From Anaerobaca lacustris (GTDB lineage: Bacteria > Planctomycetota > Phycisphaerae > Sedimentisphaerales > Anaerobacaceae): 64,000 bases of DNA. The position numbers and the translations under genes were made by a program. Shown here in pieces: positions 1 through 64,000 of the stretch (within the stretch, counting starts at the first letter, position 1; every line of letters begins with the position of its first letter). Location: contig NZ_JASCXX010000005.1 in NCBI RefSeq assembly GCF_030012215.1, positions 124,001 through 188,000 of the forward strand, in the 5' to 3' direction. The notes under the pieces were generated by a model. It saw only the letters and a list, made by a program, of their open reading frames with translations, had not been told where the DNA came from and ran no database searches.

Positions 1-1
1 G

Positions 2-352
2 ATCCAGGACCACTTCGAGCAGAAGCTGGACAACAACGGAGACATGCTGCACATCCGTCCGGGAGAGCCCTGGAATCTGCCTCAGTGGCGCAACCATGAC
101 AAGTTCCCAGATGCGTTGCTCGAAATCTTTCGTCACAGCCGAACGTCCTGGACAGTCAAAGCCGAGGCCCCCTGGGACCCTCAGGGCACCGGGTTCTCCA
201 ACACGCTGTGGCTCGATGGGCACGTCTCTGCGATCCAGCAGACGCGAGGTGAAGACGTGCCCGCCCGTTGGTACACCGGCGACAGACGCGATGGAAGTCA
301 GAGTTGCTGGGTGGGCAATTCCGAGGAAGAAGCCAGACGCCTGCGATATTGA
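2..352 (+). CDS. Pilin-like protein with C-terminal DGHV motif (5' partial)
   Basis: The reading frame is open from the first bases of the window, so only the last 116 residues are present and the start lies outside. The visible part contains a histidine-rich stretch followed by NTLWLDGHV and ends in arginine-rich residues. Ending in a DGHV-type motif is the hallmark of the type II secretion pseudopilin-like proteins (DUF1559 / H-X9-DG group) that are greatly expanded in planctomycetes; they are exported after cleavage of an N-terminal methylation-type leader, which cannot be checked here. The last 55 bases overlap, tail to tail, the end of the gene on the opposite strand. The family call rests on the C-terminal motif only. 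Confidence 0.6.
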   Translation: MQDHFEQKLDNNGDMLHIRPGEPWNLPQWRNHDKFPDALLEIFRHSRTSWTVKAEAPWDPQGTGFSNTLWLDGHVSAIQQTRGEDVPARWYTGDRRDGSQSCWVGNSEEEARRLRY

Positions 353-2385
353 CAGAAGGCATCCACGCCATCCGAATTCCGCGATCCCTGAGTGATCGCG
401 CGGATGGAGTGGAGTCTGTGCAATAGCGATCCGATGCGGGAGCCTTCGCCCAGGTGCAGGTCGGTGACGGCGACGCGGTTGATCACGCGGATGACGTCGG
501 CGTCGCTGCCGGGCTCGCGATAGGCCCAGACGCAGTGGATCGCATAGGGCCGACCCGCCACATCCCCCACGTAGAGCATGACGTGGCCTTTCGTGTGCAG
601 AAGGCTCACGCCGGGGATCGCATGCATCAGCACCGCCTCCAGCTTGTCCTCGTCGGAGTCGTCCGGTTCGAAACACCTCAGTATCGGGCCCACCCGGGCC
701 TGGTCGGAGGAGTTCCGGGGCAGATGGACACCCATCGCGGCGAACACCTCCTGTACGAACTGAGAGCAATCCTGCTGTCCGTTGGCTCCGCCCCAGCCAT
801 ACGGCGTATCGAGCATCTCGAACGCCTGCTCGATGATGTGCCGGGGCGTGTAAGAGAGGTTTCCCGCGACTGTCTCCCGGCGTTTGAGATAACCCGTTCG
901 CACCTGCACAGTCCCATCCTCCCGCCGCGTGGGCAACAGCACAGCCACGAGATCGCCGTCGGAATCATCCGCCAGAGGGAGCTTCGATCCCATGCGGACA
1001 AAGCCATAATGCTGGGTCAACTTTGCATCCAGATAGATATCGCCCTTGGTGCGAACGACCGTCACGAACGGCCGGCTCATCATGTCCCGCAACCGCTCCT
1101 GCGAACACAAGGCCAGCTTCTGAGCTTCAACCCATCCGTCGCTGGAAGGCCCCATCGCGTAGAACCACCGCCGGTCGGCACTCGTGTGCAGGATCGCCAC
1201 GGGCGTGCCGATATCCAGTGCGCTGTTCTGCACTTCGTCGAAATCGACGTCCCCCACCTCGGCGTACAGACCCTCGGCGGTCGGCAGCAATCTCTGGTCG
1301 GCATTGCAGACCACAAATCCGAACCTGACTTTCACGGCAGGGCCGATGGATTCCAGGCGCATGTTGTCTTTTATGGATGCGTAGAAGGACGTACCAGCTT
1401 GGCGGCCGTCTCCGCCGTACAAGGTCCTGGTCCGGAAGCTGTTCAATTCGCATTTCAGGATCGCACGTAGATCCGGCCCGTCGAATTCCAGTGGGAAATT
1501 CGCGATGTCCTTCGTCAGCCGCAGGCGAGTCTGTGTATCGTCGTTCAATTCGTCGATCTCATCGCCAGAGAGAATGACGCGGTCCGGCTCTGCCAGCCGG
1601 CCGATCCAGAATCCGGGCGTCTGCATTTCCGCCTCGACACCCCGCAGAACGGTCGGAGCCGCAAGGTACGTCCGTGCCTCCGGGGCCACCGACGAAGTGC
1701 ATCCGGCCAGACCCATCAGGCACCCGACAATGACGACGCAGGCGGTAACGACGTTCAGCAGGTCGGGCCAGGAGGTGAGGAGGTGGTCGGGTCTTTCGGC
1801 CTCGATCTTGCGCAGATGCTTGCGGGCCTGGCCGCCGGTTTTGACGACGGCGGCACGCACGCCGGCCTTGCGGGCCTGGCGGACGTCGTGGTCGGTGTCG
1901 CCGATATAGATCGTGCGCTGCGGCGCGACGCCGAAATCCTCGACCAGGCGTTTGATCCCCTCGGCGCGCGAGTCGGCGGCGTTCTTCAACGGCATTGAAG
2001 AACGCACGGCGTCCCAGTCCTGAAATCGAAATGTCGCAACGATGCGCTCGATCGACTCGATCTTCAGTCCGCTGAGCACCGCGACCCGGACGCCCCGCCG
2101 CTTCAGCTCGACCAGGGCCTCTTCGACCCCATCGAACACAACGATTTGGTCGAGCACCGCGTGGGGAAACAACTCCCAGAACCGCTCGTGACAGGCGTCG
2201 GTGCGGTCCTTGTGCCCGTCGGGCAGCCAGGCGTGAATGTACTGCCAGATGCTCGTGCCGAAGACACCGTAGACTGGATCGGCATGCCCATCGGGAATAC
2301 CCAACTCGGTCGCGGCCCGCCGGACCGCCGCGATGATCGCCTCGTCCGTCCGGACCATCGTGCCGCCAAGATCCGTTACGACCAT
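298..2385 (-). CDS. HAD-family hydrolase joined in frame to an NlpC/P60 cell-wall peptidase lipoprotein
   Basis: A single open frame of 695 residues carries two proteins that are normally separate. Residues 1 to about 210 are a HAD hydrolase: motif I is DLGGT, with the usual second aspartate replaced by glycine as in phosphonatase-like members, and YIGDTDHDV gives the later acidic motif. Then comes a hydrophobic stretch ending LMGLAGC, which looks like a lipoprotein signal and lipobox. The rest matches NlpC/P60 endopeptidases with an N-terminal domain, SH3-like region and catalytic core: Cys in QQDCSQFV and His in KGHVMLYVG. No good start codon with a ribosome site was found for the second half (only weak CTG codons near 1758-1761, or ATG at 1716 inside the signal). 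The ATG at 2385 was chosen because HAD motif I begins there; a GTG at 2391 is an alternative. Either a true fusion, translational coupling from a poor start, or a sequencing indel that removed a stop. Confidence 0.65.
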   Translation of the reverse strand: MVVTDLGGTMVRTDEAIIAAVRRAATELGIPDGHADPVYGVFGTSIWQYIHAWLPDGHKDRTDACHERFWELFPHAVLDQIVVFDGVEEALVELKRRGVRVAVLSGLKIESIERIVATFRFQDWDAVRSSMPLKNAADSRAEGIKRLVEDFGVAPQRTIYIGDTDHDVRQARKAGVRAAVVKTGGQARKHLRKIEAERPDHLLTSWPDLLNVVTACVVIVGCLMGLAGCTSSVAPEARTYLAAPTVLRGVEAEMQTPGFWIGRLAEPDRVILSGDEIDELNDDTQTRLRLTKDIANFPLEFDGPDLRAILKCELNSFRTRTLYGGDGRQAGTSFYASIKDNMRLESIGPAVKVRFGFVVCNADQRLLPTAEGLYAEVGDVDFDEVQNSALDIGTPVAILHTSADRRWFYAMGPSSDGWVEAQKLALCSQERLRDMMSRPFVTVVRTKGDIYLDAKLTQHYGFVRMGSKLPLADDSDGDLVAVLLPTRREDGTVQVRTGYLKRRETVAGNLSYTPRHIIEQAFEMLDTPYGWGGANGQQDCSQFVQEVFAAMGVHLPRNSSDQARVGPILRCFEPDDSDEDKLEAVLMHAIPGVSLLHTKGHVMLYVGDVAGRPYAIHCVWAYREPGSDADVIRVINRVAVTDLHLGEGSRIGSLLHRLHSIRAITQGSRNSDGVDAFCQYRRRLASSSELPTQQL

Positions 2386-2548
2386 ATCCACGCTTCTGCT
2401 GCACTGCGCCAAGGGAGCCACCTCAGAACACCGACACACCACTTGCATACCGCCCGGCACCGCCCGGACGCGGGAACGCCACCTTATAGTCGCTGGAACC
2501 GGCGCATTCAAGAACAGTTCTCTCCTGCTTGGCGACGCCGGGACGGGG

Positions 2549-3031
2549 TTACTTCTCTTCGACCTTGAAGACTGCGAAGCCGCTCTTGAGGTAGTTGTCG
2601 AGGGCGCGGGGGTGGTCGTCGGTGCAGGTGTGGACCCAGACGCGGCGGGCGCCCCAGGCGAAGGCGCTCTCGACGGCATGGTCGAGCAACGGACCGCCGT
2701 GGCCGTGGCCGATGAACTCCCCCGTCAGGCCGAAGATGCGGATCTCGACGCTCTCGCCCTGCTGCTGCAACTCGTAGTAGCCGACGAGCGAACCCTGCTG
2801 GTACGCGACGAACGTTCGCAGGTTGTCGGCGGCCGCATACTCGCGCCAGCGATCACCCGACCAGGCGAGGCGGGCGATCCACTTCCAGTCTTGCCCGATG
2901 TACTCGTACAGGAACCGGTTGAAACGGGGCTGCTTGACCACGCACTCGCGGACCTCGAAGCCGGCGTGCGAACGGTCCCTGCGGACCCACTGGTCCTTCT
3001 CGGTGATCTCAAGATGGGTGGTGCGAATCAC
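2549..3031 (-). CDS. GNAT-family N-acetyltransferase
   Basis: A 160-residue protein with the GNAT fold: the acetyl-CoA binding motif A is seen as FIGHGHGGPLL, preceded by the beta-strand segment GESVEIRIFGL and followed by a C-terminal region (ALDNYLKSGFAVFK) typical of the last strand. Such enzymes transfer acetyl from acetyl-CoA to an amine; the substrate cannot be read from sequence. The GTG at 3031 is preferred as start because AAAGGATAAGA lies directly upstream; an ATG at 3091 would add 20 poorly conserved-looking residues. It stands alone, head to head with the serpin gene. Confidence 0.75.
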   Translation of the reverse strand: MIRTTHLEITEKDQWVRRDRSHAGFEVRECVVKQPRFNRFLYEYIGQDWKWIARLAWSGDRWREYAAADNLRTFVAYQQGSLVGYYELQQQGESVEIRIFGLTGEFIGHGHGGPLLDHAVESAFAWGARRVWVHTCTDDHPRALDNYLKSGFAVFKVEEK

Positions 3032-3187
3032 TCTTATCCTTTCTGCGTGTGCCAGGACCGGCATCTTAGCGGCGTTTTCGGCGTCGCTCAAGAGATTCGC
3101 GTGATTCCGGAAAGACGCCGGTCAACCGAAACGGTAGAATGATCGTCATAGCGAGTGGAAAGGGTTCTTTCTTGGAAGGATAGATCG

Positions 3188-4462
3188 ATGAAGACGCTCA
3201 GCACGGCAATGATCGGAATGATGGTTATCGGCTGCGCCGCCCACGGCTCGGCCGACGAGAAGGCCGAGATCGCGGCTGCCGCCCATCAGGCGGTCGTCGA
3301 TGGGAACTATCGGTTCGCTCTCGCCCTCTACGAGAAGTTGCGGACCGGCGACGGCAACCTGTTCTTCTCGCCGTACAGCGTCTCGACGGCGTTGGCGATG
3401 ACCTACGCCGGGGCGCGAGGCGAGACCGAGCGGCAAATGGCCGAGACGATGTGGTACCCCACCTCGACCGAGGTCCTGGAAAAGCTGGGCGTCGCCGGCA
3501 AGCCAATGACGGCCGAGGAGTTCGCCGGGGCGTTCGGCCGGATCATTCGCGATCTCAACGCGCGGGGCGGCACGGACGCCTATGAGCTACGGGTCGCCAA
3601 TGCGCTGTGGGGCCAGAAGGACTTCGCCTTCCTCGACGCGTTCGCCAGGCTCGTCGAGGCCGAGTACGGCGGGCGCATCCGCAACGTCGATTTCGTCGCC
3701 GCTGCCGAGAAGGCCCGCCAGACGATCAACACGTGGGTCGAAGAGCAGACCAACGGCAAGATCAAGGACCTCATCAGCCAGGGCGCCATCGGGCCGATGA
3801 CCCGGCTGGTGCTGACCAACGCAATCTACTTCAAAGGCAACTGGGCCCGCCAGTTCAAAGAGGACCGGACGGAAGACGCCCCCTTCACACTGCTCGACGC
3901 CGGCAAGGTCCAGGTCCCCATGATGAATCAGAAGGCCAAATTCGGCTATGCGGAGATCGACGATCTGCAAGTGCTGCAACTGCCGTATGTTGGCGATGAG
4001 CTATCGATGGTGATCCTGCTGCCGAAAGTAACCGACGGGATCGGCCGGCTCGAACAGCAACTGACCGCCGCGAACCTCGCAAGATGGCTCGACGACCTCC
4101 GCGAACGGGAGGTGATCGTTTCGATCCCCAAGTTCAAGATGACCAGTAAGTTCAGCCTGGAGAGCGCGTTGCGCTCGATGGGCATGGGACAGGCGTTCAC
4201 GGGCGCCGCCGATTTTTCGGGCATGACGGGTCGTCGCGACCTGTTCATCTCGGCGGTGATCCACCAGGCCTATGTGGACGTCAATGAGGAAGGCACCGAA
4301 GCGGCCGCCGCGACGGGCGTGGTGATGAAACTGACCTCGCTCGGACCCGACCGCACGCCGGTGTTCAGGGCCGATCACCCGTTCCTCTTCATGATCCGTG
4401 ACAACACCTCCGGCAGCATTCTCTTTCTCGGCCGCGTCTCGGACCCCCGGCCACAAGACTGA
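3188..4462 (+). CDS. Serpin (serine protease inhibitor), predicted lipoprotein
   Basis: A 424-residue full-length serpin. The N-terminus (MKTLSTAMIGMMVIGC) is a short signal with a lipobox-like end, so the protein is probably anchored outside the cytoplasmic membrane. Family features in order are NLFFSPYSVSTALAM, the LTNAIYFKGNW strand, the hinge EEGTEAAAATG and the C-terminal FRADHPFLFMI. The hinge has small residues from P15 to P9, as in inhibitory serpins that insert their loop after cleavage. Counting as in alpha-1-antitrypsin puts Thr-Ser at P1-P1', which is an inference and would suggest a protease other than trypsin. The start at 3188 has GGAAGGA upstream. Serpins are uncommon in bacteria; a role against host, predator or own exported proteases is possible but not shown. 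Confidence 0.9.
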   Translation: MKTLSTAMIGMMVIGCAAHGSADEKAEIAAAAHQAVVDGNYRFALALYEKLRTGDGNLFFSPYSVSTALAMTYAGARGETERQMAETMWYPTSTEVLEKLGVAGKPMTAEEFAGAFGRIIRDLNARGGTDAYELRVANALWGQKDFAFLDAFARLVEAEYGGRIRNVDFVAAAEKARQTINTWVEEQTNGKIKDLISQGAIGPMTRLVLTNAIYFKGNWARQFKEDRTEDAPFTLLDAGKVQVPMMNQKAKFGYAEIDDLQVLQLPYVGDELSMVILLPKVTDGIGRLEQQLTAANLARWLDDLREREVIVSIPKFKMTSKFSLESALRSMGMGQAFTGAADFSGMTGRRDLFISAVIHQAYVDVNEEGTEAAAATGVVMKLTSLGPDRTPVFRADHPFLFMIRDNTSGSILFLGRVSDPRPQD

Positions 4463-4499
4463 CCACAACTCTTAACATCTTCTCTGCAAACACCTTGCG

Positions 4500-4524
4500 C
4501 CCCTCCCGGCTAAACCGGGAGGGG
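4500..4524 (+). terminator. Perfect hairpin downstream of serpin gene
   Basis: Arms CCCCTCCCGG and CCGGGAGGGG form a perfect 10-base stem with a 5-base loop, 38 bases after the serpin stop codon. No T-run follows, so it may be a Rho-assisted terminator or an mRNA 3' stabiliser rather than a classic intrinsic terminator. Confidence 0.5.
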
Positions 4525-4564
4525 TCGTCCGCAAAGAAAAATCACTTCTTCTGCAAAAAAGGGC

Positions 4565-4593
4565 TTGAACTGCGCAAACAGATAATACACAAT
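4565..4593 (+). promoter_or_regulatory. Candidate promoter for the GntR/ABC operon
   Basis: TTGAAC at 4565-4570 and CACAAT at 4588-4593 are spaced by 17 bases. The -10 end touches the operator palindrome, which fits autorepression by the GntR protein encoded just downstream. Confidence 0.45.
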
Positions 4594-4613
4594 GTACTAA
4601 TGATATTAGTACA
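4593..4613. promoter_or_regulatory. Operator palindrome for YtrA-type GntR regulator
   Basis: TGTACTAAT, spacer GAT, ATTAGTACA: a perfect 9+3+9 inverted repeat located 33 bases before the GntR start codon and overlapping the candidate -10 box. GTACTA...TAGTAC half-sites are the type expected for YtrA-subfamily GntR repressors, so the site is probably bound by the protein it precedes. Confidence 0.75.
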
Positions 4614-4645
4614 CTTGTCGTGCGGATAAGTTGAGAACGGTCGCC

Positions 4646-5062
4646 ATGGCACTTTGGATGCAGATATCCAGCGGTTCTGAGACGCCCATCTACCAGCAAC
4701 TGGTCGAGCAGATCAGCGGGGCGATCGCGCGGGGCGAGCTGCGAACGGGCGACAAGCTTCCGGCGGTCCGGGCCCTGGCGGCCGAACTGGTGATCAACCC
4801 AAACACCGTGGCGCGGGCCTACACGTTGCTGGAGCAATCGGGTCTGGTCACGACAAAGACCGGCTCGGGCACGTTCGTCAGCGACCCGGCGTTGCGTCAT
4901 GCGGACGCCGCCCAGATCAACGCCCTCGCTGAACGGATGGACACGCTGATCAGCCGTGCGGTCAATCTCGGTCTCGACCGCAGCACGCTGGTGGCGCTCT
5001 TCGAAAAACGTCTGGAGAAATTTGCGGGCACACTGGATAAGGGCGAGGCGAAGAATGGCTGA
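4646..5062 (+). CDS. GntR-family transcriptional regulator, YtrA subfamily
   Basis: 138 residues. The N-terminal winged helix-turn-helix is clear: PIYQQLVEQISGAIARGEL, LPAVRALAAELVINPNTVARAY and the wing TKTGSGTFV. The short C-terminal part is a helical dimerisation tail without an effector domain, which defines the YtrA group; these repress the ABC transporter genes that follow them. The gene overlaps the ATPase start by 8 bases. ATG 4646 was chosen; a TTG at 4631 would add five residues. Probable autoregulation through the palindrome at 4593-4613. The inducing signal is unknown; in Bacillus relatives it is cell-envelope stress, which is only an analogy here. Confidence 0.9.
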   Translation: MALWMQISSGSETPIYQQLVEQISGAIARGELRTGDKLPAVRALAAELVINPNTVARAYTLLEQSGLVTTKTGSGTFVSDPALRHADAAQINALAERMDTLISRAVNLGLDRSTLVALFEKRLEKFAGTLDKGEAKNG

Positions 5063-5978
5063 GATCGTGCTGGAGACGGAGGGTCTGACGAAATACTACG
5101 GCGCCAAGCCCGCGCTGGACCATCTGGACTTGCGGGTCCCTCGCGGGTGCATCTGCGGCTTTCTCGGCCGCAACGGCGCGGGCAAAACCACTGCGATCAA
5201 GCTGATGCTCGGATTGCTTACGCCGACCGCCGGATCGGCCACCCTGCTGGGCTGCGATTCGACGTCGCTGACGCCCGCGATCCGCCAGCGCATCGGCTAT
5301 GTCACCGAAGGCCATCGGCTCTTCCGCTGGATGACCATCGGACGGCTGGAGGAGTTCCAGAGGGCCTTCTTCCCCAAGCAATGGGATGGCCGGCTCTTCG
5401 CCGAGATGATCGAATACTTCGAGCTATCCAAGAAGCAGAAGATCAAGCACCTCTCCAACGGCCAGCGGGCCCAGGTCTCGCTGGCGTTGGCGCTGGCGCC
5501 GAATCCGGAGTTGCTGGTGATGGACGATCCAACGCTCGGCCTGGACGCGGCTATCCGGCGGCAGTTCCTTGAAGGGATGATCGAGCTGATCATGCGCCAG
5601 GGGCGAACGGTGCTGTTCTCCAGCCATATCCTCGCGGACGTCGAACGCGTCGCCGATCGCATCGTCGTGATCGACAAGGGCGTGCTGCGGGCTGACTGCC
5701 CGCTCGAACAATTCCGGGCCTCGGTCCGCAAGGTGGTAGTGCATTTCGAAAACTCGGTGCCGGCCGAAGTAGAGCTTGCCGGCCTGCTCCACTTCCGTCG
5801 CAGCGAGCGGCAGCTCGAACTGACGCTGGTGGGCGTCGGCGATGCGGAGGTCGCCGATTGGGCCGCAAGGGCCGGCGCCGAGCGTTTTGATTTCGTCGAG
5901 ATGAACCTCGAAGATCAGTTCATCGAGTTCACCGCATCGCCCCATCGTCGGCGGCTGTTCCAGTGGGAGAAGGCTTAG
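5055..5978 (+). CDS. ABC transporter ATP-binding protein
   Basis: 307 residues. Walker A is GRNGAGKTT, the signature motif is LSNGQRAQVSLALAL (LSNGQ, a slight variant of LSGGQ), Walker B is LLVMDDPTLGLD and the switch histidine is in FSSHIL. A non-catalytic C-terminal tail of about 90 residues follows the core. The order GntR-ATPase-permease with 8-base overlap and then a 1-base gap shows one operon. The permease is probably the next gene. YtrA-regulated exporters usually act on envelope-active compounds, but the substrate cannot be deduced. The ATG at 5055 starts the conserved EGLTKYYG region. Confidence 0.92.
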   Translation: MAEIVLETEGLTKYYGAKPALDHLDLRVPRGCICGFLGRNGAGKTTAIKLMLGLLTPTAGSATLLGCDSTSLTPAIRQRIGYVTEGHRLFRWMTIGRLEEFQRAFFPKQWDGRLFAEMIEYFELSKKQKIKHLSNGQRAQVSLALALAPNPELLVMDDPTLGLDAAIRRQFLEGMIELIMRQGRTVLFSSHILADVERVADRIVVIDKGVLRADCPLEQFRASVRKVVVHFENSVPAEVELAGLLHFRRSERQLELTLVGVGDAEVADWAARAGAERFDFVEMNLEDQFIEFTASPHRRRLFQWEKA

Positions 5979-5979
5979 C

Positions 5980-6687
5980 ATGAGATTCCTGGCGTTGTTA
6001 CGAAAAGAGCTGCGCGAGTCGCTGCCCTGGCTGCTGCTGGCGGGACTGCTCCTGCTGGGCATCGGGCTGCTGACCCTGCGCTCCGAAGCGCAGTTCGCTC
6101 GCATAAATAGACAGCACTGGTCGAGCCGGCAGGCTCTGGGACCCGGCGAGGTCGTAAACACCTATGCTCTGGTGCGTTTCCCGCATCTTACAATGGTGGC
6201 CATATGGCTGGCGTTCATCGCACCGGGTCTGGGTCTGGCTCTGGGCGTGTGCCACTTCTGGGTACCCCTGTTCGCGCGGACCTGGTCGTTTCTGCTGCAC
6301 CGCTCGACGTCGCGAATGAGCATTCTCGGCGCCAAGCTGGCCGCGGCGATCCTCGGCCTTCTCGTCTCGCTGGGCCTGGTCTGGACCGGATTATACTGGT
6401 ACGCCTGCCGGCCGGGTCTTCTTCCGATTCCCGAACCCATCCAGATCCTGGTCGTTGGCTGGGTCTACATCGTCATCGGTCTGGTGGTCTATCTGGGAAC
6501 AGCGCTGTCGGCCTTGAGCACCGCCCGCTGGTACACCACTCGCATCTTCGGTCTGGCCTTCGCTGCACTGGCGGCCTTTGTCATTCTTCTGCAATGGCAT
6601 CCGGGCCGGGTCTTCGTACTGGCGGTGCTGGCCATCGCGATCCTGTTCGTGCAGACCGTGGCGGCCTTTTTGAGCCGGGAGTTTTAG
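5980..6687 (+). CDS. ABC transporter permease-like membrane protein
   Basis: 235 residues with about six hydrophobic segments: residues 15-30, 67-90, 110-130, 155-175, 190-210 and 215-230. The N-terminus LALLRKELRESLPWLLL resembles ABC-2 type permeases, which begin with a short amphipathic helix before the first membrane span. It follows the ATPase stop codon after one base, so the two are almost certainly made together as an exporter. No sequence motif reveals the substrate. The assignment is by position and topology. Confidence 0.7.
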   Translation: MRFLALLRKELRESLPWLLLAGLLLLGIGLLTLRSEAQFARINRQHWSSRQALGPGEVVNTYALVRFPHLTMVAIWLAFIAPGLGLALGVCHFWVPLFARTWSFLLHRSTSRMSILGAKLAAAILGLLVSLGLVWTGLYWYACRPGLLPIPEPIQILVVGWVYIVIGLVVYLGTALSALSTARWYTTRIFGLAFAALAAFVILLQWHPGRVFVLAVLAIAILFVQTVAAFLSREF

Positions 6688-6705
6688 AAAGAGGAAGTCG
6701 GGCTT

Positions 6706-8322
6706 ATGAACGCAAGAAATCCTATCCACTATATCGCACGGCCGGCCGGAGTCTTCATGGTGACACTGCTGGTGCTCCTGCTCGTGGCCTTCGCACAGGC
6801 CATCACGTTCGAAGTAGCGTCGCTTTTCTGGACGGCGACCCCGGCGTCACCTGCAGAGCCGAAGCAGGAGCTGACCCCCGAGCAGGCCAGAACGCAGAGG
6901 ATCATAGGTGCAAAGAAGGAGTTCCTTCCCGACGGCACGCTGCACCTGGTCACGCAGATCAGCGGGAATCGATCGCACCTGCTGTACAGAGCGTCTCCGT
7001 CGGATGCGCCAATGGGCCAGGAGCAGGTCTACGATGTGAATGACACGCTGCTCTGGGATGGCTCGGCCAGCGAACGACCCTATAACTACCTTTCATGGGC
7101 TCAAGCCACTCGGAACGACGGCTTCACAAGTGAGTGGATGAGACACCTTCAGCAATTTGCCGAGCCTCAGGTTCTGGAGATCCCCGTGGCAGCGACTGAC
7201 GAGTTGCTGGAGACATGGCGCTATGATCCATGGGCCGACTGTTTCGTCGGCCACAGTCTCGATGGCGATCGCGTGGGCTATCTGAGCGCCGCCGGGTGGA
7301 CCGACTCCAAGGCGGATGTCCGGCCCTGCGGTCGCTTCCAGAACTTCCAGGCCTGGTGGCCGCGGGATTCCCACAGCCCGACAGTCCAGTGGCAGACCGA
7401 GCAATGCATCTACGAGATCGACTTCGCATCGCGACAGGCCGAGCGGATTCTCGAAAGCTCCCAAAGCAAAATCGCGTACGTGGCCATGAACCCAAGCTAT
7501 CGCTTCCGGCAGGTAGGCGGCGAGACGTTGGCGCGAACTCGTCCGTTGCTGCACTGCCGGACGAGCGACGAGGTACACCATCTGATCCTGAAGGACCCCG
7601 ACCACAGAATCGCGGTCGCCACGCCGCCCGAATGGCAGCAATGGTATGTCAACCACTGTGAATTCGCGGCGACGAAGGAGAGCGTCTTTCTGCGCCGAAC
7701 GTGGCTCGACTATCCGGCGCCACCGGCACGTATAAATCCGGACTGGTGGACCGAGTTTCAACGGACCCCCAAGAATCAATCGGTCGAGCTGTATCGCGTC
7801 GATGAGACAGGCGGCCTCGATCTCGTCAATCGCTATAGCTTGACGTTGCCCGGCGGTCCGGGGACCATCCGAGAGGCAGACCCTCCGTCCCACGTGAAAC
7901 GGTTTGTGACTGCATTCTCGCCGCTTCTGTTCGACCTTTTCTGGTTGCCCTTCCCGGCGGGTTTCTGGCAGAACCTGTTGCAGCGAAGCGAGTTCGCGCG
8001 GGAGTTCATCCTGGGGGTCTTGCGGATGCGGGCGCAGTACAGCGTCTGGAGCTTGCTGGTCACCGCGGCGATGCTGGCGCTGACGTTCCGGCACGGGCGC
8101 CCCCGGCGGACCTCCTGGGGCCGGCTGGCCTTCTGGCTGGTGTTCGTGGCGCTGCTGAACCTGACGGGCTTCCTGGTCTACTGGGCGCTGAACCACACCC
8201 CGACGATGGCCTGTCCGGCCTGCGGCAAACGTCGCGGCATGAGCCGGATCGATTGCGTCCATTGCCGAGCCGCCCTGCCAACACCCGAACACGGCCAGCT
8301 CGATCTGATCTTCAGCGTCTGA
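6706..8322 (+). CDS. Membrane protein with large extracytoplasmic domain and C-terminal zinc ribbon
   Basis: I do not recognise this 538-residue protein as a named family. It has one membrane span near residues 18-38, a polar region of about 390 residues, then several C-terminal hydrophobic segments and a four-cysteine module (CPAC at 503-506 and CVHC at 517-520) that should bind zinc. It is 18 bases downstream of the permease and on the same strand, so it probably belongs to the GntR-controlled operon and may be an accessory sensor or partner of the exporter. It ends 41 bases short of the convergent 1137-residue gene. Confidence 0.6.
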   Translation: MNARNPIHYIARPAGVFMVTLLVLLLVAFAQAITFEVASLFWTATPASPAEPKQELTPEQARTQRIIGAKKEFLPDGTLHLVTQISGNRSHLLYRASPSDAPMGQEQVYDVNDTLLWDGSASERPYNYLSWAQATRNDGFTSEWMRHLQQFAEPQVLEIPVAATDELLETWRYDPWADCFVGHSLDGDRVGYLSAAGWTDSKADVRPCGRFQNFQAWWPRDSHSPTVQWQTEQCIYEIDFASRQAERILESSQSKIAYVAMNPSYRFRQVGGETLARTRPLLHCRTSDEVHHLILKDPDHRIAVATPPEWQQWYVNHCEFAATKESVFLRRTWLDYPAPPARINPDWWTEFQRTPKNQSVELYRVDETGGLDLVNRYSLTLPGGPGTIREADPPSHVKRFVTAFSPLLFDLFWLPFPAGFWQNLLQRSEFAREFILGVLRMRAQYSVWSLLVTAAMLALTFRHGRPRRTSWGRLAFWLVFVALLNLTGFLVYWALNHTPTMACPACGKRRGMSRIDCVHCRAALPTPEHGQLDLIFSV

Positions 8323-8362
8323 ACACCGTCGCCGGACCGACGACGCTCGCGAAGACCGCCCG

Positions 8363-11300
8363 CTATGGGGCCGTCTTCAACGCTTCCTCGACGGCCCGTT
8401 GCAGGTCCTCGCCATGCAGCCCCGTGGCAAGGATCTCCCCGCGCGAACTGATCAGAACGGTCCAGGGCATAGGATGTCGGGTCGTAATGCGATACTCCGT
8501 TTCTTCTCTGCTGGCCGCATTCAGCATGCCATGGGGCCAGTCCAGTCCCGCCTCGTCGATGATCCTCTTGTCCATCAGTGGGTTGCCGGAAAACAGCAGG
8601 CTCACCTGAGCGTACCGCGGGTTCTCACCGAAGCGTTGATAGAAATCCTTGAGGTCATACACGCCCGGCGAGACAGGATTCGTATAACCCCAGGCGGCGA
8701 AGGCCACGAGGAGCACCCTGTCCCGGTAATCTTCCAGACGGATGCGGCCCAGGCCGAAGCTGGGCGCATCGAAAGCCGGAGCCGCGTCGCCGACCATCAG
8801 GTCGTCCGGCAGGACCGCCAGCGTACCGAGATCGAGCGGCACATCCATCTCCGCGTCGCCGGCAAACGGCGGCACCACAACCTCGTGCCAGAGCCGCCCG
8901 ACGATCTCACTGATTCGGGAACGGTCATGCACCGGCAAGAAACGGATGACGCCTTTCAGCGCATAGACCCCCGGCTCAACGTTGTCCACATGAAACGCAG
9001 AGCGGCCGTCCATCTCGACGCGGAGGTTCCTGGCGGGTTGGTGGTACATCTGCCCGAGCCAGTCGGCGTAGGCCCTGCCCTCGGCGGTCTGGCCATAGCG
9101 TTCCATCCACGCCTCGATTCCGTCCGGGCTCATCCGCTCGTACCCCGGCGGTTTGGGGTACTTCTCGAACGGCACAGGTTCTCCGATCGTGGTAAGGTAC
9201 AGATCGGGCCAGATAGGAACATCCGCCGGGATCGACAGGGCCAATTCGCCTTTCACGGTCCGTCCGGTCCCACCGAGGTGCAGTTCGAGTGTCTGGCCCG
9301 GCAGAACCTCATGCATCTGATTGTACAGGCCGAATTCCCCTGGATGGACCCTCTCGAACACGAATCGACCCTGTTCATCCGTCGACGTCTCATTTGTGCA
9401 ATGAGCGATGCTTCCCAGGAATTGCCCCTGGCTGACCAACTGCAGTCGCCTGTTCGCGCCCGGCCTCGTGCCGACGCGCAACCGGCCCTGTACGCGAGCC
9501 CACGGCGTCAGCGTGATGATCCCGCTATCGACAAGCTCCTCATGGGCAACGACGCCTATGCCCTGTTCGCAGATCGCCACGAACAAGTCTTCCCGATCCT
9601 CGGGTTTGAACGCAAAGCGTCCATCGCGGTCGGTCTTCGCGTAGCCGGGTTGCGTTCTGCTCATTATTTGGCCGTTCTGGATCAGTATGGTCTTGTGCCA
9701 GAAGACCTCGGCCCCCTCGACCGGCGCGGCGTTGGCGTCGAACACGTAACCGGAGGGCCCCTGGCCTTTGGTCAGGGCGATGTCGATCGTGACCTCGGTC
9801 TCGTTGGCGTCGACGAACGGCGATTCAGCGGGCAGGTAGCCGTCGGCCTCGATGCGGACCGCGTAGGCGCCGGCGTCGCCCGAGAACGTGTAGCTGTAGC
9901 GCCCGTCCGTGAACCACTTAACCCAACCTTCCGACGTCTGCCATGTGGCGCGGGTACCACCGAGCCAACGGGCGCCGGGGGTCAGCTTGAACCGATCGAC
10001 TGTCCGGCCGGTCTCGCTGTCGGTGACCGAGCCTTGGATCGTCGTGGGCCGGGCCAAAACGAAGGTCTGCTCCCGATCTTTGGCAACGACCTGTCCCTCG
10101 AATTCTCGATAGCCCGATTTGCTGATACGAATTTCGATCGCATCATGAGGCGGGTAATCCCAGACGAACGTGCCGTTGGCGTCCGTGCGGCCCTGCCACT
10201 TGACCGTGCGCCAGCCATTCCATTCTTCCGTGCTGAGGAAGGCATCTGCGATGGGTCTGCCCGCCGAGTCAACGACGCGGCCGATCAGGAGCCTGGCCGG
10301 CTCCAGGACAAGGTCCACCGGCGCCAGGTCCTTCACCGAGGGCAACTCCCTCCGCTGAGGCGCGAACCCCGGTGCCTGGACGGTCAAGAGGAAGGACTGG
10401 TTCAGTGGCCGCAGGTGTCGGAACTCGAAATGACCCGCATCGTCGGTCTGCGTCCAATCGCGGGCGAAGTAGTCGCTGCCCACCAGAAGCTCGGCGCCAG
10501 CGATGGGCTTGCCGGCCAGATCCGTCACCCGACCGGTCACGCCGATGCCTTGCGCAAGCACCATGACCGCCCGCTCGGCACGCAGATCGTCGAGCTTCAG
10601 GTCTCCCGGCATTTCGAATCCATCGTCGGCGAACTGCGGATGGTATACGTTGAACCACAGGCGATTGATCTCGCGCGGCACCCCTCCTGCGCGCCAGCGT
10701 CCTTCGGCGTCTGTCGTCAATTCGATGCGCACACTGACGCAGGGCCGATCGAACTGTTGCTCTTCGCCGATGTACGATTCGACTCTGGCGCCTTCGACGG
10801 GTCGGCCTTCCTCGTCCTGGACGATCCCTCCGATGACAATCCCCTTCTCAAGGGCGAACTCGACCGTCGTTGGGAGTCGCTCCCGGCTGAGGCCCCGAAG
10901 GGTCACGCCCCGGCAGACGTATCCCTCATGGGGCGTGGCGATCCTCACATAATCGGGAATCGATTCACCAAGGTCGAGGACGAACACGCCGAGATCGTCG
11001 GCGGCATGCGTCCCGCTCTCGTTGCCCATCCGAACCTGGATGGTCGCCCGCGGGATCGGCCGGCCGGTGGCCTTCTCCGTCACACGGACCACGATGTGCG
11101 GACCGTCGGACACAGTTGCCGTGCCGACCGGCGGCTTCGATTCCTCCGTGGACAAGTCATCGGGGGCCGTCCGGCCCTCTTCTGGAGCGATATTCCGGAT
11201 CTGCTCGACACTCCGTTGGAACGGATTGTCATGGGCGGGCCCCTGCCACTGGTCGGCCAGTCTCTGCAGGGCCGGCAGGACCGACTCATCGCCGATCTGC

Positions 11301-11776
11301 GCCAGGTAGCCCGCGATGGCGATCCTGGTCGGTTCCAGGCCGGTGTCGAGCAGGTACAGCAATCCCTTCACGTCCGTTTGGGCGAAGAGTTGCTGTGCAG
11401 CGGCGATTTCTTGCGCCAGGCGTTCGTGTTCCTGTTCCCGAACGGTCTCAGGGAAGGCGGGAGCGTCTGGACTGTGGGGTTCCTGTGCGACAGTATGGTC
11501 TCTGCCTGCCGGCGCGACGGTCGATTCGCGGCCGGTCAGGTGACGGGCCAGCAGCAGGATGGCCAGTAGCAGCACCGCTGCGGCCGCAAGTCTCGTGATT
11601 CGATTGTGCATGATCGCTCTCCCAACATCCTGCCAGCGACGGGCAGGGAATCCGCCTGTAGAAGAAGCTTCCAGGGCCGCGAACATATCCCGCAGCGTCC
11701 GCTCATCGAAGGCCGCCGAGGCGTGGTCCTGCAATCCTGCAAGAAGCCGTTCCATCTGTTGCTCTGCCGGTCTCAT
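8363..11776 (-). CDS. Giant sigma-factor partner: one membrane helix, repeated carboxypeptidase-regulatory-like domains, redoxin-like C-terminus
   Basis: 1137 residues. Residues 1-60 are cytoplasmic and polar, residues about 62-78 form one membrane helix, and the rest is extracytoplasmic. After an alpha-helical region at about 105-190 come several beta-sandwich modules of the carboxypeptidase regulatory-like (Cna-B-like) type, each with a V-x-D-x-x-G-R-P-I core. The last ~150 residues look like the TlpA/AhpC redoxin fold, yet the usual WCxxC is replaced by AAWGYTNP, with no cysteines, so redox activity is unlikely. ATG at 11776 overlaps the sigma factor stop (ATGA). By position and topology it is the likely anti-sigma or transducer of that sigma factor; direct sequence evidence for an anti-sigma fold is weak. 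Confidence 0.7.
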   Translation of the reverse strand: MRPAEQQMERLLAGLQDHASAAFDERTLRDMFAALEASSTGGFPARRWQDVGRAIMHNRITRLAAAAVLLLAILLLARHLTGRESTVAPAGRDHTVAQEPHSPDAPAFPETVREQEHERLAQEIAAAQQLFAQTDVKGLLYLLDTGLEPTRIAIAGYLAQIGDESVLPALQRLADQWQGPAHDNPFQRSVEQIRNIAPEEGRTAPDDLSTEESKPPVGTATVSDGPHIVVRVTEKATGRPIPRATIQVRMGNESGTHAADDLGVFVLDLGESIPDYVRIATPHEGYVCRGVTLRGLSRERLPTTVEFALEKGIVIGGIVQDEEGRPVEGARVESYIGEEQQFDRPCVSVRIELTTDAEGRWRAGGVPREINRLWFNVYHPQFADDGFEMPGDLKLDDLRAERAVMVLAQGIGVTGRVTDLAGKPIAGAELLVGSDYFARDWTQTDDAGHFEFRHLRPLNQSFLLTVQAPGFAPQRRELPSVKDLAPVDLVLEPARLLIGRVVDSAGRPIADAFLSTEEWNGWRTVKWQGRTDANGTFVWDYPPHDAIEIRISKSGYREFEGQVVAKDREQTFVLARPTTIQGSVTDSETGRTVDRFKLTPGARWLGGTRATWQTSEGWVKWFTDGRYSYTFSGDAGAYAVRIEADGYLPAESPFVDANETEVTIDIALTKGQGPSGYVFDANAAPVEGAEVFWHKTILIQNGQIMSRTQPGYAKTDRDGRFAFKPEDREDLFVAICEQGIGVVAHEELVDSGIITLTPWARVQGRLRVGTRPGANRRLQLVSQGQFLGSIAHCTNETSTDEQGRFVFERVHPGEFGLYNQMHEVLPGQTLELHLGGTGRTVKGELALSIPADVPIWPDLYLTTIGEPVPFEKYPKPPGYERMSPDGIEAWMERYGQTAEGRAYADWLGQMYHQPARNLRVEMDGRSAFHVDNVEPGVYALKGVIRFLPVHDRSRISEIVGRLWHEVVVPPFAGDAEMDVPLDLGTLAVLPDDLMVGDAAPAFDAPSFGLGRIRLEDYRDRVLLVAFAAWGYTNPVSPGVYDLKDFYQRFGENPRYAQVSLLFSGNPLMDKRIIDEAGLDWPHGMLNAASREETEYRITTRHPMPWTVLISSRGEILATGLHGEDLQRAVEEALKTAP

Positions 11777-12315
11777 CGTTCCCACTCGCTATTCAGCAGC
11801 GACCGCAGCTTGTTGATTCCGTATCGATACCGTCCGCGCGCGGTGTTGGAGGAGATCCCTTGGTGCCGCGCGATCTCCTCGAAGCTCAGTCCCGCCTGGG
11901 CACGCAACAGCAGGACCTCCCGTTGATCGAGGGGCACATGCTCCAACGCCGCCCGCAGGCGACCGGTCAGCTCGGCGTCTGCCACACGGATGTCCGGGGC
12001 CACCATGTCGGCCGGGCCGGGATCGACGCGGCCCGGATCGCGACGCCGGCGGATCTCGGCCCGGGCCAGGTCGCGCACCCGGTTGCACACACTGACGCTC
12101 AGGTAGCTCTTGAGGTTCGTCTTCACCCGCAACTCCGGCAGGCCCCTGGCGAACGCCACGAAGACATCGTGCACGACGTCTTCGGCCATGCTTCGGTCGC
12201 CGCAGAGCCCTCGGGCCAGCGTCAGCAGATGGTCCTTGTGCGTCTCATAAACCCGGCGCAGGGAATCCCTGCACCCCCGAGCGGCCTTGTTCAACAACAC
12301 TCTTTCACTGCACAT
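11773..12315 (-). CDS. ECF-type RNA polymerase sigma factor
   Basis: 180 residues with sigma region 2 (VYETHKDHLLTLARGL, AEDVVHDVFVAFARGL) and region 4 (LDQREVLLLRAQAGLSFEEIARHQGISSNTARGRYRYG), separated by a short linker; regions 1 and 3 are missing, as in extracytoplasmic-function sigma factors. It directs RNA polymerase to a small regulon in response to an envelope signal. The ATG at 12315 was selected because upstream residues have no sigma character. Its stop overlaps the start of the giant membrane partner by the ATGA arrangement, implying coupled translation and control of the sigma by that protein. Confidence 0.9.
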   Translation of the reverse strand: MCSERVLLNKAARGCRDSLRRVYETHKDHLLTLARGLCGDRSMAEDVVHDVFVAFARGLPELRVKTNLKSYLSVSVCNRVRDLARAEIRRRRDPGRVDPGPADMVAPDIRVADAELTGRLRAALEHVPLDQREVLLLRAQAGLSFEEIARHQGISSNTARGRYRYGINKLRSLLNSEWER

Positions 12316-12629
12316 CGATTTTCCGGTACACGGCACTGGGCCGGATGGACCATCCACAGATGGAGACGTCCATGGTATGGATTCGGTATCGCGGTGCAAA
12401 AAGAAAGCGGCTTCGTCGCCACAATCGGCATGGAACAACCCACCGGCAAATCGACTGCAAACCCTACGCTCGACAAACACGGATGCGTCACGTGTTTTCC
12501 GGCTGCCGATACGAGAGATGCGGGCAAAAACCGCTGCAAATGCGCTTCTTTCCAGCGGCCCGTTCTGGTAGAATAGGGCCATGAACATGGGGCGGCACAG
12601 CGACGTGAAAGCAACTGGAGGAGGACCCA
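12316..12629. other. Intergenic region between divergent sigma-factor and coiled-coil genes
   Basis: 314 bases with no credible gene. It must carry the divergent control signals; the only one I can point to is the extended -10 box at 12566-12574. The open frames in this stretch are simply upstream extensions of the sigma factor frame. Confidence 0.5.
12566..12574 (+). promoter_or_regulatory. Candidate extended -10 promoter element
   Basis: TGGTAGAAT carries a TAGAAT -10 box preceded by TG one base upstream (extended -10). It is 56 bases before the start of the coiled-coil gene; no convincing -35 box is present. Confidence 0.35.
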
Positions 12630-12899
12630 ATGGATGAGGCCAGTCTGGAAGGTGCGCTGAACGAGTTGGTCAAGCAGTTCGGCGAGAGCACCGATCCGAA
12701 TCACAAGAAATTGGCGGACCTTGCCAAGCAGGCGGAGGCCAATCGCAAGGAACTCCAGAAGAGCATCGACACGCTCCAGGAACTGCTGGACTACCTTCGG
12801 GTCTGCATCAAGTACCAGGCGTTCGATCTCGAAGCAACGCGTCGCGAAAACGCCTATCTGCGCAAGCTGCTCGAAGAGAGCAATCGCGACGACAAATAA
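12630..12899 (+). CDS. Small coiled-coil protein of unknown function
   Basis: 89 residues, no signal peptide or membrane segment. Nearly the whole chain is charged and helical with heptad-like spacing (KLADLAKQAEANRKELQKS, LEATRRENAYLRKLLEE), so it should form a coiled coil. The start ATG has CTGGAGGAGG eight bases upstream, one of the best ribosome sites in the window, which argues that it is a real gene. Function unknown; nothing in the flanking genes helps. Confidence 0.7.
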   Translation: MDEASLEGALNELVKQFGESTDPNHKKLADLAKQAEANRKELQKSIDTLQELLDYLRVCIKYQAFDLEATRRENAYLRKLLEESNRDDK

Positions 12900-13331
12900 T
12901 CCGCATGGGGGCATGCACGTTGACCGGCCGGATCCACGGGTCCCGGCTCGGCGACCATCGGCTGAATACACCAAAGCGGACGTTCGGAGGGTTCCGGACG
13001 CCGCCGCGTGTCGCAAATCCAACAAAGATGCGATTTTGCGTGTAGGCAAAGAAAAAGTTTCTCGCCCATTTTGCCGATACCTACGCTGTCCAGGGGATTG
13101 GCCCCTGGTCCCGACGAACACGGAGGCCTTTGACGTCATATAACCTGTGGCCGCGCAGCGCACTCGTCAGCGGCGCGGACTCGTTCGCAGAGCGAACCTT
13201 TCTCGAATTCGCTGAGTTGACAGGACGGGCCAGCCATACGATAATGTGGCGTCATGCAGAGAATCTGGGGTGGTTTCGGGACCGCAGAAGCTGTAGGAAA
13301 ACGGACATTCTTTGGAGCGGATTGAGCGACC
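12900..13331 (+). other. 432-base leader region before clpC
   Basis: No credible gene. The stretch should hold the clpC promoter. I looked for CIRCE (heat-shock inverted repeat) and CtsR-type direct heptads and saw neither. TTTGACG near 13130 followed by TATAACC is suggestive but too close together for a normal -35/-10 pair. Confidence 0.4.
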
Positions 13332-15839
<2,508 letters not shown>

Positions 15840-15865
15840 CCTGACGTCCTCCGCAGGCACTCACA

Positions 15866-15904
15866 GGCCGTGCGTCAGTCCGCTGACCCACGGCCTTCTT
15901 TTTT
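15866..15904 (+). terminator. Intrinsic terminator of clpC
   Basis: GGCCGTG-C-GTCAG, loop TCCG, CTGAC-C-CACGGCC, then TTCTTTTTT: a 12-pair stem with one mismatch and a T-run, 27 bases after the clpC stop. It overlaps the last codons of the convergent PQQ-propeller gene, so the T-run is read there as lysine codons. Confidence 0.9.
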
Positions 15905-17212
15905 GCCGATACAGGTCAGCTTGCTGGCGGTCCGGAGGAACAGGCGGGCCTCGGCGATGGCGATGGACGCCTGGACCGGCTTGTCGTTCATGTCGAAGCG
16001 ATGGAGAATCCTGAACTCGTCGCCGGCGGAAAGGACGATCACTTCGCTGTCCTCGTTGATGCAGTAAAGCTTACCGTCGGCGGCCGTCAGCGAGGCCCGC
16101 CAGGGCCCACCACCCCCGATGCGGCCGTGCCATTCGACCCGACCGGTCGTTGGATCGAGGCGTGTGACGACCTTGCCGTTTCGCGTCCCATCGAGCACGT
16201 AGAGCCGACCTTGGTAGAACAGGGGCGTCGGCACGTCCGGCGTCATCCGGTCGAACATCCAGGCGATGCGGTCCTGCGAGAGGACGCCGTCAGCCCCGTC
16301 GGCGCGAATCGCGAAAAGGTCGTTGCCGCCTCGCGGCTGTACGCCGAAGACCATGCCGGCGCCGGTGACGACCGAGGGGATCAGTCGCCATCGCGTGTCC
16401 CGGCGGTCCGTGGCGTAGCAGTATCGCCACAGTTCCCGGCCTGTCTCCGGATCGTGGGCGGTAACGTAATCGCCGCCGACCAGGACGATCTCGGTCCGGC
16501 CGCCGTTGCGAAACGGAATGGGCGTCGCGTAGGAATCAAGCGATTCGTCCTGCGCGTCGCTGGCGCGCACGTGCCGCCAAAGGGTCTTGCCGGTGGCCGG
16601 ATCGACCGCCAGCAGGAAAGAATCGAACGGCTCGCCTTCACGCGGCTCACGCCACGCCCTGTCGCGTCGCAGGATGGGGATGTACAGCCGGCCTTCGAAC
16701 GCCACTGGACTGGCGCCGTAGCCGAACTGGCAGGTGATGTTGCCGTACTCGGCCTCGATGTTCCGCGACCAGACGATGTTGCCGTCGAAGTCGAGGGCCG
16801 CCAGGTCGCCCGAGCCGTAGAGGAAGAACGCGTGCCGTCCGTCCGTCGTCGGCGACGGCGTGGCGAGGTTGTTGCGAGGGAAGCTGCGGTCCGATCTGCC
16901 GACCGTGGCCGACCACAGTTGGCGGCCCGTTCGCACGTCGAAGCACAGGGCCACCAGGTCGTCGCTGCCCTTGACCTCCGAACTGACGAACACCTTGCCA
17001 TCGCAGACCGCCGGGGTCGAGGCCGCCGGTCCCGGAAGCGCCGCCGTCCACAGAACGTTCTCCGTATCCGTCCAGGACTCCGGCAGGCCCCGCTCGTCGG
17101 CCGAGCCGTTGAAGTGCGGCCCCCGCCAGTTGGGCCACGGGCCCGCCAGACCGACCTGAAGACACAGAAGAACGACCGCCACACTCACAATGCCCCATCC
17201 TGCATTCGTCAT
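15875..17212 (-). CDS. Secreted PQQ-binding-like beta-propeller protein
   Basis: 445 residues. A signal peptide (GIVSVAVVLLCLQVGLAG) is followed by PWPNWRGPHFNGSADE, the typical opening of planctomycete PQQ-like (outer-membrane-protein-assembly BamB-like) propellers. Repeated blades carry TGRQLWSA, GKTLWRHV, GRELWRYC and GRVEWHGR, all variants of the GxxxW tryptophan-docking motif. Real PQQ cofactor binding is not implied. The ATG at 17212 has GGAGAAGGA seven bases upstream. These proteins are abundant in planctomycetes and usually of unknown role. The gene's 3' end contains the clpC terminator. Confidence 0.85.
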   Translation of the reverse strand: MTNAGWGIVSVAVVLLCLQVGLAGPWPNWRGPHFNGSADERGLPESWTDTENVLWTAALPGPAASTPAVCDGKVFVSSEVKGSDDLVALCFDVRTGRQLWSATVGRSDRSFPRNNLATPSPTTDGRHAFFLYGSGDLAALDFDGNIVWSRNIEAEYGNITCQFGYGASPVAFEGRLYIPILRRDRAWREPREGEPFDSFLLAVDPATGKTLWRHVRASDAQDESLDSYATPIPFRNGGRTEIVLVGGDYVTAHDPETGRELWRYCYATDRRDTRWRLIPSVVTGAGMVFGVQPRGGNDLFAIRADGADGVLSQDRIAWMFDRMTPDVPTPLFYQGRLYVLDGTRNGKVVTRLDPTTGRVEWHGRIGGGGPWRASLTAADGKLYCINEDSEVIVLSAGDEFRILHRFDMNDKPVQASIAIAEARLFLRTASKLTCIGKKEGRGSAD

Positions 17213-17486
17213 GAATCCTTCTCCACCAAGAATCGCCACCATCCACCGGTCCGCCACAGGGGCCCCGGTCCGTCCAAGGCGCACTTCGTACTGCCCGAGG
17301 TGCCTGTGGAGGTGCATGCGTGCCCACCCCATTTGTCACCACCATACCGCCAAGCCCCCGGTGTTTCAAAGGAAAAGGCCATTCCAGACCAACGTGAGTT
17401 GCCCCTGGAGGCCAGATGCCGTTGCACCCGGCGAGCCGATCTGGTACAGTGCCGCCATGAAGCTGGTTTCGATTGGAGGACCCGCA

Positions 17487-18968
17487 ATGAAGGAAAGAAC
17501 GATGCCTGATGAACTTCTGACGCGACGAAGGTTCCTCCGTCAGACAACGGCCGCCGGCGTACTGATCGCATCGGCGTTCGAGCGGGGCACGGCGCAACCA
17601 CAAGTCACCGAGAACATGGACGAACGACAGCGCATTGAGCGGGCGATCCCCGCCGAGGCGCCGGCCAGGCCGCTGCGTCCTCGCAAGCTGTTGATCTTCG
17701 ACCTCAACGTCGGCTACGGCGGGCACGGGTCCATCCGCACGGCCAATCAAGCCTTCACGCAGATGGGACAACGGACCGGCGCCTTCGAGACGGTCGTCAG
17801 CAGGGACCCTGCCGTGTTCGAGCCGGCCAGCCTGTGGCGATTCGACACCGTGTTCTTCAACAATACCGTGGGCAATCTCTTCGAGGACCTGGCGCTGCGC
17901 GAAAGCCTGGTCGAGTTCGTCTACGCGGGCGGCGGATTGATGGGCGTTCACGGCACCTCCGTCGCCTTTACGAAGTGGCCCGGCGCGATCGAGGACTGGC
18001 CCGAGTTCGGCATCATGCTCGGCGCGCGCGGCGCCAACCACAAGGCCAACGATGAGCACGTTGTCATCAAGCTCGACGATCCGACCCACCCGGTGAATCA
18101 GGTCTTCGGCGGGCAGGACTTCGACTACCGCGACGAGTTCTTCCGCGTGCACGAGCCGTACTCGCGGGACCGCGTTCGCGTGCTCATGAGCATCGACACC
18201 GCCAGGACCGACATGCAACAGGAGCCGTCCTACGGGGCCGTCGTGCGGGCCGACAACGATTACGCGCTGGCCTGGGTCCGACAGTACGGCCGGGGACGCG
18301 TCTTCTACTGCACCATCGCGCACCACCCGTCTGTCTTCTGGGACCCGAAGATGCTCCAGTTCTACCTGGCGGCGACGCAGTTCGCTCTCGGCGATCTGCC
18401 GGCCCCGACGACGCCCAGCGCCAAGCTGACGCCAGCCATCCGCGCCCAGGAGGAACTCGGCTGGCGACTGAATCTCGTGGCCGCCGAGCCGGGGGACTCG
18501 ACGTTCTTCGACACCATCGACCGGGCCAGCGAACTGGGTATGTTGTACGTCGGCGGCAGCAATCGACAGAAGATCAGTCGAGACATCCCCAAGAAGTTCC
18601 ACGACCGACTGGCCGCCGAGGAGATGCAGCAGATTCGACTCAAGCTGGATGCCGCAAGCGTCCGCCTGCTCACCTATCACGTGGACGCGATGCCCTCCGA
18701 CAGCGCGGGCCAACTGAAGATCGTCGAATTTGCCCAAAAGATGGGCATCGAGGCCGTCGTCGCACCAGGGACAAGGATTGCACCGGAAGGCAAACTCCCC
18801 CAGATCGTCAGCTTGGACAAGGCCGCGCGCGCCCAAGGCATCGATTCACTTCTCGACGAGACGCGTCGACAAGAGCAAGGTCCCGTGATCTTCTGCGTCG
18901 AGTCCGGCGACGACGAATTGAAACGGACGATCGAGACTTTCAACAAGGCTGTAACCAAGCCCACCTGA
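17487..18968 (+). CDS. Tat-exported ThuA-like protein with a partial xylose-isomerase-like tail
   Basis: 493 residues. A twin-arginine signal (TRRRFLRQTTAAGVLIASA) lies at the N-terminus. Residues about 65-310 are ThuA-like (a glutamine-amidotransferase-like fold linked to trehalose and other sugar use): VYAGGGLMGVHGTS, GRGRVFYCTIAHHPSVFW. The last ~150 residues resemble the start of a sugar-phosphate isomerase/epimerase TIM barrel (ELGWRLNLVAAEPGDSTFF, TIDRASELGMLYV) but are too short for a whole barrel. ATG 17487 is preferred because GGAGG lies seven bases upstream. It is followed after 11 bases by a Gfo/Idh/MocA oxidoreductase, a common planctomycete pairing for sugar catabolism. Confidence 0.85.
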   Translation: MKERTMPDELLTRRRFLRQTTAAGVLIASAFERGTAQPQVTENMDERQRIERAIPAEAPARPLRPRKLLIFDLNVGYGGHGSIRTANQAFTQMGQRTGAFETVVSRDPAVFEPASLWRFDTVFFNNTVGNLFEDLALRESLVEFVYAGGGLMGVHGTSVAFTKWPGAIEDWPEFGIMLGARGANHKANDEHVVIKLDDPTHPVNQVFGGQDFDYRDEFFRVHEPYSRDRVRVLMSIDTARTDMQQEPSYGAVVRADNDYALAWVRQYGRGRVFYCTIAHHPSVFWDPKMLQFYLAATQFALGDLPAPTTPSAKLTPAIRAQEELGWRLNLVAAEPGDSTFFDTIDRASELGMLYVGGSNRQKISRDIPKKFHDRLAAEEMQQIRLKLDAASVRLLTYHVDAMPSDSAGQLKIVEFAQKMGIEAVVAPGTRIAPEGKLPQIVSLDKAARAQGIDSLLDETRRQEQGPVIFCVESGDDELKRTIETFNKAVTKPT

Positions 18969-18979
18969 GGTGTAGCCAT

Positions 18980-20377
18980 ATGACACAAGACAGACATGTC
19001 GGACGATGTTCACGGCGTCAGTTCATCCAACGAACAGCAGCCGTTTCCGGGGCGATCGTAGTTCCGTGGATCGTCCCGTCCACGGTCTGGGGTGCCCAAG
19101 GCAACGTCGCTCCCAGCGAGCGGATCACCGTCGGCCTGATCGGGCACGGGTGCATGGGCCGGGGTCACCTGCACCGGTTGGCCGGCGACTCGGAGATTCA
19201 GGTGCTGGCCGTCTGCGACGTGGACGCGGTGCGCCGGGACGAGGGCAAGCAGCGCGTCGAGGCGGCCTACGCCGCCCGCCGTCCTGCGGGCACGTATCGC
19301 GGCTGTGACACATATAACGACTACCGCGAACTGCTGGCCCGCCCGGACATCGACGCGGTCGTCATCGTCACGCCGGACCACTGGCATGCGACGCAATCGA
19401 TCCACGCGATGAGGGCCGGCAAAGACGTCTACTGCGAGAAACCGGTCTCGTTGACTGTTCGCGAGGGCCGCCGATTGGTGGAAACGGCGCAACGCTACAG
19501 CCGGATTTTCCAGACAGGCACGCAGTACCGCTCCATCTCAACGATCCGCCAGGTCTGCGCGTTCGTGCGAGGCGGCGGGCTGGGCAAGGTCAAGTCCGTC
19601 TTCACACTCTGGCAGCCCCTGGGCGAGAACTTCGGTCGTTCGTACGCGCCTGTGAGCCCGGCGTTGGCGGCCGAGCCGGCGCCCGAGGGACTGGACTGGG
19701 ACCTGTGGGTCGGCCCGGCTCCCTGGCAGCCGTACAACAGCGCCTACCACCGCAATCCGATTCCCGGCGTCGTGCCCTGGGCGTTCCATGATGACTTCGG
19801 CGCCGGTGCAGTCACCTGGTACCATTCTCACGCAGCGGACGTGATTCAGTACGCCCTGGGCGTCGAGAACAGCGGGCCGGTCGAGTTCATTCACCCGAGC
19901 ACGGGCCGGTATCCAACGCTCACCTGCCGCTACGCCAACGGCACACTGCTGCACCTCGTGGACCATTGGGGCATGGTGAAGGACCTTTACAAAGCCGTAC
20001 CCGCAGACGCCCGGCTGGAAGGCAATTTCGGCGGCGTGTTCGTCGGCGAGCGAGGCTGGGTCACGTCGATGAGCACCGGCGGACGAATCGAGGGCGGCCC
20101 CGACGACCTCTTCGAACGCATGAAGCTGACCACGCGCGAGGTGAACATCGGCGACAACGATCATCACGCCAACTGGTTCGACTGCATTCGCACACGACGG
20201 CAGTGCAATTGCGGCGCCGAGATCGGCCACCGCTCCGCCTCATTGGGCCATCTGACGATCGTCGCCTACAAGCTGGGCCGATCCCTGGAGTGGGACCCCG
20301 TCGGCGAGGTGTTCGTCGGCGATGAGGAGGCGACGCGGATGCTGGCCCGCTCGATGCGCAGCCCCTGGCGGTCGTAG
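18980..20377 (+). CDS. Tat-exported Gfo/Idh/MocA-family oxidoreductase
   Basis: 465 residues. Twin-arginine signal CSRRQFIQRTAA, then the Rossmann nucleotide-binding region (VGLIGHGCMGRGHLHRL; VVIVTPDHWHATQ) and the conserved EKPVS, whose lysine is the catalytic residue of the family. The C-terminal alpha/beta domain follows (PWAFHDDFGAGAVTWYHSHAAD). These enzymes oxidise or reduce sugars or inositols with NAD(P), which they may carry through Tat already bound. Same strand and 11 bases after the ThuA-like gene, so probably co-transcribed. Substrate unknown. Confidence 0.9.
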   Translation: MTQDRHVGRCSRRQFIQRTAAVSGAIVVPWIVPSTVWGAQGNVAPSERITVGLIGHGCMGRGHLHRLAGDSEIQVLAVCDVDAVRRDEGKQRVEAAYAARRPAGTYRGCDTYNDYRELLARPDIDAVVIVTPDHWHATQSIHAMRAGKDVYCEKPVSLTVREGRRLVETAQRYSRIFQTGTQYRSISTIRQVCAFVRGGGLGKVKSVFTLWQPLGENFGRSYAPVSPALAAEPAPEGLDWDLWVGPAPWQPYNSAYHRNPIPGVVPWAFHDDFGAGAVTWYHSHAADVIQYALGVENSGPVEFIHPSTGRYPTLTCRYANGTLLHLVDHWGMVKDLYKAVPADARLEGNFGGVFVGERGWVTSMSTGGRIEGGPDDLFERMKLTTREVNIGDNDHHANWFDCIRTRRQCNCGAEIGHRSASLGHLTIVAYKLGRSLEWDPVGEVFVGDEEATRMLARSMRSPWRS

Positions 20378-20478
20378 CGGCAGGCCGATTCAGCCTGTCG
20401 CGTCGGGGCCGAAGGGATCGACGCCGGAAGTCAGGCTGTGGTATGATGCTGCCGTCAGTACTCTTGAAGGAGACCGCG

Positions 20479-21918
20479 ATGAACGCAGAAGCTGTGCACG
20501 CCTCGCATCGATGCGTCGGGGCCCGGCCGGGTCGAATCCTCGCAACTCTGTTGGCGGTCGTCGTCTGCGCGTCAGCCGTAGGCGGTGCGTCCTCTGACCA
20601 GTGGCAGGCAGGAGTGGCCAAGACCGTCATCACGCCGAATCAGCCGATGTGGATGGCCGGCTACGCGGCTCGGACCAGGCCGGCCGAAGGCAAGGTCCAT
20701 GACCTCCACGCCAAGGCGCTTCTCTTGCAGGACCCTCAGGGCAACCGCCTGGCCATCGTGACGCTGGACCTGCTCGGCATCGACCGCACGATGCGCGACT
20801 GGATCGCCGACCGCCTGGAGCGGCGATACCGTATCGCGCCGAAGGACCTTCTGATCAACGCGTCCCACACGCACTCGGGGCCGGTGATCCGCGAAAGCGC
20901 CTACTCGATCTATGGCCACTCGTTCTACGACCTGACGCCCGAGCAGCTTGTGCAATCGAACGAATACAGCGATCGGTTGCAGGAGAGGATCGTGGAACTG
21001 GTTGGCGAGGCGATCGAGCAGCTATCGCCCGCCAGGCTGTCCTACACGCACGCCCGCGCCGGCTTCGGCATGAACCGCCGGCTCAGGACCGAGCAGGGCT
21101 GGCGCATCAGCCCCAACCCCGACGGTCCGGTCGACCATGATGTCCCCGTGCTGCGCGTCGAGACCCCCGACGGGTCGCTGCAGGCGGTGGTGTTCGGGTA
21201 CGCTTGCCACGCCACGACGCTGAGCTTCTACGACTATTGCGGCGACTACCCCGGCTTTGCGCAGGAGACCATCGAACAGCGCCATCCGGGAACGACCGCC
21301 CTGTTCATCGCCGGTTGCGGAGGCGATCAGAACCCCTTCCCCCGCAGCCCGGATCGAGCGCTGGAATTGTGCCGGCAGCATGGCTACGCGCTGGCCAACG
21401 GGGTCGAGGCGGCGCTCCAGGGCCCGCCGAAGCCGGTGCGCGGACCGCTCCGGACGGCGCTGCAAGAAGTGATCCTGGACTTCGCCGAGCCGCCCAGTCG
21501 GGAAACGCTCGAACGCCAAGCCGAATCCAGCAACAAATACGAGCGGAGGCACGCGGAGTTTCTGCTCCAGCAACTGGAGCACGAAGGCACGATTCCCGCG
21601 ACGTATCCATACCTCGTGCAGGCGATCCAGTTCGGCGACGACCTGACGATAGTGGCGCTGGCGGGCGAAGTGGTCGTCGATTACTCGCTGCGTCTGAAGC
21701 GCGAGCTGACCGGACCGCCGCTCTGGGTCGCAGGTTACTCAAACGACGTCTTCGGCTACCTGCCTTCCGTTCGCGTCCTCCGGGAGGGCGGCTACGAAGG
21801 GGGCGGTGCGATGCTCTACACCCCGCTGCCGGGTCCGTTCGCCCCGTCGGTGGAAGAACGCGTCGTCAAGACCGTGCACGCACTGGTTGACGCCGTCCGG
21901 ACGCCAAAGGGCAAGTAA
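20479..21918 (+). CDS. Neutral/alkaline ceramidase-like secreted hydrolase
   Basis: 479 residues. Signal peptide at about 20-36 (ILATLLAVVVCASAVGG), then GVAKTVITPNQPMWMAGY and LLINASHTHSGPV, both typical of the N-terminal domain of neutral/non-lysosomal ceramidase; the SHTHSGP histidines bind the zinc. GYACHATTL and FIAGCGGDQNP are further conserved blocks. The C-terminal immunoglobulin-like domain of true ceramidases is missing, as in most planctomycete members, so ceramide as substrate is uncertain. ATG 20479 has GAAGGAGA upstream. Last of a likely three-gene same-strand group. Confidence 0.8.
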   Translation: MNAEAVHASHRCVGARPGRILATLLAVVVCASAVGGASSDQWQAGVAKTVITPNQPMWMAGYAARTRPAEGKVHDLHAKALLLQDPQGNRLAIVTLDLLGIDRTMRDWIADRLERRYRIAPKDLLINASHTHSGPVIRESAYSIYGHSFYDLTPEQLVQSNEYSDRLQERIVELVGEAIEQLSPARLSYTHARAGFGMNRRLRTEQGWRISPNPDGPVDHDVPVLRVETPDGSLQAVVFGYACHATTLSFYDYCGDYPGFAQETIEQRHPGTTALFIAGCGGDQNPFPRSPDRALELCRQHGYALANGVEAALQGPPKPVRGPLRTALQEVILDFAEPPSRETLERQAESSNKYERRHAEFLLQQLEHEGTIPATYPYLVQAIQFGDDLTIVALAGEVVVDYSLRLKRELTGPPLWVAGYSNDVFGYLPSVRVLREGGYEGGGAMLYTPLPGPFAPSVEERVVKTVHALVDAVRTPKGK

Positions 21919-21979
21919 GCAGGCATCCATATGCCCCGCCATAGTCGCCGGTTACCTGGCGGACAATCGAAAGATCGGC

Positions 21980-23752
21980 CTATCTCGCCTCTCCGGATGC
22001 GATCCAGACGCGCTCGCGCGGCGGTATCGTGAAGGTCCGGCGAACTCCGTCTTGCGGCAATGTCAGGCTGACCTCGACGGCTCGATCGTTGAAGTTCTGA
22101 AACACACAATCGCCTTGGCTCGCATCCGCAAACGGATGGTACGTGACGCACGCCGGACCGCTGAAGGCAGGCGGTGTACCGCCGGCAAACGCCGTGCGGA
22201 ACGCCGTCAGGGCCGGCTCATCCAGAGACAGCAGACCAAGAGGACGCGGACACAGCAACACCTCGCCCACCGCGTCGAAATCCGCCTGGCTGTATGTGTG
22301 CGTATTGAGCAGAGAAACGTTGCCTGCCGTGCGCAACAACAGCAGTTGCCGCGTGCCATCCGCGCAAACGACATCACCCGTCCGTGGCGTAACCTCGATG
22401 GGCGCTTCGAGATCGATTTCGACGGCTCCGGTCTCGCTGCGATACGTCGCACGCAAAGGCGCAGACGTAAGGTCAGGATCGATACCGACAACAGAGGCCA
22501 ACTCCCTGCCTTGCGGCCATGCAATCAGCAGGTTCGTCGTCAGGATCAGGTGCCTGCCTCGCGCCCGCGCCTTCTCGGCACGCTCGTATAGCCTGGGATC
22601 GGCCGCGGCCTGCGCCGGCAGGAAGATGACCGATGCGTCGTGCGGAAACTCATGCACGGGGACCAGCGGGATGCCCAGCATGCCGATGAGGTCCATCAGG
22701 TACATGTCGCCGGCCGGGTCGCTGTTCGGCGGCTTGTACGCGGGCACGCCTGTGACAGGGTGCTGCCGCACGAACGCGGCCAGATCCGCCAGTCGGCCGA
22801 ACTGACTCGCGACCTTTGCATGATCCGGATGGCCTGCGACCACGTCGCCCAGGTTGAACATAACCAGCTCCGGCGCCCCGGCCAGCACGCTCGTGTACGC
22901 CTGATCGAGAAAATCGTGCTCGGCGCAGTCGCCATGATCGAACCACGCGCCGCCGATCTTGTCGCCCGCGATGCCCGCCAGCCAGCGGTAGTTAATGAAT
23001 CCCTCATAAGGCTGCACGAAGCCGAACCGCTGCGTGTTGCGGCCCCGCGTCTCAGTGCCGACCCAGACCTGGTCGAACAGACGCGGAAACGTCACGGTGT
23101 CGTACCCGAACAGGTGAAACCGATCGTACCACTGAGGGTATTTGACGATCATGGTAATGCCGGAATGGACTTCCCTGGCCGGCCGCAGGAAGATCGACTG
23201 CGCCAGCTCCGTGAGCAGTTCGCGGCGGTACTGGCCCCAGGAACGGTCGCCTTTGGCCCGCTCCGATTCAGCGCTGACATCGGCGGTACACAGGAAATCG
23301 TCAACGATGAACGTATCGAAGATCGGAGCACTGGCGCGAATGATCCGCTCCAGGTCCCGCTGCGTCTTTTCGTTCTGCCAGTTGAACCAGCCGAGCGGCC
23401 CCTCTTGCCGCACGCCTACGTCACCACCCGGAACGGTGGCGATCCCGCCGACCACGCTGATGTTCCGTTCGAGGAGCCAGTCACGAACCTGGATAAGCTG
23501 CTCGGGCGGCACCGTATGGCCGCCGCGGTAGACTTCGAGATAGAGCTTCGTAATCCCCATCCGCTCGATCGCTTCCCATACGGCCGCGCGAAAGTCTGCG
23601 TCCGTCGCCATCCGCTCGACCTGATGCGACGTCGCATACGTCGCCAGCCGCAAGTCGCTCGCCCGCTCCCGCGCCGTCTCCAGCAAGGCCTGTCCGGAAG
23701 CAGCATTCGCCACAGCCACCCACGCCGCAACGACCAACACCCGTCTCAACAC
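21980..23752 (-). CDS. Secreted protein of unknown function, glycoside-hydrolase-like layout
   Basis: 590 residues; family not recognised. A signal peptide (VLVVAAWVAVANAASGQA) is followed by about 330 residues that read like a TIM barrel (GITKLYLEVYRGGHTVP, TFIVDDFLCTAD, QVWVGTETRG), with acidic residues in the strand ends as in glycosidases, and then a beta-rich C-terminal domain ending FTIPPRERVWI, as in alpha-amylase-type C domains. The GTG at 23752 is preferred because GGGAGGTG lies six bases upstream; ATG 23776 is a weaker alternative. It is convergent with the ceramidase-like gene and may act on an exported polysaccharide, an inference only. Confidence 0.65.
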   Translation of the reverse strand: MLRRVLVVAAWVAVANAASGQALLETARERASDLRLATYATSHQVERMATDADFRAAVWEAIERMGITKLYLEVYRGGHTVPPEQLIQVRDWLLERNISVVGGIATVPGGDVGVRQEGPLGWFNWQNEKTQRDLERIIRASAPIFDTFIVDDFLCTADVSAESERAKGDRSWGQYRRELLTELAQSIFLRPAREVHSGITMIVKYPQWYDRFHLFGYDTVTFPRLFDQVWVGTETRGRNTQRFGFVQPYEGFINYRWLAGIAGDKIGGAWFDHGDCAEHDFLDQAYTSVLAGAPELVMFNLGDVVAGHPDHAKVASQFGRLADLAAFVRQHPVTGVPAYKPPNSDPAGDMYLMDLIGMLGIPLVPVHEFPHDASVIFLPAQAAADPRLYERAEKARARGRHLILTTNLLIAWPQGRELASVVGIDPDLTSAPLRATYRSETGAVEIDLEAPIEVTPRTGDVVCADGTRQLLLLRTAGNVSLLNTHTYSQADFDAVGEVLLCPRPLGLLSLDEPALTAFRTAFAGGTPPAFSGPACVTYHPFADASQGDCVFQNFNDRAVEVSLTLPQDGVRRTFTIPPRERVWIASGEAR

Positions 23753-23811
23753 GGTCGCACCTCCCTTGCCGTCCATCACACACAACCCGGATGCCCTGCG
23801 GCCGACACGTC

Positions 23812-24066
23812 CTAACCCGGCCGGCGTCCTTCGTTCAGCTTCACCGCAATTCGGCGTCTGTACCGCCGCGCCGTTCGCTCCAGCGTCGCCAGATGGACCT
23901 TGGCCCGCAAGCTGCCGGCGCCGACCCGCGCGCTCATCAATCGTTGGATGATTCGCGACAGTTCCGACAGGCGGTCCCGAAGCGTCACACCGTCACGGTC
24001 CGCCTCGAGACCTTCGCCGACGGCCGAAAGAAAGCCTTGGATCGCTCTGAGTTCGTGCTTGTCCAT
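23812..24066 (-). CDS. Small basic helical protein of unknown function
   Basis: 84 residues, unrecognised. It is highly charged and helical (LRDRLSELSRIIQRLMSARVG, then an arginine-rich TARRYRRRIAVKL), has no signal peptide and could bind nucleic acid, which is speculation. A perfect TATAAT box sits only seven bases upstream of the ATG, so the message could begin at or very near the start codon. It lies between the symporter and the unknown secreted hydrolase on the same strand. Confidence 0.5.
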   Translation of the reverse strand: MDKHELRAIQGFLSAVGEGLEADRDGVTLRDRLSELSRIIQRLMSARVGAGSLRAKVHLATLERTARRYRRRIAVKLNEGRRPG

Positions 24067-24073
24067 TCCCACG

Positions 24074-24079
24074 ATTATA
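24074..24079 (-). promoter_or_regulatory. TATAAT -10 box next to a start codon
   Basis: On the minus strand TATAAT is followed by seven bases and then the ATG at 24066. With usual -10 to +1 spacing, transcription would start on the start codon, giving a leaderless mRNA. No good -35 box was found. Confidence 0.4.
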
Positions 24080-24130
24080 CCACATCGGACGCGTTCTCAT
24101 TCATGTAAAACAGAGCCGTTTTCCCATGTT

Positions 24131-25897
24131 TCAGGTCCGAGAACCATCGACCGGCCCTTTCGACCGCTCGTTGCCGACGAGCCAGCCCAGAACCAAGGTA
24201 ACAGCCGTGCCGATGGGAAAGTGCCAGGGCCACGCGAGGGTGAAATACACAGGCGTCCCGTCGAGGCCCCGCCCAACGGGAACAAGGCCGATCCACAGCA
24301 GCAACGCCACGGCCAGAGCGACGTAGACAACCTTCAGCGGCTCGGAGCGGAGGTGCCGGACGGCCTGGACCAGCAGGATGACCGAGGCGACCACCACGAT
24401 GCCCTGCGCGATCGGCTGGTGCCAGTTGAGGGCAAAAACGGTCAGCATCGACAGCGGCACGCCCCACATCAGACCCCGGTCGTCGCGCCGGATGGGCAGA
24501 AACGCCAGCAGGAAGACGCCCAGCAGGGCGCCGTAGGTATAGGCGGCCATCGCCAGGGCAAACTGCAGCAGGTCGGCGTAGGAGCGGGCGATCACATCGC
24601 AATAGATGGCAAAGGCCGTCAGCAAGACACCCCAGATGAGCACGATCACGCGCGACGCGCGTACGGTCTGACGGTCCGAAGCCGTGGGATTGAGGTAGGG
24701 CTTGTAGAGCAGTGCAATGGTGGACTGCGACAAGGCCGCCAGGAGCGAGTCGAGCGTCGAGATGGCGGCAGCGAAGATGGCCGCCATCAGCAGACCCGAC
24801 AGCACCGGAGGCATGACACCGACGATATAGACGGCAAAGACCTTCATCGAGTCGTCCTCGACGACCACCTGCTCAGCGGGCGAAAGCGGCACGTGTTGAT
24901 AGTAAACGTAGACTGCCGCACCGACGAACAGCAGCAGATACGTCAGCAGTTGCGACAGGCCCGACCAGACGACGGCCTTGCGGGCGTCGGTGGCACTGCG
25001 GCAGGTGAACATGCGCTGCACCATGAGCTGATCGGTGCCATGCGAAGCGAGCGTCAGGACGCCAAGGCCGATAACGCCGCACCAGAGCGTGAAGGCCTTC
25101 TGAGGGTCGAAGCTCAGATCGATCGTCCGCAGCTTGCCGGCGTGGTGGGCCTCTGAGACGATGGCAGCCAGGCCACCTTCGATGGTCGAAGAGGCAAAGA
25201 CCAACGCCGCGATGGCCCCGAACGTGAACAACAGGCACTGAACTGCATCCGTCCAGATGACCGTCGTGATGCCGCCCATGATGGTCCAGCCGATTGAGAC
25301 GACGCCGATAATGACGATCGACGTAACCGTGTCGGTGCCGGTAATCACCTGGAGGGCCTTGGCGGCGATGTAGACGCGAGCGCCCTGGGCGAGAATGCCG
25401 CCGATCATGAACAAACCGGTCGTGATCTGCCGCACCCGTGGACCGAGTTGGTCGCCCATGTACTCATAGGGCGAGTAGATCTCGCGTCGATAGTAGACGG
25501 GAATGAAGAGATAGCCGATCACGAAGCGGGCGGCGATGGTGCCGAGGGCCAGTTGGATATAGGTCATGTCGCCGCCCTGCGAAAAGACCAGGGCCGGGGC
25601 GATGAGGAAGGTCGCGGCCGACAGCTCCGTCGCGATGATCGACCCGCAGACCGCCGGCCAGGGCAGCTTGCGGCCGCCCAGAAAGAAGTCCTTCATCGAC
25701 GCCTGCCGGCCCGCGAGCAGCCCGCCCAGAACGGTGGTGAAGGCGAGATAGACCACGATGACCGCCCAGTCCCACGCGGTGAAGTTCCGGGCGATCTCGC
25801 CCAGCGCGTCGCCGACGGACGGGATCTGCGCGGCGCCGGCCGATCCGGCCGACACCAGCAGCGAAACCGGGAGGAAAAGCCATTTGTGTCTGGGCAT
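24131..25897 (-). CDS. Sodium:solute symporter (SSS family)
   Basis: 588 residues with about 13 hydrophobic segments. Family signatures are GRQASMKDFFLGGRKLPW near residues 64-82, the ATELSAATFLIAPAL helix and GGITTVIWTDAVQ. An N-terminal signal-like stretch (LLVSAGSAGA) precedes the first transport helix. It imports a solute with sodium. Its ATG shares one base with the murQ stop (TAATG), so it is translationally coupled to murQ, which suggests that it imports N-acetylmuramic acid, anhydro-muropeptide sugars or a related amino sugar; that is an inference from context. Confidence 0.88.
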   Translation of the reverse strand: MPRHKWLFLPVSLLVSAGSAGAAQIPSVGDALGEIARNFTAWDWAVIVVYLAFTTVLGGLLAGRQASMKDFFLGGRKLPWPAVCGSIIATELSAATFLIAPALVFSQGGDMTYIQLALGTIAARFVIGYLFIPVYYRREIYSPYEYMGDQLGPRVRQITTGLFMIGGILAQGARVYIAAKALQVITGTDTVTSIVIIGVVSIGWTIMGGITTVIWTDAVQCLLFTFGAIAALVFASSTIEGGLAAIVSEAHHAGKLRTIDLSFDPQKAFTLWCGVIGLGVLTLASHGTDQLMVQRMFTCRSATDARKAVVWSGLSQLLTYLLLFVGAAVYVYYQHVPLSPAEQVVVEDDSMKVFAVYIVGVMPPVLSGLLMAAIFAAAISTLDSLLAALSQSTIALLYKPYLNPTASDRQTVRASRVIVLIWGVLLTAFAIYCDVIARSYADLLQFALAMAAYTYGALLGVFLLAFLPIRRDDRGLMWGVPLSMLTVFALNWHQPIAQGIVVVASVILLVQAVRHLRSEPLKVVYVALAVALLLWIGLVPVGRGLDGTPVYFTLAWPWHFPIGTAVTLVLGWLVGNERSKGPVDGSRT

Positions 25898-26808
25898 TAT
25901 GCCGATTCTGTGGACTCCGCAATAGCCGGCCGTAACAGCTCATGGTTCTCTTTCAGGATGTCCAAAGCCTGATTCAGATCGACGCGCCGAAAGTGCATGA
26001 CCAGCGCCGGCTTGACTCGGCCCTCGGCCCGCGACAGCAAGACCTTGGCCTTCGGTTTGGACAGGCCTGTAACCTCAGCGACGATGCGAACGCTGCGATC
26101 GCGCAGCTTGGCGTTGACGGCCTTGAGGTCCACCATGAGGTTGCCGTAGACCTTGCCGAGCTTGATCATGGCGGTAGTCGTCAGCGTGTTGAGCACGAGC
26201 TTGGTGGCGGTGCCCGCCTTCATCCGGGTCGATCCCGTAATCACCTCGGGCCCGACGACCGGGTTGATGACGATCTCGGCGGGGATCGACCCGACCGCTT
26301 CCGGCGCACAGGTGACAAAGACGGTCCCGGCCCCGATCCGCCGGGCGCGTCGCAGGGCGCCGTGGACGAACGGCGTCATGCCGCAGGCGGCCAGCCCGAC
26401 CACGGTGTCTTTCGAGGTCACTCCTCTGGCGTCGATGGCAGCCGCGCCGTCCTCGGGGTGATCCTCGGCCCCTTCGATGGAACGCACGAGGGCCCGCCGG
26501 CCGCCGGCGATGATGCCCTGCACCAGCGACGGTTTGACTCCGAACGTCGGCGGGCACTCGGAGGCATCCAGCACACCGAGCCGGCCGCTGGTCCCGGCGC
26601 CGACGTAGAACAGCCGCCCGCCCGCGCGGAACCGAGCCACGATCATATCGACCGCCGCCGCAATGGACTCGCGCTGCGTCGCCACAGCCTGCGGCACGAT
26701 CCGGTCCTCGGCGCCGATCAGGTCCACAATCGCCTGGGTGGACAGGGTATCAACCGAGATGCTGTTCGGATTGCGTTTCTCCGTCGTCGGCAGTCTTCTG
26801 GCTCTCAT
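25897..26808 (-). CDS. murQ: N-acetylmuramic acid 6-phosphate etherase MurQ
   Basis: 303 residues. The SIS-domain signature GAGTSGRLGVLDASECPPTFG is complete, including the glutamate that acts in catalysis, and GSTRMKAGTATKLVLNTLTT gives the second conserved block. The enzyme removes D-lactate from MurNAc-6-phosphate, giving GlcNAc-6-phosphate. It overlaps anmK by the ATGA arrangement upstream and the symporter by TAATG downstream: kinase, etherase and transporter form one recycling operon in the cytoplasm and its membrane. The start at 26808 is fixed by the overlap. Confidence 0.95.
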   Translation of the reverse strand: MRARRLPTTEKRNPNSISVDTLSTQAIVDLIGAEDRIVPQAVATQRESIAAAVDMIVARFRAGGRLFYVGAGTSGRLGVLDASECPPTFGVKPSLVQGIIAGGRRALVRSIEGAEDHPEDGAAAIDARGVTSKDTVVGLAACGMTPFVHGALRRARRIGAGTVFVTCAPEAVGSIPAEIVINPVVGPEVITGSTRMKAGTATKLVLNTLTTTAMIKLGKVYGNLMVDLKAVNAKLRDRSVRIVAEVTGLSKPKAKVLLSRAEGRVKPALVMHFRRVDLNQALDILKENHELLRPAIAESTESA

Positions 26809-27971
26809 CGTCTTCCCGGCACGATCTTGCCCAGCACGACCGGCTCGGCCGCCCCGGTGGCGCTGGGCACGTTGTTGGCGGTCCCCCGCATCGTGGCCCA
26901 CGCCAGGATCGCAAAAGCAACCGCCTCTCGGGCATCGACGTCGATCCCGAATTCATCCGTCGTGCGAATCTTAACGGCCGGCATCTCCCGCCGCAACATC
27001 CGCACCAGCATCCGGTTGTGGGCGCCCCCGCCGCCCAGGATCATCTCATCGGGCATCCCAGGCAGGAACTTGCGATACGCATCGGCAATCGTACAGGCGG
27101 TGAACGCCGTGACAGTCGCCACCATGTCGTCGGGCGCCAAAGCCCTTTTCCGAGCCCGGCGGCTGAACCACTCGCAATACGCCTGGCCGAACTCTTCGCG
27201 TCCGGTGGATTTGGGCGGTTTGCGTCGCAAGAAAGGATGCTTGAGCATCTCGCGCAGCAGAGCCTCGTCGATCTTGCCCCTGGCGGCCATGGCCCCGCCG
27301 CGATCGAAGTGGCGCCTTCCGCCAGTTGCCAGACGTACAATGCCGTCGATCACCATATTGCCCGGTCCCGTGTCGAAGGCCAGGATATCGTCCCGTCTGC
27401 ACGCGCGAGGCAGGAAGGTCACGTTGGCTATTCCGCCGATGTTCTGAACGCCCCGGCTGACGTTCGCATCCCGAAAGAGCACGTAATCAGCATACGGAAC
27501 CAGCGGCGCGCCCTGCCCGCCGACCGCCATGTCACGAGGCCGAAAGTCGGCCACCGTCGTGATGCCCGTGCGCTGGGCGATCACGGAAGGCTCGCCGATC
27601 TGCAAGGTCGAGCGGATCGTCCTGCCTCCGTAGCGCCTGCCCTCGGGCTGGTGCCAGATCGTCTGTCCGTGCGAACCGATCAGATCGATGGAGTCCAGAG
27701 CAATGCCGCTTCTATTGCACAACTTGATCACCGCATCGGCAAAGACCTCGCCCAGGACATGGTTGAGATGGCAGACGAGATCGATTCGTGCCCCGGCAGG
27801 ATCGCAAAGCGAAAGAATCTCCCGGCGCAATGCCGGCTTATGTGCAAAGACATCGAACGCCACCAGCCGGACCTTACCACCATCGATATCGACAATTGCG
27901 ACGTCGACTCCATCGACGGAGGTCCCCGACATCAGGCCAGCCACGCGCATCCTGTTCTTCACACGAACCAT
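26805..27971 (-). CDS. anmK: Anhydro-N-acetylmuramic acid kinase AnmK
   Basis: 388 residues, normal length. Conserved blocks: GLMSGTSVDGVDVAIVD at the start, GSHGQTIWHQP, ADFRPRDMAVGGQGAPLVPYAD, QNIGGIANVTFLP, AFDTGPGNMVID and the ILGGGGAHN motif near the end. It opens and phosphorylates 1,6-anhydro-MurNAc to MurNAc-6-phosphate, the substrate of the overlapping murQ. This points to recycling of the cell's own peptidoglycan through lytic transglycosylase products, noteworthy because planctomycetes were long thought to lack or have little peptidoglycan. Confidence 0.96.
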   Translation of the reverse strand: MVRVKNRMRVAGLMSGTSVDGVDVAIVDIDGGKVRLVAFDVFAHKPALRREILSLCDPAGARIDLVCHLNHVLGEVFADAVIKLCNRSGIALDSIDLIGSHGQTIWHQPEGRRYGGRTIRSTLQIGEPSVIAQRTGITTVADFRPRDMAVGGQGAPLVPYADYVLFRDANVSRGVQNIGGIANVTFLPRACRRDDILAFDTGPGNMVIDGIVRLATGGRRHFDRGGAMAARGKIDEALLREMLKHPFLRRKPPKSTGREEFGQAYCEWFSRRARKRALAPDDMVATVTAFTACTIADAYRKFLPGMPDEMILGGGGAHNRMLVRMLRREMPAVKIRTTDEFGIDVDAREAVAFAILAWATMRGTANNVPSATGAAEPVVLGKIVPGRR

Positions 27972-28048
27972 GGGCGACAGCGTATCACAATCGCCACCGG
28001 GAATCGAGAGCCCGGATTCCTGAAACGGAGGTGGCCTGTAGAAGGGTC

Positions 28049-28077
28049 TTGTAAGGCGATTGGGCGGCGACTACGAT
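28049..28077 (+). promoter_or_regulatory. Candidate promoter for the GH26/SIS gene pair
   Basis: TTGTAA (28049-28054), 17-base spacer, TACGAT (28072-28077), about 54 bases before the GTG start of the GH26 gene, in the gap between it and the divergent anmK. Confidence 0.45.
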
Positions 28078-28130
28078 GGGCCCATGATGTCCGGCACGTT
28101 GGCAGAAGACCATAGATGGAGGACCTCCTC

Positions 28131-29126
28131 GTGACGATAAGAACGCATATGATTGCGGCGGCACTGATCCTTTCGTTTCTGGCGATGGCGGCGTTCGGCG
28201 CGCCGGCAAACCCGCAGGCCAGCTCCGAGGCGCGGAAGGTGCTGGCCTACCTGGAATCCATCCAAGGGCAGAAGATGCTGGCCGGGCATCATGTGATGTA
28301 TGGCGGGATGATGGAGCGGGACCTGGGATATCTCGTCGAGACCACGGGCAAGTACCCGGCCCTGATCGAGTTCGAGGCGGGGATCTTCGCGCGGAAATAC
28401 CACGAGGACTACGCGTCCATCGAGAGACAGCTTGTCCGGGACGCCATCGACTGGTGGAAGGCGGGCGGGCTGGTCGCCATGTGCTGGCACTGGGGCAACC
28501 CGCTCGAACCGGTGAACACCTACCCCAACACCAAGGTCAAGTTCGACATCGAGGCGGCCCTGAAGGAAGGCACGCCCGAGCACGAGGCCCTGATCAAGGA
28601 CCTCGACGTAACGGCTGGGATGCTGAAGGAACTGCGAGATGCAAACGTTCCGGTCCTATGGCGGCCCCTGCACGAAATCTGCGGCGGGTGGTTCTGGTGG
28701 AGCATGCAGGGCCAGGAGAACGCCGAGAAGCTCTGGCGCTTCATCTACACCCACTACACGGACCATCACCAGCTCAACAATCTGCTGTGGGTCTATTCGT
28801 TCTCGCAGGAGCTGCGGACCGACTGGTTCCCGGGGCTCGAGTACATGGACGTGGTGGGCGTCGATATCTATCGCGAGGGCCAGCAGGGCAAACGGGCCCA
28901 CTTCGAGAAGCTGGCCTCGGTGGCCGGCGGCAGACCGATCGCGCTGTCGGAGTGCGATCTGATCCCCGATCCCGACGCGATGAAGGCTGACAGCTTTCTG
29001 TGGAACTGGTTCACGACCTGGCACAGCCGGTGGATGCGCAAGAACGAGCCGACCAAGCTCAAAGACATCTACAATCACGACCTCGTCCTGACGCGGGACG
29101 AGCTACCCAAACCGGTGGAGCAGTGA
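28131..29126 (+). CDS. Secreted glycoside hydrolase family 26 (beta-mannanase-like)
   Basis: 331 residues. Signal peptide (MIAAALILSFLAMAAFGAPA), then a catalytic barrel: LAGHHVMYGG near the start, WRPLHEICGGWFWW with the proton donor Glu182, and ALSECDLIP with the nucleophile Glu274. Both GH26 glutamates are therefore present. It should hydrolyse beta-mannans or a related glycan outside the cytoplasm. The GTG at 28131 is preferred over the ATG at 28116 because GGAGG lies eight bases before it. Nine bases separate it from the next gene; pairing with a SIS protein and, divergently, a muramic acid pathway is unusual. Confidence 0.88.
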   Translation: MTIRTHMIAAALILSFLAMAAFGAPANPQASSEARKVLAYLESIQGQKMLAGHHVMYGGMMERDLGYLVETTGKYPALIEFEAGIFARKYHEDYASIERQLVRDAIDWWKAGGLVAMCWHWGNPLEPVNTYPNTKVKFDIEAALKEGTPEHEALIKDLDVTAGMLKELRDANVPVLWRPLHEICGGWFWWSMQGQENAEKLWRFIYTHYTDHHQLNNLLWVYSFSQELRTDWFPGLEYMDVVGVDIYREGQQGKRAHFEKLASVAGGRPIALSECDLIPDPDAMKADSFLWNWFTTWHSRWMRKNEPTKLKDIYNHDLVLTRDELPKPVEQ

Positions 29127-29135
29127 GAGACGACG

Positions 29136-30887
29136 ATGGGAGACGCGGCGGAGAAAGCCAGGGCATTTCTGAAGGAAGAACGCGCGTTTCGGCTCGGCAC
29201 GCTGCTGACCGAATCGTCCCACCCGAAGACGCAGAATCTGTCGCAGACGATCGAAGCTGATGTCCGCAGCGGCATTCGCCAATTGCTGTCGGTGGATGAG
29301 GACATCGCGCAGGAGGCCGACCACCTCTTCGCTCAGGACGGCTACGCCCGGCTGATCGAGGCATTTAGCCGGGCGATGCGTGCGGGCAGGCAGATCTTCT
29401 TCACCGGCTGCGGCGCGACCGGGCGGCTGAGCATCCTCATGGAAGCCGCCTGGCGGAGGTTCTGGGACGAGATGAAGCCCCTCGCACCCGACGCGCCGAA
29501 GATGTGGCCGCTGTGCATCAGCGTCATGGCCGGCGGGGATTTCGCGCTGATCAAATCGGTGGAGGGCTTTGAGGACTTCCCCGACTTCGGCCGGCATCAA
29601 CTCCGAGAGGCGGGCGTGCAGGCCGGCGACGTCGTCGTCGCGATCACCGAAGGCGGCGAGACCCCCTTCGTCATCGGCACCGCCTGGGAGGGCCTCGATC
29701 GGGGGGCCGAGATCTTCTTCGTTTACAGCAACCCGACCGCCCTGCTGGCCGAGCACGTCGAGCGTTCCCGGCAGATCATCGAAGAGCCCCGCATCGTCAA
29801 GCTCGATCTGACGACCGGGCCGATGGCCATCACCGGCTCGACGCGAATGCAAGCGACGACCGCCGAACTGCTGGTCGTCGGCGCCGCGATGGAAACGGCC
29901 ATCATCCGATGGCTTCAGGACCGCCAGCCCCAGCTCGCGCCCGATCTGCGGACGCCAGAAGAATACGCGCGGCTGTTTCGGAAGCTTCTGAGCGACCTGT
30001 CAACCGCGGCAGCGGTCGAAAGCCTGAGCCGCCTGACGCAGTTCGAAGAGGCCATCTATCGAAAGCACGGCCTGGTGACGTACGTCGCCGACACCCTTTT
30101 GCTCGATGTCCTGACCGATACGACGGAGCGGTCGCCAACGTTCATGGTGCCGCCCTTCCGCAAGGATGGCGACACGCATCTGCCCGTGTCGTGGGCGTTC
30201 GTCAAGGACCCGCGCCGCCCGACCGAGCAGGCTTGGGAGCAAATGCTCCAGCGTCCGCCACGCGGCCTGCGATGGGGACCGGAAACCTATCGGCAGTTGA
30301 ACGCCCCGCCACGAATACAGGCCAATCGACCCAAGCTCGACAATGCGGAGATTCACCGCTTCCGCATCGGCAACGAGCCTGACGCCTCGCGCACGGAGGC
30401 GGCGGCTTCGGCGCTGGTAGCCGTCGGCCTTTGCGACGAAGTGAAATGGGCCCGTCCTATACCCATGCAGTTCGAAAGAACGGCAACGATCACGATCGGC
30501 TCGGAGAAGCCCGCGCTCGACGTGGACGAGCATTTCCACTTCACGTGTGAGCTGCCGGCGTCGCCCGTGCACTTGTGGGAGCATCTGGCGATCAAGCTCG
30601 TGCTCAACACCGTTTCGACCGCAACAATGGTGCGGATGGGCCGCGTCATCGGCAACGCGATGGTCTGGCTGTCGCCCAGCAACAAGAAGCTCATCGATCG
30701 CGGCACGCGCCTGATCTCGCAGGTAACCGGATGCAGCTACGAGCACGCGTGCGAAATCCTGCACCAGACCATCGAAGAGGTCGCCTCGATCTCCCAGCGA
30801 GGTGAAGAAGCCCCCTCCCCCGTGGCCCTGGCCATCGAGCGCATCTCGTGCAGCCCGCACGGATCATCCCGCGCGAATTGTTGTTGA
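29136..30887 (+). CDS. Double-SIS protein of the MurQ / glucokinase-regulatory-protein type
   Basis: 583 residues, nearly twice MurQ. The first half has the SIS signature FFTGCGATGRLSI (88-100) and ITGSTRMQATTAELLV; the second ends with HLAIKLVLNTVSTATMVRMGRV, which copies the C-terminal part of MurQ. In an ungapped alignment with MurQ, the etherase glutamate position is alanine, although a glutamate lies two residues earlier, so etherase activity is doubtful. The layout resembles animal glucokinase regulatory protein and its bacterial relatives, which bind a sugar phosphate and control a kinase. It could sense the sugar phosphate made by the divergent anmK-murQ operon (inference). Confidence 0.75.
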   Translation: MGDAAEKARAFLKEERAFRLGTLLTESSHPKTQNLSQTIEADVRSGIRQLLSVDEDIAQEADHLFAQDGYARLIEAFSRAMRAGRQIFFTGCGATGRLSILMEAAWRRFWDEMKPLAPDAPKMWPLCISVMAGGDFALIKSVEGFEDFPDFGRHQLREAGVQAGDVVVAITEGGETPFVIGTAWEGLDRGAEIFFVYSNPTALLAEHVERSRQIIEEPRIVKLDLTTGPMAITGSTRMQATTAELLVVGAAMETAIIRWLQDRQPQLAPDLRTPEEYARLFRKLLSDLSTAAAVESLSRLTQFEEAIYRKHGLVTYVADTLLLDVLTDTTERSPTFMVPPFRKDGDTHLPVSWAFVKDPRRPTEQAWEQMLQRPPRGLRWGPETYRQLNAPPRIQANRPKLDNAEIHRFRIGNEPDASRTEAAASALVAVGLCDEVKWARPIPMQFERTATITIGSEKPALDVDEHFHFTCELPASPVHLWEHLAIKLVLNTVSTATMVRMGRVIGNAMVWLSPSNKKLIDRGTRLISQVTGCSYEHACEILHQTIEEVASISQRGEEAPSPVALAIERISCSPHGSSRANCC

Positions 30888-30913
30888 AATCCGGCCTGGG
30901 AATGTGATATAGA
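30884..30913 (+). promoter_or_regulatory. Candidate promoter for the LamG gene
   Basis: TTGAAA (30884-30889), 18-base spacer, TATAGA (30908-30913). It begins on the stop codon of the SIS gene and would give a leader of about 230 bases. Confidence 0.4.
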
Positions 30914-31148
30914 AGGCTGAGAAGGACTTTCGGTCGGCGTTCATAATAGGCCTTGGAAACGCGAAGTTCTGAGTCTACCGAGGAGCGGACATGGCCGGAG
31001 ACGTTGTTGCGAGCCGAGGTGCAATCACTGTATGGCCTGCCATTTGGCGCCGTTTCTGCGCGCTGACGCTCTTCTGGGGGAGAGACTGTTGTCGGTGTGT
31101 GGCCGGGAGCGAATCACAAGGTTCACTCTGTCTGAAGGAGGATGCGTC

Positions 31149-33440
31149 ATGTTCACACGACCGTTTCTCATGCTCGTTTGTCTTGTGATCCTGGGCCCCA
31201 TCGGGTCGACGCCGGCCAGCCAGGAGGATTTGGTCCTCTACTGGCCGTTCAATGAGGGCCAGGGAACCGCCGCCAGGGACCGAAGCGGCAATGGGAACGA
31301 TGGGGTCATCGAGGGCGGCGCGCTCTGGGTCCCGGGCGCGCTCGGCACGGCGTTGCAGTTCAATGGCTCCGACGCGCTTGTGAGGGGGCCGCACATCCCC
31401 TTCAACAGTCGCAGTTTCACGCACGCCCTGTGGGTGAATCCGTCGTTGCTGGCCGGCGACCAGTCCGTCTTCTCTCAATACCAGGCCAGCAGTGCGAACC
31501 AGGGTCTGCACTACCGGATCTCGACAGGCGGAAGCGTTCGCATGGGGTTCTATTCGAACGATCTGGACCTGCCCGCAGGGACGGTTCAGGCGGACACATG
31601 GTATCATCTGACATTCTGGTACGACTTCGAGACGCAGAACCGCAGGGTCTACGTCAACGGCGAGCTGGCGGGCGAAGGCGCGGCGGCTCCCTATCTCGGA
31701 ACGGCAGGTGACACGCTCGTTGGAACGTTCTGGAGGCCGGATCGTGCGGATCGTGTGCCCGAGTGGTTCAACGGGATGATCGACGACGTCCAGGTCTACG
31801 ATCGGGCGCTGGCCGACGAGGAGATTCAGGAGATCATGCTCGGTCTGACGGACCCGGCCCTCGCGGGCGAGCCCAGTCCGGAAGACGACTCCATCGACGT
31901 GCCGCGCGACGCCACGCTGAGCTGGACCGCGGGCGAGCAGGCCGCCACACACGACGTATACTTCGGGACGGTCTTTGAGGACGTCAACGATGCCGGCCGG
32001 ACCGATCCAAGGGGCGTTCTCGTCAGCCAGGACCAAACGGAGACCCGCTACACTCCAACGGATCTGCTGGATTTCAGCACGACCTACTACTGGCGAATCG
32101 ACGAAGTCAGTGCCGCCCCGGAGAATACGATCCACAAGGGCGACGTCTGGAGCTTCACGACCGAGCCGTTCGCCTATCCGCTGGCCAATATCATCGCCAC
32201 CAGCAACGGGATCTCAGACGAGGTCTCCACACCGCAGCGCACCGTCGATGGGTCCGGCCTGGATGCCGACGACCAGCACTCCGTCCACAACGCCGACATG
32301 TGGCTGGCCGAGCCGCCGGACGACGGACCGCTCTACATCCAGTACGAGTTCGACCGTCTCTACAAGCTCCACGAGATGCTCGTCTGGAACTACAACGTCG
32401 AGTTTGAGCTGTTGCTGGGTCTCGGGCTCAAGGACGTCACCATCGAAACCTCCGAAGACGGAGCCGACTGGGCCGTGCTGGGCGAGGTGCAATTGAACCA
32501 GGCCACAGCCAGGGCAACGTATGCCGCCAACACAACGGTCGATCTGCAGGGTGTGGCCGCGCGGTACGTCCGTCTGACCGTCAACAGCGCCTGGGGGATT
32601 ATGGGTCAGTACGGCCTCAGCGAAGTGCGCTTCCTGTACATCCCCGCCCAGCCGCGCGAGCCCCAGCCGGCCGACGGCGCGCTGAACGTCAGCGTGGATG
32701 CCGCGCTCGCATGGCGAGCCGGGCGCAATGCCGTATCGTATGAGGTGTACCTCGGCACCGACCCGGAAGCGCTCGCACTGGCCGAAGCGGTCGGCGCCAA
32801 CCGCTATGATCCCGGTCCGTTGAACCTCGCCACCACATACTACTGGCTGGTCAACGCGATCCAGGAAGCCGAGTCGTGGAACGGCGGCGTCTGGAGCTTT
32901 GCCACACAGGAATATCTGGTCGTTGAGGACTTTGAAAGCTACAACAACGATGTCGAGGTCGGCACGACGATCTTCGACACCTGGCTCGACGGCTGGGTGA
33001 ACGATACCGGCTCAACCGTCGGCCATTTGAACAGCCCCTTTGCCGAGCGGACCATCGTGCACAGCGGCCGCCAGTCCATGCCGTTGTTCTACGACAACAC
33101 GACTACCGCCGTCTCGGAGGCCGATTACGCGCTATCGCAGGACTGGTCGCTGTACGGCATCAAGAGTCTGTCGCTGTACTTCCACGGCGCCGAAGGCAAC
33201 GCCGGCCAACTGTACGTCAAGATCAACAACACCAAGATCGCCTACGATGGCCCGGCGGTCAACCTCGCCCGTCCATCCTGGCAACTGTGGAGTATCGATT
33301 TGTCCCAGGCAGGCAACGTGAGCGATGTCCGCTCGCTGACGATCGGCATCGAGGGCACAGGGGCCAAAGGCGTGGTGTACATCGACGACATCCGGCTGTA
33401 CCCTGAGGTTCTTGAGGATGTCCCGCCCCCCGGCATGTAG
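31149..33440 (+). CDS. Secreted LamG-domain surface protein
   Basis: 763 residues. Signal peptide (FLMLVCLVILGPIGSTPAS), then a LamG/concanavalin-like domain at about 25-230 (LVLYWPFNEGQGTAARDRSG, WYHLTFWYDFE, GMIDDVQVYDRALADEEI). Next a repeated fibronectin-III-like unit appears twice: PRDATLSWTAGEQAATHDVYFG with TTYYWRIDEV, and VDAALAWRAGRNAVSYEVYLG with TTYYWLVNAI. Between them is an F5/8-type-C-like domain, and a carbohydrate-binding-like domain ends the chain. No PEP-CTERM or other sorting tail is seen. Such proteins bind carbohydrates or other surfaces outside the cell. ATG 31149 is preceded by TGAAGGAGG. Confidence 0.85.
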   Translation: MFTRPFLMLVCLVILGPIGSTPASQEDLVLYWPFNEGQGTAARDRSGNGNDGVIEGGALWVPGALGTALQFNGSDALVRGPHIPFNSRSFTHALWVNPSLLAGDQSVFSQYQASSANQGLHYRISTGGSVRMGFYSNDLDLPAGTVQADTWYHLTFWYDFETQNRRVYVNGELAGEGAAAPYLGTAGDTLVGTFWRPDRADRVPEWFNGMIDDVQVYDRALADEEIQEIMLGLTDPALAGEPSPEDDSIDVPRDATLSWTAGEQAATHDVYFGTVFEDVNDAGRTDPRGVLVSQDQTETRYTPTDLLDFSTTYYWRIDEVSAAPENTIHKGDVWSFTTEPFAYPLANIIATSNGISDEVSTPQRTVDGSGLDADDQHSVHNADMWLAEPPDDGPLYIQYEFDRLYKLHEMLVWNYNVEFELLLGLGLKDVTIETSEDGADWAVLGEVQLNQATARATYAANTTVDLQGVAARYVRLTVNSAWGIMGQYGLSEVRFLYIPAQPREPQPADGALNVSVDAALAWRAGRNAVSYEVYLGTDPEALALAEAVGANRYDPGPLNLATTYYWLVNAIQEAESWNGGVWSFATQEYLVVEDFESYNNDVEVGTTIFDTWLDGWVNDTGSTVGHLNSPFAERTIVHSGRQSMPLFYDNTTTAVSEADYALSQDWSLYGIKSLSLYFHGAEGNAGQLYVKINNTKIAYDGPAVNLARPSWQLWSIDLSQAGNVSDVRSLTIGIEGTGAKGVVYIDDIRLYPEVLEDVPPPGM

Positions 33441-33775
33441 ATCGTCGGGATCGAGTTGCTCAGCCCCTGCCACCTGGTCGTGACAACCCGGCATACGTAG
33501 AAGTACGTATTTTGTCTATTGTGGCCCTTTTGTGTTGGCTCGATCTGCGTATCCTGGGTGATACTGTATAGCTACGTTGGGCGAACGTGACAGTGGCTCT
33601 TGTATTGGCCGCGTTGCTTTTCGAAAGGGACGGGGAGAAAACATGCCGTACGGGGTATTGTCGCACATTGGCCGGGCCCCTCCACTTCCAGAACGGACAC
33701 CTGTGCCGGAGGCTCGCTCAGAGTTGTTCCAGCGGATCGGTTCCGCCGGATCTCCGTCTGACGAAGGCAGAAGCG
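33441..33775 (+). other. Intergenic region after the LamG gene
   Basis: 335 bases without a supportable gene. It contains the small perfect palindrome at 33493-33510. The open frame that spans 33587 onward has no ribosome site and no convincing protein character before 33776. Confidence 0.45.
33493..33510. repeat. Perfect inverted repeat ATACGTA-GAAG-TACGTAT
   Basis: Seven-base arms around a four-base loop, followed by TTTGTCTATT on the plus strand. It may be a weak terminator for the LamG gene or a regulator-binding palindrome for genes downstream. Confidence 0.5.
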
Positions 33776-34051
33776 ATGGATGATGACGAACCCCGGCAAG
33801 CCGTGGTTCAATGTCCCGTCCCCTCTGAAGTGCTTCCCTTTGAGCTAAGGGTGTCCGGCGCATGGTGGCGATCGGACACCTTCTGGCTCTCTGGTTGGGT
33901 CTCGGAGACCGCTCCGGTCGGCCACGTGGTTGGTATGCTCTTGCCTGGTGAGTTCCCGGCGAGATTCAGTTGCGTTCTTCAGAGCGATCGGACTGTGACG
34001 TTACTTGCAGGGATGTGTTTCTTCAAACTTGATCGATCAGGAGTGCCATGA
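33776..34051 (+). CDS. Short hypothetical protein
   Basis: 91 residues, unrecognised, no signal peptide. The central part (SGAWWRSDTFWLSGWVSETAP, VVGMLLPGEFPARFSCVL) alternates hydrophobic and polar residues like a small beta-rich domain, but no motif is diagnostic. The ribosome site (AAGGCAGAAGC) is weak. The stop overlaps the region just before the outer-membrane barrel gene. It could be a real small gene or a decayed piece of one. Confidence 0.35.
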   Translation: MDDDEPRQAVVQCPVPSEVLPFELRVSGAWWRSDTFWLSGWVSETAPVGHVVGMLLPGEFPARFSCVLQSDRTVTLLAGMCFFKLDRSGVP

Positions 34052-34052
34052 G

Positions 34053-34676
34053 ATGCGAAGAGGAATGTTGGGAAACGGGAGTGTGAAGGTTCTCTGTGTG
34101 TTCGTGCTGGCGCTGGGGTGTCTTGTCAACGCGGCGCACGCAGGGAAGATGCGATATCAAATCAACCTCAGTTACGTCGACGGGTTGAATGATTTGGCTG
34201 ACTTGTATGAGGACAACTGGGAACTGGAACAACTCGAGGACGGCTATGATTATGCGAGCGCAGACGTATTCGTCTGGCCCGTCGGCATTTCGTTTTCTCC
34301 GTTCTATCAGTGGGACAACGGGCTCCGGGCAGGGATGGGAGTCGGGCCGTTGGTGCTCATGGTCGGAGACGTGGAACACTTCGAAGTGCCTCTCAGCGTG
34401 AGAGCCGGCTACACTGTGAATCCGTCCGATCCGGTGTCGTTCTACGTTTTCGGCGGTCCCTCCTATCATGTGGCGGGGGGTGACTATGTCGATAGCAGTG
34501 ACCTTGGAGTTGTCGTCGGCGCCGGGGTGGAGCTGATCAAGAAGGGCAATTTCTCGTTCGGCATTGAGGCTTCGTACGACAGCGCCGAAGTCAAGATCGA
34601 CGATATCCGACGCGGAGGGACGAAAGGGATCAAGACAACGGAGTTCTCTGTCGGGCTCTTCTTCCTCTTCCAATAG
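34053..34676 (+). CDS. Small outer-membrane beta-barrel-like protein
   Basis: 207 residues. A signal peptide (VKVLCVFVLALGCLVNAAHA) is followed by alternating strands with aromatic ends (FSPFYQWDNGLRAGMGVGP, SVRAGYTVNPSDPVSFYVFGG, FSFGIEASY) and a final strand ending in FFLFQ, near the C-terminal aromatic signature of outer-membrane barrels. Predicted eight-stranded OmpA/OmpW-size barrel; role unknown. AGGAG lies nine bases before ATG 34053. It sits 0.5 kb before the polyene-like cluster, on the same strand, so it could be an accessory outer-membrane component, but no direct link is visible. Confidence 0.65.
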   Translation: MRRGMLGNGSVKVLCVFVLALGCLVNAAHAGKMRYQINLSYVDGLNDLADLYEDNWELEQLEDGYDYASADVFVWPVGISFSPFYQWDNGLRAGMGVGPLVLMVGDVEHFEVPLSVRAGYTVNPSDPVSFYVFGGPSYHVAGGDYVDSSDLGVVVGAGVELIKKGNFSFGIEASYDSAEVKIDDIRRGGTKGIKTTEFSVGLFFLFQ

Positions 34677-34918
34677 GGCCATCCGTCGTCTGTGAGTGCC
34701 ACCATGCCGAGTCGACCGTGGCGGCCTGGGGTTCCGCCAGAGGCAGATGTCGAAGCCTGACCAGGCCGCTTCGGACGACAGGCGGTCTTCCTGTGCCTTG
34801 AAATGGGTCACGTGTGGGAGATCGGAGAGGCCCGTGCGCATCGCCAAGGGCGGGGGCGGGGTTCTGCGCGGTAGCCTGCGGAATCAGGCGTGGTCAGGCG
34901 GCTTTTTCCCTGATTTCC

Positions 34919-34946
34919 TTGACAAATCTCACGCCCCAAATAACAT
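34919..34946 (+). promoter_or_regulatory. Candidate upstream promoter
   Basis: A consensus TTGACA (34919-34924), 16-base spacer, TAACAT (34941-34946). It would give a leader of about 225 bases before the acyl carrier gene. Confidence 0.35.
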
Positions 34947-35124
34947 CAGGCGGTTACGCGCCCTGGAGACGACATTGGTGTGCCGGGGCGTACCGCGCCA
35001 GCCTGAACACGATCGTCAGGCCGTTCGTCTGCCACAGCCCTTCATTCGAGCGGTCCGTCATCAGACCCATCGCGAGGTCGATTTCGTGGGTTGGCCACCC
35101 CAGAGGGTCGTCCCGAGAATTCGA

Positions 35125-35152
35125 TTGCCATCGGGGAGTGGGCTGTTAGAAT
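35125..35152 (+). promoter_or_regulatory. Candidate promoter of the first cluster operon
   Basis: TTGCCA (35125-35130), 16-base spacer, TAGAAT (35147-35152). The ribosome site AAGGAG (35164-35169) and ATG 35179 follow, giving a short leader of roughly 20 bases. Confidence 0.5.
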
Positions 35153-35178
35153 GCCTGCATTAGAAGGAGTGTAATTCT

Positions 35179-35433
35179 ATGAATATTGCGCAGAAACTCA
35201 AACAGGTCATTGTCGAAGACCTGAATCTCGATGAGGTTACGCCTGACGAGATCAAAGATGACGCGCCGCTGTTCGGCGAGGGCCTGGGCCTGGATTCGCT
35301 CGACGCGGTGGAGTTGGTGGTTGTCGTCAAGCGGCATTTTGGCGTCGAAATCAAGGATATGAGTGAGGGGCGGGAGGCGTTCGCTTCGATCAACGCGCTG
35401 ACGAGGTTCATTGAGGAGCACATGCAGGGATGA
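35179..35433 (+). CDS. Acyl carrier protein (first of two)
   Basis: 84 residues, four helices. The phosphopantetheine attachment site is LGLDSLDAVEL with Ser40. The acidic helix 2 (DSLDAVELVVVVKRHFGVEI) fits binding by ketosynthases. Opens the cluster and overlaps the next ketosynthase by ATGA, so the carrier and its first enzyme are coupled. Its sequence differs clearly from the second carrier at 46426, so the two probably carry different chains, for example starter and growing acyl groups. Housekeeping AcpP is possible but the context argues for a dedicated carrier. Confidence 0.92.
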   Translation: MNIAQKLKQVIVEDLNLDEVTPDEIKDDAPLFGEGLGLDSLDAVELVVVVKRHFGVEIKDMSEGREAFASINALTRFIEEHMQG

Positions 35434-36620
35434 CGCATGCGAGCAAGGCGATCCCGATCACGGGACTCGGCTGTCTCTGCGCCGCGGGCGGTACGGTTCC
35501 GGAGGTTGTCGAGACTCTGTTCGCCGGGCAGCGCAACGTGCAGTACCGACCTGCGGGAGGTCATCGCTACCCTGTGTTCCAGTTGGCCTCCAAGGATGCA
35601 CCTCCAGGATACTTCGAGGGGCCGGAATGCGAGCGTTGCGGCCGATTGGCCGTGACGGCGGCGCGCGAGGCTCTCGTGCACGCCGGACTGACGGACGAAC
35701 ATCTCCAGACCCGCACCGTCGGCGTCTGCATCGGGACGACCGTTGGCAGCGCCATGAACAACGAGGCCTTCTATCGTCTCTTTCGCGAAGGCCGGATGCC
35801 CGGCATCGAGCCGATTCGACGCTACCTTCGCACCAATCCCGCCTCCATGGTGGCCCGCGCCCTTGGCCTGACCGGGCCCTGCCAGACGATTGTCAATGCG
35901 TGTTCGTCGGGAAGCGTCGCCATCGGCCATGCGGGCGCGTGGGTCAAGGCCGGGATTTGCGACGTGGCCATTGCCGGCGGGGCTGACATGCTCTGCAATG
36001 TCATTCACGCGGGCTTTCTGTCCCTGTTGATCACCGACAGCGAGCCCTGTCGGCCCTTCGACCGCCATCGCCAGGGTCTGAATCTTGGGGAAGGAGCGGG
36101 TGTGGTCGTGCTGGAATCGGAGCAGTCGGTCCGGCGGCGGGACGCGGCGGTGCAAGCCCGGCTGTGTGGCTACGGCAACGCCTGTGACGCGTACCACATC
36201 TCGGCACCGGAGCCCACGGGCCGAGGGTTGAAGCAGGCGATCGCCCTGGCGATGGCCGAGGCGCAGGTCGCCCCCCACGAGATCGATTTCATCAACGCCC
36301 ACGGCACGGGGACGCCGGAGAACGATCGCGTGGAAGGACGGGTCTTTCCGGAATTGTTCCCCGGAGTCCCTTTCAGCTCCACCAAAGGCTTCACGGGCCA
36401 TACGCTGGGCGCTTCGGGCGGAATCGAGGCCGTGATTACCACGATGTGCCTGCAACGCAAGCAGGTTGTGGCCAACATCGGCTTCGAGGAGCCCGACCCG
36501 GAATTCGCCGGTCAGCCGGTGGTGGAGAACACCCCGATCCGGGGTCGCTATGGCCTGTCTGATTCGGTCGCGTTTGGTGGAAACAACGCCGTGTTGATCC
36601 TCCAGGAGGCAGGCGCATGA
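35430..36620 (+). CDS. Beta-ketoacyl-ACP synthase, first pair, active subunit
   Basis: 396 residues, thiolase fold. The complete catalytic triad is present: Cys158 in VNACSSGS, His291 in NAHGTGTPEND and His324 in KGFTGHTLGASGG. It extends an acyl-ACP by condensation with malonyl-ACP and loss of CO2. Its stop overlaps the start of a second, degenerate ketosynthase (ATGA), an arrangement like KS-alpha and chain-length-factor pairs in type II polyketide and aryl polyene systems, so the two are proposed to form a heterodimer. The start overlaps the acyl carrier gene. Confidence 0.92.
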   Translation: MTHASKAIPITGLGCLCAAGGTVPEVVETLFAGQRNVQYRPAGGHRYPVFQLASKDAPPGYFEGPECERCGRLAVTAAREALVHAGLTDEHLQTRTVGVCIGTTVGSAMNNEAFYRLFREGRMPGIEPIRRYLRTNPASMVARALGLTGPCQTIVNACSSGSVAIGHAGAWVKAGICDVAIAGGADMLCNVIHAGFLSLLITDSEPCRPFDRHRQGLNLGEGAGVVVLESEQSVRRRDAAVQARLCGYGNACDAYHISAPEPTGRGLKQAIALAMAEAQVAPHEIDFINAHGTGTPENDRVEGRVFPELFPGVPFSSTKGFTGHTLGASGGIEAVITTMCLQRKQVVANIGFEEPDPEFAGQPVVENTPIRGRYGLSDSVAFGGNNAVLILQEAGA

Positions 36621-37660
36621 TGGGGCCGAGGCTTGCGATTGCCGGAGTGGGCCTTGTGGGTGGATTTGGCACAGGCAAACAGGCGTTGCTCGACGTCCTG
36701 TCGAACGGAGGTCGTCCCAACGCAACGGTAGACGTGAATGCGCCGTCCGGCCCGCGCCAATTGCCGGTCTACCAGGCCGACGTGGATGGCGCCCGGCGAT
36801 TCATCGGCGGCGGCGCCTGGAGACGCATGAATCGTTTCGGCAAGCTGGCGGTGCTGGGGGCTTCACTGGCCCTTGAAGACGCCGGCTGGAATGCCCCCCT
36901 CGACCGAGAGGACGTCGGCCTGATCGTGGCGAGCGGATATGGGGCGTCGAAGAGCACCTTCGATTTCCTCGATTCCATGCTGGAGGACGAGGGCCGCTGT
37001 CCGTCGCCCACGCTCTTCTCCAATTCGGTGGCCTCATCGGCCGCCTCTCATCTGAGCATCGTATTGCAGTCGGGCGGACCGTCGCTGACGGTGAGCCAGT
37101 TCGAGATGTCGCCTCTCTCGGCGCTGCTGACGGCCTCGACGTGGCTGGCGGAGGGCCGGGTCAAAGCGGTCCTGTTCGGCGCCGTCGACGAGTGGTGTCC
37201 CGTGCTGAGCTACAGTTACGAGCGTTTCTTCGGGGAACAGACCTCCGGGCCGATCGAGCCGTTCCGCTGGGACAAACAGACGGCGGTCATGGGCGAAGGC
37301 GCCGCCTTTCTGTTGTTGACGCACGGCGAGGACGCCGGGACGACGTATGGCCAGATCGACCAACTCCTCTGGACGCAAAGTGCGCGTTGGCTGCCCCCTC
37401 GCGACGAGGCGCTCGTGATCGGGGCCGACGGACACCGCTGCTATGCCAAGCAGTATGCGCGTCTGTCAGAGAGCCATCCGGCGTGTACGGCGTACACCCC
37501 TCTCTACGGCAGTCTGCCGGGGGGACAGGCCTTCGATTTGGCGATCGCGGCGCTCGCAGCGAAGGTCGGACAAGGTCCCGACCGGATCTGGTCGGTCAAG
37601 TGCGACGCCGACGGCAATTGCGGAGTGGTGGCATGTCGTTTCGGTCCTGGCCAAGAGTAA
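36617..37660 (+). CDS. Degenerate ketosynthase, chain-length-factor-like partner
   Basis: 347 residues. The fold is recognisable (FGKLAVLGASLALEDAG, GPSLTVSQFEMSPLSALLTA, MGEGAAFLLL), but the catalytic residues are gone: ungapped alignment puts Glu163 at the cysteine position with Gln161 nearby, and the two histidine motifs are replaced by ADGHRCYAKQ and GSLPGGQAF. The protein therefore cannot condense by itself and should act as a partner that shapes the chain, as chain-length factors do. It overlaps the active subunit by 4 bases and the next gene by 28 bases. Confidence 0.82.
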   Translation: MMGPRLAIAGVGLVGGFGTGKQALLDVLSNGGRPNATVDVNAPSGPRQLPVYQADVDGARRFIGGGAWRRMNRFGKLAVLGASLALEDAGWNAPLDREDVGLIVASGYGASKSTFDFLDSMLEDEGRCPSPTLFSNSVASSAASHLSIVLQSGGPSLTVSQFEMSPLSALLTASTWLAEGRVKAVLFGAVDEWCPVLSYSYERFFGEQTSGPIEPFRWDKQTAVMGEGAAFLLLTHGEDAGTTYGQIDQLLWTQSARWLPPRDEALVIGADGHRCYAKQYARLSESHPACTAYTPLYGSLPGGQAFDLAIAALAAKVGQGPDRIWSVKCDADGNCGVVACRFGPGQE

Positions 37661-38238
37661 CCATCGCCGCGAACATGGTCCTTGTGGCGGTCCTTATCGG
37701 ACCCTCCTGCGTTCGCGCTGAGACTGGACTCTGGGAGAAGTGGTCGGCCGTGGTACGCGGCCAGGTCCCTCACGAGCAAGCACTGGCCATCTACCTTGGG
37801 ACGGCCCACGATTGGTCCGACATGCAGTTCTTCCTCGCGAGCTGGCAGGCCCTGTATGACTATGACGCCATCTGGCCGCACGAAGCGCCGGATGCGCTGG
37901 GCATTCGATTCGAGGCCAACCTGGGCGCGGCTGCAGGAACGGAGTTTTCCGGAGCGCGTCTGATGGCCGGCGGAAACTTCCTGGCGGTCTATCATCTGGC
38001 TTCGCGGGAGACATCGAGGTTCGTCCCTTACGTGGAGGCGGGCGTCGGGTTGGTCTACACGGATTTCCAGAGGGCGGACCAGGGACTGCGGGTGAATTTC
38101 AACCCCGTTGCCGGCGTGGGGCTGCGGATCGATTCGGCGTTCGTGACCTTGCGCCTGCACCACGTGTCCAACGGAGGCCTTGACAGAGAGAACCGTGGGA
38201 TCAATTCGATTGTCCTGGGTTTCGGAAAATACCTGTGA
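37633..38238 (+). CDS. PagL-like lipid A 3-O-deacylase (acyloxyacyl hydrolase-like)
   Basis: 201 residues. Signal peptide (VLVAVLIGPSCVRAE) and an outer-membrane barrel of about eight strands. The catalytic motif of PagL, His-x-Ser-Asn, is present as HHVSNGG with His177 and Ser179, followed by DRENRGINS and a C-terminal strand ending GFGKYL. PagL removes the 3-O acyl chain from lipid A in the outer membrane. Here it is inside a gene set that seems to make an outer-membrane lipid, so it could adjust lipid packing or act on the new product. The start lies within the previous gene, giving a 28-base overlap. Confidence 0.8.
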   Translation: MSFRSWPRVTIAANMVLVAVLIGPSCVRAETGLWEKWSAVVRGQVPHEQALAIYLGTAHDWSDMQFFLASWQALYDYDAIWPHEAPDALGIRFEANLGAAAGTEFSGARLMAGGNFLAVYHLASRETSRFVPYVEAGVGLVYTDFQRADQGLRVNFNPVAGVGLRIDSAFVTLRLHHVSNGGLDRENRGINSIVLGFGKYL

Positions 38239-38318
38239 TCGAACGGACCCGCCGTAGGACGGAGGGCGAGCGATGAGCGATCGGGTGTGCCCAGTTCTTC
38301 TGGCAGGACAAGAAATCC

Positions 38319-38347
38319 TTGACGGAGCCTGGCCGGCGACATACAGT
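38319..38347 (+). promoter_or_regulatory. Candidate promoter for the lipoprotein/LolA genes
   Basis: TTGACG (38319-38324), 17-base spacer, TACAGT (38342-38347). It stands in the only gap of the first half of the cluster and would give a leader of about 75 bases. Confidence 0.5.
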
Positions 38348-38427
38348 CTGGCTCGGTTCCGTGTTGCCGTGGAGACGGCGGGAGCCTGTACGGAAACAGA
38401 GCACATTGGAGTGTAAGGAGAAAGGCC

Positions 38428-39006
38428 ATGGTACGAACAGCAAGAACGGGAATCGCGTTGTTGTCGTGTCTGTTTTTCCTGGTGTGTGCGGGATGCAGCA
38501 GCCCGGGAGGGACGGTGCCGCAGGAGAGTCGCTACACGCGTTACAATCTCCACTATATTTCACAAAAAGGCAACAACGTGGCCAGCTATGCCAACTTTAC
38601 CGACTACGAGGGACACGACTTCCTGCCTTACAACACCAAGGTGGAGGTCAAGAAGTGGAAGCGCGGATACGAGATCACGGCGGTGGACAGCGGTATGGTT
38701 ATTCTGTTCGATTACAGCAGTAAGAACATGGATGGCATGATCGGCAGCGACTACCTCGATCTGATTCTGTCTGCGAGTCCGGTCAGCTACAGCGACTTGA
38801 CGCCGGAGGACGAGCAGGGAATCCGGCAAGGCAAGCCCATCGTAGGCATGACCAAGCAAGGCATCATGATTGCCTTGGGGTATCCCGCCAAGCACCGCAC
38901 ACCGTCGCTGGATGACAATACATGGGCTTACTGGAGGGGTCGGATTGGTGAGCCAAAGTTGGTGAACTTCGATGGCAGTGGCAAAGTTGTTTCCATCACA
39001 AATTAG
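38428..39006 (+). CDS. Lipoprotein with BamE/SmpA-like C-terminal region
   Basis: 192 residues. Signal and lipobox FFLVCAGC, mature lipoprotein Cys at residue 23. The mature part is beta-rich; the segment GIRQGKPIVGMTKQGIMIALG looks like the SmpA/OmlA (BamE) motif in which G-M-T-x-x-x-V starts a helix, and it ends with a strand-turn (NTWAYWRGRIGEPKLVNF). Position before a LolA-like gene suggests a role in building or stabilising the outer-membrane lipid product's route. TGTAAGGAGAAAGGCC precedes ATG 38428. The BamE likeness is moderate. Confidence 0.65.
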   Translation: MVRTARTGIALLSCLFFLVCAGCSSPGGTVPQESRYTRYNLHYISQKGNNVASYANFTDYEGHDFLPYNTKVEVKKWKRGYEITAVDSGMVILFDYSSKNMDGMIGSDYLDLILSASPVSYSDLTPEDEQGIRQGKPIVGMTKQGIMIALGYPAKHRTPSLDDNTWAYWRGRIGEPKLVNFDGSGKVVSITN

Positions 39007-39760
39007 GACCGTTGCAGCCGGCGCTCCTGTGGCGTGGGCCCTTTGTCTCGCCATTCTGATGGCGGCGGCGGACGGTCCCCGCTCGTACGCCGGTCAAGAG
39101 CAGACCGATTCGGCGCAGCAGCCGCCTTTGCTGCGGCTGCTGCGCGAGTCGCGAGCCCCCTACCACACCGTGGCCGTCCAATTCACGCAGACCAAGCGTC
39201 TCACGATTCTGGATGTCACGCTCAAATCGGAAGGCATGATCTTCTTCCGCCGGCCGGGACTCATCCGCTATGAGATCATCTCTCCCGTCCGATCGCTTCT
39301 GCTTCACGACACCAAGAAGGCGCAGTGCTACGCCTTCACCGAGGGGCGGTGGGAACTGCTTCGGAGCCCCGGCGCCACGGCTGTGGGCCGCGTTCTCCGA
39401 CAGATCGGCCATTGGATCCAGGGCGATTTCGACACCGACCAGAAGATGTTCCTTCTGACCGTCTTGCCGTGGGACCAAGGGGCGGGCTGTATTCGACTGA
39501 CGCCTCGCAGCGAGGGTCTGGCCGAGTACATTCAGGGCGTCAGCATCTATGTGGATGAGGGGCCCGACTATCAGGTCAGGCGGGTGGTTATCCACGAGTC
39601 GGATGTGGATACGACGGAACTGCTCTTCGGCCGGGAGCGACGGAACAAGCCGATTCCGGAGCAAACGTTCGTTTCGCCGGATGCTTCCGAGGCCTGCGTG
39701 GATTTCTTTCGCCAGACACAACAAGACGACCCGAACGACGTCGAGACACCTCCATCTTGA
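38972..39760 (+). CDS. LolA-like outer-membrane lipid/lipoprotein carrier
   Basis: 262 residues. Signal-like N-terminus (VAWALCLAILMAAADG) followed by the half-barrel of LolA: HTVAVQFTQTKRLTILDVTLKSEG, FFRRPGLIRYEI, then LLLHDTKKAQCY. LolA carries lipoproteins through the periplasm; LolA-like proteins coded inside aryl polyene gene clusters are thought to move the polyene lipid. A 35-base overlap with the preceding lipoprotein gene and TTGA overlap with the next one tie it to the operon. ApeL-type role proposed. Confidence 0.8.
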   Translation: MAVAKLFPSQIRTVAAGAPVAWALCLAILMAAADGPRSYAGQEQTDSAQQPPLLRLLRESRAPYHTVAVQFTQTKRLTILDVTLKSEGMIFFRRPGLIRYEIISPVRSLLLHDTKKAQCYAFTEGRWELLRSPGATAVGRVLRQIGHWIQGDFDTDQKMFLLTVLPWDQGAGCIRLTPRSEGLAEYIQGVSIYVDEGPDYQVRRVVIHESDVDTTELLFGRERRNKPIPEQTFVSPDASEACVDFFRQTQQDDPNDVETPPS

Positions 39761-40389
39761 AACGCTTGATCTGCTCCATTTTGCTGCTTGGACTGATGGT
39801 CCTGGGGTGCGCTTCGCCTTTGTCGCTGGGCCCGGCGGTCGAGGATCCGGCCCGAAAGGCGTCTCTGCTGCAGCGCTGCCGCCCTCCCGATGTCTCTCAG
39901 GCGGTGTTTCGGACGGTGGTTCGTTGGCCGGGCAGGGAGTTGCCTCTGACCGAGATTGTGAAACCCCAGCCGGATGCGGGGTACTCCATCGTCGGCGTCT
40001 CGGATGTCGGAAGCACGCTGTACGCCGTTCGGGTCAGCCCCGACGGCCAAGGCGAAGTCATCAGTAAGACCCTGCCGTTCTCGGATCGCTGGCTGCTCGA
40101 CGGCTTCGTAGCGGAATTGCTCGTCCCATGGGTTTGCCCGGACGCGGCTAGCGAATTGCACGAACTACCCGACGGAACCACCGCTCTGGTGCGGAAGGAA
40201 GGCCGGCTGCAACGGGTGTATCTGTTCGATGCGTCGGGGCAGTGGATCGGGTTCGAGCGCCGCTCGGCCGGTCGATTGCGTTGCCGGGTGTCCCTGGAGT
40301 GGGGCGAGCAGGCCCTGCCCATGACAATGCGTGTGGAGAACCCACAGAAGCATTACCAGGCCGTTCGAGAGAACGTCTCAGGCGAATGA
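39757..40389 (+). CDS. Lipoprotein, DUF3261-like
   Basis: 210 residues. It starts with TTG (TTG overlaps the LolA stop as TTGA); N-terminus MKRLICSILLLGLMVLGC ends in a clear lipobox. The mature part is beta-rich with a repeated layout (GYSIVGVSDVGSTLYAVRVS, QRVYLFDASGQWIGFE, MTMRVENPQKHYQA). Lipoproteins of the DUF3261 type stand at this place, next to a LolA-like gene and a MMPL exporter, in aryl polyene clusters; assignment here rests on position, length and lipobox more than on motifs. Probable outer-membrane anchor or acceptor. Confidence 0.65.
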   Translation: MKRLICSILLLGLMVLGCASPLSLGPAVEDPARKASLLQRCRPPDVSQAVFRTVVRWPGRELPLTEIVKPQPDAGYSIVGVSDVGSTLYAVRVSPDGQGEVISKTLPFSDRWLLDGFVAELLVPWVCPDAASELHELPDGTTALVRKEGRLQRVYLFDASGQWIGFERRSAGRLRCRVSLEWGEQALPMTMRVENPQKHYQAVRENVSGE

Positions 40390-40418
40390 TCCACCGCATC
40401 CTGGGATCGCACGTCCAA

Positions 40419-41336
40419 TCAGTCGCGGCCGTCCGATGTATCCTCGGCGGCGATTTCCTGCGATAGCGACGCAGCGCGAATGCGGCCTGCCACATGCCCG
40501 GCGGCGACGCTGCCGAGATAGACCGGGTAGTAGGCAGCGGTGAATACATACTCCCCCAGATTGCCCCCGAGGTAGGTCCCGTAGGCCGGATACAGTAGAT
40601 GATACGCTTGCTTCTGCTGTGCGACCGACTCATAGGTCTCCACATAGCTGAGGGCCGTGGAGGAGGCCACAGCCTCGTGGTACAGGTTCACAAACGGCAC
40701 CATATAAAGGAATGCGTAGAGCCCCTTGTTCTTGCGGCGGGCAAAGTCCTGGGCATGGCCCGCCTCGTGCAACGCAATCGGCGCCAGGTCGGAATACAGG
40801 TTGATGGTGTTGGAGTACGGGTTGTAGTTGTCGCCGCCGAAGAACCGGCCCGGCAGCGCCGTGTATTGCAGCCACGCCAAAAAGCCCAGCGGATACCGCC
40901 AGATCGGACCGATGTTGTCGTTGGCAAACGTTCGCCGCCACTCATCGGCGACCGAATAGGCGTTGACGCGAATCATCGTATCGCCGAGATCGTGCCTCTG
41001 GCAAAACACGATAGCGGCCTGGATCGTTTCCTCGGAGATCTGGTGACTGTCGACTTTGCCGTTCCAGAGCAGCAGCTTGCCCAGAAGGCTGCCCGGCCAG
41101 TACCAGTCGCTGGCATCGAGGACCCGGCTGGGGCGACCCCTGGCAACCTGGGGGTGATTCTCGGCTTGGGGATAGCGACCGGGGTAGTCCGTCACGGAGG
41201 TGGGCTCATAGGGGACAGTCGCGCAGCCCGCTGCGGTGAGGATCAGTCCAATGATCGCCGCCTTGCAGAGGCTCGTCTTCATACGTGAAAACCTGCACAA
41301 TCTGAGGTCCACAGGTCGTATCGCGTTCGATATCAT
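40419..41336 (-). CDS. Lipoprotein with HExxH zinc-metallopeptidase motif
   Basis: 305 residues. Lipobox LILTAAGC with Cys38; HEAGH at 190-194 (IALHEAGHAQDF) is the metal-binding core of metallopeptidases, with downstream acidic and histidine residues as possible third ligands. ATG 41336 is preferred since AAAGGAGACGCC stands just before it; a shorter ATG at 41282 gives a more usual signal length but a poor ribosome site. The only minus-strand gene inside the cluster, it splits the plus-strand genes in two. A protease or a structural metal protein of the envelope; link to the pathway unknown. Confidence 0.6.
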   Translation of the reverse strand: MISNAIRPVDLRLCRFSRMKTSLCKAAIIGLILTAAGCATVPYEPTSVTDYPGRYPQAENHPQVARGRPSRVLDASDWYWPGSLLGKLLLWNGKVDSHQISEETIQAAIVFCQRHDLGDTMIRVNAYSVADEWRRTFANDNIGPIWRYPLGFLAWLQYTALPGRFFGGDNYNPYSNTINLYSDLAPIALHEAGHAQDFARRKNKGLYAFLYMVPFVNLYHEAVASSTALSYVETYESVAQQKQAYHLLYPAYGTYLGGNLGEYVFTAAYYPVYLGSVAAGHVAGRIRAASLSQEIAAEDTSDGRD

Positions 41337-41489
41337 GGCGTCTCCTTTCAGCCGGCGGACTCCGCGCACTCAATTGTCCCAATCGGAATGCATTATGACT
41401 GCACAGCCGGAACACGACAAGAGAAAGCTGGGGTGCGTCCGCAGTGATTCTCGCGCATGCCCCAGCCGCCGCGGATTCGTAGAAAGGGG

Positions 41490-41517
41490 TTGACAATCGG
41501 CTGTTTTCTGCTAAGAG
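41490..41517 (+). promoter_or_regulatory. Candidate promoter of the long biosynthetic operon
   Basis: Consensus TTGACA (41490-41495), 16-base spacer, TAAGAG (41512-41517), about 97 bases before the ketoreductase start, in the gap between it and the divergent metallopeptidase-like lipoprotein. It may drive the genes from 41614 to 62332. Confidence 0.5.
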
Positions 41518-41613
41518 AGCGGTGATTTGACAAACGGCGCGATACGACATGGAGACAAGAATGCCAGTTGCAGTCGGCGGACACAACGGACCTCTGAAGG
41601 AGATGACGCGACC

Positions 41614-42339
41614 ATGACTCGGGATGTCGCCCTGATTACAGGCGCATCGAGGGGGATCGGCGCCGCCGTCGCGATTCGTCTGGCCCAGGACGGATACGAT
41701 ATCTGGCTGAACTATCGCAGCAATCACGAGGCCGCCCAGGAGGTGGCCCGTCAGATCGCCGACCTGCAGCGACGGTGTGTCCTGTTGCCGTTCGACGTGT
41801 CCGACGACGCAGCCGCTGCCGAGGCCCTGGGGCCTCTCCTCAAGGAGCAGACCCCTTACATTCTGGTCAACAACGCGGGCATCAATCGCGACGGTCTGCT
41901 GTTCTGGATGTCTCGGAAAGACTGGAAAGACGTGCTCGACGCCAGCCTGGACGGGTTCTACCATGTGACCAGCCGGGTGGTCGGCCTGATGATGCAGAAG
42001 AAGCGCGGACGCATCGTCAACATCGTATCGACGTCAGGACAGACCGGGATGCCCGGACAGGTGAACTATTCGGCCGCCAAAGCGGGCCTGATCGGCGCCA
42101 CCAAGGCCCTGGCCAAAGAGGTCGCACGGAGCGGGGTCCTGGTCAACGCGGTGTCTCCGGGGTTCATCGAAACGGACATGACCAAGGACCTGCCCAAGGC
42201 AGATCTGCTCAAGATGGTCCCCCTTCGGCGTTTCGGTACGGCGGCCGAAGTGGCGGGCGCCGTGGCCTTCTTGTGTTCCGACGACGCGGCCTATGTCACA
42301 GGCCACGTTCTCAACGTCAACGGTGGGATCCACGTGTGA
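41614..42339 (+). CDS. 3-oxoacyl-ACP reductase (FabG-type)
   Basis: 241 residues, short-chain dehydrogenase. Cofactor motif TGASRGIGAA (10-19), NNAG at 86-89 and catalytic Ser139, Tyr152 and Lys156 (VNYSAAK) are all present. It reduces the 3-keto group to hydroxy with NADPH after each condensation. GAAGGAGA stands upstream of ATG 41614. It opens the second long transcript and is 55 bases before a ketosynthase. By analogy with aryl polyene pathways it is the dedicated ketoreductase (ApeQ role); it could also serve normal fatty acid synthesis. Confidence 0.92.
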   Translation: MTRDVALITGASRGIGAAVAIRLAQDGYDIWLNYRSNHEAAQEVARQIADLQRRCVLLPFDVSDDAAAAEALGPLLKEQTPYILVNNAGINRDGLLFWMSRKDWKDVLDASLDGFYHVTSRVVGLMMQKKRGRIVNIVSTSGQTGMPGQVNYSAAKAGLIGATKALAKEVARSGVLVNAVSPGFIETDMTKDLPKADLLKMVPLRRFGTAAEVAGAVAFLCSDDAAYVTGHVLNVNGGIHV

Positions 42340-42394
42340 CCATGGGGCCCTGCCATTCCCAATGCCTCAACAGGCCTCCGAGGGCGAGGTGCAA

Positions 42395-43618
42395 ATGAAT
42401 CGAGTCGCCATTACCGGCATCGGCATCGTCTCGTGTCTGGGTTCGGACCGCCAGACCGTCGCTCAGCGGCTGTACGAGGGTCGGTCCGCCGTCCGGGTGG
42501 ACCCGGAGAGGGTGGCGCTGGGGTTTCGCAGCCCACTGATGACTCAGGTCGCCGGCTTCGAGCCGTCGCGATACCTGAACCGCAAAGCGCGAAAGACGAT
42601 GACGGATTTCGCCATGCAGGCGTATGCGGCGGCGCGCGACGCGCTGGAAGACGCCGCTCTGGCCGTCGAGGACGTCGGCAACGATCGTACGGGCCTGGTG
42701 TTCGGATGCGACTCGAGTTGCCTGGCCGCGATCGAGCAGGCCGCCCTGGTCAAACAGCACAAGACGACGAGCGTCATCGGCAGCGGACACGTATTCTGCT
42801 CGATGACCTCCAACACCACGATGAACCTGAGCACCCTGTTCAAGACGCGGGGGGCCTGCTGGACCATCAGCGCCGCCTGCAGCAGCGGCGGCCACGCCAT
42901 CGGTCAGGCGGCGGACTTGATCCGGCTCGGACGACAGGATCGCGTCATCTGCGGTGGAGCGCAGGAGGTCAACTGGGAATCCATGTGCAGTTTCGACGCC
43001 CTCGACGCCTTCTCCGTGCGAACGGAGACCCCGGAGACGGCCTGCCGGCCTTTCGACGCAAATCGAGACGGCCTGGTGCCCAGTGGCGGCGCCGCGGCCC
43101 TCGTGCTGGAACGGTACGACCTGGCCGAACAGCGCGGCGCTGTCGTGCTGGGCGAGGTGCTCGGCTATGGCTTCTCCTCCGACGGGGCCAACATCTCGGC
43201 GCCCAGCGAGGACGGCTTGCTGCGCGCGATGCAGGGCGCCGTTCGCGAGGCCGACGTTCCGCTGGAAGCGGTGGACTATGTATGCGCTCACGCGACGGGC
43301 ACGCCCGTCGGCGACGACGTGGAGGCCCAGGGGATCTATCGGCTCTTTGGCGACCGTCACGCCCCCGCCGTGGCCTCCCTGAAGGGGATGGTCGGCCATG
43401 AGTTGTGGATGGCCGGCGCCGCTCAGGTGGTGTACTGCCTGCTCATGGCGCGTCACGGATTCACCGCCGCCAGCGCCAACTTCGAGGTCCCTGACGAGAA
43501 CAGCAAGAGATTGCGCATCCTGACCGAAAGGCAGGAGAGCCCTCCTCGTATGGTTTTGTGCAATTCCGCCGGCTTTGGCGGCACCAACTGCTGTCTCGCC
43601 CTGCGAATGGGTCCATAG
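42395..43618 (+). CDS. Beta-ketoacyl-ACP synthase (FabB/FabF-like)
   Basis: 407 residues with Cys162 (SAACSSGG), His299 (CAHATGTPVGD) and His335 (LKGMVGHELWMAG), the complete triad. The KGMVGHELWMAGA block and PSGGAAALVLE are also seen in ketosynthases of aryl polyene clusters. It condenses acyl-ACP with malonyl-ACP. Stop at 43618; a 113-base gap follows before the desaturase-like gene, the largest in the operon and possibly with an internal promoter. Start ATG chosen at the beginning of the VAITGIGIVS segment. Confidence 0.92.
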   Translation: MNRVAITGIGIVSCLGSDRQTVAQRLYEGRSAVRVDPERVALGFRSPLMTQVAGFEPSRYLNRKARKTMTDFAMQAYAAARDALEDAALAVEDVGNDRTGLVFGCDSSCLAAIEQAALVKQHKTTSVIGSGHVFCSMTSNTTMNLSTLFKTRGACWTISAACSSGGHAIGQAADLIRLGRQDRVICGGAQEVNWESMCSFDALDAFSVRTETPETACRPFDANRDGLVPSGGAAALVLERYDLAEQRGAVVLGEVLGYGFSSDGANISAPSEDGLLRAMQGAVREADVPLEAVDYVCAHATGTPVGDDVEAQGIYRLFGDRHAPAVASLKGMVGHELWMAGAAQVVYCLLMARHGFTAASANFEVPDENSKRLRILTERQESPPRMVLCNSAGFGGTNCCLALRMGP

Positions 43619-43731
43619 ACACCCCCCGTGGACAGCGACACAATTCGTTGTCGCCGAATCCAGGACCAGGCCGGCGCCTTGGCGAATTGTGTTGCGAGAA
43701 CACCAACAAGACCCACATTTTGGACGCGCGC

Positions 43732-45168
43732 ATGGCAATGGGACCTTCGAAGTACGATACCGTGGTCATTGGCGGAGGGATGTCGGGCTTGACCTGTGCC
43801 GCGCTTCAGGCCCGCAGAGGCAAGCGCGTCGCCGTGGTCGAGAGTGGCCCTCACCCGTCGCCCACGTTGCGCGGTTTCACGCGGAAGGGAATCTACCTCG
43901 ATTCCGGATTCCATTACGGCGGCTCGGCCGGCGAGGGCGGATTGTTGCCCCACCTCCTGGGGCAACTGGGCGCTTCGGGGGCATTGGAGGGCCGCCTGCA
44001 CACCCTCAGAGCCTTCGATCGGGTCCGCTTCCTGAAGCCGGACTTCGAGTTTGCCTTCCCACAGGGCTGGGAGGCCCTCGAACAGGCCCTGTGCGAGGCG
44101 TTTCCCTCTGACGCCGACGCCGTGGGGCAATTCCTCCGCCAGGTCAAAACCCTGTGGCACCAGGGAAAAGCCACGTTCCTGGCCGACTATGGCAAGAGTC
44201 TTGGGACCCTCTTTTTCGGCAACGGATGCAGCGCCCAGGAGGCCATCGATCGCTGCACGGCAAATCCCGTGTTGGCGGCTCTGCTCAGTTGCCACGGCAT
44301 TCTGTACGGGACGGGCGCACACGAGACGTCTCTGATCTTTCACAGCCTGGTTGTCGGTTCCTTTTACGAGTCGGCCTGCATGGTTCGAGGTGGCGGCCGG
44401 GTCGTCGTCGAGGCCCTGGAGGCTGTGTTGCAGGAGGCCGGAGTGGACCTCGTGTGTGGCCACAAGGTCGTCGGTGTGCGGGGGAACGACCAGGGTGCAT
44501 TTGCCGCCGCCGAACTGGACAGCGGAGATTGCTTGACCGCCCGTTGCTGTATCAGTACGATACATCCAAAATGTCTGCTTGAATTGGTGCCGTCGCACGC
44601 ATTCTCACCAGCGTACCGGCGGCGTATCCTCGGATTGGAGGAGACGCCATCGGCCGTCGTTTTGTTTGGACGCTGTCCATCAGCGGCGTTCTCAGGCAAT
44701 CTGATTCTGCTGGGTGAACCGCGTGCGATTCCTTGTTGGCAGAGATTGCCTTTGGAAGAACGCCCGTTGTTTGTCAGCGTGGCGCCGATGAACGACGGTG
44801 CCGTCTCGATCATTTGTCCGGCGACTCTGGACGACATACCGGGATGGGACGGCCGGGAGAAACGGCCGGAAGGATATCAGGACTGGAAAAAGGGCCTCGC
44901 CGACAGGCTGAGCCGGCACGTGGCGACCCACGCGGGCGACCTTCTGGGGCGCTTTGACCTGCTGGATGTGGCGACCCCGCTGACGTTTCGAGACTGGCTG
45001 GGCAGTCCTGAGGGCGGGCTCTACGGAGTCAAACACCGTCTGGTGGATCTGCCCTTGCTGCCGCGAACGCGCATGCAGGGGCTCTATCTGTCGGGGCAGG
45101 CGATTGTTGCCCCCGGCGTGCTGGGGGCATTGTGCGCCGGGTTCCTGACAGACAGCTACGTGAGTTGA
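43732..45168 (+). CDS. Phytoene-desaturase-like FAD-dependent oxidoreductase
   Basis: 478 residues. Dinucleotide-binding motif VVIGGGMSGLTCAALQARRGKRVAVVE near the N-terminus, RGGGRVVVEALEAVLQEAGVDLV in the middle and GLYLSGQAIVAPGVLGALCAGF at the C-terminus: the pattern of CrtI/CrtNO carotenoid desaturases and isomerases. Probable action is FAD-dependent desaturation or isomerisation of a long conjugated chain. Enzymes of this kind are found in flexirubin and some aryl polyene clusters and in the fatty acid clusters proposed for ladderane lipids in anammox planctomycetes. Substrate therefore should be the chain made by neighbouring enzymes, not a carotenoid (inference). Confidence 0.82.
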   Translation: MAMGPSKYDTVVIGGGMSGLTCAALQARRGKRVAVVESGPHPSPTLRGFTRKGIYLDSGFHYGGSAGEGGLLPHLLGQLGASGALEGRLHTLRAFDRVRFLKPDFEFAFPQGWEALEQALCEAFPSDADAVGQFLRQVKTLWHQGKATFLADYGKSLGTLFFGNGCSAQEAIDRCTANPVLAALLSCHGILYGTGAHETSLIFHSLVVGSFYESACMVRGGGRVVVEALEAVLQEAGVDLVCGHKVVGVRGNDQGAFAAAELDSGDCLTARCCISTIHPKCLLELVPSHAFSPAYRRRILGLEETPSAVVLFGRCPSAAFSGNLILLGEPRAIPCWQRLPLEERPLFVSVAPMNDGAVSIICPATLDDIPGWDGREKRPEGYQDWKKGLADRLSRHVATHAGDLLGRFDLLDVATPLTFRDWLGSPEGGLYGVKHRLVDLPLLPRTRMQGLYLSGQAIVAPGVLGALCAGFLTDSYVS

Positions 45169-45194
45169 GAGAGCAGGATTCGAAGGAGATACCT

Positions 45195-46436
45195 ATGCCG
45201 CAACACCGCGTCGTAATCACAGGCCTGGGGGCGGTCTCTCCCTTGGGCACTGGGGTTCGGCAGATGTGGGAGGGCTTGCTGGAAGGACGCACAGGCGTGC
45301 GCCACAGTCCCGCTCTGTCCGCGGTCAGCGGCCTGCGCACGACAGTGGCGGCTTCGGCGCCCGAGGTGGACGCGACCGGGATCGATCGCAAGAAACGGCG
45401 ATACATGTCGCCGATGTCCGTTTACGCGACGATCGCCGCCCGCGAGGCCTTGCAGATGGCGTCGTTGACCGCCGAACAGGTGCAGGGACCGCGCACCGGC
45501 GTCTGTTTCGGCTCGACCACCGGCAGCTCACAGGAAACAGAGAGTTTCTTCCAGACGATGCTCCGGACCGGCAGCGTTGCGAGTCTGAAGTCCACGCATT
45601 TTTTCAAGATCATGAATTCTTCGTGTGCGGCAAATCTGGCCCAGGCGCTGGGAATCTGTGGGCGCCTGCTGGCGCCGTCGGCGGCCTGTGCGACGGGTAC
45701 GATCGCCATTGGCCTGGCCGCCGAAGCCATCGCCGCGGGCAAACAGGAGATTATGATCGCCGGCGGAGCAGACGAATTGCACCCGTTGACGGTGGCGGTT
45801 TTCGACACGTTCGAGGCCTCTTCCCGCGCCTACAACGATCGGCCCGATCTGACGCCTCGTCCGTTCGACAAGGATCGCGATGGGATCGTCTGCGGCGAAG
45901 GCGCCGGGGCCGTCGTGCTGGAGGCATTGGAGCACGCCCAGGCGCGGCAGGCTGAAATTCTCGGAGAGATTCGGGGCTTCGCGATCAACAGCGCTCCGAA
46001 CGACATCGCCAATCCGGACGTCGATTCAATGGTCCAGTGCATGACCGCCGCGATGGACGAATCGGGGTTGCCGAAGGCGTCCGTCGATTATATCAACGCC
46101 CATGCCACGGGGACCGTACAGGGAGACGAGGCGGAGGCGCAGGCGATCGAGAGCGTATTCGGCCGTGAGACCCCCGTCAGCAGTCTCAAGGGGCACATGG
46201 GGCACACCATGGCGGCTTGCGGCGCGTTGGAATCGATTGCCACGTTGCTGATGATGCGGCAAGGCGTGTTGGTGCCGACGCGGAACTTGCAGGAGCCCGA
46301 TGCGACGTGCCGCCGTTTGAATTTGCCGAAGGCCGTCGAGCGCCGACCGATGAGCGTTGCGATGGTCAATAGCTTTGCGCTCGGCGGCGTCAACTCCGCC
46401 ATGGTGATCAGTGGGAGATTCGACAGTGACCGATGA
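45195..46436 (+). CDS. Beta-ketoacyl-ACP synthase II-like
   Basis: 413 residues, FabF-like in length and in the N-terminus VVITGLGAVSPLG. Triad present: Cys165 (PSAACATGT), His303 (NAHATGTVQGDE) and His337 (LKGHMGHTMAACGA). GAAGGAGATACCT lies before ATG 45195. Its stop overlaps the GTG start of the second acyl carrier, suggesting that this synthase works with that carrier. Third active synthase in the cluster; which chain length each handles cannot be read from sequence. Confidence 0.92.
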   Translation: MPQHRVVITGLGAVSPLGTGVRQMWEGLLEGRTGVRHSPALSAVSGLRTTVAASAPEVDATGIDRKKRRYMSPMSVYATIAAREALQMASLTAEQVQGPRTGVCFGSTTGSSQETESFFQTMLRTGSVASLKSTHFFKIMNSSCAANLAQALGICGRLLAPSAACATGTIAIGLAAEAIAAGKQEIMIAGGADELHPLTVAVFDTFEASSRAYNDRPDLTPRPFDKDRDGIVCGEGAGAVVLEALEHAQARQAEILGEIRGFAINSAPNDIANPDVDSMVQCMTAAMDESGLPKASVDYINAHATGTVQGDEAEAQAIESVFGRETPVSSLKGHMGHTMAACGALESIATLLMMRQGVLVPTRNLQEPDATCRRLNLPKAVERRPMSVAMVNSFALGGVNSAMVISGRFDSDR

Positions 46437-46683
46437 GAAAGTGATTGAGGTTGTCAACCAGAGCCTGGCCGAGGAGTTCGAGGTCGATCCGGAGACGTTA
46501 AAGCCCGAAGCGCACCTCATAGAAGACCTGGGGTTTGACAGTCTCGATTTCGTGGATATGGTGGTCGTCTTGCAGGAAGCGTTCGGCGTGATGCTGAGAG
46601 AAGAGCCGCGCGTCCGCGAGGTGAGGACGCTGGGCGATCTGCACCGCCTGGTGATCGACAAGAAACGAGAGCTCGAGTCGTAA
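46426..46683 (+). CDS. Acyl carrier protein (second)
   Basis: 85 residues with phosphopantetheine site DLGFDSLDFVDM, Ser39. GTG start at 46426 chosen because GGGAG stands eight bases upstream, inside the end of the preceding ketosynthase gene; GTG 46411 is another possibility. Helix 2 (SLDFVDMVVVLQEAFGVML) is less acidic than that of the first carrier. Lies between a ketosynthase and an acyltransferase, as one of two carriers in aryl polyene clusters. Confidence 0.9.
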   Translation: MTDEKVIEVVNQSLAEEFEVDPETLKPEAHLIEDLGFDSLDFVDMVVVLQEAFGVMLREEPRVREVRTLGDLHRLVIDKKRELES

Positions 46684-46741
46684 TGCAGCAGAGATGGGTT
46701 CACGATCGCCGGACATTTACCGATCGGCCGGAGCAGACCGC

Positions 46742-47542
46742 ATGAGAGCAAACAGTCCTGAGGCAGTAGGGCCGCCGTATCTTGAGCAAAAGCCGGCCTC
46801 TGCGCTGACGATCGTTCTCATGAACATCTGGGTTCCACTGCTCATGGTCCTCGAGACCGCGATCGGCATCGTCCTTATTCCACTGGGGTTGCTCGTGTGG
46901 CGACTGGTTACGCGGTGGCCCCTGGCCAGGATCATGCGCCATTTCGTCTGGATCTACGGGCGCGTCTGGATGTGGATCGTCTCGCCGTTCGTTCGCTTCG
47001 AACTGGTCGGGGCCGATCGCGAATGGGCCAAGCGACCCATCATGTACGTCGCCAATCACCTGTCGTTCGTCGATATCTTCTGTCTGTCGGCCATGCCCGT
47101 CTTCGACGTCATCATTTGCCTGCGGGCCTGGCCGTTCAAAATGGTGTGGTTTGCGCCGTTCATGCGTCTGGCCGAGTACCTGGACGTGGAGTCCCTGCCC
47201 TGGGACGAGATTGTAGCCAAGAGCAAGAGCGTCTTCCGCGCGGACCGGTCGATGCTGGTCTTTCCCCAGGGCCATCGCAGCCGGGACGGTCGGCTCGGGC
47301 GCTTCTACTCCGGCGCTTTCAGGCTGGCGCTTCAGTCCGGCGTTCCCATCGTCCCGATCTGCATCGCGGGCACCGACCGGGTCTCTCCGCCGGGGCGCCG
47401 ATGGCTGGAGCCGTCCCGCGTGCGCATCGAATGTCTCGAACCGATCGATCCGAAGCAGTTCGAAGGCGATCTGGGGCACATTGAGTTGCGTCGAACCGTC
47501 AAACAGAGAATGGAGGCCTGCCTTGCACGGTTGTGCGCCTGA
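46742..47542 (+). CDS. 1-acyl-glycerol-3-phosphate-type acyltransferase (LPLAT/PlsC family)
   Basis: 266 residues. Two hydrophobic segments at about 22-55 and 65-85 hold it in the inner membrane. Catalytic HX4D is NHLSFVD (His106, Asp111); the second block is VFPQGHRSRDGRLGRF and the third PIVPICIAGTDR. It transfers acyl groups from carrier protein or CoA to a lipid alcohol. Aryl polyene clusters have a PlsC-like protein at this spot (ApeD role). ATG 46742 has GGAG eight bases before it; an ATG at 46694 gives 16 more residues. Confidence 0.85.
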   Translation: MRANSPEAVGPPYLEQKPASALTIVLMNIWVPLLMVLETAIGIVLIPLGLLVWRLVTRWPLARIMRHFVWIYGRVWMWIVSPFVRFELVGADREWAKRPIMYVANHLSFVDIFCLSAMPVFDVIICLRAWPFKMVWFAPFMRLAEYLDVESLPWDEIVAKSKSVFRADRSMLVFPQGHRSRDGRLGRFYSGAFRLALQSGVPIVPICIAGTDRVSPPGRRWLEPSRVRIECLEPIDPKQFEGDLGHIELRRTVKQRMEACLARLCA

Positions 47543-48899
47543 TTCGTCGAGGGACGGTCGGGGCAACGCCCTGGCCGGCCTGGAGCCCGCCGAAGCCCTG
47601 GCCTTTGCGTCGGCGCCGGAGATCGAGGCGTGCGCCAACCGCCTTCTGCAACGGCACGTGCAGTACTGCTACGAGCGATCCGATTTTTATCGGTCCCACT
47701 TCGACCGTCTCGGCCTCGACGCCGGGGATATACGATGCGTCGCCGACCTGCGGAAGCTGCCCTTCACCACGAAGGACGACCTGGCCGAACATGGGGCGCG
47801 GCTGCGATGCGTCGCGCCGCGCGACATCGTCGATCTGTGCCAGACCTCCGGCACCACCGGTGCGCCTGTCACGCTCGAGCTGACCGAGTTGGACCTCCAG
47901 CGGCTGGCGTACAACGAGCAGTCCTGCTTCGAAGCGGCCGGTCTGACGGCCGACGACCGCGTGATCGTGGCCTGTGCGATGGGGCGTTGCTTCATGGCGG
48001 GGCTGGCGTATTTCGAGGGATTGCGTCGGCTGGGCGCCACGGCGATCCGGATCGGGGCCGGACGCCCCGCCGTCCTGGCCGAAGCCGTGCGTATCCACAG
48101 ACCCACCGCCGTTGTCGGGGTGCCGTCCAACCTGCTGCAAACAGGCAAGCTGTTGCAGAGCCGGGGCATCGAGCCGTCTCAGATGGGCGTCGCCAGACTC
48201 ATTCTGATCGGCGAACCCATACGCGAGGCGGATCTGTCGCTCTCAGCCCTGGGCCGGCGTCTGAGCGAATTGTGGAAGGCGCAGGTGCTGGGGACTTATG
48301 CGAGCACGGAAATGGCCACCTCTTTCGCGGAGTGCGACGGGGGTTCCGGCGGCGGGCACGTCCTGGCCGATCTGATTGTCGTCGAGATCGTGGACGAGGC
48401 CGGCAATGCCGTCGCGCCGGGCGAACCGGGCGAAGTGGTCGCCACGCCGCTCCAGGTGACCGGGATGCCGCTGCTGCGACTCCGGACGGGAGACATTGCG
48501 GCTCTGCTTCCGGGGCCTTGTGCCTGTGGCCGCCGGACACCGCGCCTGGGGCCCGTGCTGGGCCGCAAGGCTCAGATGTTGAAAGTGCAAGGCACCACGC
48601 TGTATCCGGCCTCCATCTTCGCCGCGTTGCAGGAGATCGAGGAGGTGCGGAATTACTATATCGAGATCGAGCAGGACTACGAACTGTCCGATCACCCTCG
48701 CGTGGTGGTCGGTCTCGAAGACGGTGCCTCTATGACCCGTGAGGAAATTGCCGGTCGGATCTGCGGCCGCGTGCGCGTCACCCTCGACGTGGCGATCGCC
48801 ACCCCCGAGGAAGTCGCGAAACGGACACTGCTGGAGAACCGGCGCAAGCCGATGCTGGTGTTTGACTATCGCCACAAGACCAAGAAAGGACCTGCGTAA
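47523..48899 (+). CDS. AMP-dependent aryl-acid ligase (phenylacetate-CoA-ligase-like)
   Basis: 458 residues, adenylate-forming enzyme. Nucleotide motif TSGTTGAP at 108-115; LGTYASTEMATS is the A5 region, and RTGDIAALLPGPCACGRRTPRLGPV matches PaaK-like ligases. It activates an aryl acid with ATP and passes it to CoA or an acyl carrier. Start TTG at 47523 is inferred from GGAGG six bases before; it overlaps the acyltransferase by 20 bases. Next to an ammonia-lyase, it should activate the aryl acrylate made by that enzyme as a starter unit (ApeH role in aryl polyenes). Confidence 0.87.
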   Translation: MHGCAPDSSRDGRGNALAGLEPAEALAFASAPEIEACANRLLQRHVQYCYERSDFYRSHFDRLGLDAGDIRCVADLRKLPFTTKDDLAEHGARLRCVAPRDIVDLCQTSGTTGAPVTLELTELDLQRLAYNEQSCFEAAGLTADDRVIVACAMGRCFMAGLAYFEGLRRLGATAIRIGAGRPAVLAEAVRIHRPTAVVGVPSNLLQTGKLLQSRGIEPSQMGVARLILIGEPIREADLSLSALGRRLSELWKAQVLGTYASTEMATSFAECDGGSGGGHVLADLIVVEIVDEAGNAVAPGEPGEVVATPLQVTGMPLLRLRTGDIAALLPGPCACGRRTPRLGPVLGRKAQMLKVQGTTLYPASIFAALQEIEEVRNYYIEIEQDYELSDHPRVVVGLEDGASMTREEIAGRICGRVRVTLDVAIATPEEVAKRTLLENRRKPMLVFDYRHKTKKGPA

Positions 48900-48900
48900 G

Positions 48901-50499
48901 ATGAAACGACCGGAGGTCGTTCTCAACGGCAATGATCTGAGCGTCGATGATATCGTCGCGGTTGGCATAGGGGACAAAACGGTGGCCCTGGCCCCATCCG
49001 CCCTTGAGCGGTGCCGGCGAAGCCGGACGTTTCTCGAAGCGCAGGTGGCCGCGCGCAACGTGATCTACGGCGTCAACACGTCCTTTGGGCCGATGTGCAA
49101 CAAGATCATCGGCGACGACGAACTGGAAGCCCTCCAGGTAAATCTGATTCGCAGCCATGCGGCGGGCCTGGGAGACCCTCTGAAATACTACATCGCTCAG
49201 GCTGTGATGGTCGTGCGGCTGAACACGCTGCTCAAAGGCTACAGCGGCGTGCGGATCGAGCTTCTCGAATTGATGCGAGAGATGATCAACCGGGGCATCG
49301 CCCCGTATATTCCCGAATGCGGCAGCGTCGGCGCCTCAGGCGATCTGGTGCACCTGGCCCACATGGCCCTGGCCCTCATCGGCGAAGGGCAGGCCTTCCA
49401 CAAAGGCCGGCTGACAAGCGCTCGGGAGGCGTTGCAGGCCGAAGGGCTGGAACCGATCCGGCTGAGTTTCAAGGAAGGGATCGCCCTGATCAACGGAACC
49501 AGCGCGATGACGGCGCTGGCGGCCTTTGCGCTGTTCGGCGCCCGAAAGCTGCTGTCGTTGAGCTGCGTGACCGCGGCCTTTGCCCTGGAGATCTTCGGGG
49601 GGATTGACGACGCCTTCGACGAGGACCTGCACCTGCTCAAGCCCCATCCGGGTCAGCAGCAGATCGCCGAGACGGTTCGCCGCTTGTATCACGGATCGCA
49701 CAACATCACGCTGCGCGACGAGATGCACGGGCGCATCCGCCGCGAAGAGGTCAAAGGCGCGTATTTCGAAACCAGCGTCAACGTTCAGGACGTGTATTCG
49801 ATTCGGTGCACCCCGCAGATTCTTGCGCCCGTCCAGGAGAATCTGGACCAGGCCGCCGCGACGATCCACATCGAAGCCAATTCGGTCAATGACAATCCGG
49901 TGATCATTCCGGAGAAGAACAAGGTCATCCACGGCGGCAACTTCCACGGTCAGAGCATCGCCTTTGCCATGGACGCCCTGTGTATGGCGATTGCCGAGAT
50001 AAGCACGTTGAGCGAGCGGCGGATCAACAAGCTGCTGGACAAGAACCTCAACGAAGGCCTGCCCGAGCTGCTGATCGCCGGAACGGTGGGCCTGACCATG
50101 GGATTCATGGGGGCCCAGTACGTGGCCACCTCGACCACGGCCGAGAATCGGCAGTTGGCCAATCCGGTCGGCACGCTGTCGATTAGCTGCAATGCGTCGA
50201 ATCAGGACGTGGTCAGCATGGGCACGGTCGCGGCGCGAAAGGCGTTCCGGGCGGTGAGCAACGCCAAGCACATTCTGACGGTCGAGGTACTTGCAGACCT
50301 TCAGGCTCTGTACTTCCGTGGCGCCGGGGGCCTCGGGAACGGCTGTCGGCGCATTCACGACTTGCTGTCCGAGCACTTCGTCGTCTACGACAACGGGCGG
50401 ATCTTCCACGACGAGCTGGTGAAGTTTCGCAAGCTGCTCTTTTCGAGCCAGTTGTTCGACGATCTCAATGTGTATTGTGATGGAGACTGTGCGTCATGA
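48901..50499 (+). CDS. Aromatic amino acid ammonia-lyase (HAL/PAL/TAL family)
   Basis: 532 residues. The MIO prosthetic group forms from Ala145-Ser146-Gly147 in GSVGASGDLVHLAH; the catalytic Tyr56 is in YGVNTSFGP. NDNPVI and SISCNASNQDVVSMG are other conserved blocks. The residues that often tell substrate preference read RSHAAGLG, with Ser-His as in histidine lyases, so the sequence alone points to histidine while the location beside an aryl-acid ligase points to tyrosine or phenylalanine. Its product, 4-coumarate or cinnamate, would be the aryl starter. Stop overlaps the next dehydratase by ATGA. No other histidine-degradation genes are present nearby. Confidence 0.87.
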   Translation: MKRPEVVLNGNDLSVDDIVAVGIGDKTVALAPSALERCRRSRTFLEAQVAARNVIYGVNTSFGPMCNKIIGDDELEALQVNLIRSHAAGLGDPLKYYIAQAVMVVRLNTLLKGYSGVRIELLELMREMINRGIAPYIPECGSVGASGDLVHLAHMALALIGEGQAFHKGRLTSAREALQAEGLEPIRLSFKEGIALINGTSAMTALAAFALFGARKLLSLSCVTAAFALEIFGGIDDAFDEDLHLLKPHPGQQQIAETVRRLYHGSHNITLRDEMHGRIRREEVKGAYFETSVNVQDVYSIRCTPQILAPVQENLDQAAATIHIEANSVNDNPVIIPEKNKVIHGGNFHGQSIAFAMDALCMAIAEISTLSERRINKLLDKNLNEGLPELLIAGTVGLTMGFMGAQYVATSTTAENRQLANPVGTLSISCNASNQDVVSMGTVAARKAFRAVSNAKHILTVEVLADLQALYFRGAGGLGNGCRRIHDLLSEHFVVYDNGRIFHDELVKFRKLLFSSQLFDDLNVYCDGDCAS

Positions 50500-50936
50500 C
50501 GTTGCCTGCCGACACAGAGCAATTCATGCTGCATCGCGCGCCCATGCGGCTGGTCCAGCGGCTCCTGCGCGTTGACGGCGATCAGGCCGAGGCCGAAGCC
50601 CGGCTCGAACCCGGCGACGTCGGGGTCGGTCCGGACGGAAAGGTGGAGCGAACGGCCCTCATGGAAATGGTGGCCCAGACCTATGCGGCCGCACGAGGCT
50701 ATCTCGATCTGGCCGAGGACGCCTCTCCGGCCCTGGGGTATCTGGTCGGAGTCGGCGATTTTCGCGTCATCCGTGCGCCGCAAGCCGGTGAGCGGCTGCG
50801 CATCGAGGTCCAGTCGGCCAATTCCTTCGAGGATTTCTACGCGGTGGAGGGATGCGTTCGCTGCCGGGACGAGATCCTGGCGACGGGAACGCTCAAGGTC
50901 TGGCAGCAACCCCAGACGGGACCCCAGACCGCGTAA
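50496..50936 (+). CDS. Hotdog-fold 3-hydroxyacyl-ACP dehydratase (first)
   Basis: 146 residues. N-terminal FMLHRAPMRLVQRL carries the catalytic histidine in the LPHR-like motif of the aryl-polyene dehydratase (ApeP-type) family; the central ALMEMVAQTYAAARGY replaces the usual long hotdog helix. It removes water from a 3-hydroxyacyl carrier to give an enoyl group, which remains unreduced in polyene pathways since no enoyl reductase is coded here. Overlaps the ammonia-lyase stop (ATGA). Two different dehydratases in one cluster is the aryl polyene rule. Confidence 0.8.
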   Translation: MTLPADTEQFMLHRAPMRLVQRLLRVDGDQAEAEARLEPGDVGVGPDGKVERTALMEMVAQTYAAARGYLDLAEDASPALGYLVGVGDFRVIRAPQAGERLRIEVQSANSFEDFYAVEGCVRCRDEILATGTLKVWQQPQTGPQTA

Positions 50937-50965
50937 GAGCCCCCACGCAATGAGCGATTGTCGCC

Positions 50966-53416
50966 ATGCGTTCGCACAAGCTTTCGTTGGAGTCGGTTTT
51001 GCGCTCTCAATTCCAGACAAATCTCATCGGTCAAACCGTGACGTGGGTCTTTCGGATCGGAGACCGTCATCGGCGAACTCTGGGACTGTGCCTGCTGGCG
51101 CTGACGCTTCTCGGCGGCTGGCTGGCCTTGCAGGTGTCCACGGAAGAGGATATCGCCGTGATGCTTCCGGACAGCGATCCGGTGTTTGCCGCCAGCTATG
51201 CTCTGCTCAAGAAGGCCCCATTTTCGCGCAGCGTGTTGATCGATCTGGAGGCTCCCGTCGAAGGCCAAGCCGCCCTGCTGGCCCAGACGGCCGAGCGCTT
51301 GCGGGAACGCTTGCAGCCGCCCTGGATTTCGCAGGTGATTGGAGGGATGTCGATGGAGTCGGGCGCCCGGCTCCTGGACGGCCTCTTCGCACACATGCCG
51401 CAACTGTTCACGGAGGAGGACGCCGCCGCGCTGGCGGCGAGAATGGCCCCGGAGCAGGTGGGCGAAACGTTGCAGACCAGTCTCAACGCGCTCAGCGGCC
51501 CCGAAGGTCTCTGGCTGGCCCGATGGCTCAGCCGCGACCCGCTGGCCTTTCGCAATCAGGCGTTCCGCAAACTGGCGACGGTCGCCGTGCTCCCCGACGT
51601 CGGGATCGAGGATGGGGCGCTGATCGATCCGACCGGCCGGCACACCCTGTTGGTGGCCGAAACACCGGTGTCGATGGAGGACTCGCAGGGCAGCGAACAG
51701 TTGCTTCGGTATCTCGATGAGGTCATGGCCGAGGTCGTTCCCGATACGCTCACCGCGCGTGTGGTGTGCGCCCATCGCTACACCGTCGCCAACGCCCGCG
51801 CCATCAAGCGCGACCTGGTGGTGGTTTTTGCCGTCTCTTGCGTGGGACTCATCGCGGTGTTCGTGTCTCTTCTGCGGCACTGGCGGGCGGTGTTCGTCTT
51901 CCTGGTCCCGGTGTTTGCCATTCTGGCCGGCGTGCTGGCGACGGCGGCGGTCTTTCGCATGATCTCCGTGATGACGGTCGGGTTCGGGGCCGTGCTGCTG
52001 GGCATATCGGTGGACTATGGGTTGCACGTGTTTTTTGGCCTGGGCCAGCGGCAATCGGATCGAGCGGGATACATGTCACGGCTGGCCGTGCCGATGGTCG
52101 TCTCGTGCGCCACGACCGTCGGCGTCTTCGCCGTGCTGCTGTGGTCGGGCCTGCCGATTCAGCGCCAGCTCTCGATCTTCTCCATCGCCGGACTGCTGAC
52201 GGCATTGGTCCTGGCGATTGCCTGGTTGCCGCACTGGATGGCCGAACAGAAGGCGGGCCGATGGATGGCGATCCCGGAAATCGGCGGCAAGGGGCGGCGC
52301 TGGGTCGTCGCGATCTGGCTCGTCCTGCTGATCGCCTGTGCGCCTTTCTGTCTGCGAGTCAGGTTCGACGGCGACTTGCGCAATGTCGGACTGACGCCCG
52401 AGGACGTGTTGGCCGACGAATACGCCATACGCGACGCCTGGGGAGACCCGCGCGGCCAGGCGCTGGTCGTGGCTCAATCCGACGATGTCCAGTCCACCTT
52501 GGAGATGAACGAGCAGGTCTACGCCCAACTGGCTGAACTCTGGGGACCGGGGGAGCTGATCAGCCTGGCGCCTCTGCTGCCGAGCCGAGCCACGCAAGAG
52601 GCGAACCTGGACCGCTGGCGCCGATTCTGGCACGAGGAGGGCCGACTGGATCGGCTGCGCCAGACCCTCGGCGCCGAGGGCGGCAAACTGGGGTTCACAC
52701 AGGAGGCATTTGCGCCGTTCTTTACGTGGGTTGAGCGGGATCGCGCACCGTTTGACGTGGTGGAATTCAAGCAGCTTGCCGGCTCTCTGCTGGACCTGCT
52801 GTTCCTGTCGCGTTCGGAGGGCCTGGGCCTGATCAGTCTCGTTCCGGATAACGAGCAGACCATCGAAGCGTTCGGCGCCGGCGGCCTGGCCTTGCCGCCG
52901 GGCGTCGAGGCCATCTCGCAGAAGTGGTTTGCCTCCATCCTTCGCCGGTCGCTGGAAAAGGACTTTCAACGATTTCTTCTGCTGGCGTCCGTCGTCGTCG
53001 TGATCGTGCTGATCGCGGCGTTGCACCGTCCGTCGGAAGTGCTCCTGTGCCTGCTGCCGCCTGTGACGGGGCTGGCGTTCATGCTGGCCGTCATGGGGCT
53101 GTTGGGCATGAGCGTGAACATGTTCAACGTCGCAGCGAGCGTGCTGGTCATGGGACTCAGCATCGACTACGGCGTCTTTATCGTGCGGTCCCGCTGGGCG
53201 TCCGGACCGGTCCGAGACGGCGCAGCCGAACGAGCGGTCGTCACCTCGGCGCTGACCACACTCTGCGGCTTCGGCGCGCTGTCGGTGGCCCGCCATCCGG
53301 CGATGTTCTCCCTTGGCATCACGGTTGTTTTGGGTATAATCCCTGCTATGGTCTGTGCCCTTCTGGTCATACCTGCATTGCAGCACCGGACCACTGGCGA
53401 ATTGGAATCACGATGA
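50966..53416 (+). CDS. MMPL-family (RND) lipid exporter
   Basis: 816 residues with 12 predicted membrane segments in two halves, each with a large periplasmic loop after the first helix (VSTEEDIAVMLPDSDPVF in the first). Repeated helix blocks (GFGAVLLGISVDYGLHVFF and AASVLVMGLSIDYGVFIV) carry the acidic Asp-Tyr pair used in proton relay. MMPL/HpnN-type exporters take hydrophobic lipids from the inner membrane. In aryl polyene clusters such a protein (ApeM role) hands the polyene lipid to LolA-like carriers. Its stop overlaps the next gene by ATGA. Confidence 0.88.
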   Translation: MRSHKLSLESVLRSQFQTNLIGQTVTWVFRIGDRHRRTLGLCLLALTLLGGWLALQVSTEEDIAVMLPDSDPVFAASYALLKKAPFSRSVLIDLEAPVEGQAALLAQTAERLRERLQPPWISQVIGGMSMESGARLLDGLFAHMPQLFTEEDAAALAARMAPEQVGETLQTSLNALSGPEGLWLARWLSRDPLAFRNQAFRKLATVAVLPDVGIEDGALIDPTGRHTLLVAETPVSMEDSQGSEQLLRYLDEVMAEVVPDTLTARVVCAHRYTVANARAIKRDLVVVFAVSCVGLIAVFVSLLRHWRAVFVFLVPVFAILAGVLATAAVFRMISVMTVGFGAVLLGISVDYGLHVFFGLGQRQSDRAGYMSRLAVPMVVSCATTVGVFAVLLWSGLPIQRQLSIFSIAGLLTALVLAIAWLPHWMAEQKAGRWMAIPEIGGKGRRWVVAIWLVLLIACAPFCLRVRFDGDLRNVGLTPEDVLADEYAIRDAWGDPRGQALVVAQSDDVQSTLEMNEQVYAQLAELWGPGELISLAPLLPSRATQEANLDRWRRFWHEEGRLDRLRQTLGAEGGKLGFTQEAFAPFFTWVERDRAPFDVVEFKQLAGSLLDLLFLSRSEGLGLISLVPDNEQTIEAFGAGGLALPPGVEAISQKWFASILRRSLEKDFQRFLLLASVVVVIVLIAALHRPSEVLLCLLPPVTGLAFMLAVMGLLGMSVNMFNVAASVLVMGLSIDYGVFIVRSRWASGPVRDGAAERAVVTSALTTLCGFGALSVARHPAMFSLGITVVLGIIPAMVCALLVIPALQHRTTGELESR

Positions 53417-53805
53417 AACCACTGAGGAATGAAATTCTGGCGTGTGCAGAGGGCCCCGTGCTCAGCCGCGAGGACGATCGGGCCTTCGAGCTGACGTACC
53501 ACTTCGGCAAGGACTTCACCGCGTTCGCCGGCCATTTTCCGGGCCGTCCGATTCTGCCGGCCTTCGTGCAACTGCTGGCCGGCGAGTGTGCGATGCAGAC
53601 CCGCGCGCGGCGCGAGGTGGTCTTGCAGCGGGTCAAGCGGGCCAAGTTTCTCAAGCCGATTCAGCCGGACCAGAAGATCACAGTGTGTTGGCGCGAACAG
53701 CCGGCGGACGGTGGGGTGCGAGGCAGCTTCACGCTCCTCGCTGACGGGGAGAAAGCGGCCACGTTCACTCTCGAGATGACGGTGACGGGGCAGGCTGATG
53801 TATAA
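53413..53805 (+). CDS. 3-hydroxyacyl-ACP dehydratase (FabZ/ApeI-like, second)
   Basis: 130 residues, hotdog fold. FAGHFPGRPILPAFVQLLAGE contains the catalytic His41 (HFPxRPxxP) and the acidic Glu58. KRAKFLKPIQPDQKI is the usual second block. It dehydrates 3-hydroxyacyl carriers. Overlaps the exporter upstream and the thioesterase downstream by 4 and 8 bases. The ApeI family has the same FxGHFPGxPILPA core. The pair of dehydratases and absent enoyl reductase predict a conjugated polyene rather than a saturated chain. Confidence 0.88.
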   Translation: MKPLRNEILACAEGPVLSREDDRAFELTYHFGKDFTAFAGHFPGRPILPAFVQLLAGECAMQTRARREVVLQRVKRAKFLKPIQPDQKITVCWREQPADGGVRGSFTLLADGEKAATFTLEMTVTGQADV

Positions 53806-54259
53806 ACCGTATTTCCGCGCCATACCCGGAGCGCCACCGCCCTTGCGGCTCACCTTGAATCGGCAAGTCCGCTTCGAAGAGGTGGATTCGATGGGGGTTG
53901 TCTGGCACGGACGTTACCCCAGCTTTTTCGAGGATGGCCGTGTGGCTTTGGGACGCCGGTACGGGATCAGCTATTCCGATTTCATCCGCGAAGGGGTCCC
54001 GGTCCCGGTGCGGCAGATACAGATCGACTACTGTCATCCCCTGAGGTTTGAGGACGAATTCGAAATCGAGACGATCCTGCATTGGTCGGACGCGGCCCGC
54101 ATCAATTTCGAGTATGCCATCCGCAATCTGCAGGGCCGGCTCGTGGCCACCGGGTGCACCGTGCAACTGATGCTGGACCGCGATTTCAACCTGCTTCTGG
54201 GACCGCCGCCCTTCTTCGCCGAGTTTCTGCGGCGGTGGAGACAGGGGGATCTGGTTTGA
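53798..54259 (+). CDS. Acyl-thioesterase (4HBT hotdog family)
   Basis: 153 residues. Active-site block VRFEEVDSMGVVWHGRYPSFFEDGRVALG with Asp30 and His37 matches 4-hydroxybenzoyl-CoA-type thioesterases (ApeK role in aryl polyene sets). It frees acyl chains from carrier protein or CoA, either to release product or to correct wrong starter units. Overlaps neighbours by 8 and 4 bases. Confidence 0.88.
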   Translation: MYKPYFRAIPGAPPPLRLTLNRQVRFEEVDSMGVVWHGRYPSFFEDGRVALGRRYGISYSDFIREGVPVPVRQIQIDYCHPLRFEDEFEIETILHWSDAARINFEYAIRNLQGRLVATGCTVQLMLDRDFNLLLGPPPFFAEFLRRWRQGDLV

Positions 54260-55386
54260 GCGTGGTTCATGTGGCCGATGCAAACGCCGTCACGGCTCTC
54301 GGGCCAGGCGCCGATACCCTGTGGGAGGCGCTGTTGGCCGGGCGCAGTGGACTGACCCCGGTGCGACGGTTCGCCACCGACAATTACCTCTGTCATCAGG
54401 CCGGCTGCATTGCGTCCCTGGACCCCGAACCGCAGACCTCCCGCCTGGACAAACTGACGGAGATGCTCTTTGACGGAATCGAGCCGATTCCGCCGGAGAC
54501 GACACTGCTTACGGCGACCACCAAAGGAGGCATCGACCAGCTCGAGCGGATCGTGCGAGGGCAAGAGACGGGCCGCGATCGCGTTCTCGGTCACACAATC
54601 GCCGAGGCGATGGCTGCGCGGCTCGGCCTCAAGGGCCCTTGGAACAACATCAATGCGGCCTGTGCATCGGCCGCCGTGGCTCTGGCTCTGGGTGCGGCGC
54701 ACATCCAGCACGGCCTGGTCGATTCGGTTCTCGTGTGCGGACTGGACCTGGTCTCGGAGTTCACGTTCTCCGGCTTTGCGGCGTTGAAGGCGTTGTCGCC
54801 CGACGTGTGTCGTCCGTTCGACGTCGCGCGCGAGGGCCTGGTTCTAGGCGAAGGCGCCGCCTACGTGCTGCTGATGAGCGAGAAGGCCCTGCGCCGAACG
54901 AAGCGGAGAAGCCTGGGCCGGCTGGTCGGCTGGGGCATTGCCTCGGACGCCCATCATGTCACGGCCCCGTCGCGAACCGGCGAAGGACTCGTGCTGGCGA
55001 TTCGGCAGGCCCTGGCCGGCGCCGCGCTGACGGCGGCCGACGTGGCGGCCGTCAACGCGCACGGCACGGGATCGATCTACAACGACGCCATGGAACTGGC
55101 CGCCTTTGGCCAGCTCTTCGACCGGTTGCCACCGCTCCACTCGGTCAAAGGGGCAACGGGCCATACGATGGGGGCCTGTGGGACGATCGAGACGATTGTC
55201 GGATTGTGCAGCCTGAAGCACCAGTGCCTCCCCCCCACCGCCGGGCTCTCGACGCCCGAGGACAAGGCGAAGGGGTGCGTCGCAGCCGAAGTCCAGCGCT
55301 TCTCCGGCGAGTATCTGCTGATGACCAACTCCGGGTTCGGCGGGATCAATGCCGCCCTCATCCTGGGTCGGGAGGCGTCGATATGA
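54256..55386 (+). CDS. Beta-ketoacyl-ACP synthase, second pair, active subunit
   Basis: 376 residues, TTG start overlapping the thioesterase stop (TTGA). Triad present: Cys136 (NAACASAA), His269 (NAHGTGSIYND) and His303 (VKGATGHTMGACG). Followed by a short degenerate synthase that overlaps by ATGA. In aryl polyene clusters such a synthase plus short partner forms the ketosynthase/chain-length-factor heterodimer (ApeO/ApeC roles), which adds malonyl units until the chain fills the pocket. Confidence 0.9.
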   Translation: MSVVHVADANAVTALGPGADTLWEALLAGRSGLTPVRRFATDNYLCHQAGCIASLDPEPQTSRLDKLTEMLFDGIEPIPPETTLLTATTKGGIDQLERIVRGQETGRDRVLGHTIAEAMAARLGLKGPWNNINAACASAAVALALGAAHIQHGLVDSVLVCGLDLVSEFTFSGFAALKALSPDVCRPFDVAREGLVLGEGAAYVLLMSEKALRRTKRRSLGRLVGWGIASDAHHVTAPSRTGEGLVLAIRQALAGAALTAADVAAVNAHGTGSIYNDAMELAAFGQLFDRLPPLHSVKGATGHTMGACGTIETIVGLCSLKHQCLPPTAGLSTPEDKAKGCVAAEVQRFSGEYLLMTNSGFGGINAALILGREASI

Positions 55387-56120
55387 AGCTGGAGATCGCA
55401 GGCGCCGGATGGGTGACGCCCGCAGGGATCGGCCACAGCCGTGGTGGCGCGGCATTTGCGCCTGGTTCCGGGGCGCTGCCGCGTCTGCGGAGCACGCTGT
55501 TTCTCGACGCAGCGCACCCTCGCTATGGCCGGTTCGATCTCTATGCCAAGGCAGGGTTCGGCGCCATTGCGATGGCCCTGCGGGGCGCCGGTCTGGAGCG
55601 GTGGGAATGCAAGCGGCCCATCGGCCTCGTCGTGGGCACACAGCGCGGCTGTCTGGACAACGACGTGGCCTACTTCCGAACCGCGGCCACGGACGGCGGC
55701 GCCCTGGCCAGTCCGAATCTGTTCGCCTACACGCTGCCGACGTCGATGCTCGGCGAAGCGTCCATCCAGTTCGGTCTGACCGGCCCGAGCTTCGTCGTGG
55801 ACAACACTCACGTCGGCCGAATGGACGGGATTCATGCGGCCCTGGATTTGCTCCGCTTGGGCCTTTGCAGTACGATTGTGGCCGGTTGGTGTGATGTCCA
55901 CTCCGAGATATTCTCCGGGGATCCAGGCGAACCTTGCGGCGCTGTGTTTGCCGTGCTGAGCCGGGGCGGCGAGCGGGCCGCCTGGCAGTGGCAGGAAAAG
56001 CGACTCGTGCACGATTGCACGCCTATTGATACGATCGAGCGCCTGGTTGCCGTGGTGCTGGAGCGCACCGCTGCGGACGGCCGGAACAAGAACGATGAAG
56101 ATACGGGTGTTGACCGATGA
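55383..56120 (+). CDS. Short degenerate ketosynthase partner (ApeC-like chain-length factor)
   Basis: 245 residues, only the N-terminal half of the synthase fold. Ungapped alignment with the preceding synthase sets His143 (VDNTHVGRMDGI) at the catalytic cysteine position, and the C-terminal histidine motifs are absent. ApeC-type proteins have this size and act only in complex with their active partner. Its stop and the next start overlap by 4 bases, which tie it to the first radical SAM gene. Confidence 0.8.
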   Translation: MKLEIAGAGWVTPAGIGHSRGGAAFAPGSGALPRLRSTLFLDAAHPRYGRFDLYAKAGFGAIAMALRGAGLERWECKRPIGLVVGTQRGCLDNDVAYFRTAATDGGALASPNLFAYTLPTSMLGEASIQFGLTGPSFVVDNTHVGRMDGIHAALDLLRLGLCSTIVAGWCDVHSEIFSGDPGEPCGAVFAVLSRGGERAAWQWQEKRLVHDCTPIDTIERLVAVVLERTAADGRNKNDEDTGVDR

Positions 56121-57385
56121 AGATGAAGCTGATCTATCCGGCGTGGCCCAAGCTGAAACGCCAAACGACCTTTCACCTGCCGCCGCACGGACCGGTCGTG
56201 TTCGCCGCCACGGTGCCTGAAGACGTCGAGATCGTGTTCGAAGACGACAACGTCCAGGAGGTGAATCTGGACGAGCAGGTGGATCTGGTGGCAATATCGA
56301 CGATGTTGACCTGCCAGCTCCCGCGGGCGTTCGAGATCGCGGACGCATTTCGCGCCAAAGGGGTGCCTGTCATCTTCGGCGGGATCTCCACCATGCTGCA
56401 CAGCGAAGAGGTGGCCGGGCACGCCGACTCCGTGTTCCTGGGCGAAGCCGAGGGCCGGTTTGGACAGGTGATCGAGGATTTCCGCGCCAATCGACTCAAG
56501 CCGGTCTATGATTTCATGGGCACTCATCCGTCGGCCGACCAGGTCGGTCCGGCCCGGCGCAGCGTCCTGAACCGATCGCTGTACAACTATCGCGGCGTAC
56601 AGATGGTGGACCTCGTGCACGCCTCGCGCGGCTGCAAGTTCAATTGCTTCCCCTGTTGCAGCGCGTTTCTCGGAGGCAAGCAGTTTCGTCCGCGTCCCAT
56701 CGACCGGGTGGTGGAAGAACTGGAGCAGATTCAGAACAACCGGCTCTTCATCGTCGACAATTCCCTGGCCCAGGACCGAGATTGGATCATGGATCTGTTT
56801 CGGGCCATGACGCCGCTGAAGAAGAAGTGGGTTTCGCATCCGATCTTCTACGACGAGGAGGTCATCGCACTGGCCGCAGAGGCCGGCTGCTGGTACGTAT
56901 ACCAGGCCGTGTTCGACACGTCCGACGTGATCCGAGACCGCATTCGCATGCTCCAGGACCACGGCATCGGCGTCGAAGGCACGATTCTGCTGGGCACCGA
57001 CGACCACGACGTCGATTCCATCAAGCGTCTCGTGGATTTTCTCTGCGAGATCCGCCTGGACGTTGCGGAGTTCACGATCCTGACGCCGTTTCCCCACAGC
57101 CCGATCCGAGAGCAGTTCGAGCGGGAAGGCCGCATCCTGAGCAGCAACTGGGCGGATTACACCGCCGACAAGGTCGTGTTCCAGCCCAAGAAGATGTCCG
57201 TGGACCAGTTGCAGGAGATCTACGAATACGCGTGGGACACGTTCTACGCCGATGCAGGATACCAGCTTCGCATGGGCCAGTTGTTCCAGAAGGTCATCGA
57301 GCGGGAGATGGCCGACGGGACCTATCGGCGCTACGATCCCCGCATCCGAAAGCGATTCCAGCGGAAGGCGTTGGAGCAATCATGA
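56117..57385 (+). CDS. Radical SAM protein with cobalamin-binding-like N-terminal region, 1 of 3
   Basis: 422 residues. The N-terminal ~130 residues form a cobalamin-binding-like alpha/beta domain (VDLVAISTML, VPVIFGGISTML, ADSVFLGEAEG), without the DxHxxG histidine that would ligate cobalt. The radical SAM core has CxxxCxxC at Cys173, Cys177 and Cys180 (RGCKFNCFPC) for the [4Fe-4S] cluster. Such enzymes methylate unactivated carbon or do other radical changes. In tandem with two relatives and linked to polyene genes by a 4-base overlap. Reaction unknown. Confidence 0.85.
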   Translation: MKMKLIYPAWPKLKRQTTFHLPPHGPVVFAATVPEDVEIVFEDDNVQEVNLDEQVDLVAISTMLTCQLPRAFEIADAFRAKGVPVIFGGISTMLHSEEVAGHADSVFLGEAEGRFGQVIEDFRANRLKPVYDFMGTHPSADQVGPARRSVLNRSLYNYRGVQMVDLVHASRGCKFNCFPCCSAFLGGKQFRPRPIDRVVEELEQIQNNRLFIVDNSLAQDRDWIMDLFRAMTPLKKKWVSHPIFYDEEVIALAAEAGCWYVYQAVFDTSDVIRDRIRMLQDHGIGVEGTILLGTDDHDVDSIKRLVDFLCEIRLDVAEFTILTPFPHSPIREQFEREGRILSSNWADYTADKVVFQPKKMSVDQLQEIYEYAWDTFYADAGYQLRMGQLFQKVIEREMADGTYRRYDPRIRKRFQRKALEQS

Positions 57386-58785
57386 GCCGGGTCCTACTGA
57401 TCTCCGCGAACACCTGTGTCGATCCCTATCCGGTCTTTCCGCTGGGAATGGCCACGGTCGCCGCCGCGCTGACCGAAGCGGGTCACGAGGTTCTCCAGTT
57501 CGACTGGCTGGCGGCTGGGGAGGTTGCCGAAGCGCTGTCGAAGGCCCTCGCGGCGTTCGGCCCGGACGTGGTGGCCGTGTCGATCCGCAATCTCGACCGG
57601 GTCGACTCCCTGGCCGAGTCCAACGAGGGCTGGGAATTGCGCGGGGCCCGGGACGTGATCGCCCTTCTCAGAAAGCAGATGGACGTTCCCATCGTCGTCG
57701 GAGGTCCGGCCGTCTCGATCATGCCTCGCGAAGTGCGCGCCTACGTCGATGCCGACGTCGCCATTGTCGGCGAAGGCGAGCGCTCCATCGTCGAAGTCGT
57801 CGAGGCCGCGGCGCAGAGTGGTTCCCTGCCGGAGATCTGGCCGAGCGAGTCCGAACGATTATCCGGCGTGGGGCAGCGCTCGCCCTGTCTTGACCCGTCT
57901 CTCGTTTCGTTCTACTGGAACGCCAGCGGCATCCTCGGCCTGCAAACCAAACGGGGTTGTTCCTATCACTGCTGCTACTGCACCTATCCGGGCCTGGAGG
58001 GCCCGTGCTTCCGTCCCCGTCCGGCCGAGGCGGTGGTGGCTGACGTGGAGCGACTCAAACGCGATTTCCAGGTCGATACGGTGTTCTTTGCGGATTCCGT
58101 CTTCAACGATCCGGCCGGACACTACCTGGAACTCGCCGAAGCGCTGGCCAGACGAGAACTGGGCGTCAAATGGGCCGCGTATTTCTCTCCGAAGGGAATG
58201 AACCGCGAGGCCGTCGCCTTGTGCCGGCGAGCCGGGCTCTACGCGGTGGAGTTGGGGGTCGATGCGGCCAGTGATGCCACGCTGCACGGAATGGGCAAGG
58301 CCTTCACCTGGGCCGATGCCCGCGAGGCCACCGACATGCTCAGCCGATCGCACGTCGCCTGCGCGCAGTTCATCATCTTTGGCGGGCCCGACGAGACGGC
58401 CGAGACGGTCGAGGAAGGCCTGAACAACATCGCGGCGCTGGAATACTGCGTGGTCTTCGGTTTCTCAGGCATTCGGATCTATCCCGCCACGCCCCTGCAT
58501 CGGCGCGCGCTGGCCGAGGGCGTCGTACAGAAGGACGAATCTCTGTTCGAGCCGGTCTATTACATCTCGCCGACGGTCGACAAGACCTGGATGGATCGGC
58601 GACTGACCGAGGCGTGGGCCCGTCGGCCGGATCGCGTCTTCCCTCCGCAACGGGGCTATCGCGTCACCGCCAAGCTGCGCAGCCTGGGCTGGAAGGGATT
58701 GCTTTGGGAACGGTTGATCGCACGATGGCCGTCGGAAACGACGTCCGATGGCGTCGGCGACGCAAGGACGGTCGAGCATGGATAA
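57382..58785 (+). CDS. Radical SAM protein with cobalamin-binding-like N-terminal region, 2 of 3
   Basis: 467 residues. B12-type domain at about 1-145 (PLGMATVAAALTEAGHEV, VVGGPAVSIMPREV, VAIVGEGERS), then the radical SAM cluster motif Cys193, Cys197, Cys200 (RGCSYHCCYC) with the further block YAVELGVDAASD. C-terminal helical region without a known extra domain. ATGA overlap with the first, 8-base overlap with the third. Sequence differs enough from its two neighbours that each probably does a different step, not a redundant one. Confidence 0.85.
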   Translation: MSRVLLISANTCVDPYPVFPLGMATVAAALTEAGHEVLQFDWLAAGEVAEALSKALAAFGPDVVAVSIRNLDRVDSLAESNEGWELRGARDVIALLRKQMDVPIVVGGPAVSIMPREVRAYVDADVAIVGEGERSIVEVVEAAAQSGSLPEIWPSESERLSGVGQRSPCLDPSLVSFYWNASGILGLQTKRGCSYHCCYCTYPGLEGPCFRPRPAEAVVADVERLKRDFQVDTVFFADSVFNDPAGHYLELAEALARRELGVKWAAYFSPKGMNREAVALCRRAGLYAVELGVDAASDATLHGMGKAFTWADAREATDMLSRSHVACAQFIIFGGPDETAETVEEGLNNIAALEYCVVFGFSGIRIYPATPLHRRALAEGVVQKDESLFEPVYYISPTVDKTWMDRRLTEAWARRPDRVFPPQRGYRVTAKLRSLGWKGLLWERLIARWPSETTSDGVGDARTVEHG

Positions 58786-60217
58786 ACAGCGTGTCTTGTT
58801 GATTCATCCCCTGGGGTACGATGCGCAGGTGGCCGGCCGCGACATCTCGCGTCTGGCCAATCTGATGCCCCCGTTGGGGCTGGCCGGCATCGCCGCCTAC
58901 GTCGAGCAATACGGATTTCACGCCGACATCATCGACTGCTTCGCCGATCCCGACTCCGACCGGGTGATCGACGACTACGTGCGCCGTTATCAGCCGGGAT
59001 ACGTCGGCGCCACCTGCACCACGGCCGGTTTCCTGGACGCCGCCCGGATCTTCAGCCGCATCAAGCAGACGCACCCGGAGACCTGCACCATCGCCGGCGG
59101 CCCGCACGCCTCGGCGCTGCGCGACACGATCGTCCGCGACTACGAAGAAGTGGACTACGTCGTCGTCGGAGAGGGCGAAGGACCGCTGAAGTCGCTTATG
59201 GAATCGGGCGGAAGGCCCGAAGGAATCGCCGGACTGGCCTATCGCGACGGGGGACAGATCGCGTTCAACGGGTTCCAGGACAATCGGCTGGACCTCGATA
59301 CGCTGCCGCTGCCGGCCTATCACAAGCTCGCGGGCTTTCCGCAGCGGTATCAGTTGCCGATCTTCAACTATCCGAAGACGCCGAACACCAGTTGCATCTC
59401 CAGCCGCGGCTGTCCGTATCAGTGCAGTTACTGCGACCGCTCCGTGTTCCGGCGGTCGTTCCGCTACAATTCCGCCGACTATCTCGTGCAGCATCTGAGC
59501 CATCTCAGGAAGCAGTTCGGCATTCGCCACATCAATTTCTATGACGATCAGTTCACGTTCCATCGCGATCGCGTCGTGGCCTTCTGCGAACGGATGATCG
59601 AACATCCGATGGGGATGACGTTCAACTGTGCGGTGCGGGCCGAGCACGTGGACCCGGAACTGCTGGCCTTGATGAAGCGGGCCGGCTGCTGGATGATCAG
59701 TCTGGGAATCGAGACGGGCGATCCCGACCTGCTGGCCCAGCACCGACAGAACCCGGACCTCGAACTGATGGCCGAGACCGTACGCCGCATCCATCGAGCC
59801 GGGATTCGCGTCAAAGGGCTCCTCATGATCGGCCTGCCGGGCGAAACGGAACGGAGCTTTCGCCGCACGATGGACTACGTGTTCTCTCTGCCGATCGACG
59901 ATCTCAACATGGCGAAGTTCACCCCCTTCCCCGGGTCGCCGCTCTATGAGAAGATCCACGAGTTGGGCTCGTTCGAGGAGAACTGGGAGAAGATGGATTG
60001 CATGAACACGGTGTTCGTGCCCCACGGGATGACGGCCGAGCAACTGGAGCGTTTGTTTCTGGAGTTCTACAAGCACCATTACACACGGCCCAGGACACTA
60101 TGGAACTTCGCGAGCATGGTATGGAAATCGCCGGACAGTTGGAGACGATTTCTCCTGAACGTGGGCAGCTTCGTTCGCTTCGCCCGCAAGAACCGCCGCA
60201 TTGTGGAACGGTCCTGA
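58778..60217 (+). CDS. Radical SAM protein with cobalamin-binding-like N-terminal region, 3 of 3
   Basis: 479 residues. B12-type domain (MPPLGLAGIAAYVEQYGF, CTIAGGPHASALRD, YVVVGEGEG), cluster motif Cys212, Cys216, Cys219 (RGCPYQCSYC) and the SAM-barrel block MISLGIETGDPDLL. Resembles the large family that includes anaerobic Mg-protoporphyrin cyclase-like and hopanoid-modifying enzymes. The last gene before the glycosyltransferase, with only two bases between. Its reaction and substrate are not predictable; the lipid/polyene context is the main clue. Confidence 0.86.
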   Translation: MDKQRVLLIHPLGYDAQVAGRDISRLANLMPPLGLAGIAAYVEQYGFHADIIDCFADPDSDRVIDDYVRRYQPGYVGATCTTAGFLDAARIFSRIKQTHPETCTIAGGPHASALRDTIVRDYEEVDYVVVGEGEGPLKSLMESGGRPEGIAGLAYRDGGQIAFNGFQDNRLDLDTLPLPAYHKLAGFPQRYQLPIFNYPKTPNTSCISSRGCPYQCSYCDRSVFRRSFRYNSADYLVQHLSHLRKQFGIRHINFYDDQFTFHRDRVVAFCERMIEHPMGMTFNCAVRAEHVDPELLALMKRAGCWMISLGIETGDPDLLAQHRQNPDLELMAETVRRIHRAGIRVKGLLMIGLPGETERSFRRTMDYVFSLPIDDLNMAKFTPFPGSPLYEKIHELGSFEENWEKMDCMNTVFVPHGMTAEQLERLFLEFYKHHYTRPRTLWNFASMVWKSPDSWRRFLLNVGSFVRFARKNRRIVERS

Positions 60218-60219
60218 GC

Positions 60220-61407
60220 GTGGCGGCGGTCGAGCACATTACCGTAGTGATTCCGGTCTACAATCAGCCGGACTGCCTCCGGGACGTTGTCTCCCGCTGC
60301 CTGGCCGAGCATCGGCGAGTCCTGATCGTCGACGACGGCAGCAAACCATCTGTCGAGCCGCTCTTGGAGGGCCTGCCCGTCGAGGTGATCCGTCACGACG
60401 TCAATCGGGGCAAGGGCCAGGCCCTTCGCACGGCGGAGCGCCATCTGCGCGAGCGCGGCGATACGCATATGATTACGCTCGACGCCGACGGTCAGCACTA
60501 TCCCGAAGATCTGCCCCGCTTCATCGAGGCCATCGACCGGCATCCCGATGCACTGATTGTCGGCGTGCGGGATTTTGCACAGGCCACCATTCCCGGCGCC
60601 TCGCGCTTCGGACGGGCGTTCGGCAACTTCTGGGTACGCATTCAAACGGGGACGCGCGTACACGACATCCAGAGCGGATTCCGAGCGTATCCCCTGTCCG
60701 CCTTCAAGCGTCTTCGCTGCCGCGCGCAGGCGTACGCGTTCGAGGTCGAAATCGTGGTTCGCGCCCTGTGGGGCGGTGTCAAGGTGCACGAGGTGCCGAT
60801 CCACGTGCATTACCCCAAGCCCGGCCAGCGCGTCTCCCACTTCCACAAGTTCTACGACAACGCGCGCCTGGCCTTGCTGAACACCCATCTGACCATACGG
60901 GCGATCGTGCCGTGGCCCCACCGTCAGGTGGCGACCACGGAGGCGGAAGCAACGGTGACTGTATGGCACCCATTGCGTTCGATTCGCATGTTGCTGACCG
61001 AGCGGGCGACCCCGCGCGAGCTCGGTTTCGCCGTGGCGCTGGGCGTCTTTCTGGGCGCCGTGCCGCTGATTGCCTTGCATACGCTGGCGATCCTGATCGC
61101 GGCGGCCCTGCTGCGGCTCAATCGCGTCGCCGCCGTCGCGGCCAGTCAGCTCTGCATGCCTCCGGTCGTGCCCGCCCTGTGTATCGAAGCGGGATACTTC
61201 ATGCGACACGGCTCCTTCCTGACACTCCAGGGCGTCAAACACCTCTCCTCCAACGCCTCTTTCCTGGAGCTCGGATACATGGGCCTGGAACGCCTCTGGG
61301 AGTGGCTGCTCGGTTCATTGCTCGTCGGGCCCGCTCTGGCCCTGGTGCTGGGCCTGATGACCTACATCGCGGCGCGCATCATCGAAAGGGCCCGGCATGA
61401 GCACTGA
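60220..61407 (+). CDS. Glycosyltransferase family 2 fused to DUF2062 membrane domain
   Basis: 395 residues, GTG start. N-terminal GT-A domain: HITVVIPVYNQPDCLRDVV, RVLIVDDGS, and LDADGQHYPED with the metal-binding DADG (88-91), like dolichol-phosphate-sugar synthases. From about residue 260 a DUF2062 membrane domain (ATPRELGFAVALGVFLGAVPL, then two more hydrophobic segments). It should transfer a sugar to a lipid acceptor at the inner membrane. Aryl polyene clusters have one protein made of GT2 plus acyltransferase (ApeJ role); here these are two genes overlapping by 11 bases. Confidence 0.85.
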   Translation: MAAVEHITVVIPVYNQPDCLRDVVSRCLAEHRRVLIVDDGSKPSVEPLLEGLPVEVIRHDVNRGKGQALRTAERHLRERGDTHMITLDADGQHYPEDLPRFIEAIDRHPDALIVGVRDFAQATIPGASRFGRAFGNFWVRIQTGTRVHDIQSGFRAYPLSAFKRLRCRAQAYAFEVEIVVRALWGGVKVHEVPIHVHYPKPGQRVSHFHKFYDNARLALLNTHLTIRAIVPWPHRQVATTEAEATVTVWHPLRSIRMLLTERATPRELGFAVALGVFLGAVPLIALHTLAILIAAALLRLNRVAAVAASQLCMPPVVPALCIEAGYFMRHGSFLTLQGVKHLSSNASFLELGYMGLERLWEWLLGSLLVGPALALVLGLMTYIAARIIERARHEH

Positions 61408-62332
61408 GCCGCAAGGGCCGGGCGTCTCGAACGCCCAGTGGGATTCGCGCAGCGTGGGCAGGCGATGGCAACAGGCCTTCTTCGCAACGCTGATCCGCAT
61501 CGGAGGACGCCGGCCGGCCTATGCATGCATGTACCTCGTGGTCCTGTGGTACGTCTTGTTGCGGCCTTTCGTGCGCCGGCGATGCCGATACTACCTGGAC
61601 CGGCGCTTTCCCGACGTGACGAACCCGCTGATCCGGCTCTGGCATGACTACCGACGGATCGTGGCCCTGGGCGGATCGCTCATCGATCGCGGCGCGTTCG
61701 GTCTGCTCGGCCCCGGCACGCTGAAGGTGGAGTTCCCGGAGGGCCGGGACCTTCAGGCCCTGGTCGACGAGGGCCGGGGGCTCATCGTCCTCAACAGCCA
61801 CGTGGGTTGCTGGCAGGTAGCGATGTCCGCCTTCAGCTACTTACATGTGCCCGTCAGCATCGTGATGCACCAGCGGGCCGGCGACATCGACCCACGGTGG
61901 TTTCAACGCGCTGGAGAGGAGGCGGGGCTGTCGATCATCGATCCGGCCAAGAACATGGGGGGCATCATGGAGATGATCGGCACGCTCAAACGCAGGGAAA
62001 TCCTGGGACTCATGGCCGACCGCGTCTTCGGCGATGACCCCAACACCCTGGAAGCGACGTTTCTCGGGGCGCCCGTGCATTTCCCTGTCAGTCCCTATCG
62101 CCTGGCCTCGATGCAGGGCACGCCGGTCGCGGTGGTCTTCAGCTACAAGACGGGCTTCTCAACATACCGCATCCAATTGGCCCGGGTCATCCGTGTCCCC
62201 ACCGGCCTGGGACGCTCCAACGAGGCTTATGTCCCCTATCTTCAGGAATTCGTCGCGGCCCTGGAGACCTTCGTTCAGTCTCACCCCTGGCAGTTCTTCA
62301 ACTTCCACGATATGTGGCAGCAATCGACCTGA
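61397..62332 (+). CDS. LpxL/HtrB-like lipid acyltransferase
   Basis: 311 residues. One membrane segment near 42-58, then the catalytic HX4E-like block NSHVGCWQ at 133-140 (His135, with Gln at the usual Glu position), followed by IGTLKRREILGLMADR and FLGAPVHFPVSPYRLA, all typical of late lipid A acyltransferases. Acylates a glycolipid in the inner membrane with carrier-bound fatty acid. Paired with GT2 by overlap, it should assemble the polyene or fatty chain onto the glycolipid anchor. It is the last gene of the long operon. Confidence 0.85.
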   Translation: MSTEPQGPGVSNAQWDSRSVGRRWQQAFFATLIRIGGRRPAYACMYLVVLWYVLLRPFVRRRCRYYLDRRFPDVTNPLIRLWHDYRRIVALGGSLIDRGAFGLLGPGTLKVEFPEGRDLQALVDEGRGLIVLNSHVGCWQVAMSAFSYLHVPVSIVMHQRAGDIDPRWFQRAGEEAGLSIIDPAKNMGGIMEMIGTLKRREILGLMADRVFGDDPNTLEATFLGAPVHFPVSPYRLASMQGTPVAVVFSYKTGFSTYRIQLARVIRVPTGLGRSNEAYVPYLQEFVAALETFVQSHPWQFFNFHDMWQQST

Positions 62333-62386
62333 AGTCCCACCCTTTCCCCTCTGACAAATAATCCTGAATTGAGCATGTGCTTTTTC

Positions 62387-62416
62387 TTGACACGGGTCCT
62401 GGCCGATGAGTATTGT
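62387..62416 (+). promoter_or_regulatory. Strong candidate promoter for the terminal lipoprotein
   Basis: Consensus TTGACA (62387-62392), 18-base spacer, TATTGT (62411-62416), giving a leader of about 75 bases to the lipoprotein at 62498. It marks the end of the preceding operon. Confidence 0.6.
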
Positions 62417-62497
62417 CGCAAACGAGTTCCTTGAGACGACGTATTGGCATTTGCCAGGGATCTATTGCGGTTCACATACTGTTAAGGAGACGTGCAC

Positions 62498-63112
62498 ATG
62501 AGACTTGCATGGGAGACAACACGATCGTTCCTGGGCGTTCGAGGATTGGCCGCGGTGCTGTTCCTCCTGCTGCTGTTGGCCTCGGGCTGTGCAACCGGGG
62601 GCAAGTACATGACCAGAGCTGAACCGATTGTGTCGCCCCCACAGGGAAAAGCCCTGGTGACATTCGTGCGCCCCAGCAACTTTGGGGGCGCCATCTCGTT
62701 CGGACTCTGGGACGGAGACATTTTCATTGGCATATTGGGTCCAGATATGAGCATTCAGTACGAGACGGCTCCCGGTGAGCATTACTTCATCGCCCGGGCC
62801 GAGAACTGGGCCTGTGTGAAAGCGGACTTGGTCGCAGATCGGCAGTACGTTATCAAGGCCAATCCGGTGATCGGTGCGTGGAAGGCTCGCGTTGTGCTGA
62901 GCCCCGTGAATGAATCGGACTACAACAAGCCAGGCGAACTCCCAAAAGTCCGGAAGTGGCTCGCCGACGCAAAGCCAATGATGCCCAATCCGGAGCATCG
63001 AGATGCGTATGCGGAGCCTCGTCGTCAGGATGTCTTGAAGGCGAAGGAGATGTTCGTCTCGGGCGAGGGCAAGTACTTGACACTCGTAGCTGGCGACTAT
63101 TTGCCCGAGTAG
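62498..63112 (+). CDS. Small lipoprotein, DUF2846-like
   Basis: 204 residues. Signal and lipobox LLLLLASGC. The mature part has FVRPSNFGGAISFGLWDG, IFIGILGPDM and the APGEHYFIA strand, resembling the DUF2846 group of small bacterial lipoproteins with a beta-sandwich. AAGGAGA seven bases before ATG 62498 sets the start. It has its own promoter, so it is probably not part of the polyene operon; function unknown. Confidence 0.72.
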   Translation: MRLAWETTRSFLGVRGLAAVLFLLLLLASGCATGGKYMTRAEPIVSPPQGKALVTFVRPSNFGGAISFGLWDGDIFIGILGPDMSIQYETAPGEHYFIARAENWACVKADLVADRQYVIKANPVIGAWKARVVLSPVNESDYNKPGELPKVRKWLADAKPMMPNPEHRDAYAEPRRQDVLKAKEMFVSGEGKYLTLVAGDYLPE

Positions 63113-63459
63113 TGGGTCCAGTGGCATAAGGCTGTGTCGCACATTTTTCGATAGTCGTCACCTGGGTCGAGCGATAGAGGCCGACCTTCCTTTGCGCGGC
63201 CTCCGCAGGGGACCGTAGGCCATCGAGCGATTCCACGATAGTGAGCGTCCCCTCTTGGCGTTCTTGCTTGGGTTCTTTCCGTCAGGCCATGCTCGTCTGT
63301 CGCCGAGGGCCAGATCATCCTGGTCTTCGACAGGTTGCACACCGTGATCGACGACAGCCGATTGACCCCGGCGCAGTCTCGCTGTACGCTATATCGCAGA
63401 TGTGCACGGAACGGCGGTTTGGAGCGGAAGACCGACAGGCGATGCATTGGAGGTCACGA
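63113..63459. other. Intergenic region before the last gene
   Basis: 347 bases. No supported gene on either strand. The minus-strand frame at 63097-63447 has no ribosome site and its translation does not look like a protein family. No promoter stood out. Confidence 0.4.
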
Positions 63460-64000
63460 ATGAACCGAAACGGGTGCTTGACGAGACTGCTGCTGTGCTC
63501 GGCGTTGACGACCTCGGCCCTGTGTGTGCTCGCGGGTCGATCCCAAGCGGTACAGGCCCACACGTCCGACGCGGAAGTGGTCAAGCGCATCCTGGATGCG
63601 CGGGATGCGGGTGAGAACCTGCTGAAGACCGACGGTTGGAGGCCCTGGGCGGAAGGTTTCATGCGACGGGGCAACCTCTTCGTCTGCGACAATGGAGAGG
63701 ATCCTCAGGCCCAGCGAGGCGTCTCACAGGTGGTGACGCTCGATCAGGCCAAGCCCGAGCCGATCGTCGCCATCGCCTGGAGCAGGGCCGAAGGGGTGGG
63801 GGGCAGTCGCGACAGCGATTATTCGCTGTATCTCGATCTGACCTACCAGGACGGCACACCGCTATGGGGACAGGTCGATGCGTTCAGCGTCGGCACCCAT
63901 GACTGGGAGAAGGCCGAGGTGATGGTCTTCCCGGACAAGCCGGTCAGGTCGGTCGCCTTTCACATGCTCCTGCGCCGCCACACGGGCCGGGCGCTCTTTC
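63460..64000 (+). CDS. Secreted protein of unknown function (3' partial)
   Basis: Reads from ATG 63460 to the window end without a stop: 180 residues visible. Signal peptide (LTRLLLCSALTTSALCVLAG, then RSQAVQAH). The mature part begins with a helix (DAEVVKRILDARDAGENLLK) and continues with a beta-rich region (NLFVCDNGEDPQAQRGVSQ, DYSLYLDLTYQDGTPLWGQ), which resembles a carbohydrate-binding or lectin-like domain seen at the N-terminus of large planctomycete secreted proteins. GGAGGTCACG precedes the start. The remainder of the protein is outside the window. Confidence 0.65.
   Translation, partial: MNRNGCLTRLLLCSALTTSALCVLAGRSQAVQAHTSDAEVVKRILDARDAGENLLKTDGWRPWAEGFMRRGNLFVCDNGEDPQAQRGVSQVVTLDQAKPEPIVAIAWSRAEGVGGSRDSDYSLYLDLTYQDGTPLWGQVDAFSVGTHDWEKAEVMVFPDKPVRSVAFHMLLRRHTGRALF

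Follow-up and report, generated by a model that had tools for sequence, protein, structure and literature searches.

A CrtI-fold protein between two ketosynthases of an aryl-polyene/flexirubin-type cluster: probably an enzyme of polyene lipid modification, not of carotenoid synthesis

What does a protein that resembles phytoene desaturases do between two ketosynthases, in the middle of a gene cluster for fatty acid or polyene synthesis? This question is raised by a gene of Anaerobaca lacustris, and an earlier note on the same DNA had answered that its product, here called P0001, probably acts on the acyl chain. The window, a stretch of 64,000 nucleotides from contig NZ_JASCXX010000005.1, contains a cluster of about 27 kb (35.2 to 62.3 kb) in which every recognised biosynthetic gene lies on the + strand (Table 1). 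Judging from its genes, this is an aryl-polyene/flexirubin-type cluster encoding three B12-binding radical-SAM proteins. Aromatic starter genes, a ketosynthase/chain-length factor (KS/CLF) pair, a ketoreductase (KR), a dehydratase (DH, a weak match), an acyl carrier protein (ACP), an exporter, and LolA, the criteria for aryl-polyene clusters, are all present. The solved structure nearest to the cluster's ammonia-lyase is a tyrosine aminomutase, and its selectivity position reads Ser-His. Since FlxA, a tested tyrosine ammonia-lyase, is also reported with a HAL-like motif at this position (PMC3992019), tyrosine is a plausible substrate. No Rfam elements were found in the window, so nothing points to control of the B12 enzymes by a cobalamin riboswitch. 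The window also encodes a complete serpin (3155-4462, 414.6 bits), a type of protein uncommon in bacteria.

Table 1. Features of the cluster in window coordinates
Feature	Position	Strand	Remarks
Acyl carrier protein ACP1	35179..35433	+	GLDSL
Ketosynthase KS1	35430..36620	+	active Cys NACSSG
Chain-length-factor-like KS, partner of KS1	36617..37660	+	without active-site Cys
Small lipoprotein	38428..39006	+	31-41% identical homologues in clade-A loci
LolA-like carrier	38972..39760	+	Pfam
FabG-type ketoreductase	41527..42339	+	Pfam
Ketosynthase KS2, upstream of P0001 gene	42293..43618	+	SAACSSG; likely ATG start near 42395
CrtI-fold FAD-dependent oxidoreductase P0001 (putative)	43732..45168	+	478 aa; profile matches, tree, motif tally, AlphaFold2 model
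Ketosynthase KS3, downstream of P0001 gene	45132..46436	+	SAACATG; likely ATG start 45195
Acyl carrier protein ACP2	46411..46683	+	GFDSL
1-Acylglycerol-phosphate-type acyltransferase	46694..47542	+	Pfam
AMP-dependent aryl/acyl-CoA ligase, phenylacetyl-CoA-ligase-like	47481..48899	+	PF00501 56.4 bits
Aromatic amino acid ammonia-lyase (MIO)	48739..50499	+	PF00221 563.9 bits
Hot-dog dehydratase, ApeP-like	50496..50936	+	weak Pfam match, 16.1 vs cut-off 27 bits; also position
MMPL/RND-family exporter	50966..53416	+	Pfam
4HBT thioesterase	53798..54259	+	Pfam
Ketosynthase KS4	54082..55386	+	active Cys NAACASA; true start inside ORF
KS5, shortened chain-length-factor-like KS	55349..56120	+	without active-site Cys; start approximate
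B12-binding radical SAM protein 1	56117..57385	+	CxxxCxxC
B12-binding radical SAM protein 2	57400..58785	+	CxxxCxxC; start approximate
B12-binding radical SAM protein 3	58748..60217	+	CxxxCxxC
Family-2 glycosyltransferase with DUF2062	59998..61407	+	Pfam
Lipid A acyltransferase-like (LpxL)	61397..62332	+	Pfam

The frame of P0001 is intact and open upstream as far as a GTG at 43558, and the annotated ATG is a plausible start since homology begins at about residue 6. As the earlier note had it, the gene is flanked by two ketosynthases; KS2 and KS3 are both intact and both have the active-site Cys. P0001 is more than a chance ORF, because nine other genomes have full-length relatives (30-39% identity) in this very slot, flanked by the same KS pair. 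The N-terminus carries the FAD/NAD Rossmann motif VVIGGGMSGL and the C-terminus reads GLYLSGQ..APGVLG. Amino_oxidase (PF01593) matches with 52.7 bits (cut-off 19.8), while P0001 reaches 78.1 bits against the CrtD model (cut-off 549.7) and 55 bits against the CrtI family TIGR02734 (curated cut-off 238.1). An AlphaFold2 model from a 35-sequence alignment (mean pLDDT 89.6, pTM 0.90) is closest to the gamma-carotenoid desaturase 4rep (Z 35.1, 435 residues, 15% identity), with archaeal oxidoreductases and the plant phytoene desaturase 5mog as other near folds; 2b9w, a polyunsaturated-fatty-acid double-bond isomerase of the same superfamily, aligns with Z 24.9. The two-domain FAD fold predicted by the model and the GxGxxG motif place P0001 in the CrtI/amine-oxidase fold superfamily, though such similarity of a modelled fold does not reveal which reaction is catalysed. 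In the clade to which P0001 belongs (clade A), P0001 included, the FAD motif of the CrtI/amine-oxidase type is without its GG doublet (residues 43-44, window 43858-43863); clade A mostly has SP or AP there, and clades B-F retain GG. Because of this loss, we treat P0001 as a presumed user of FAD.

Several lines of evidence bear on whether P0001 could be a carotenoid desaturase. In agreement with the earlier note, no prenyltransferase or phytoene synthase was found among the window ORFs scanned with Pfam, and SQS_PSY, the squalene/phytoene-synthase family, had no match anywhere in the organism's own genome, which is 98% complete. Of 23 genomes from clades A and B and their near relatives, 22 likewise gave no phytoene/squalene synthase. 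Within the window's phylum, 24 of 29 genomes with a KS-linked CrtI-like gene have such a synthase, always on a different contig, and in planctomycete-group genomes the synthase adjoins a true CrtI in 7 of 11. In CrtI, P54 and T55 are part of the pocket, and R148, D149, and R152 are the proposed catalytic residues (PMC3382138). Our alignment showed no counterpart of any of these in P0001: the segment with R148/D149/R152 is missing, and P0001 has G59-F60-H61 where CrtI has a Gly-Pro-Thr/Ser pocket motif near the flavin. Gly-x-His occurs in all 58 rows tallied from the KS-linked groups, and Gly-Pro-Thr/Ser in all 14 CrtI sequences above the family cut-off. In a tree of 69 rows (LG+C20; support values are bootstrap/SH-aLRT), true CrtI formed a single clade (100/100) without P0001, which fell into a KS-linked clade of 41 rows (100/99), and a wider tree of 158 rows also put P0001 outside true CrtI. 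With the CRTISO model TIGR02730, no reference sequence in the window's phylum was over the cut-off. Judged by gene content, motif, and tree, with the phylogeny that the earlier note had proposed and the synthase search among them, P0001 is evidently not a carotenoid desaturase.

Clade A itself is supported at 100/97 and joins clade B at 99/97. The nearest relative of P0001 comes from Planctomycetes bacterium B3_Pla (L090), followed by proteins of Desulfobacterales, Geobacteraceae, Desulfuromonas, and Desulfonatronovibrio, with clade-A identities of 35-39%. Clade B, whose hosts include Nitrospirota, Omnitrophota, Kiritimatiellota, and Lentisphaerota, has the arrangement FabG-CrtI-KS3 without KS2, and the proteins of Bacteroidota flexirubin-type clusters also fall within the 41-row clade. 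The sister clade in the tree (97/97) shares the signature G-x-H-Y-x-G, Arg378, and Lys386; this sister clade is presumably retinol-saturase-like. Relatives were sought by a genome scan with a 4-sequence alignment, a 17-sequence alignment having no sufficiently conserved stretch. By sequence, the P0001 family is a separate, uncharacterised enzyme family of the CrtI fold.

Other CrtI-like genes were seen in the same survey. L141, a flavobacterial flexirubin-type locus, has two, one in P0001's clade and the other in a separate Bacteroidota clade. A further distant clade (GGLNSFY...DVGLHA; L126, L133, L135, L143, L147, and others), seen in Pirellulaceae, Opitutaceae, and Bacteriovorax, is encoded about 1.5 kb downstream of a KS, and some of its loci have a second CrtI-like gene close by.

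The gene company of the family is nearly constant. In the wider sampling, a KS lay within 10 kb in 58 of 63 clade members, with the KS adjacent in 52/63 and FabG present in 49/63, while true CrtI scored 0/14 on all three counts. This association is not a selection artefact, since the loci were gathered by protein homology alone. Together with the position outside CrtI, the lost motif, and the absent synthase, it gives good support to the earlier proposal that the enzyme probably acts on the acyl chain.

The cluster as a whole is conserved as well. Collinear versions were found in Geobacteraceae (L082 and L226), Desulfonatronovibrio (L086 and L227), a deltaproteobacterium (L087/L228), and a planctomycete (L090 and L225). 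The broadly shared order is FabG or KS2, CrtI-like gene, KS3, ACP2, acyltransferase, ligase, ammonia-lyase, dehydratase, and exporter, followed by thioesterase, KS4, KS5, radical-SAM genes, and glycosyltransferase (GT) and/or LpxL, with ACP1, KS1, and CLF beyond. An ammonia-lyase was not found in the L086 locus, the homologue of the third radical-SAM gene in L090 stands apart on the opposite strand, and the L228 sequence ends inside the GT. Victivallis vadensis has a B form of the cluster that contains two radical-SAM genes and is collinear in part. From these loci, the cluster of about 20 genes, CrtI-like and radical-SAM genes included, appears as a widespread cluster type across several phyla. 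Orthologues of radical-SAM protein 1 with 62-74% identity occur in 20 of 23 clade-A/B genomes from many phyla, a conservation far above that of the CrtI-like protein. Radical-SAM protein 1 is a good marker gene for the cluster type, and it may perform the cluster's defining chemistry. Within the genus the cluster is patchily distributed, since neither the CrtI-like gene nor the ammonia-lyase was found in five further congeneric genomes (G001-G005).

Our preferred reading, which we consider probable, is that P0001, as an FAD-dependent enzyme with the CrtI fold and a member of the KS/FabG-linked clade, modifies the acyl-bound aryl-polyene chain. The direct observations on P0001 are its fold, its clade, the loss of the CrtI pocket motif, its position by KS and ketoreductase genes, and the absence of carotenoid genes. 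In such a pathway, an aromatic acid starter would be supplied by the ammonia-lyase and then the AMP-ligase, extended on ACP by KS/CLF, FabG, and dehydratase to a conjugated aryl polyene, joined to lipid, and exported. P0001 would hold the long hydrophobic polyene, bound to ACP or lipid, in a tunnel equivalent to the carotene tunnel of CrtI and alter its double bonds. Most likely this would be either an E/Z isomerisation that is redox-neutral and uses reduced flavin, as in CRTISO and anaerobic CrtI, or a single two-electron hydrogenation or dehydrogenation. We are fairly confident that the substrate is a PKS-made chain. If it is, an isomerase would be our tentative first choice; a reductase and a dehydrogenase or aromatising enzyme are each less probable, and some other reaction is rather improbable. 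We prefer isomerisation or saturation to desaturation because all double bonds of a polyene already come from the KS/KR/DH cycle and because aryl polyenes of the E. coli type do not require an enzyme of this kind. Most organisms carrying the KS-linked gene presumably belong to anaerobe lineages. CrtI and CRTISO have isomerase activity with reduced FAD, and CrtI isomerises polyenes anaerobically (PMC3382138).

Dehydrogenation or aromatisation would fit better if the chain were cyclised or partly unsaturated, as it may be. In this rival reading, the radical-SAM enzymes or a 6-pi electrocyclisation would close a ring in the polyene, which P0001 would then oxidise, by analogy with the desaturation proposed for cinnamoyl-lipid (skyllamycin/kitacinnamycin). 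In cinnamoyl clusters, an isomerase and a last desaturation accompany KS-alpha/KS-beta, KR, and DH (PMC6510318), and the three B12-radical-SAM enzymes could possibly cyclise the chain. However, a ring can be obtained from an amino acid via the ammonia-lyase, so that no ring-building is needed, and flexirubin-type clusters keep the CrtI-like gene though the flexirubin ring comes from tyrosine (PMC3992019). We therefore consider an aromatase unlikely. The same estimate applies to a saturase or reductase that, like retinol saturase, would remove one polyene double bond and leave a defined break in the conjugation. The signature of the sister clade and its presumed likeness to retinol saturase are consistent with this, but flexirubin clusters, too, have the CrtI-like gene, and the flexirubin polyene is fully conjugated.

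A comparison with anammox homologues had also been suggested in the earlier note. In a further reading, P0001 would be an orthologue of the Kuenenia 'phytoene desaturases' kuste3336/kuste3607 in a ladderane-type route, with acyl desaturation before radical cyclisation. Genes for phytoene-desaturase-like (PD-like) proteins, radical SAM, AMP-ligase, GT, and KS do occur together in anammox-type loci and in published clusters (PMC2649909, PMC4790861), but the anammox-type proteins group in a clade apart (99/93) beyond a 97/97 branch from P0001 and share 20-24% identity with it. Separate clades and low identity largely refute orthology, and we hold this reading to be very improbable. Loci were assigned to anammox by gene order as in kuste3603-3608/kuste3335-3344 (PMC4790861) and by FabZ matches to 8ayd/7qv0, because the hydrazine-synthase domain PF18582 proved unspecific as a marker: it matched the organism's own genome and was not found in the presumed Brocadiaceae family f53. 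The matches in the own genome are four consecutive ones to the hydrazine-synthase alpha domain in large ORFs (C47, 3290-16607). Hardly credible, finally, is a true C30/C40 carotenoid desaturase or isomerase recruited beside the cluster, for although CrtD/CrtI are the top profile matches and a carotenoid desaturase the top fold, the scores are far below curated cut-offs, P0001 lies outside the CrtI clade, a phytoene/squalene synthase is absent, and the pocket motif is lost.

The most likely function of P0001 is thus to modify the chain of a polyene lipid, not to make carotenoids. Many KS-linked genes are probably annotated as phytoene desaturase or generic oxidoreductase, and carotenoid synthesis may be wrongly inferred from them; a simple rule drawn from tree, motif, and neighbourhood separates the KS-linked family from true CrtI. 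As the P0001 type and the desaturase-like proteins of anammox bacteria are not orthologues, evidence is not transferable between them without a test, which bears on the ladderane question. The conserved cluster suggests that anaerobe lineages have a polyene lipid not yet characterised; a culturable type strain, Victivallis vadensis DSM 14823, carries the B form of the cluster. It is conceivable, though we would not yet bet on it, that the clade acts on aryl polyenes bound to ACP or lipid by a new FAD-dependent activity which, with the B12-radical-SAM enzymes, leads to an undescribed anaerobe-associated polyene membrane lipid common to Desulfobacterota, Nitrospirota, Omnitrophota, Lentisphaerota, and Planctomycetota. 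Our literature search found no work joining aryl polyenes with phytoene dehydrogenase, aryl polyenes and flexirubin with radical SAM, or skyllamycin with phytoene dehydrogenase.

Among known systems, flexirubin-type clusters (flx of Chitinophaga pinensis and plasmid pPP6 of Persicobacter psychrovividus) have much in common with the window: ammonia-lyase, FabG, KS/CLF, two ACPs, acyltransferases, thioesterase, LolA, MMPL exporter, GT/DUF2062, AMP-ligase, and a CrtI-like FAD oxidoreductase of the same clade. Unlike them, the window has the CrtI-like gene placed between KS2 and KS3 and carries three B12-radical-SAM genes, and no AAT/C45 'ligase-like' gene, polysaccharide deacetylase, or methyltransferase was recognised in it. 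The dialkylresorcinol genes darA/darB were not recognised among the Pfam-scanned window genes either; in C. pinensis they are located elsewhere (PMC3992019). The annotated order on the Persicobacter plasmid is ammonia-lyase, FabG, KS, ACP, LolA, GT, exporter, FAD oxidoreductase, AAT/C45, and AMP-ligase. In flexirubin-type clusters the CrtI-like gene adjoins the exporter and the ester-forming gene, not a KS, and the enzyme may therefore act late. The Chitinophaga flx genes include the tyrosine ammonia-lyase (TAL) FlxA, the ligase FlxY, the ligase-like FlxW, and the reductase FlxV (PMC3992019); by its position, we infer that the FAD gene is FlxV.

Deltaproteobacterial FASII clusters of Desulfotalea, Geobacter, and Pelobacter have the same mix of PD-like, radical-SAM, phenylacetyl-CoA-ligase-like, and GT genes (Rattray 2009, PMC2649909). 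The clade-A loci come mainly from the same bacterial groups, and from the description they probably belong to one cluster type. Synthesis of polyunsaturated fatty acids (PUFA)/hydrocarbons or ladderanes was proposed for the FASII clusters (PMC2649909), whereas the window's ammonia-lyase points to an aryl polyene. The anammox proteins kuste3607/kuste3336 are like P0001 in being CrtI-like and linked to KS and radical-SAM genes, and made no lycopene in E. coli (PMC4790861), but differ in clade and identity as described above. CrtI, CrtD, and CRTISO are like P0001 in fold and FAD motifs but unlike it in clade, pocket motif, score, and gene company. The E. coli ape pathway shares KS/CLF, KR, DH, ACPs, acyltransferases, thioesterase, a LolA-like protein, and the logic of an RND exporter, but its scheme has no FAD desaturase-like or radical-SAM step and starts from 4-hydroxybenzoate (PMC8253772). 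The earlier view that the CrtI-like enzyme and the radical-SAM trio set this cluster apart thus holds against the E. coli-type aryl polyene scheme but not against flexirubin-type clusters, which carry a gene of the same clade, and the entire cluster is shared by several phyla.

Follow-up and report, generated by a model that had tools for sequence, protein, structure and literature searches.

The described systems that come closest to the locus reported here are the aryl polyene (APE) and flexirubin gene clusters and the clusters proposed for ladderane lipid synthesis in anammox bacteria. APE synthesis in E. coli is encoded by the gene set apeA-R and uses 4-hydroxybenzoate as its starter (PMC8253772). 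Flexirubin, encoded by flxA-flxY in Chitinophaga pinensis, starts from TAL and 4CL and carries a methionine-derived methyl group (PMC3992019). In Kuenenia the genes kuste2802-2805, 3335-3352 and 3604-3608 encode a TIGR04072 radical-SAM protein, a CrtI-like protein, ketosynthase (KS) paralogues, a PaaK-like ligase, MMPL, FabG and a glycosyltransferase (PMC2649909, PMC4790861). Outside anammox bacteria, 'ladderane' clusters have also been reported on the basis of automated annotation (PMC9902471, PMC11968836) and were described by Rattray et al. in 2009, in a text that makes no mention of an ammonia-lyase or aryl group (PMC2649909). In the open-access literature that we searched we found no paper joining ladderane-type clusters with either of these.

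We analysed a stretch of 64,000 nucleotides from Anaerobaca lacustris, referred to here as the window, in which three complete ORFs encoding radical-SAM proteins lie head to tail on the plus strand at 56117-60217. These are RS1 (56117-57385, 422 aa, with an alternative ATG at 56123), RS2 (57382-58785, 467 aa) and RS3 (58778-60217, 479 aa). RS1 and RS2 overlap by 4 bases and RS2 and RS3 by 8, and RS1 itself overlaps the preceding gene by 4 bases. Each carries an intact and different cluster motif: C173KFNC177FPC180 in RS1, C193SYHC197CYC200 in RS2 and C212PYQC216SYC219 in RS3. The coordinates and motifs agree with a sequence-only reading of the window, which had described three mutually distinct CxxxCxxC genes with cobalamin-binding-like regions inside a polyene-type operon. 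Their distinctness is borne out by family membership, with RS2 belonging to TIGR04072 (rSAM_ladder_B12), RS3 lying near BchE and HpnJ and RS1 falling under the cut-off of every NCBI family. The cobalamin-binding regions hold for RS2 and RS3, in which the Radical_SAM and B12-binding domains both score above the Pfam cut-off; in RS1 the matches to both are just below it, and the predicted structure shows a Rossmann domain. Going by fold and motifs the trio would bind cobalamin, doubtfully so in the case of RS1.

The surrounding genes are those of a polyene-type operon, as had been proposed. A single-strand run with intergenic distances between -20 and 113 bases extends over 41527-62332 on the plus strand, and begins with a FabG/ApeQ-like ketoreductase (41527-42339, for which a later start is likely), the ketosynthase KS1 (42395-43618), a CrtI-like FAD oxidoreductase (43732-45168), KS2 (45195-46436), an ACP (46426-46683) and a PlsC-like acyltransferase resembling ApeD (46742-47542). 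A PaaK/FlxY-like aryl-CoA ligase (47523-48899) and a TAL-like aromatic amino-acid lyase (48901-50499), the only one in the genome, are followed by an MMPL/RND exporter resembling ApeM (50966-53416) flanked by two dehydratase candidates, an ApeP-like hotdog protein (50496-50936) and an ApeI-like protein (53413-53805), both assigned by reading and weak similarity and without a Pfam match. An ApeK-like 4HBT thioesterase (53798-54259), KS3 (54262-55386) and its short KS-like partner CLF3 (55383-56120) complete the run up to RS1, and the trio passes without a gap from KS3/CLF3 into a GT2 glycosyltransferase with a DUF2062 domain, resembling ApeJ (60220-61407), and an LpxL-like acyltransferase (61397-62332). 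A second group on the same strand at 35430-40389 comprises KS0 (35430-36620), its chain-length-factor-like partner CLF0 (36617-37660), a PagL-like outer-membrane protein (37633-38238), a putative lipoprotein with a lipobox (38428-39006), an ApeL-like LolA-type carrier (38972-39760) and U39 (39757-40389), which has no assigned function and is kept beside LolA in relatives. The Cys-His-His active site is kept in KS0 to KS3; CLF0 lacks the active Cys and CLF3 the active residues altogether. The roughly 1.1 kb between the two groups (40390-41526) carries an ORF on the minus strand whose start resembles that of a lipoprotein, and has no homologue in the relatives' loci that we compared.

By its gene content, with type II KS/CLF pairs, ketoreductase, ACP, the exporter, LolA, thioesterase and acyltransferase set, and a lyase and a ligase, the operon looks like an aryl polyene or flexirubin-like lipid cluster. 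Counterparts of KS/CLF, ApeQ, ApeI/ApeP, ApeK, ApeD, ApeJ, ApeL and ApeM are all present in the window; unlike apeA-R, however, it would draw its starter from the lyase, contains no ApeB-like class I SAM methyltransferase domain or motif among the cluster ORFs, and includes the radical-SAM trio. With the C. pinensis cluster it shares an aromatic ammonia-lyase, an FlxY-like ligase, several ketosynthases, a ketoreductase, dehydratases, LolA, a glycosyltransferase, an acyltransferase and an exporter. It differs in the trio and the CrtI-like gene, which are additional, in the dialkylresorcinol genes DarA/DarB, which were not seen within the cluster, and in its lyase and ligase, which score under the NCBI equivalog cut-offs for FlxA (475 bits against 700) and FlxY (434 against 520). 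A radical-SAM trio is undescribed for the E. coli and Chitinophaga clusters as we read them, in keeping with the suggestion that it departs from standard clusters.

The combination of a lyase and a CoA ligase nevertheless provides what an aromatic starter calls for. The lyase scores 564 bits against PF00221 and contains an RSH motif, and its closest PDB structure is a tyrosine aminomutase; tyrosine is the most likely substrate, a tentative specificity given that both lyase and ligase fall under the FlxA and FlxY cut-offs. A role in histidine degradation was ruled out, as the genome has no urocanase. Urocanase was likewise not found in two genomes from the same order (G426 and G384) or in those of the Hydrogenedentes and Desulfuromonadaceae (G437 and G438).

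RS2 is the trio member with the clearest family assignment, scoring 577 bits against a cut-off of 360 for TIGR04072, with BzaD (180) and TsrM (102) next; these two were also the next-best families in all three RS2 clades tested, including anammox-group and Bacteroidetes members. A profile of 55 RS2 sequences matched TsrM (6wte) over most of its length with an E value of 7e-60, and the RS2 model (pLDDT 92.9) superposed on TsrM with a Z score of 36.4 and an rmsd of 2.5 over 441 residues, the next entries reaching 27.9. In TsrM, a tryptophan C2-methyltransferase (6wte/6wtf), Arg69 lies beneath the cobalt and weakens the methyl-cobalt bond and Glu273 keeps SAM off the iron-sulfur cluster (PMC8992657, PMC13331322). 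RS2 shares the full-length fold of TsrM, and the equivalent of Arg69 is kept in all 55 RS2 sequences, but the cluster-blocking Glu273 is missing from every one of them, being V, I or T instead, and RS2 remains outside the TsrM family proper (TIGR04428, 102 bits against a cut-off of 500). With Arg69 kept and Glu273 replaced, RS2 may hold its cobalamin as TsrM does and at the same time leave its cluster free for SAM cleavage. Methylation is its most likely single function, although a TsrM-like fold is no proof of methyl transfer.

RS1 scored just below the Pfam gathering thresholds for B12-binding (29.7 against 32.1) and Radical_SAM (23.2 against 29.5) and just above that for DUF4070 (22.8 against 22.0), and its predicted structure (pLDDT 92.9) combines a Rossmann domain, N-terminal and B12-like, with a radical-SAM barrel. 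The nearest fold is the radical-SAM diol dehydratase AprD4 (6fd2), which aligned over 373 residues with an rmsd of 2.5 and a Z score of 33.2, the next entry reaching 27.2. RS1 differs from AprD4 in being only about 20% identical to it and in having a motif of its own, and it reaches 41 bits against a cut-off of 500 for the AprD4 family (NF033070). A proline precedes the last cluster cysteine in 37/37 sequences of its unnamed orthogroup (CX3CxPC), a position held by phenylalanine in 14/14 paralogues. RS3 is a BchE/HpnJ/Sden_1168-like B12-binding radical-SAM protein. It fits the BchE (166), HpnJ (167) and Sden_1168 families about equally well, at 166-173 bits and far under each cut-off, and it is missing or unlinked in many relatives and relocated in one genome of the same order (G426).

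A lack of conserved neighbourhood in relatives had been named beforehand as one of the outcomes that would refute the proposed role of these genes. What we found was that RS1 immediately precedes RS2 in 31 of the 36 loci of the window's RS2 clade that had room around RS2 on the contig, and that RS3 immediately follows it in 17. The clade spans Desulfobacterota, Hydrogenedentes, Elusimicrobia, Omnitrophota, Verrucomicrobiota and Planctomycetota, and a scan of genome contigs with RS2 as query recovered the same gene order in MAGs assigned to Desulfobacterota and Myxococcota and in Hydrogenedentes (L088), Elusimicrobia (L108), Omnitrophota, Opitutales and others. Because gene order and neighbourhood recur in such distant phyla, the trio is unlikely to be a chance arrangement. 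RS1 is its best conserved member across phyla, and its orthologues, most of them 58-83% identical to the copy in the window, belong to polyene clusters wherever their surroundings can be seen at this identity. Of the other loci, 27 included 6 kb of upstream sequence, and the lyase was present in 19 of these. In Bacteroidales loci the layout is related (lyase-FabG-KS1-ACP-LPLAT2-RS2-TE-KS3), and RS1 (58-60% identical) stands beside the lyase in three such loci.

Among close relatives conservation is patchy. RS1 orthologues of at least 45% identity occur in 4 of the 147 other genomes of the window's order (G384, G426, G406 and G368, at 63-83%), one of which, G384, is broken by N gaps at scaffold level and gives no usable gene order; the phylum sample added G019, G192 and, at 47%, G033. 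In the tree the window's RS1 is sister to that of Hydrogenedentes (100/98), apart from the other Planctomycetota, and a Hydrogenedentes MAG and a Desulfuromonadaceae MAG share a gene order nearly identical to that of the window and a lyase 72% identical to its own. This patchy presence, the position of RS1 and the cross-phylum lyase identity together would fit horizontal transfer. A strict rule that carriers are anaerobes does not hold, since a PF00115 heme-copper oxidase is encoded by the RS1 carriers G019 and G192; none was found in the window's genome.

From the observed content, order and conservation of the genes and their family and fold assignments we infer the following order of steps, substrates and reactions. 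The lyase would convert an aromatic amino acid (tyrosine being the likeliest) to cinnamate or coumarate, which the FlxY-like ligase would activate, and the KS/CLF pairs with FabG and the dehydratases could then extend this starter into a conjugated polyene on the ACP, with the CrtI-like enzyme introducing or rearranging unsaturation. Anchoring of the polyene to a lipid would fall to the thioesterase, acyltransferases and GT2, and its transport to the outer membrane to MMPL and LolA. RS2, using its TsrM-like cobalamin pocket and open cluster, most likely methylates an sp2 carbon in the aryl ring or the chain, with methylcobalamin as the donor, and would so stand in for the class I methyltransferase that the cluster lacks. 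RS1 would contribute a conserved radical step of undefined kind, given its AprD4-like fold and its own motif, and RS3 an optional further step of BchE, HpnJ or methylase type, perhaps as a second C-methylase of the aryl polyene. The earlier idea that the trio could methylate the chain or ring is plausible, and CrtI-like and radical-SAM enzymes could also jointly cyclise the chain. We regard it as about an even bet that the locus encodes synthesis of an APE/flexirubin-like lipid and that its radical-SAM genes form a dedicated cassette acting on the polyene, with RS2 as the methylating enzyme.

OxsB and BchE relatives form rings or rearrange their substrates, and all three proteins might be cyclisation, desaturation or rearrangement enzymes of the BchE, HpnJ, OxsB or AprD4 type that yield a non-ladderane ring or an altered aryl end without any methylation. 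The BchE and HpnJ scores of RS3, the dehydratase AprD4 as nearest neighbour of RS1 and the presence of OxsB among the fold neighbours of RS2 all speak for this; we consider it rather unlikely, however, as BzaD and TsrM are the closest sequence and fold families of RS2, which keeps the TsrM arginine, and the low identity and family score of RS1 set it well apart from AprD4. That the trio modifies not the polyene but its lipid or sugar anchor through GT2 and the acyltransferases appears improbable. GT2 and LPLAT2 do follow directly after the trio and are conserved with it, and the substrate of AprD4 is a sugar, but in the Bacteroidales loci RS2 homologues sit among KS, TE and LPLAT genes even without an adjacent GT2, and the Bacteroidetes RS1 lies near an ACP gene. 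A bolder proposal, which we hold to be unlikely, is that RS1 founds a radical-SAM subfamily carrying out an unprecedented aryl polyene step such as ring closure or C-C bond formation, with RS2 as a TsrM-like, radical-competent partner and the anammox ladderane clusters as a derived branch of aryl polyene machinery.

The sequence-only reading had also linked the trio to ladderane synthesis. In such a pathway RS2, together with CrtI and RS1, would turn a polyene into a series of fused cyclobutanes or some comparable set of rings, along the lines that Rattray in 2009 and later papers suggested for anammox bacteria (PMC2649909, PMC13142503). Part of this link stands: RS2 and the anammox copies all exceed the TIGR04072 cut-off, and KS, PaaK-like ligase, MMPL, GT2, FabG and CrtI-like genes are common to both kinds of cluster. 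The anammox RS2 sequences, however, comprising named Brocadia and Jettenia records and three genomes (G088, G168 and G258) that are probably anammox as they group with them, are separated from the window's clade of 44 sequences by a 99-supported split (SH-aLRT 99-100, in a quick search). None of the three anammox-group genomes tested contained a PF00221 lyase or an RS1 orthologue, only distant RS1-like proteins being found, and the window's CrtI is just 23-32% identical to its anammox homologues. The divide is not absolute by name, as a MAG titled Candidatus Brocadiaceae (L113) has RS1 and RS2 of the window's type. Ladderanes were moreover undetectable in the syntenic Desulfotalea, both Kuenenia CrtI homologues were without phytoene desaturase activity when expressed, and ladderane synthesis by these genes is itself only putative. 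The ladderane reading of the window's cluster is thereby weakened, and we judge it quite improbable. Many TIGR04072 genes lie in lyase-bearing, aryl-polyene-like clusters of other bacteria, and as many of the RS2-type clusters examined look like aryl polyene clusters with an aromatic starter, having this enzyme in common does not mark a cluster as a ladderane one. Conversely the substrate of RS2 need not be aryl, because anammox and other loci that lack a lyase have RS2 relatives too.

The trio is thus confirmed as a real, conserved cassette, as yet uncharacterised, that distantly related bacteria share and that belongs to a pathway of recognisable type. It turns the vague 'ladderane-like' label attached to many non-anammox clusters into a concrete aryl polyene idea, within which two enzymes stand out, RS1 for its odd motif and RS2 for its TsrM cobalt pocket and open cluster. 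As a homologous pathway driven by a lyase it also offers a comparison for asking what in the anammox clusters is specific to ladderanes.

Between the two halves of the aryl-polyene/flexirubin-like cluster (35430-40389 and 41527-62332) lies an ORF on the minus strand (40419-41369) whose start resembles that of a lipoprotein and for which we found no Pfam match and no homologue among the compared loci. Within the first half the 3' end of CLF0, the chain-length-factor-like ketosynthase partner (36617-37660, plus strand), overlaps in a different reading frame with a gene (37633-38238) for an outer-membrane protein resembling PagL, of the lipid A 3-O-deacylase family.

A second, distant protein resembling TIGR04072 (rSAM_ladder_B12), the family of RS2, is encoded elsewhere in the genome of A. 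lacustris (L047, G000:C12:32958-34256), where it scores 231 bits, under the cut-off of 360, and is not accompanied by polyene genes.

In Bacteroidetes relatives of the cluster (L131:621-4854 and L131:11794-15258) there are BtrH_N/DUF4872 proteins, ABC-transporter-like genes and a sulfotransferase-like gene adjoining RS1, and in Desulfosediminicola flagellatus an extra SPASM radical-SAM gene (L117:7109-8158) lies within the same kind of cluster. In contrast to the named anammox genera, a MAG titled Candidatus Brocadiaceae (L113) carries the window's type of both RS1 and RS2. In G019 and G192 (L033, L032) the RS1 match region, as counted by whole-genome search, contains one TAG, and RS1 may have a different C-terminus in these two genomes.
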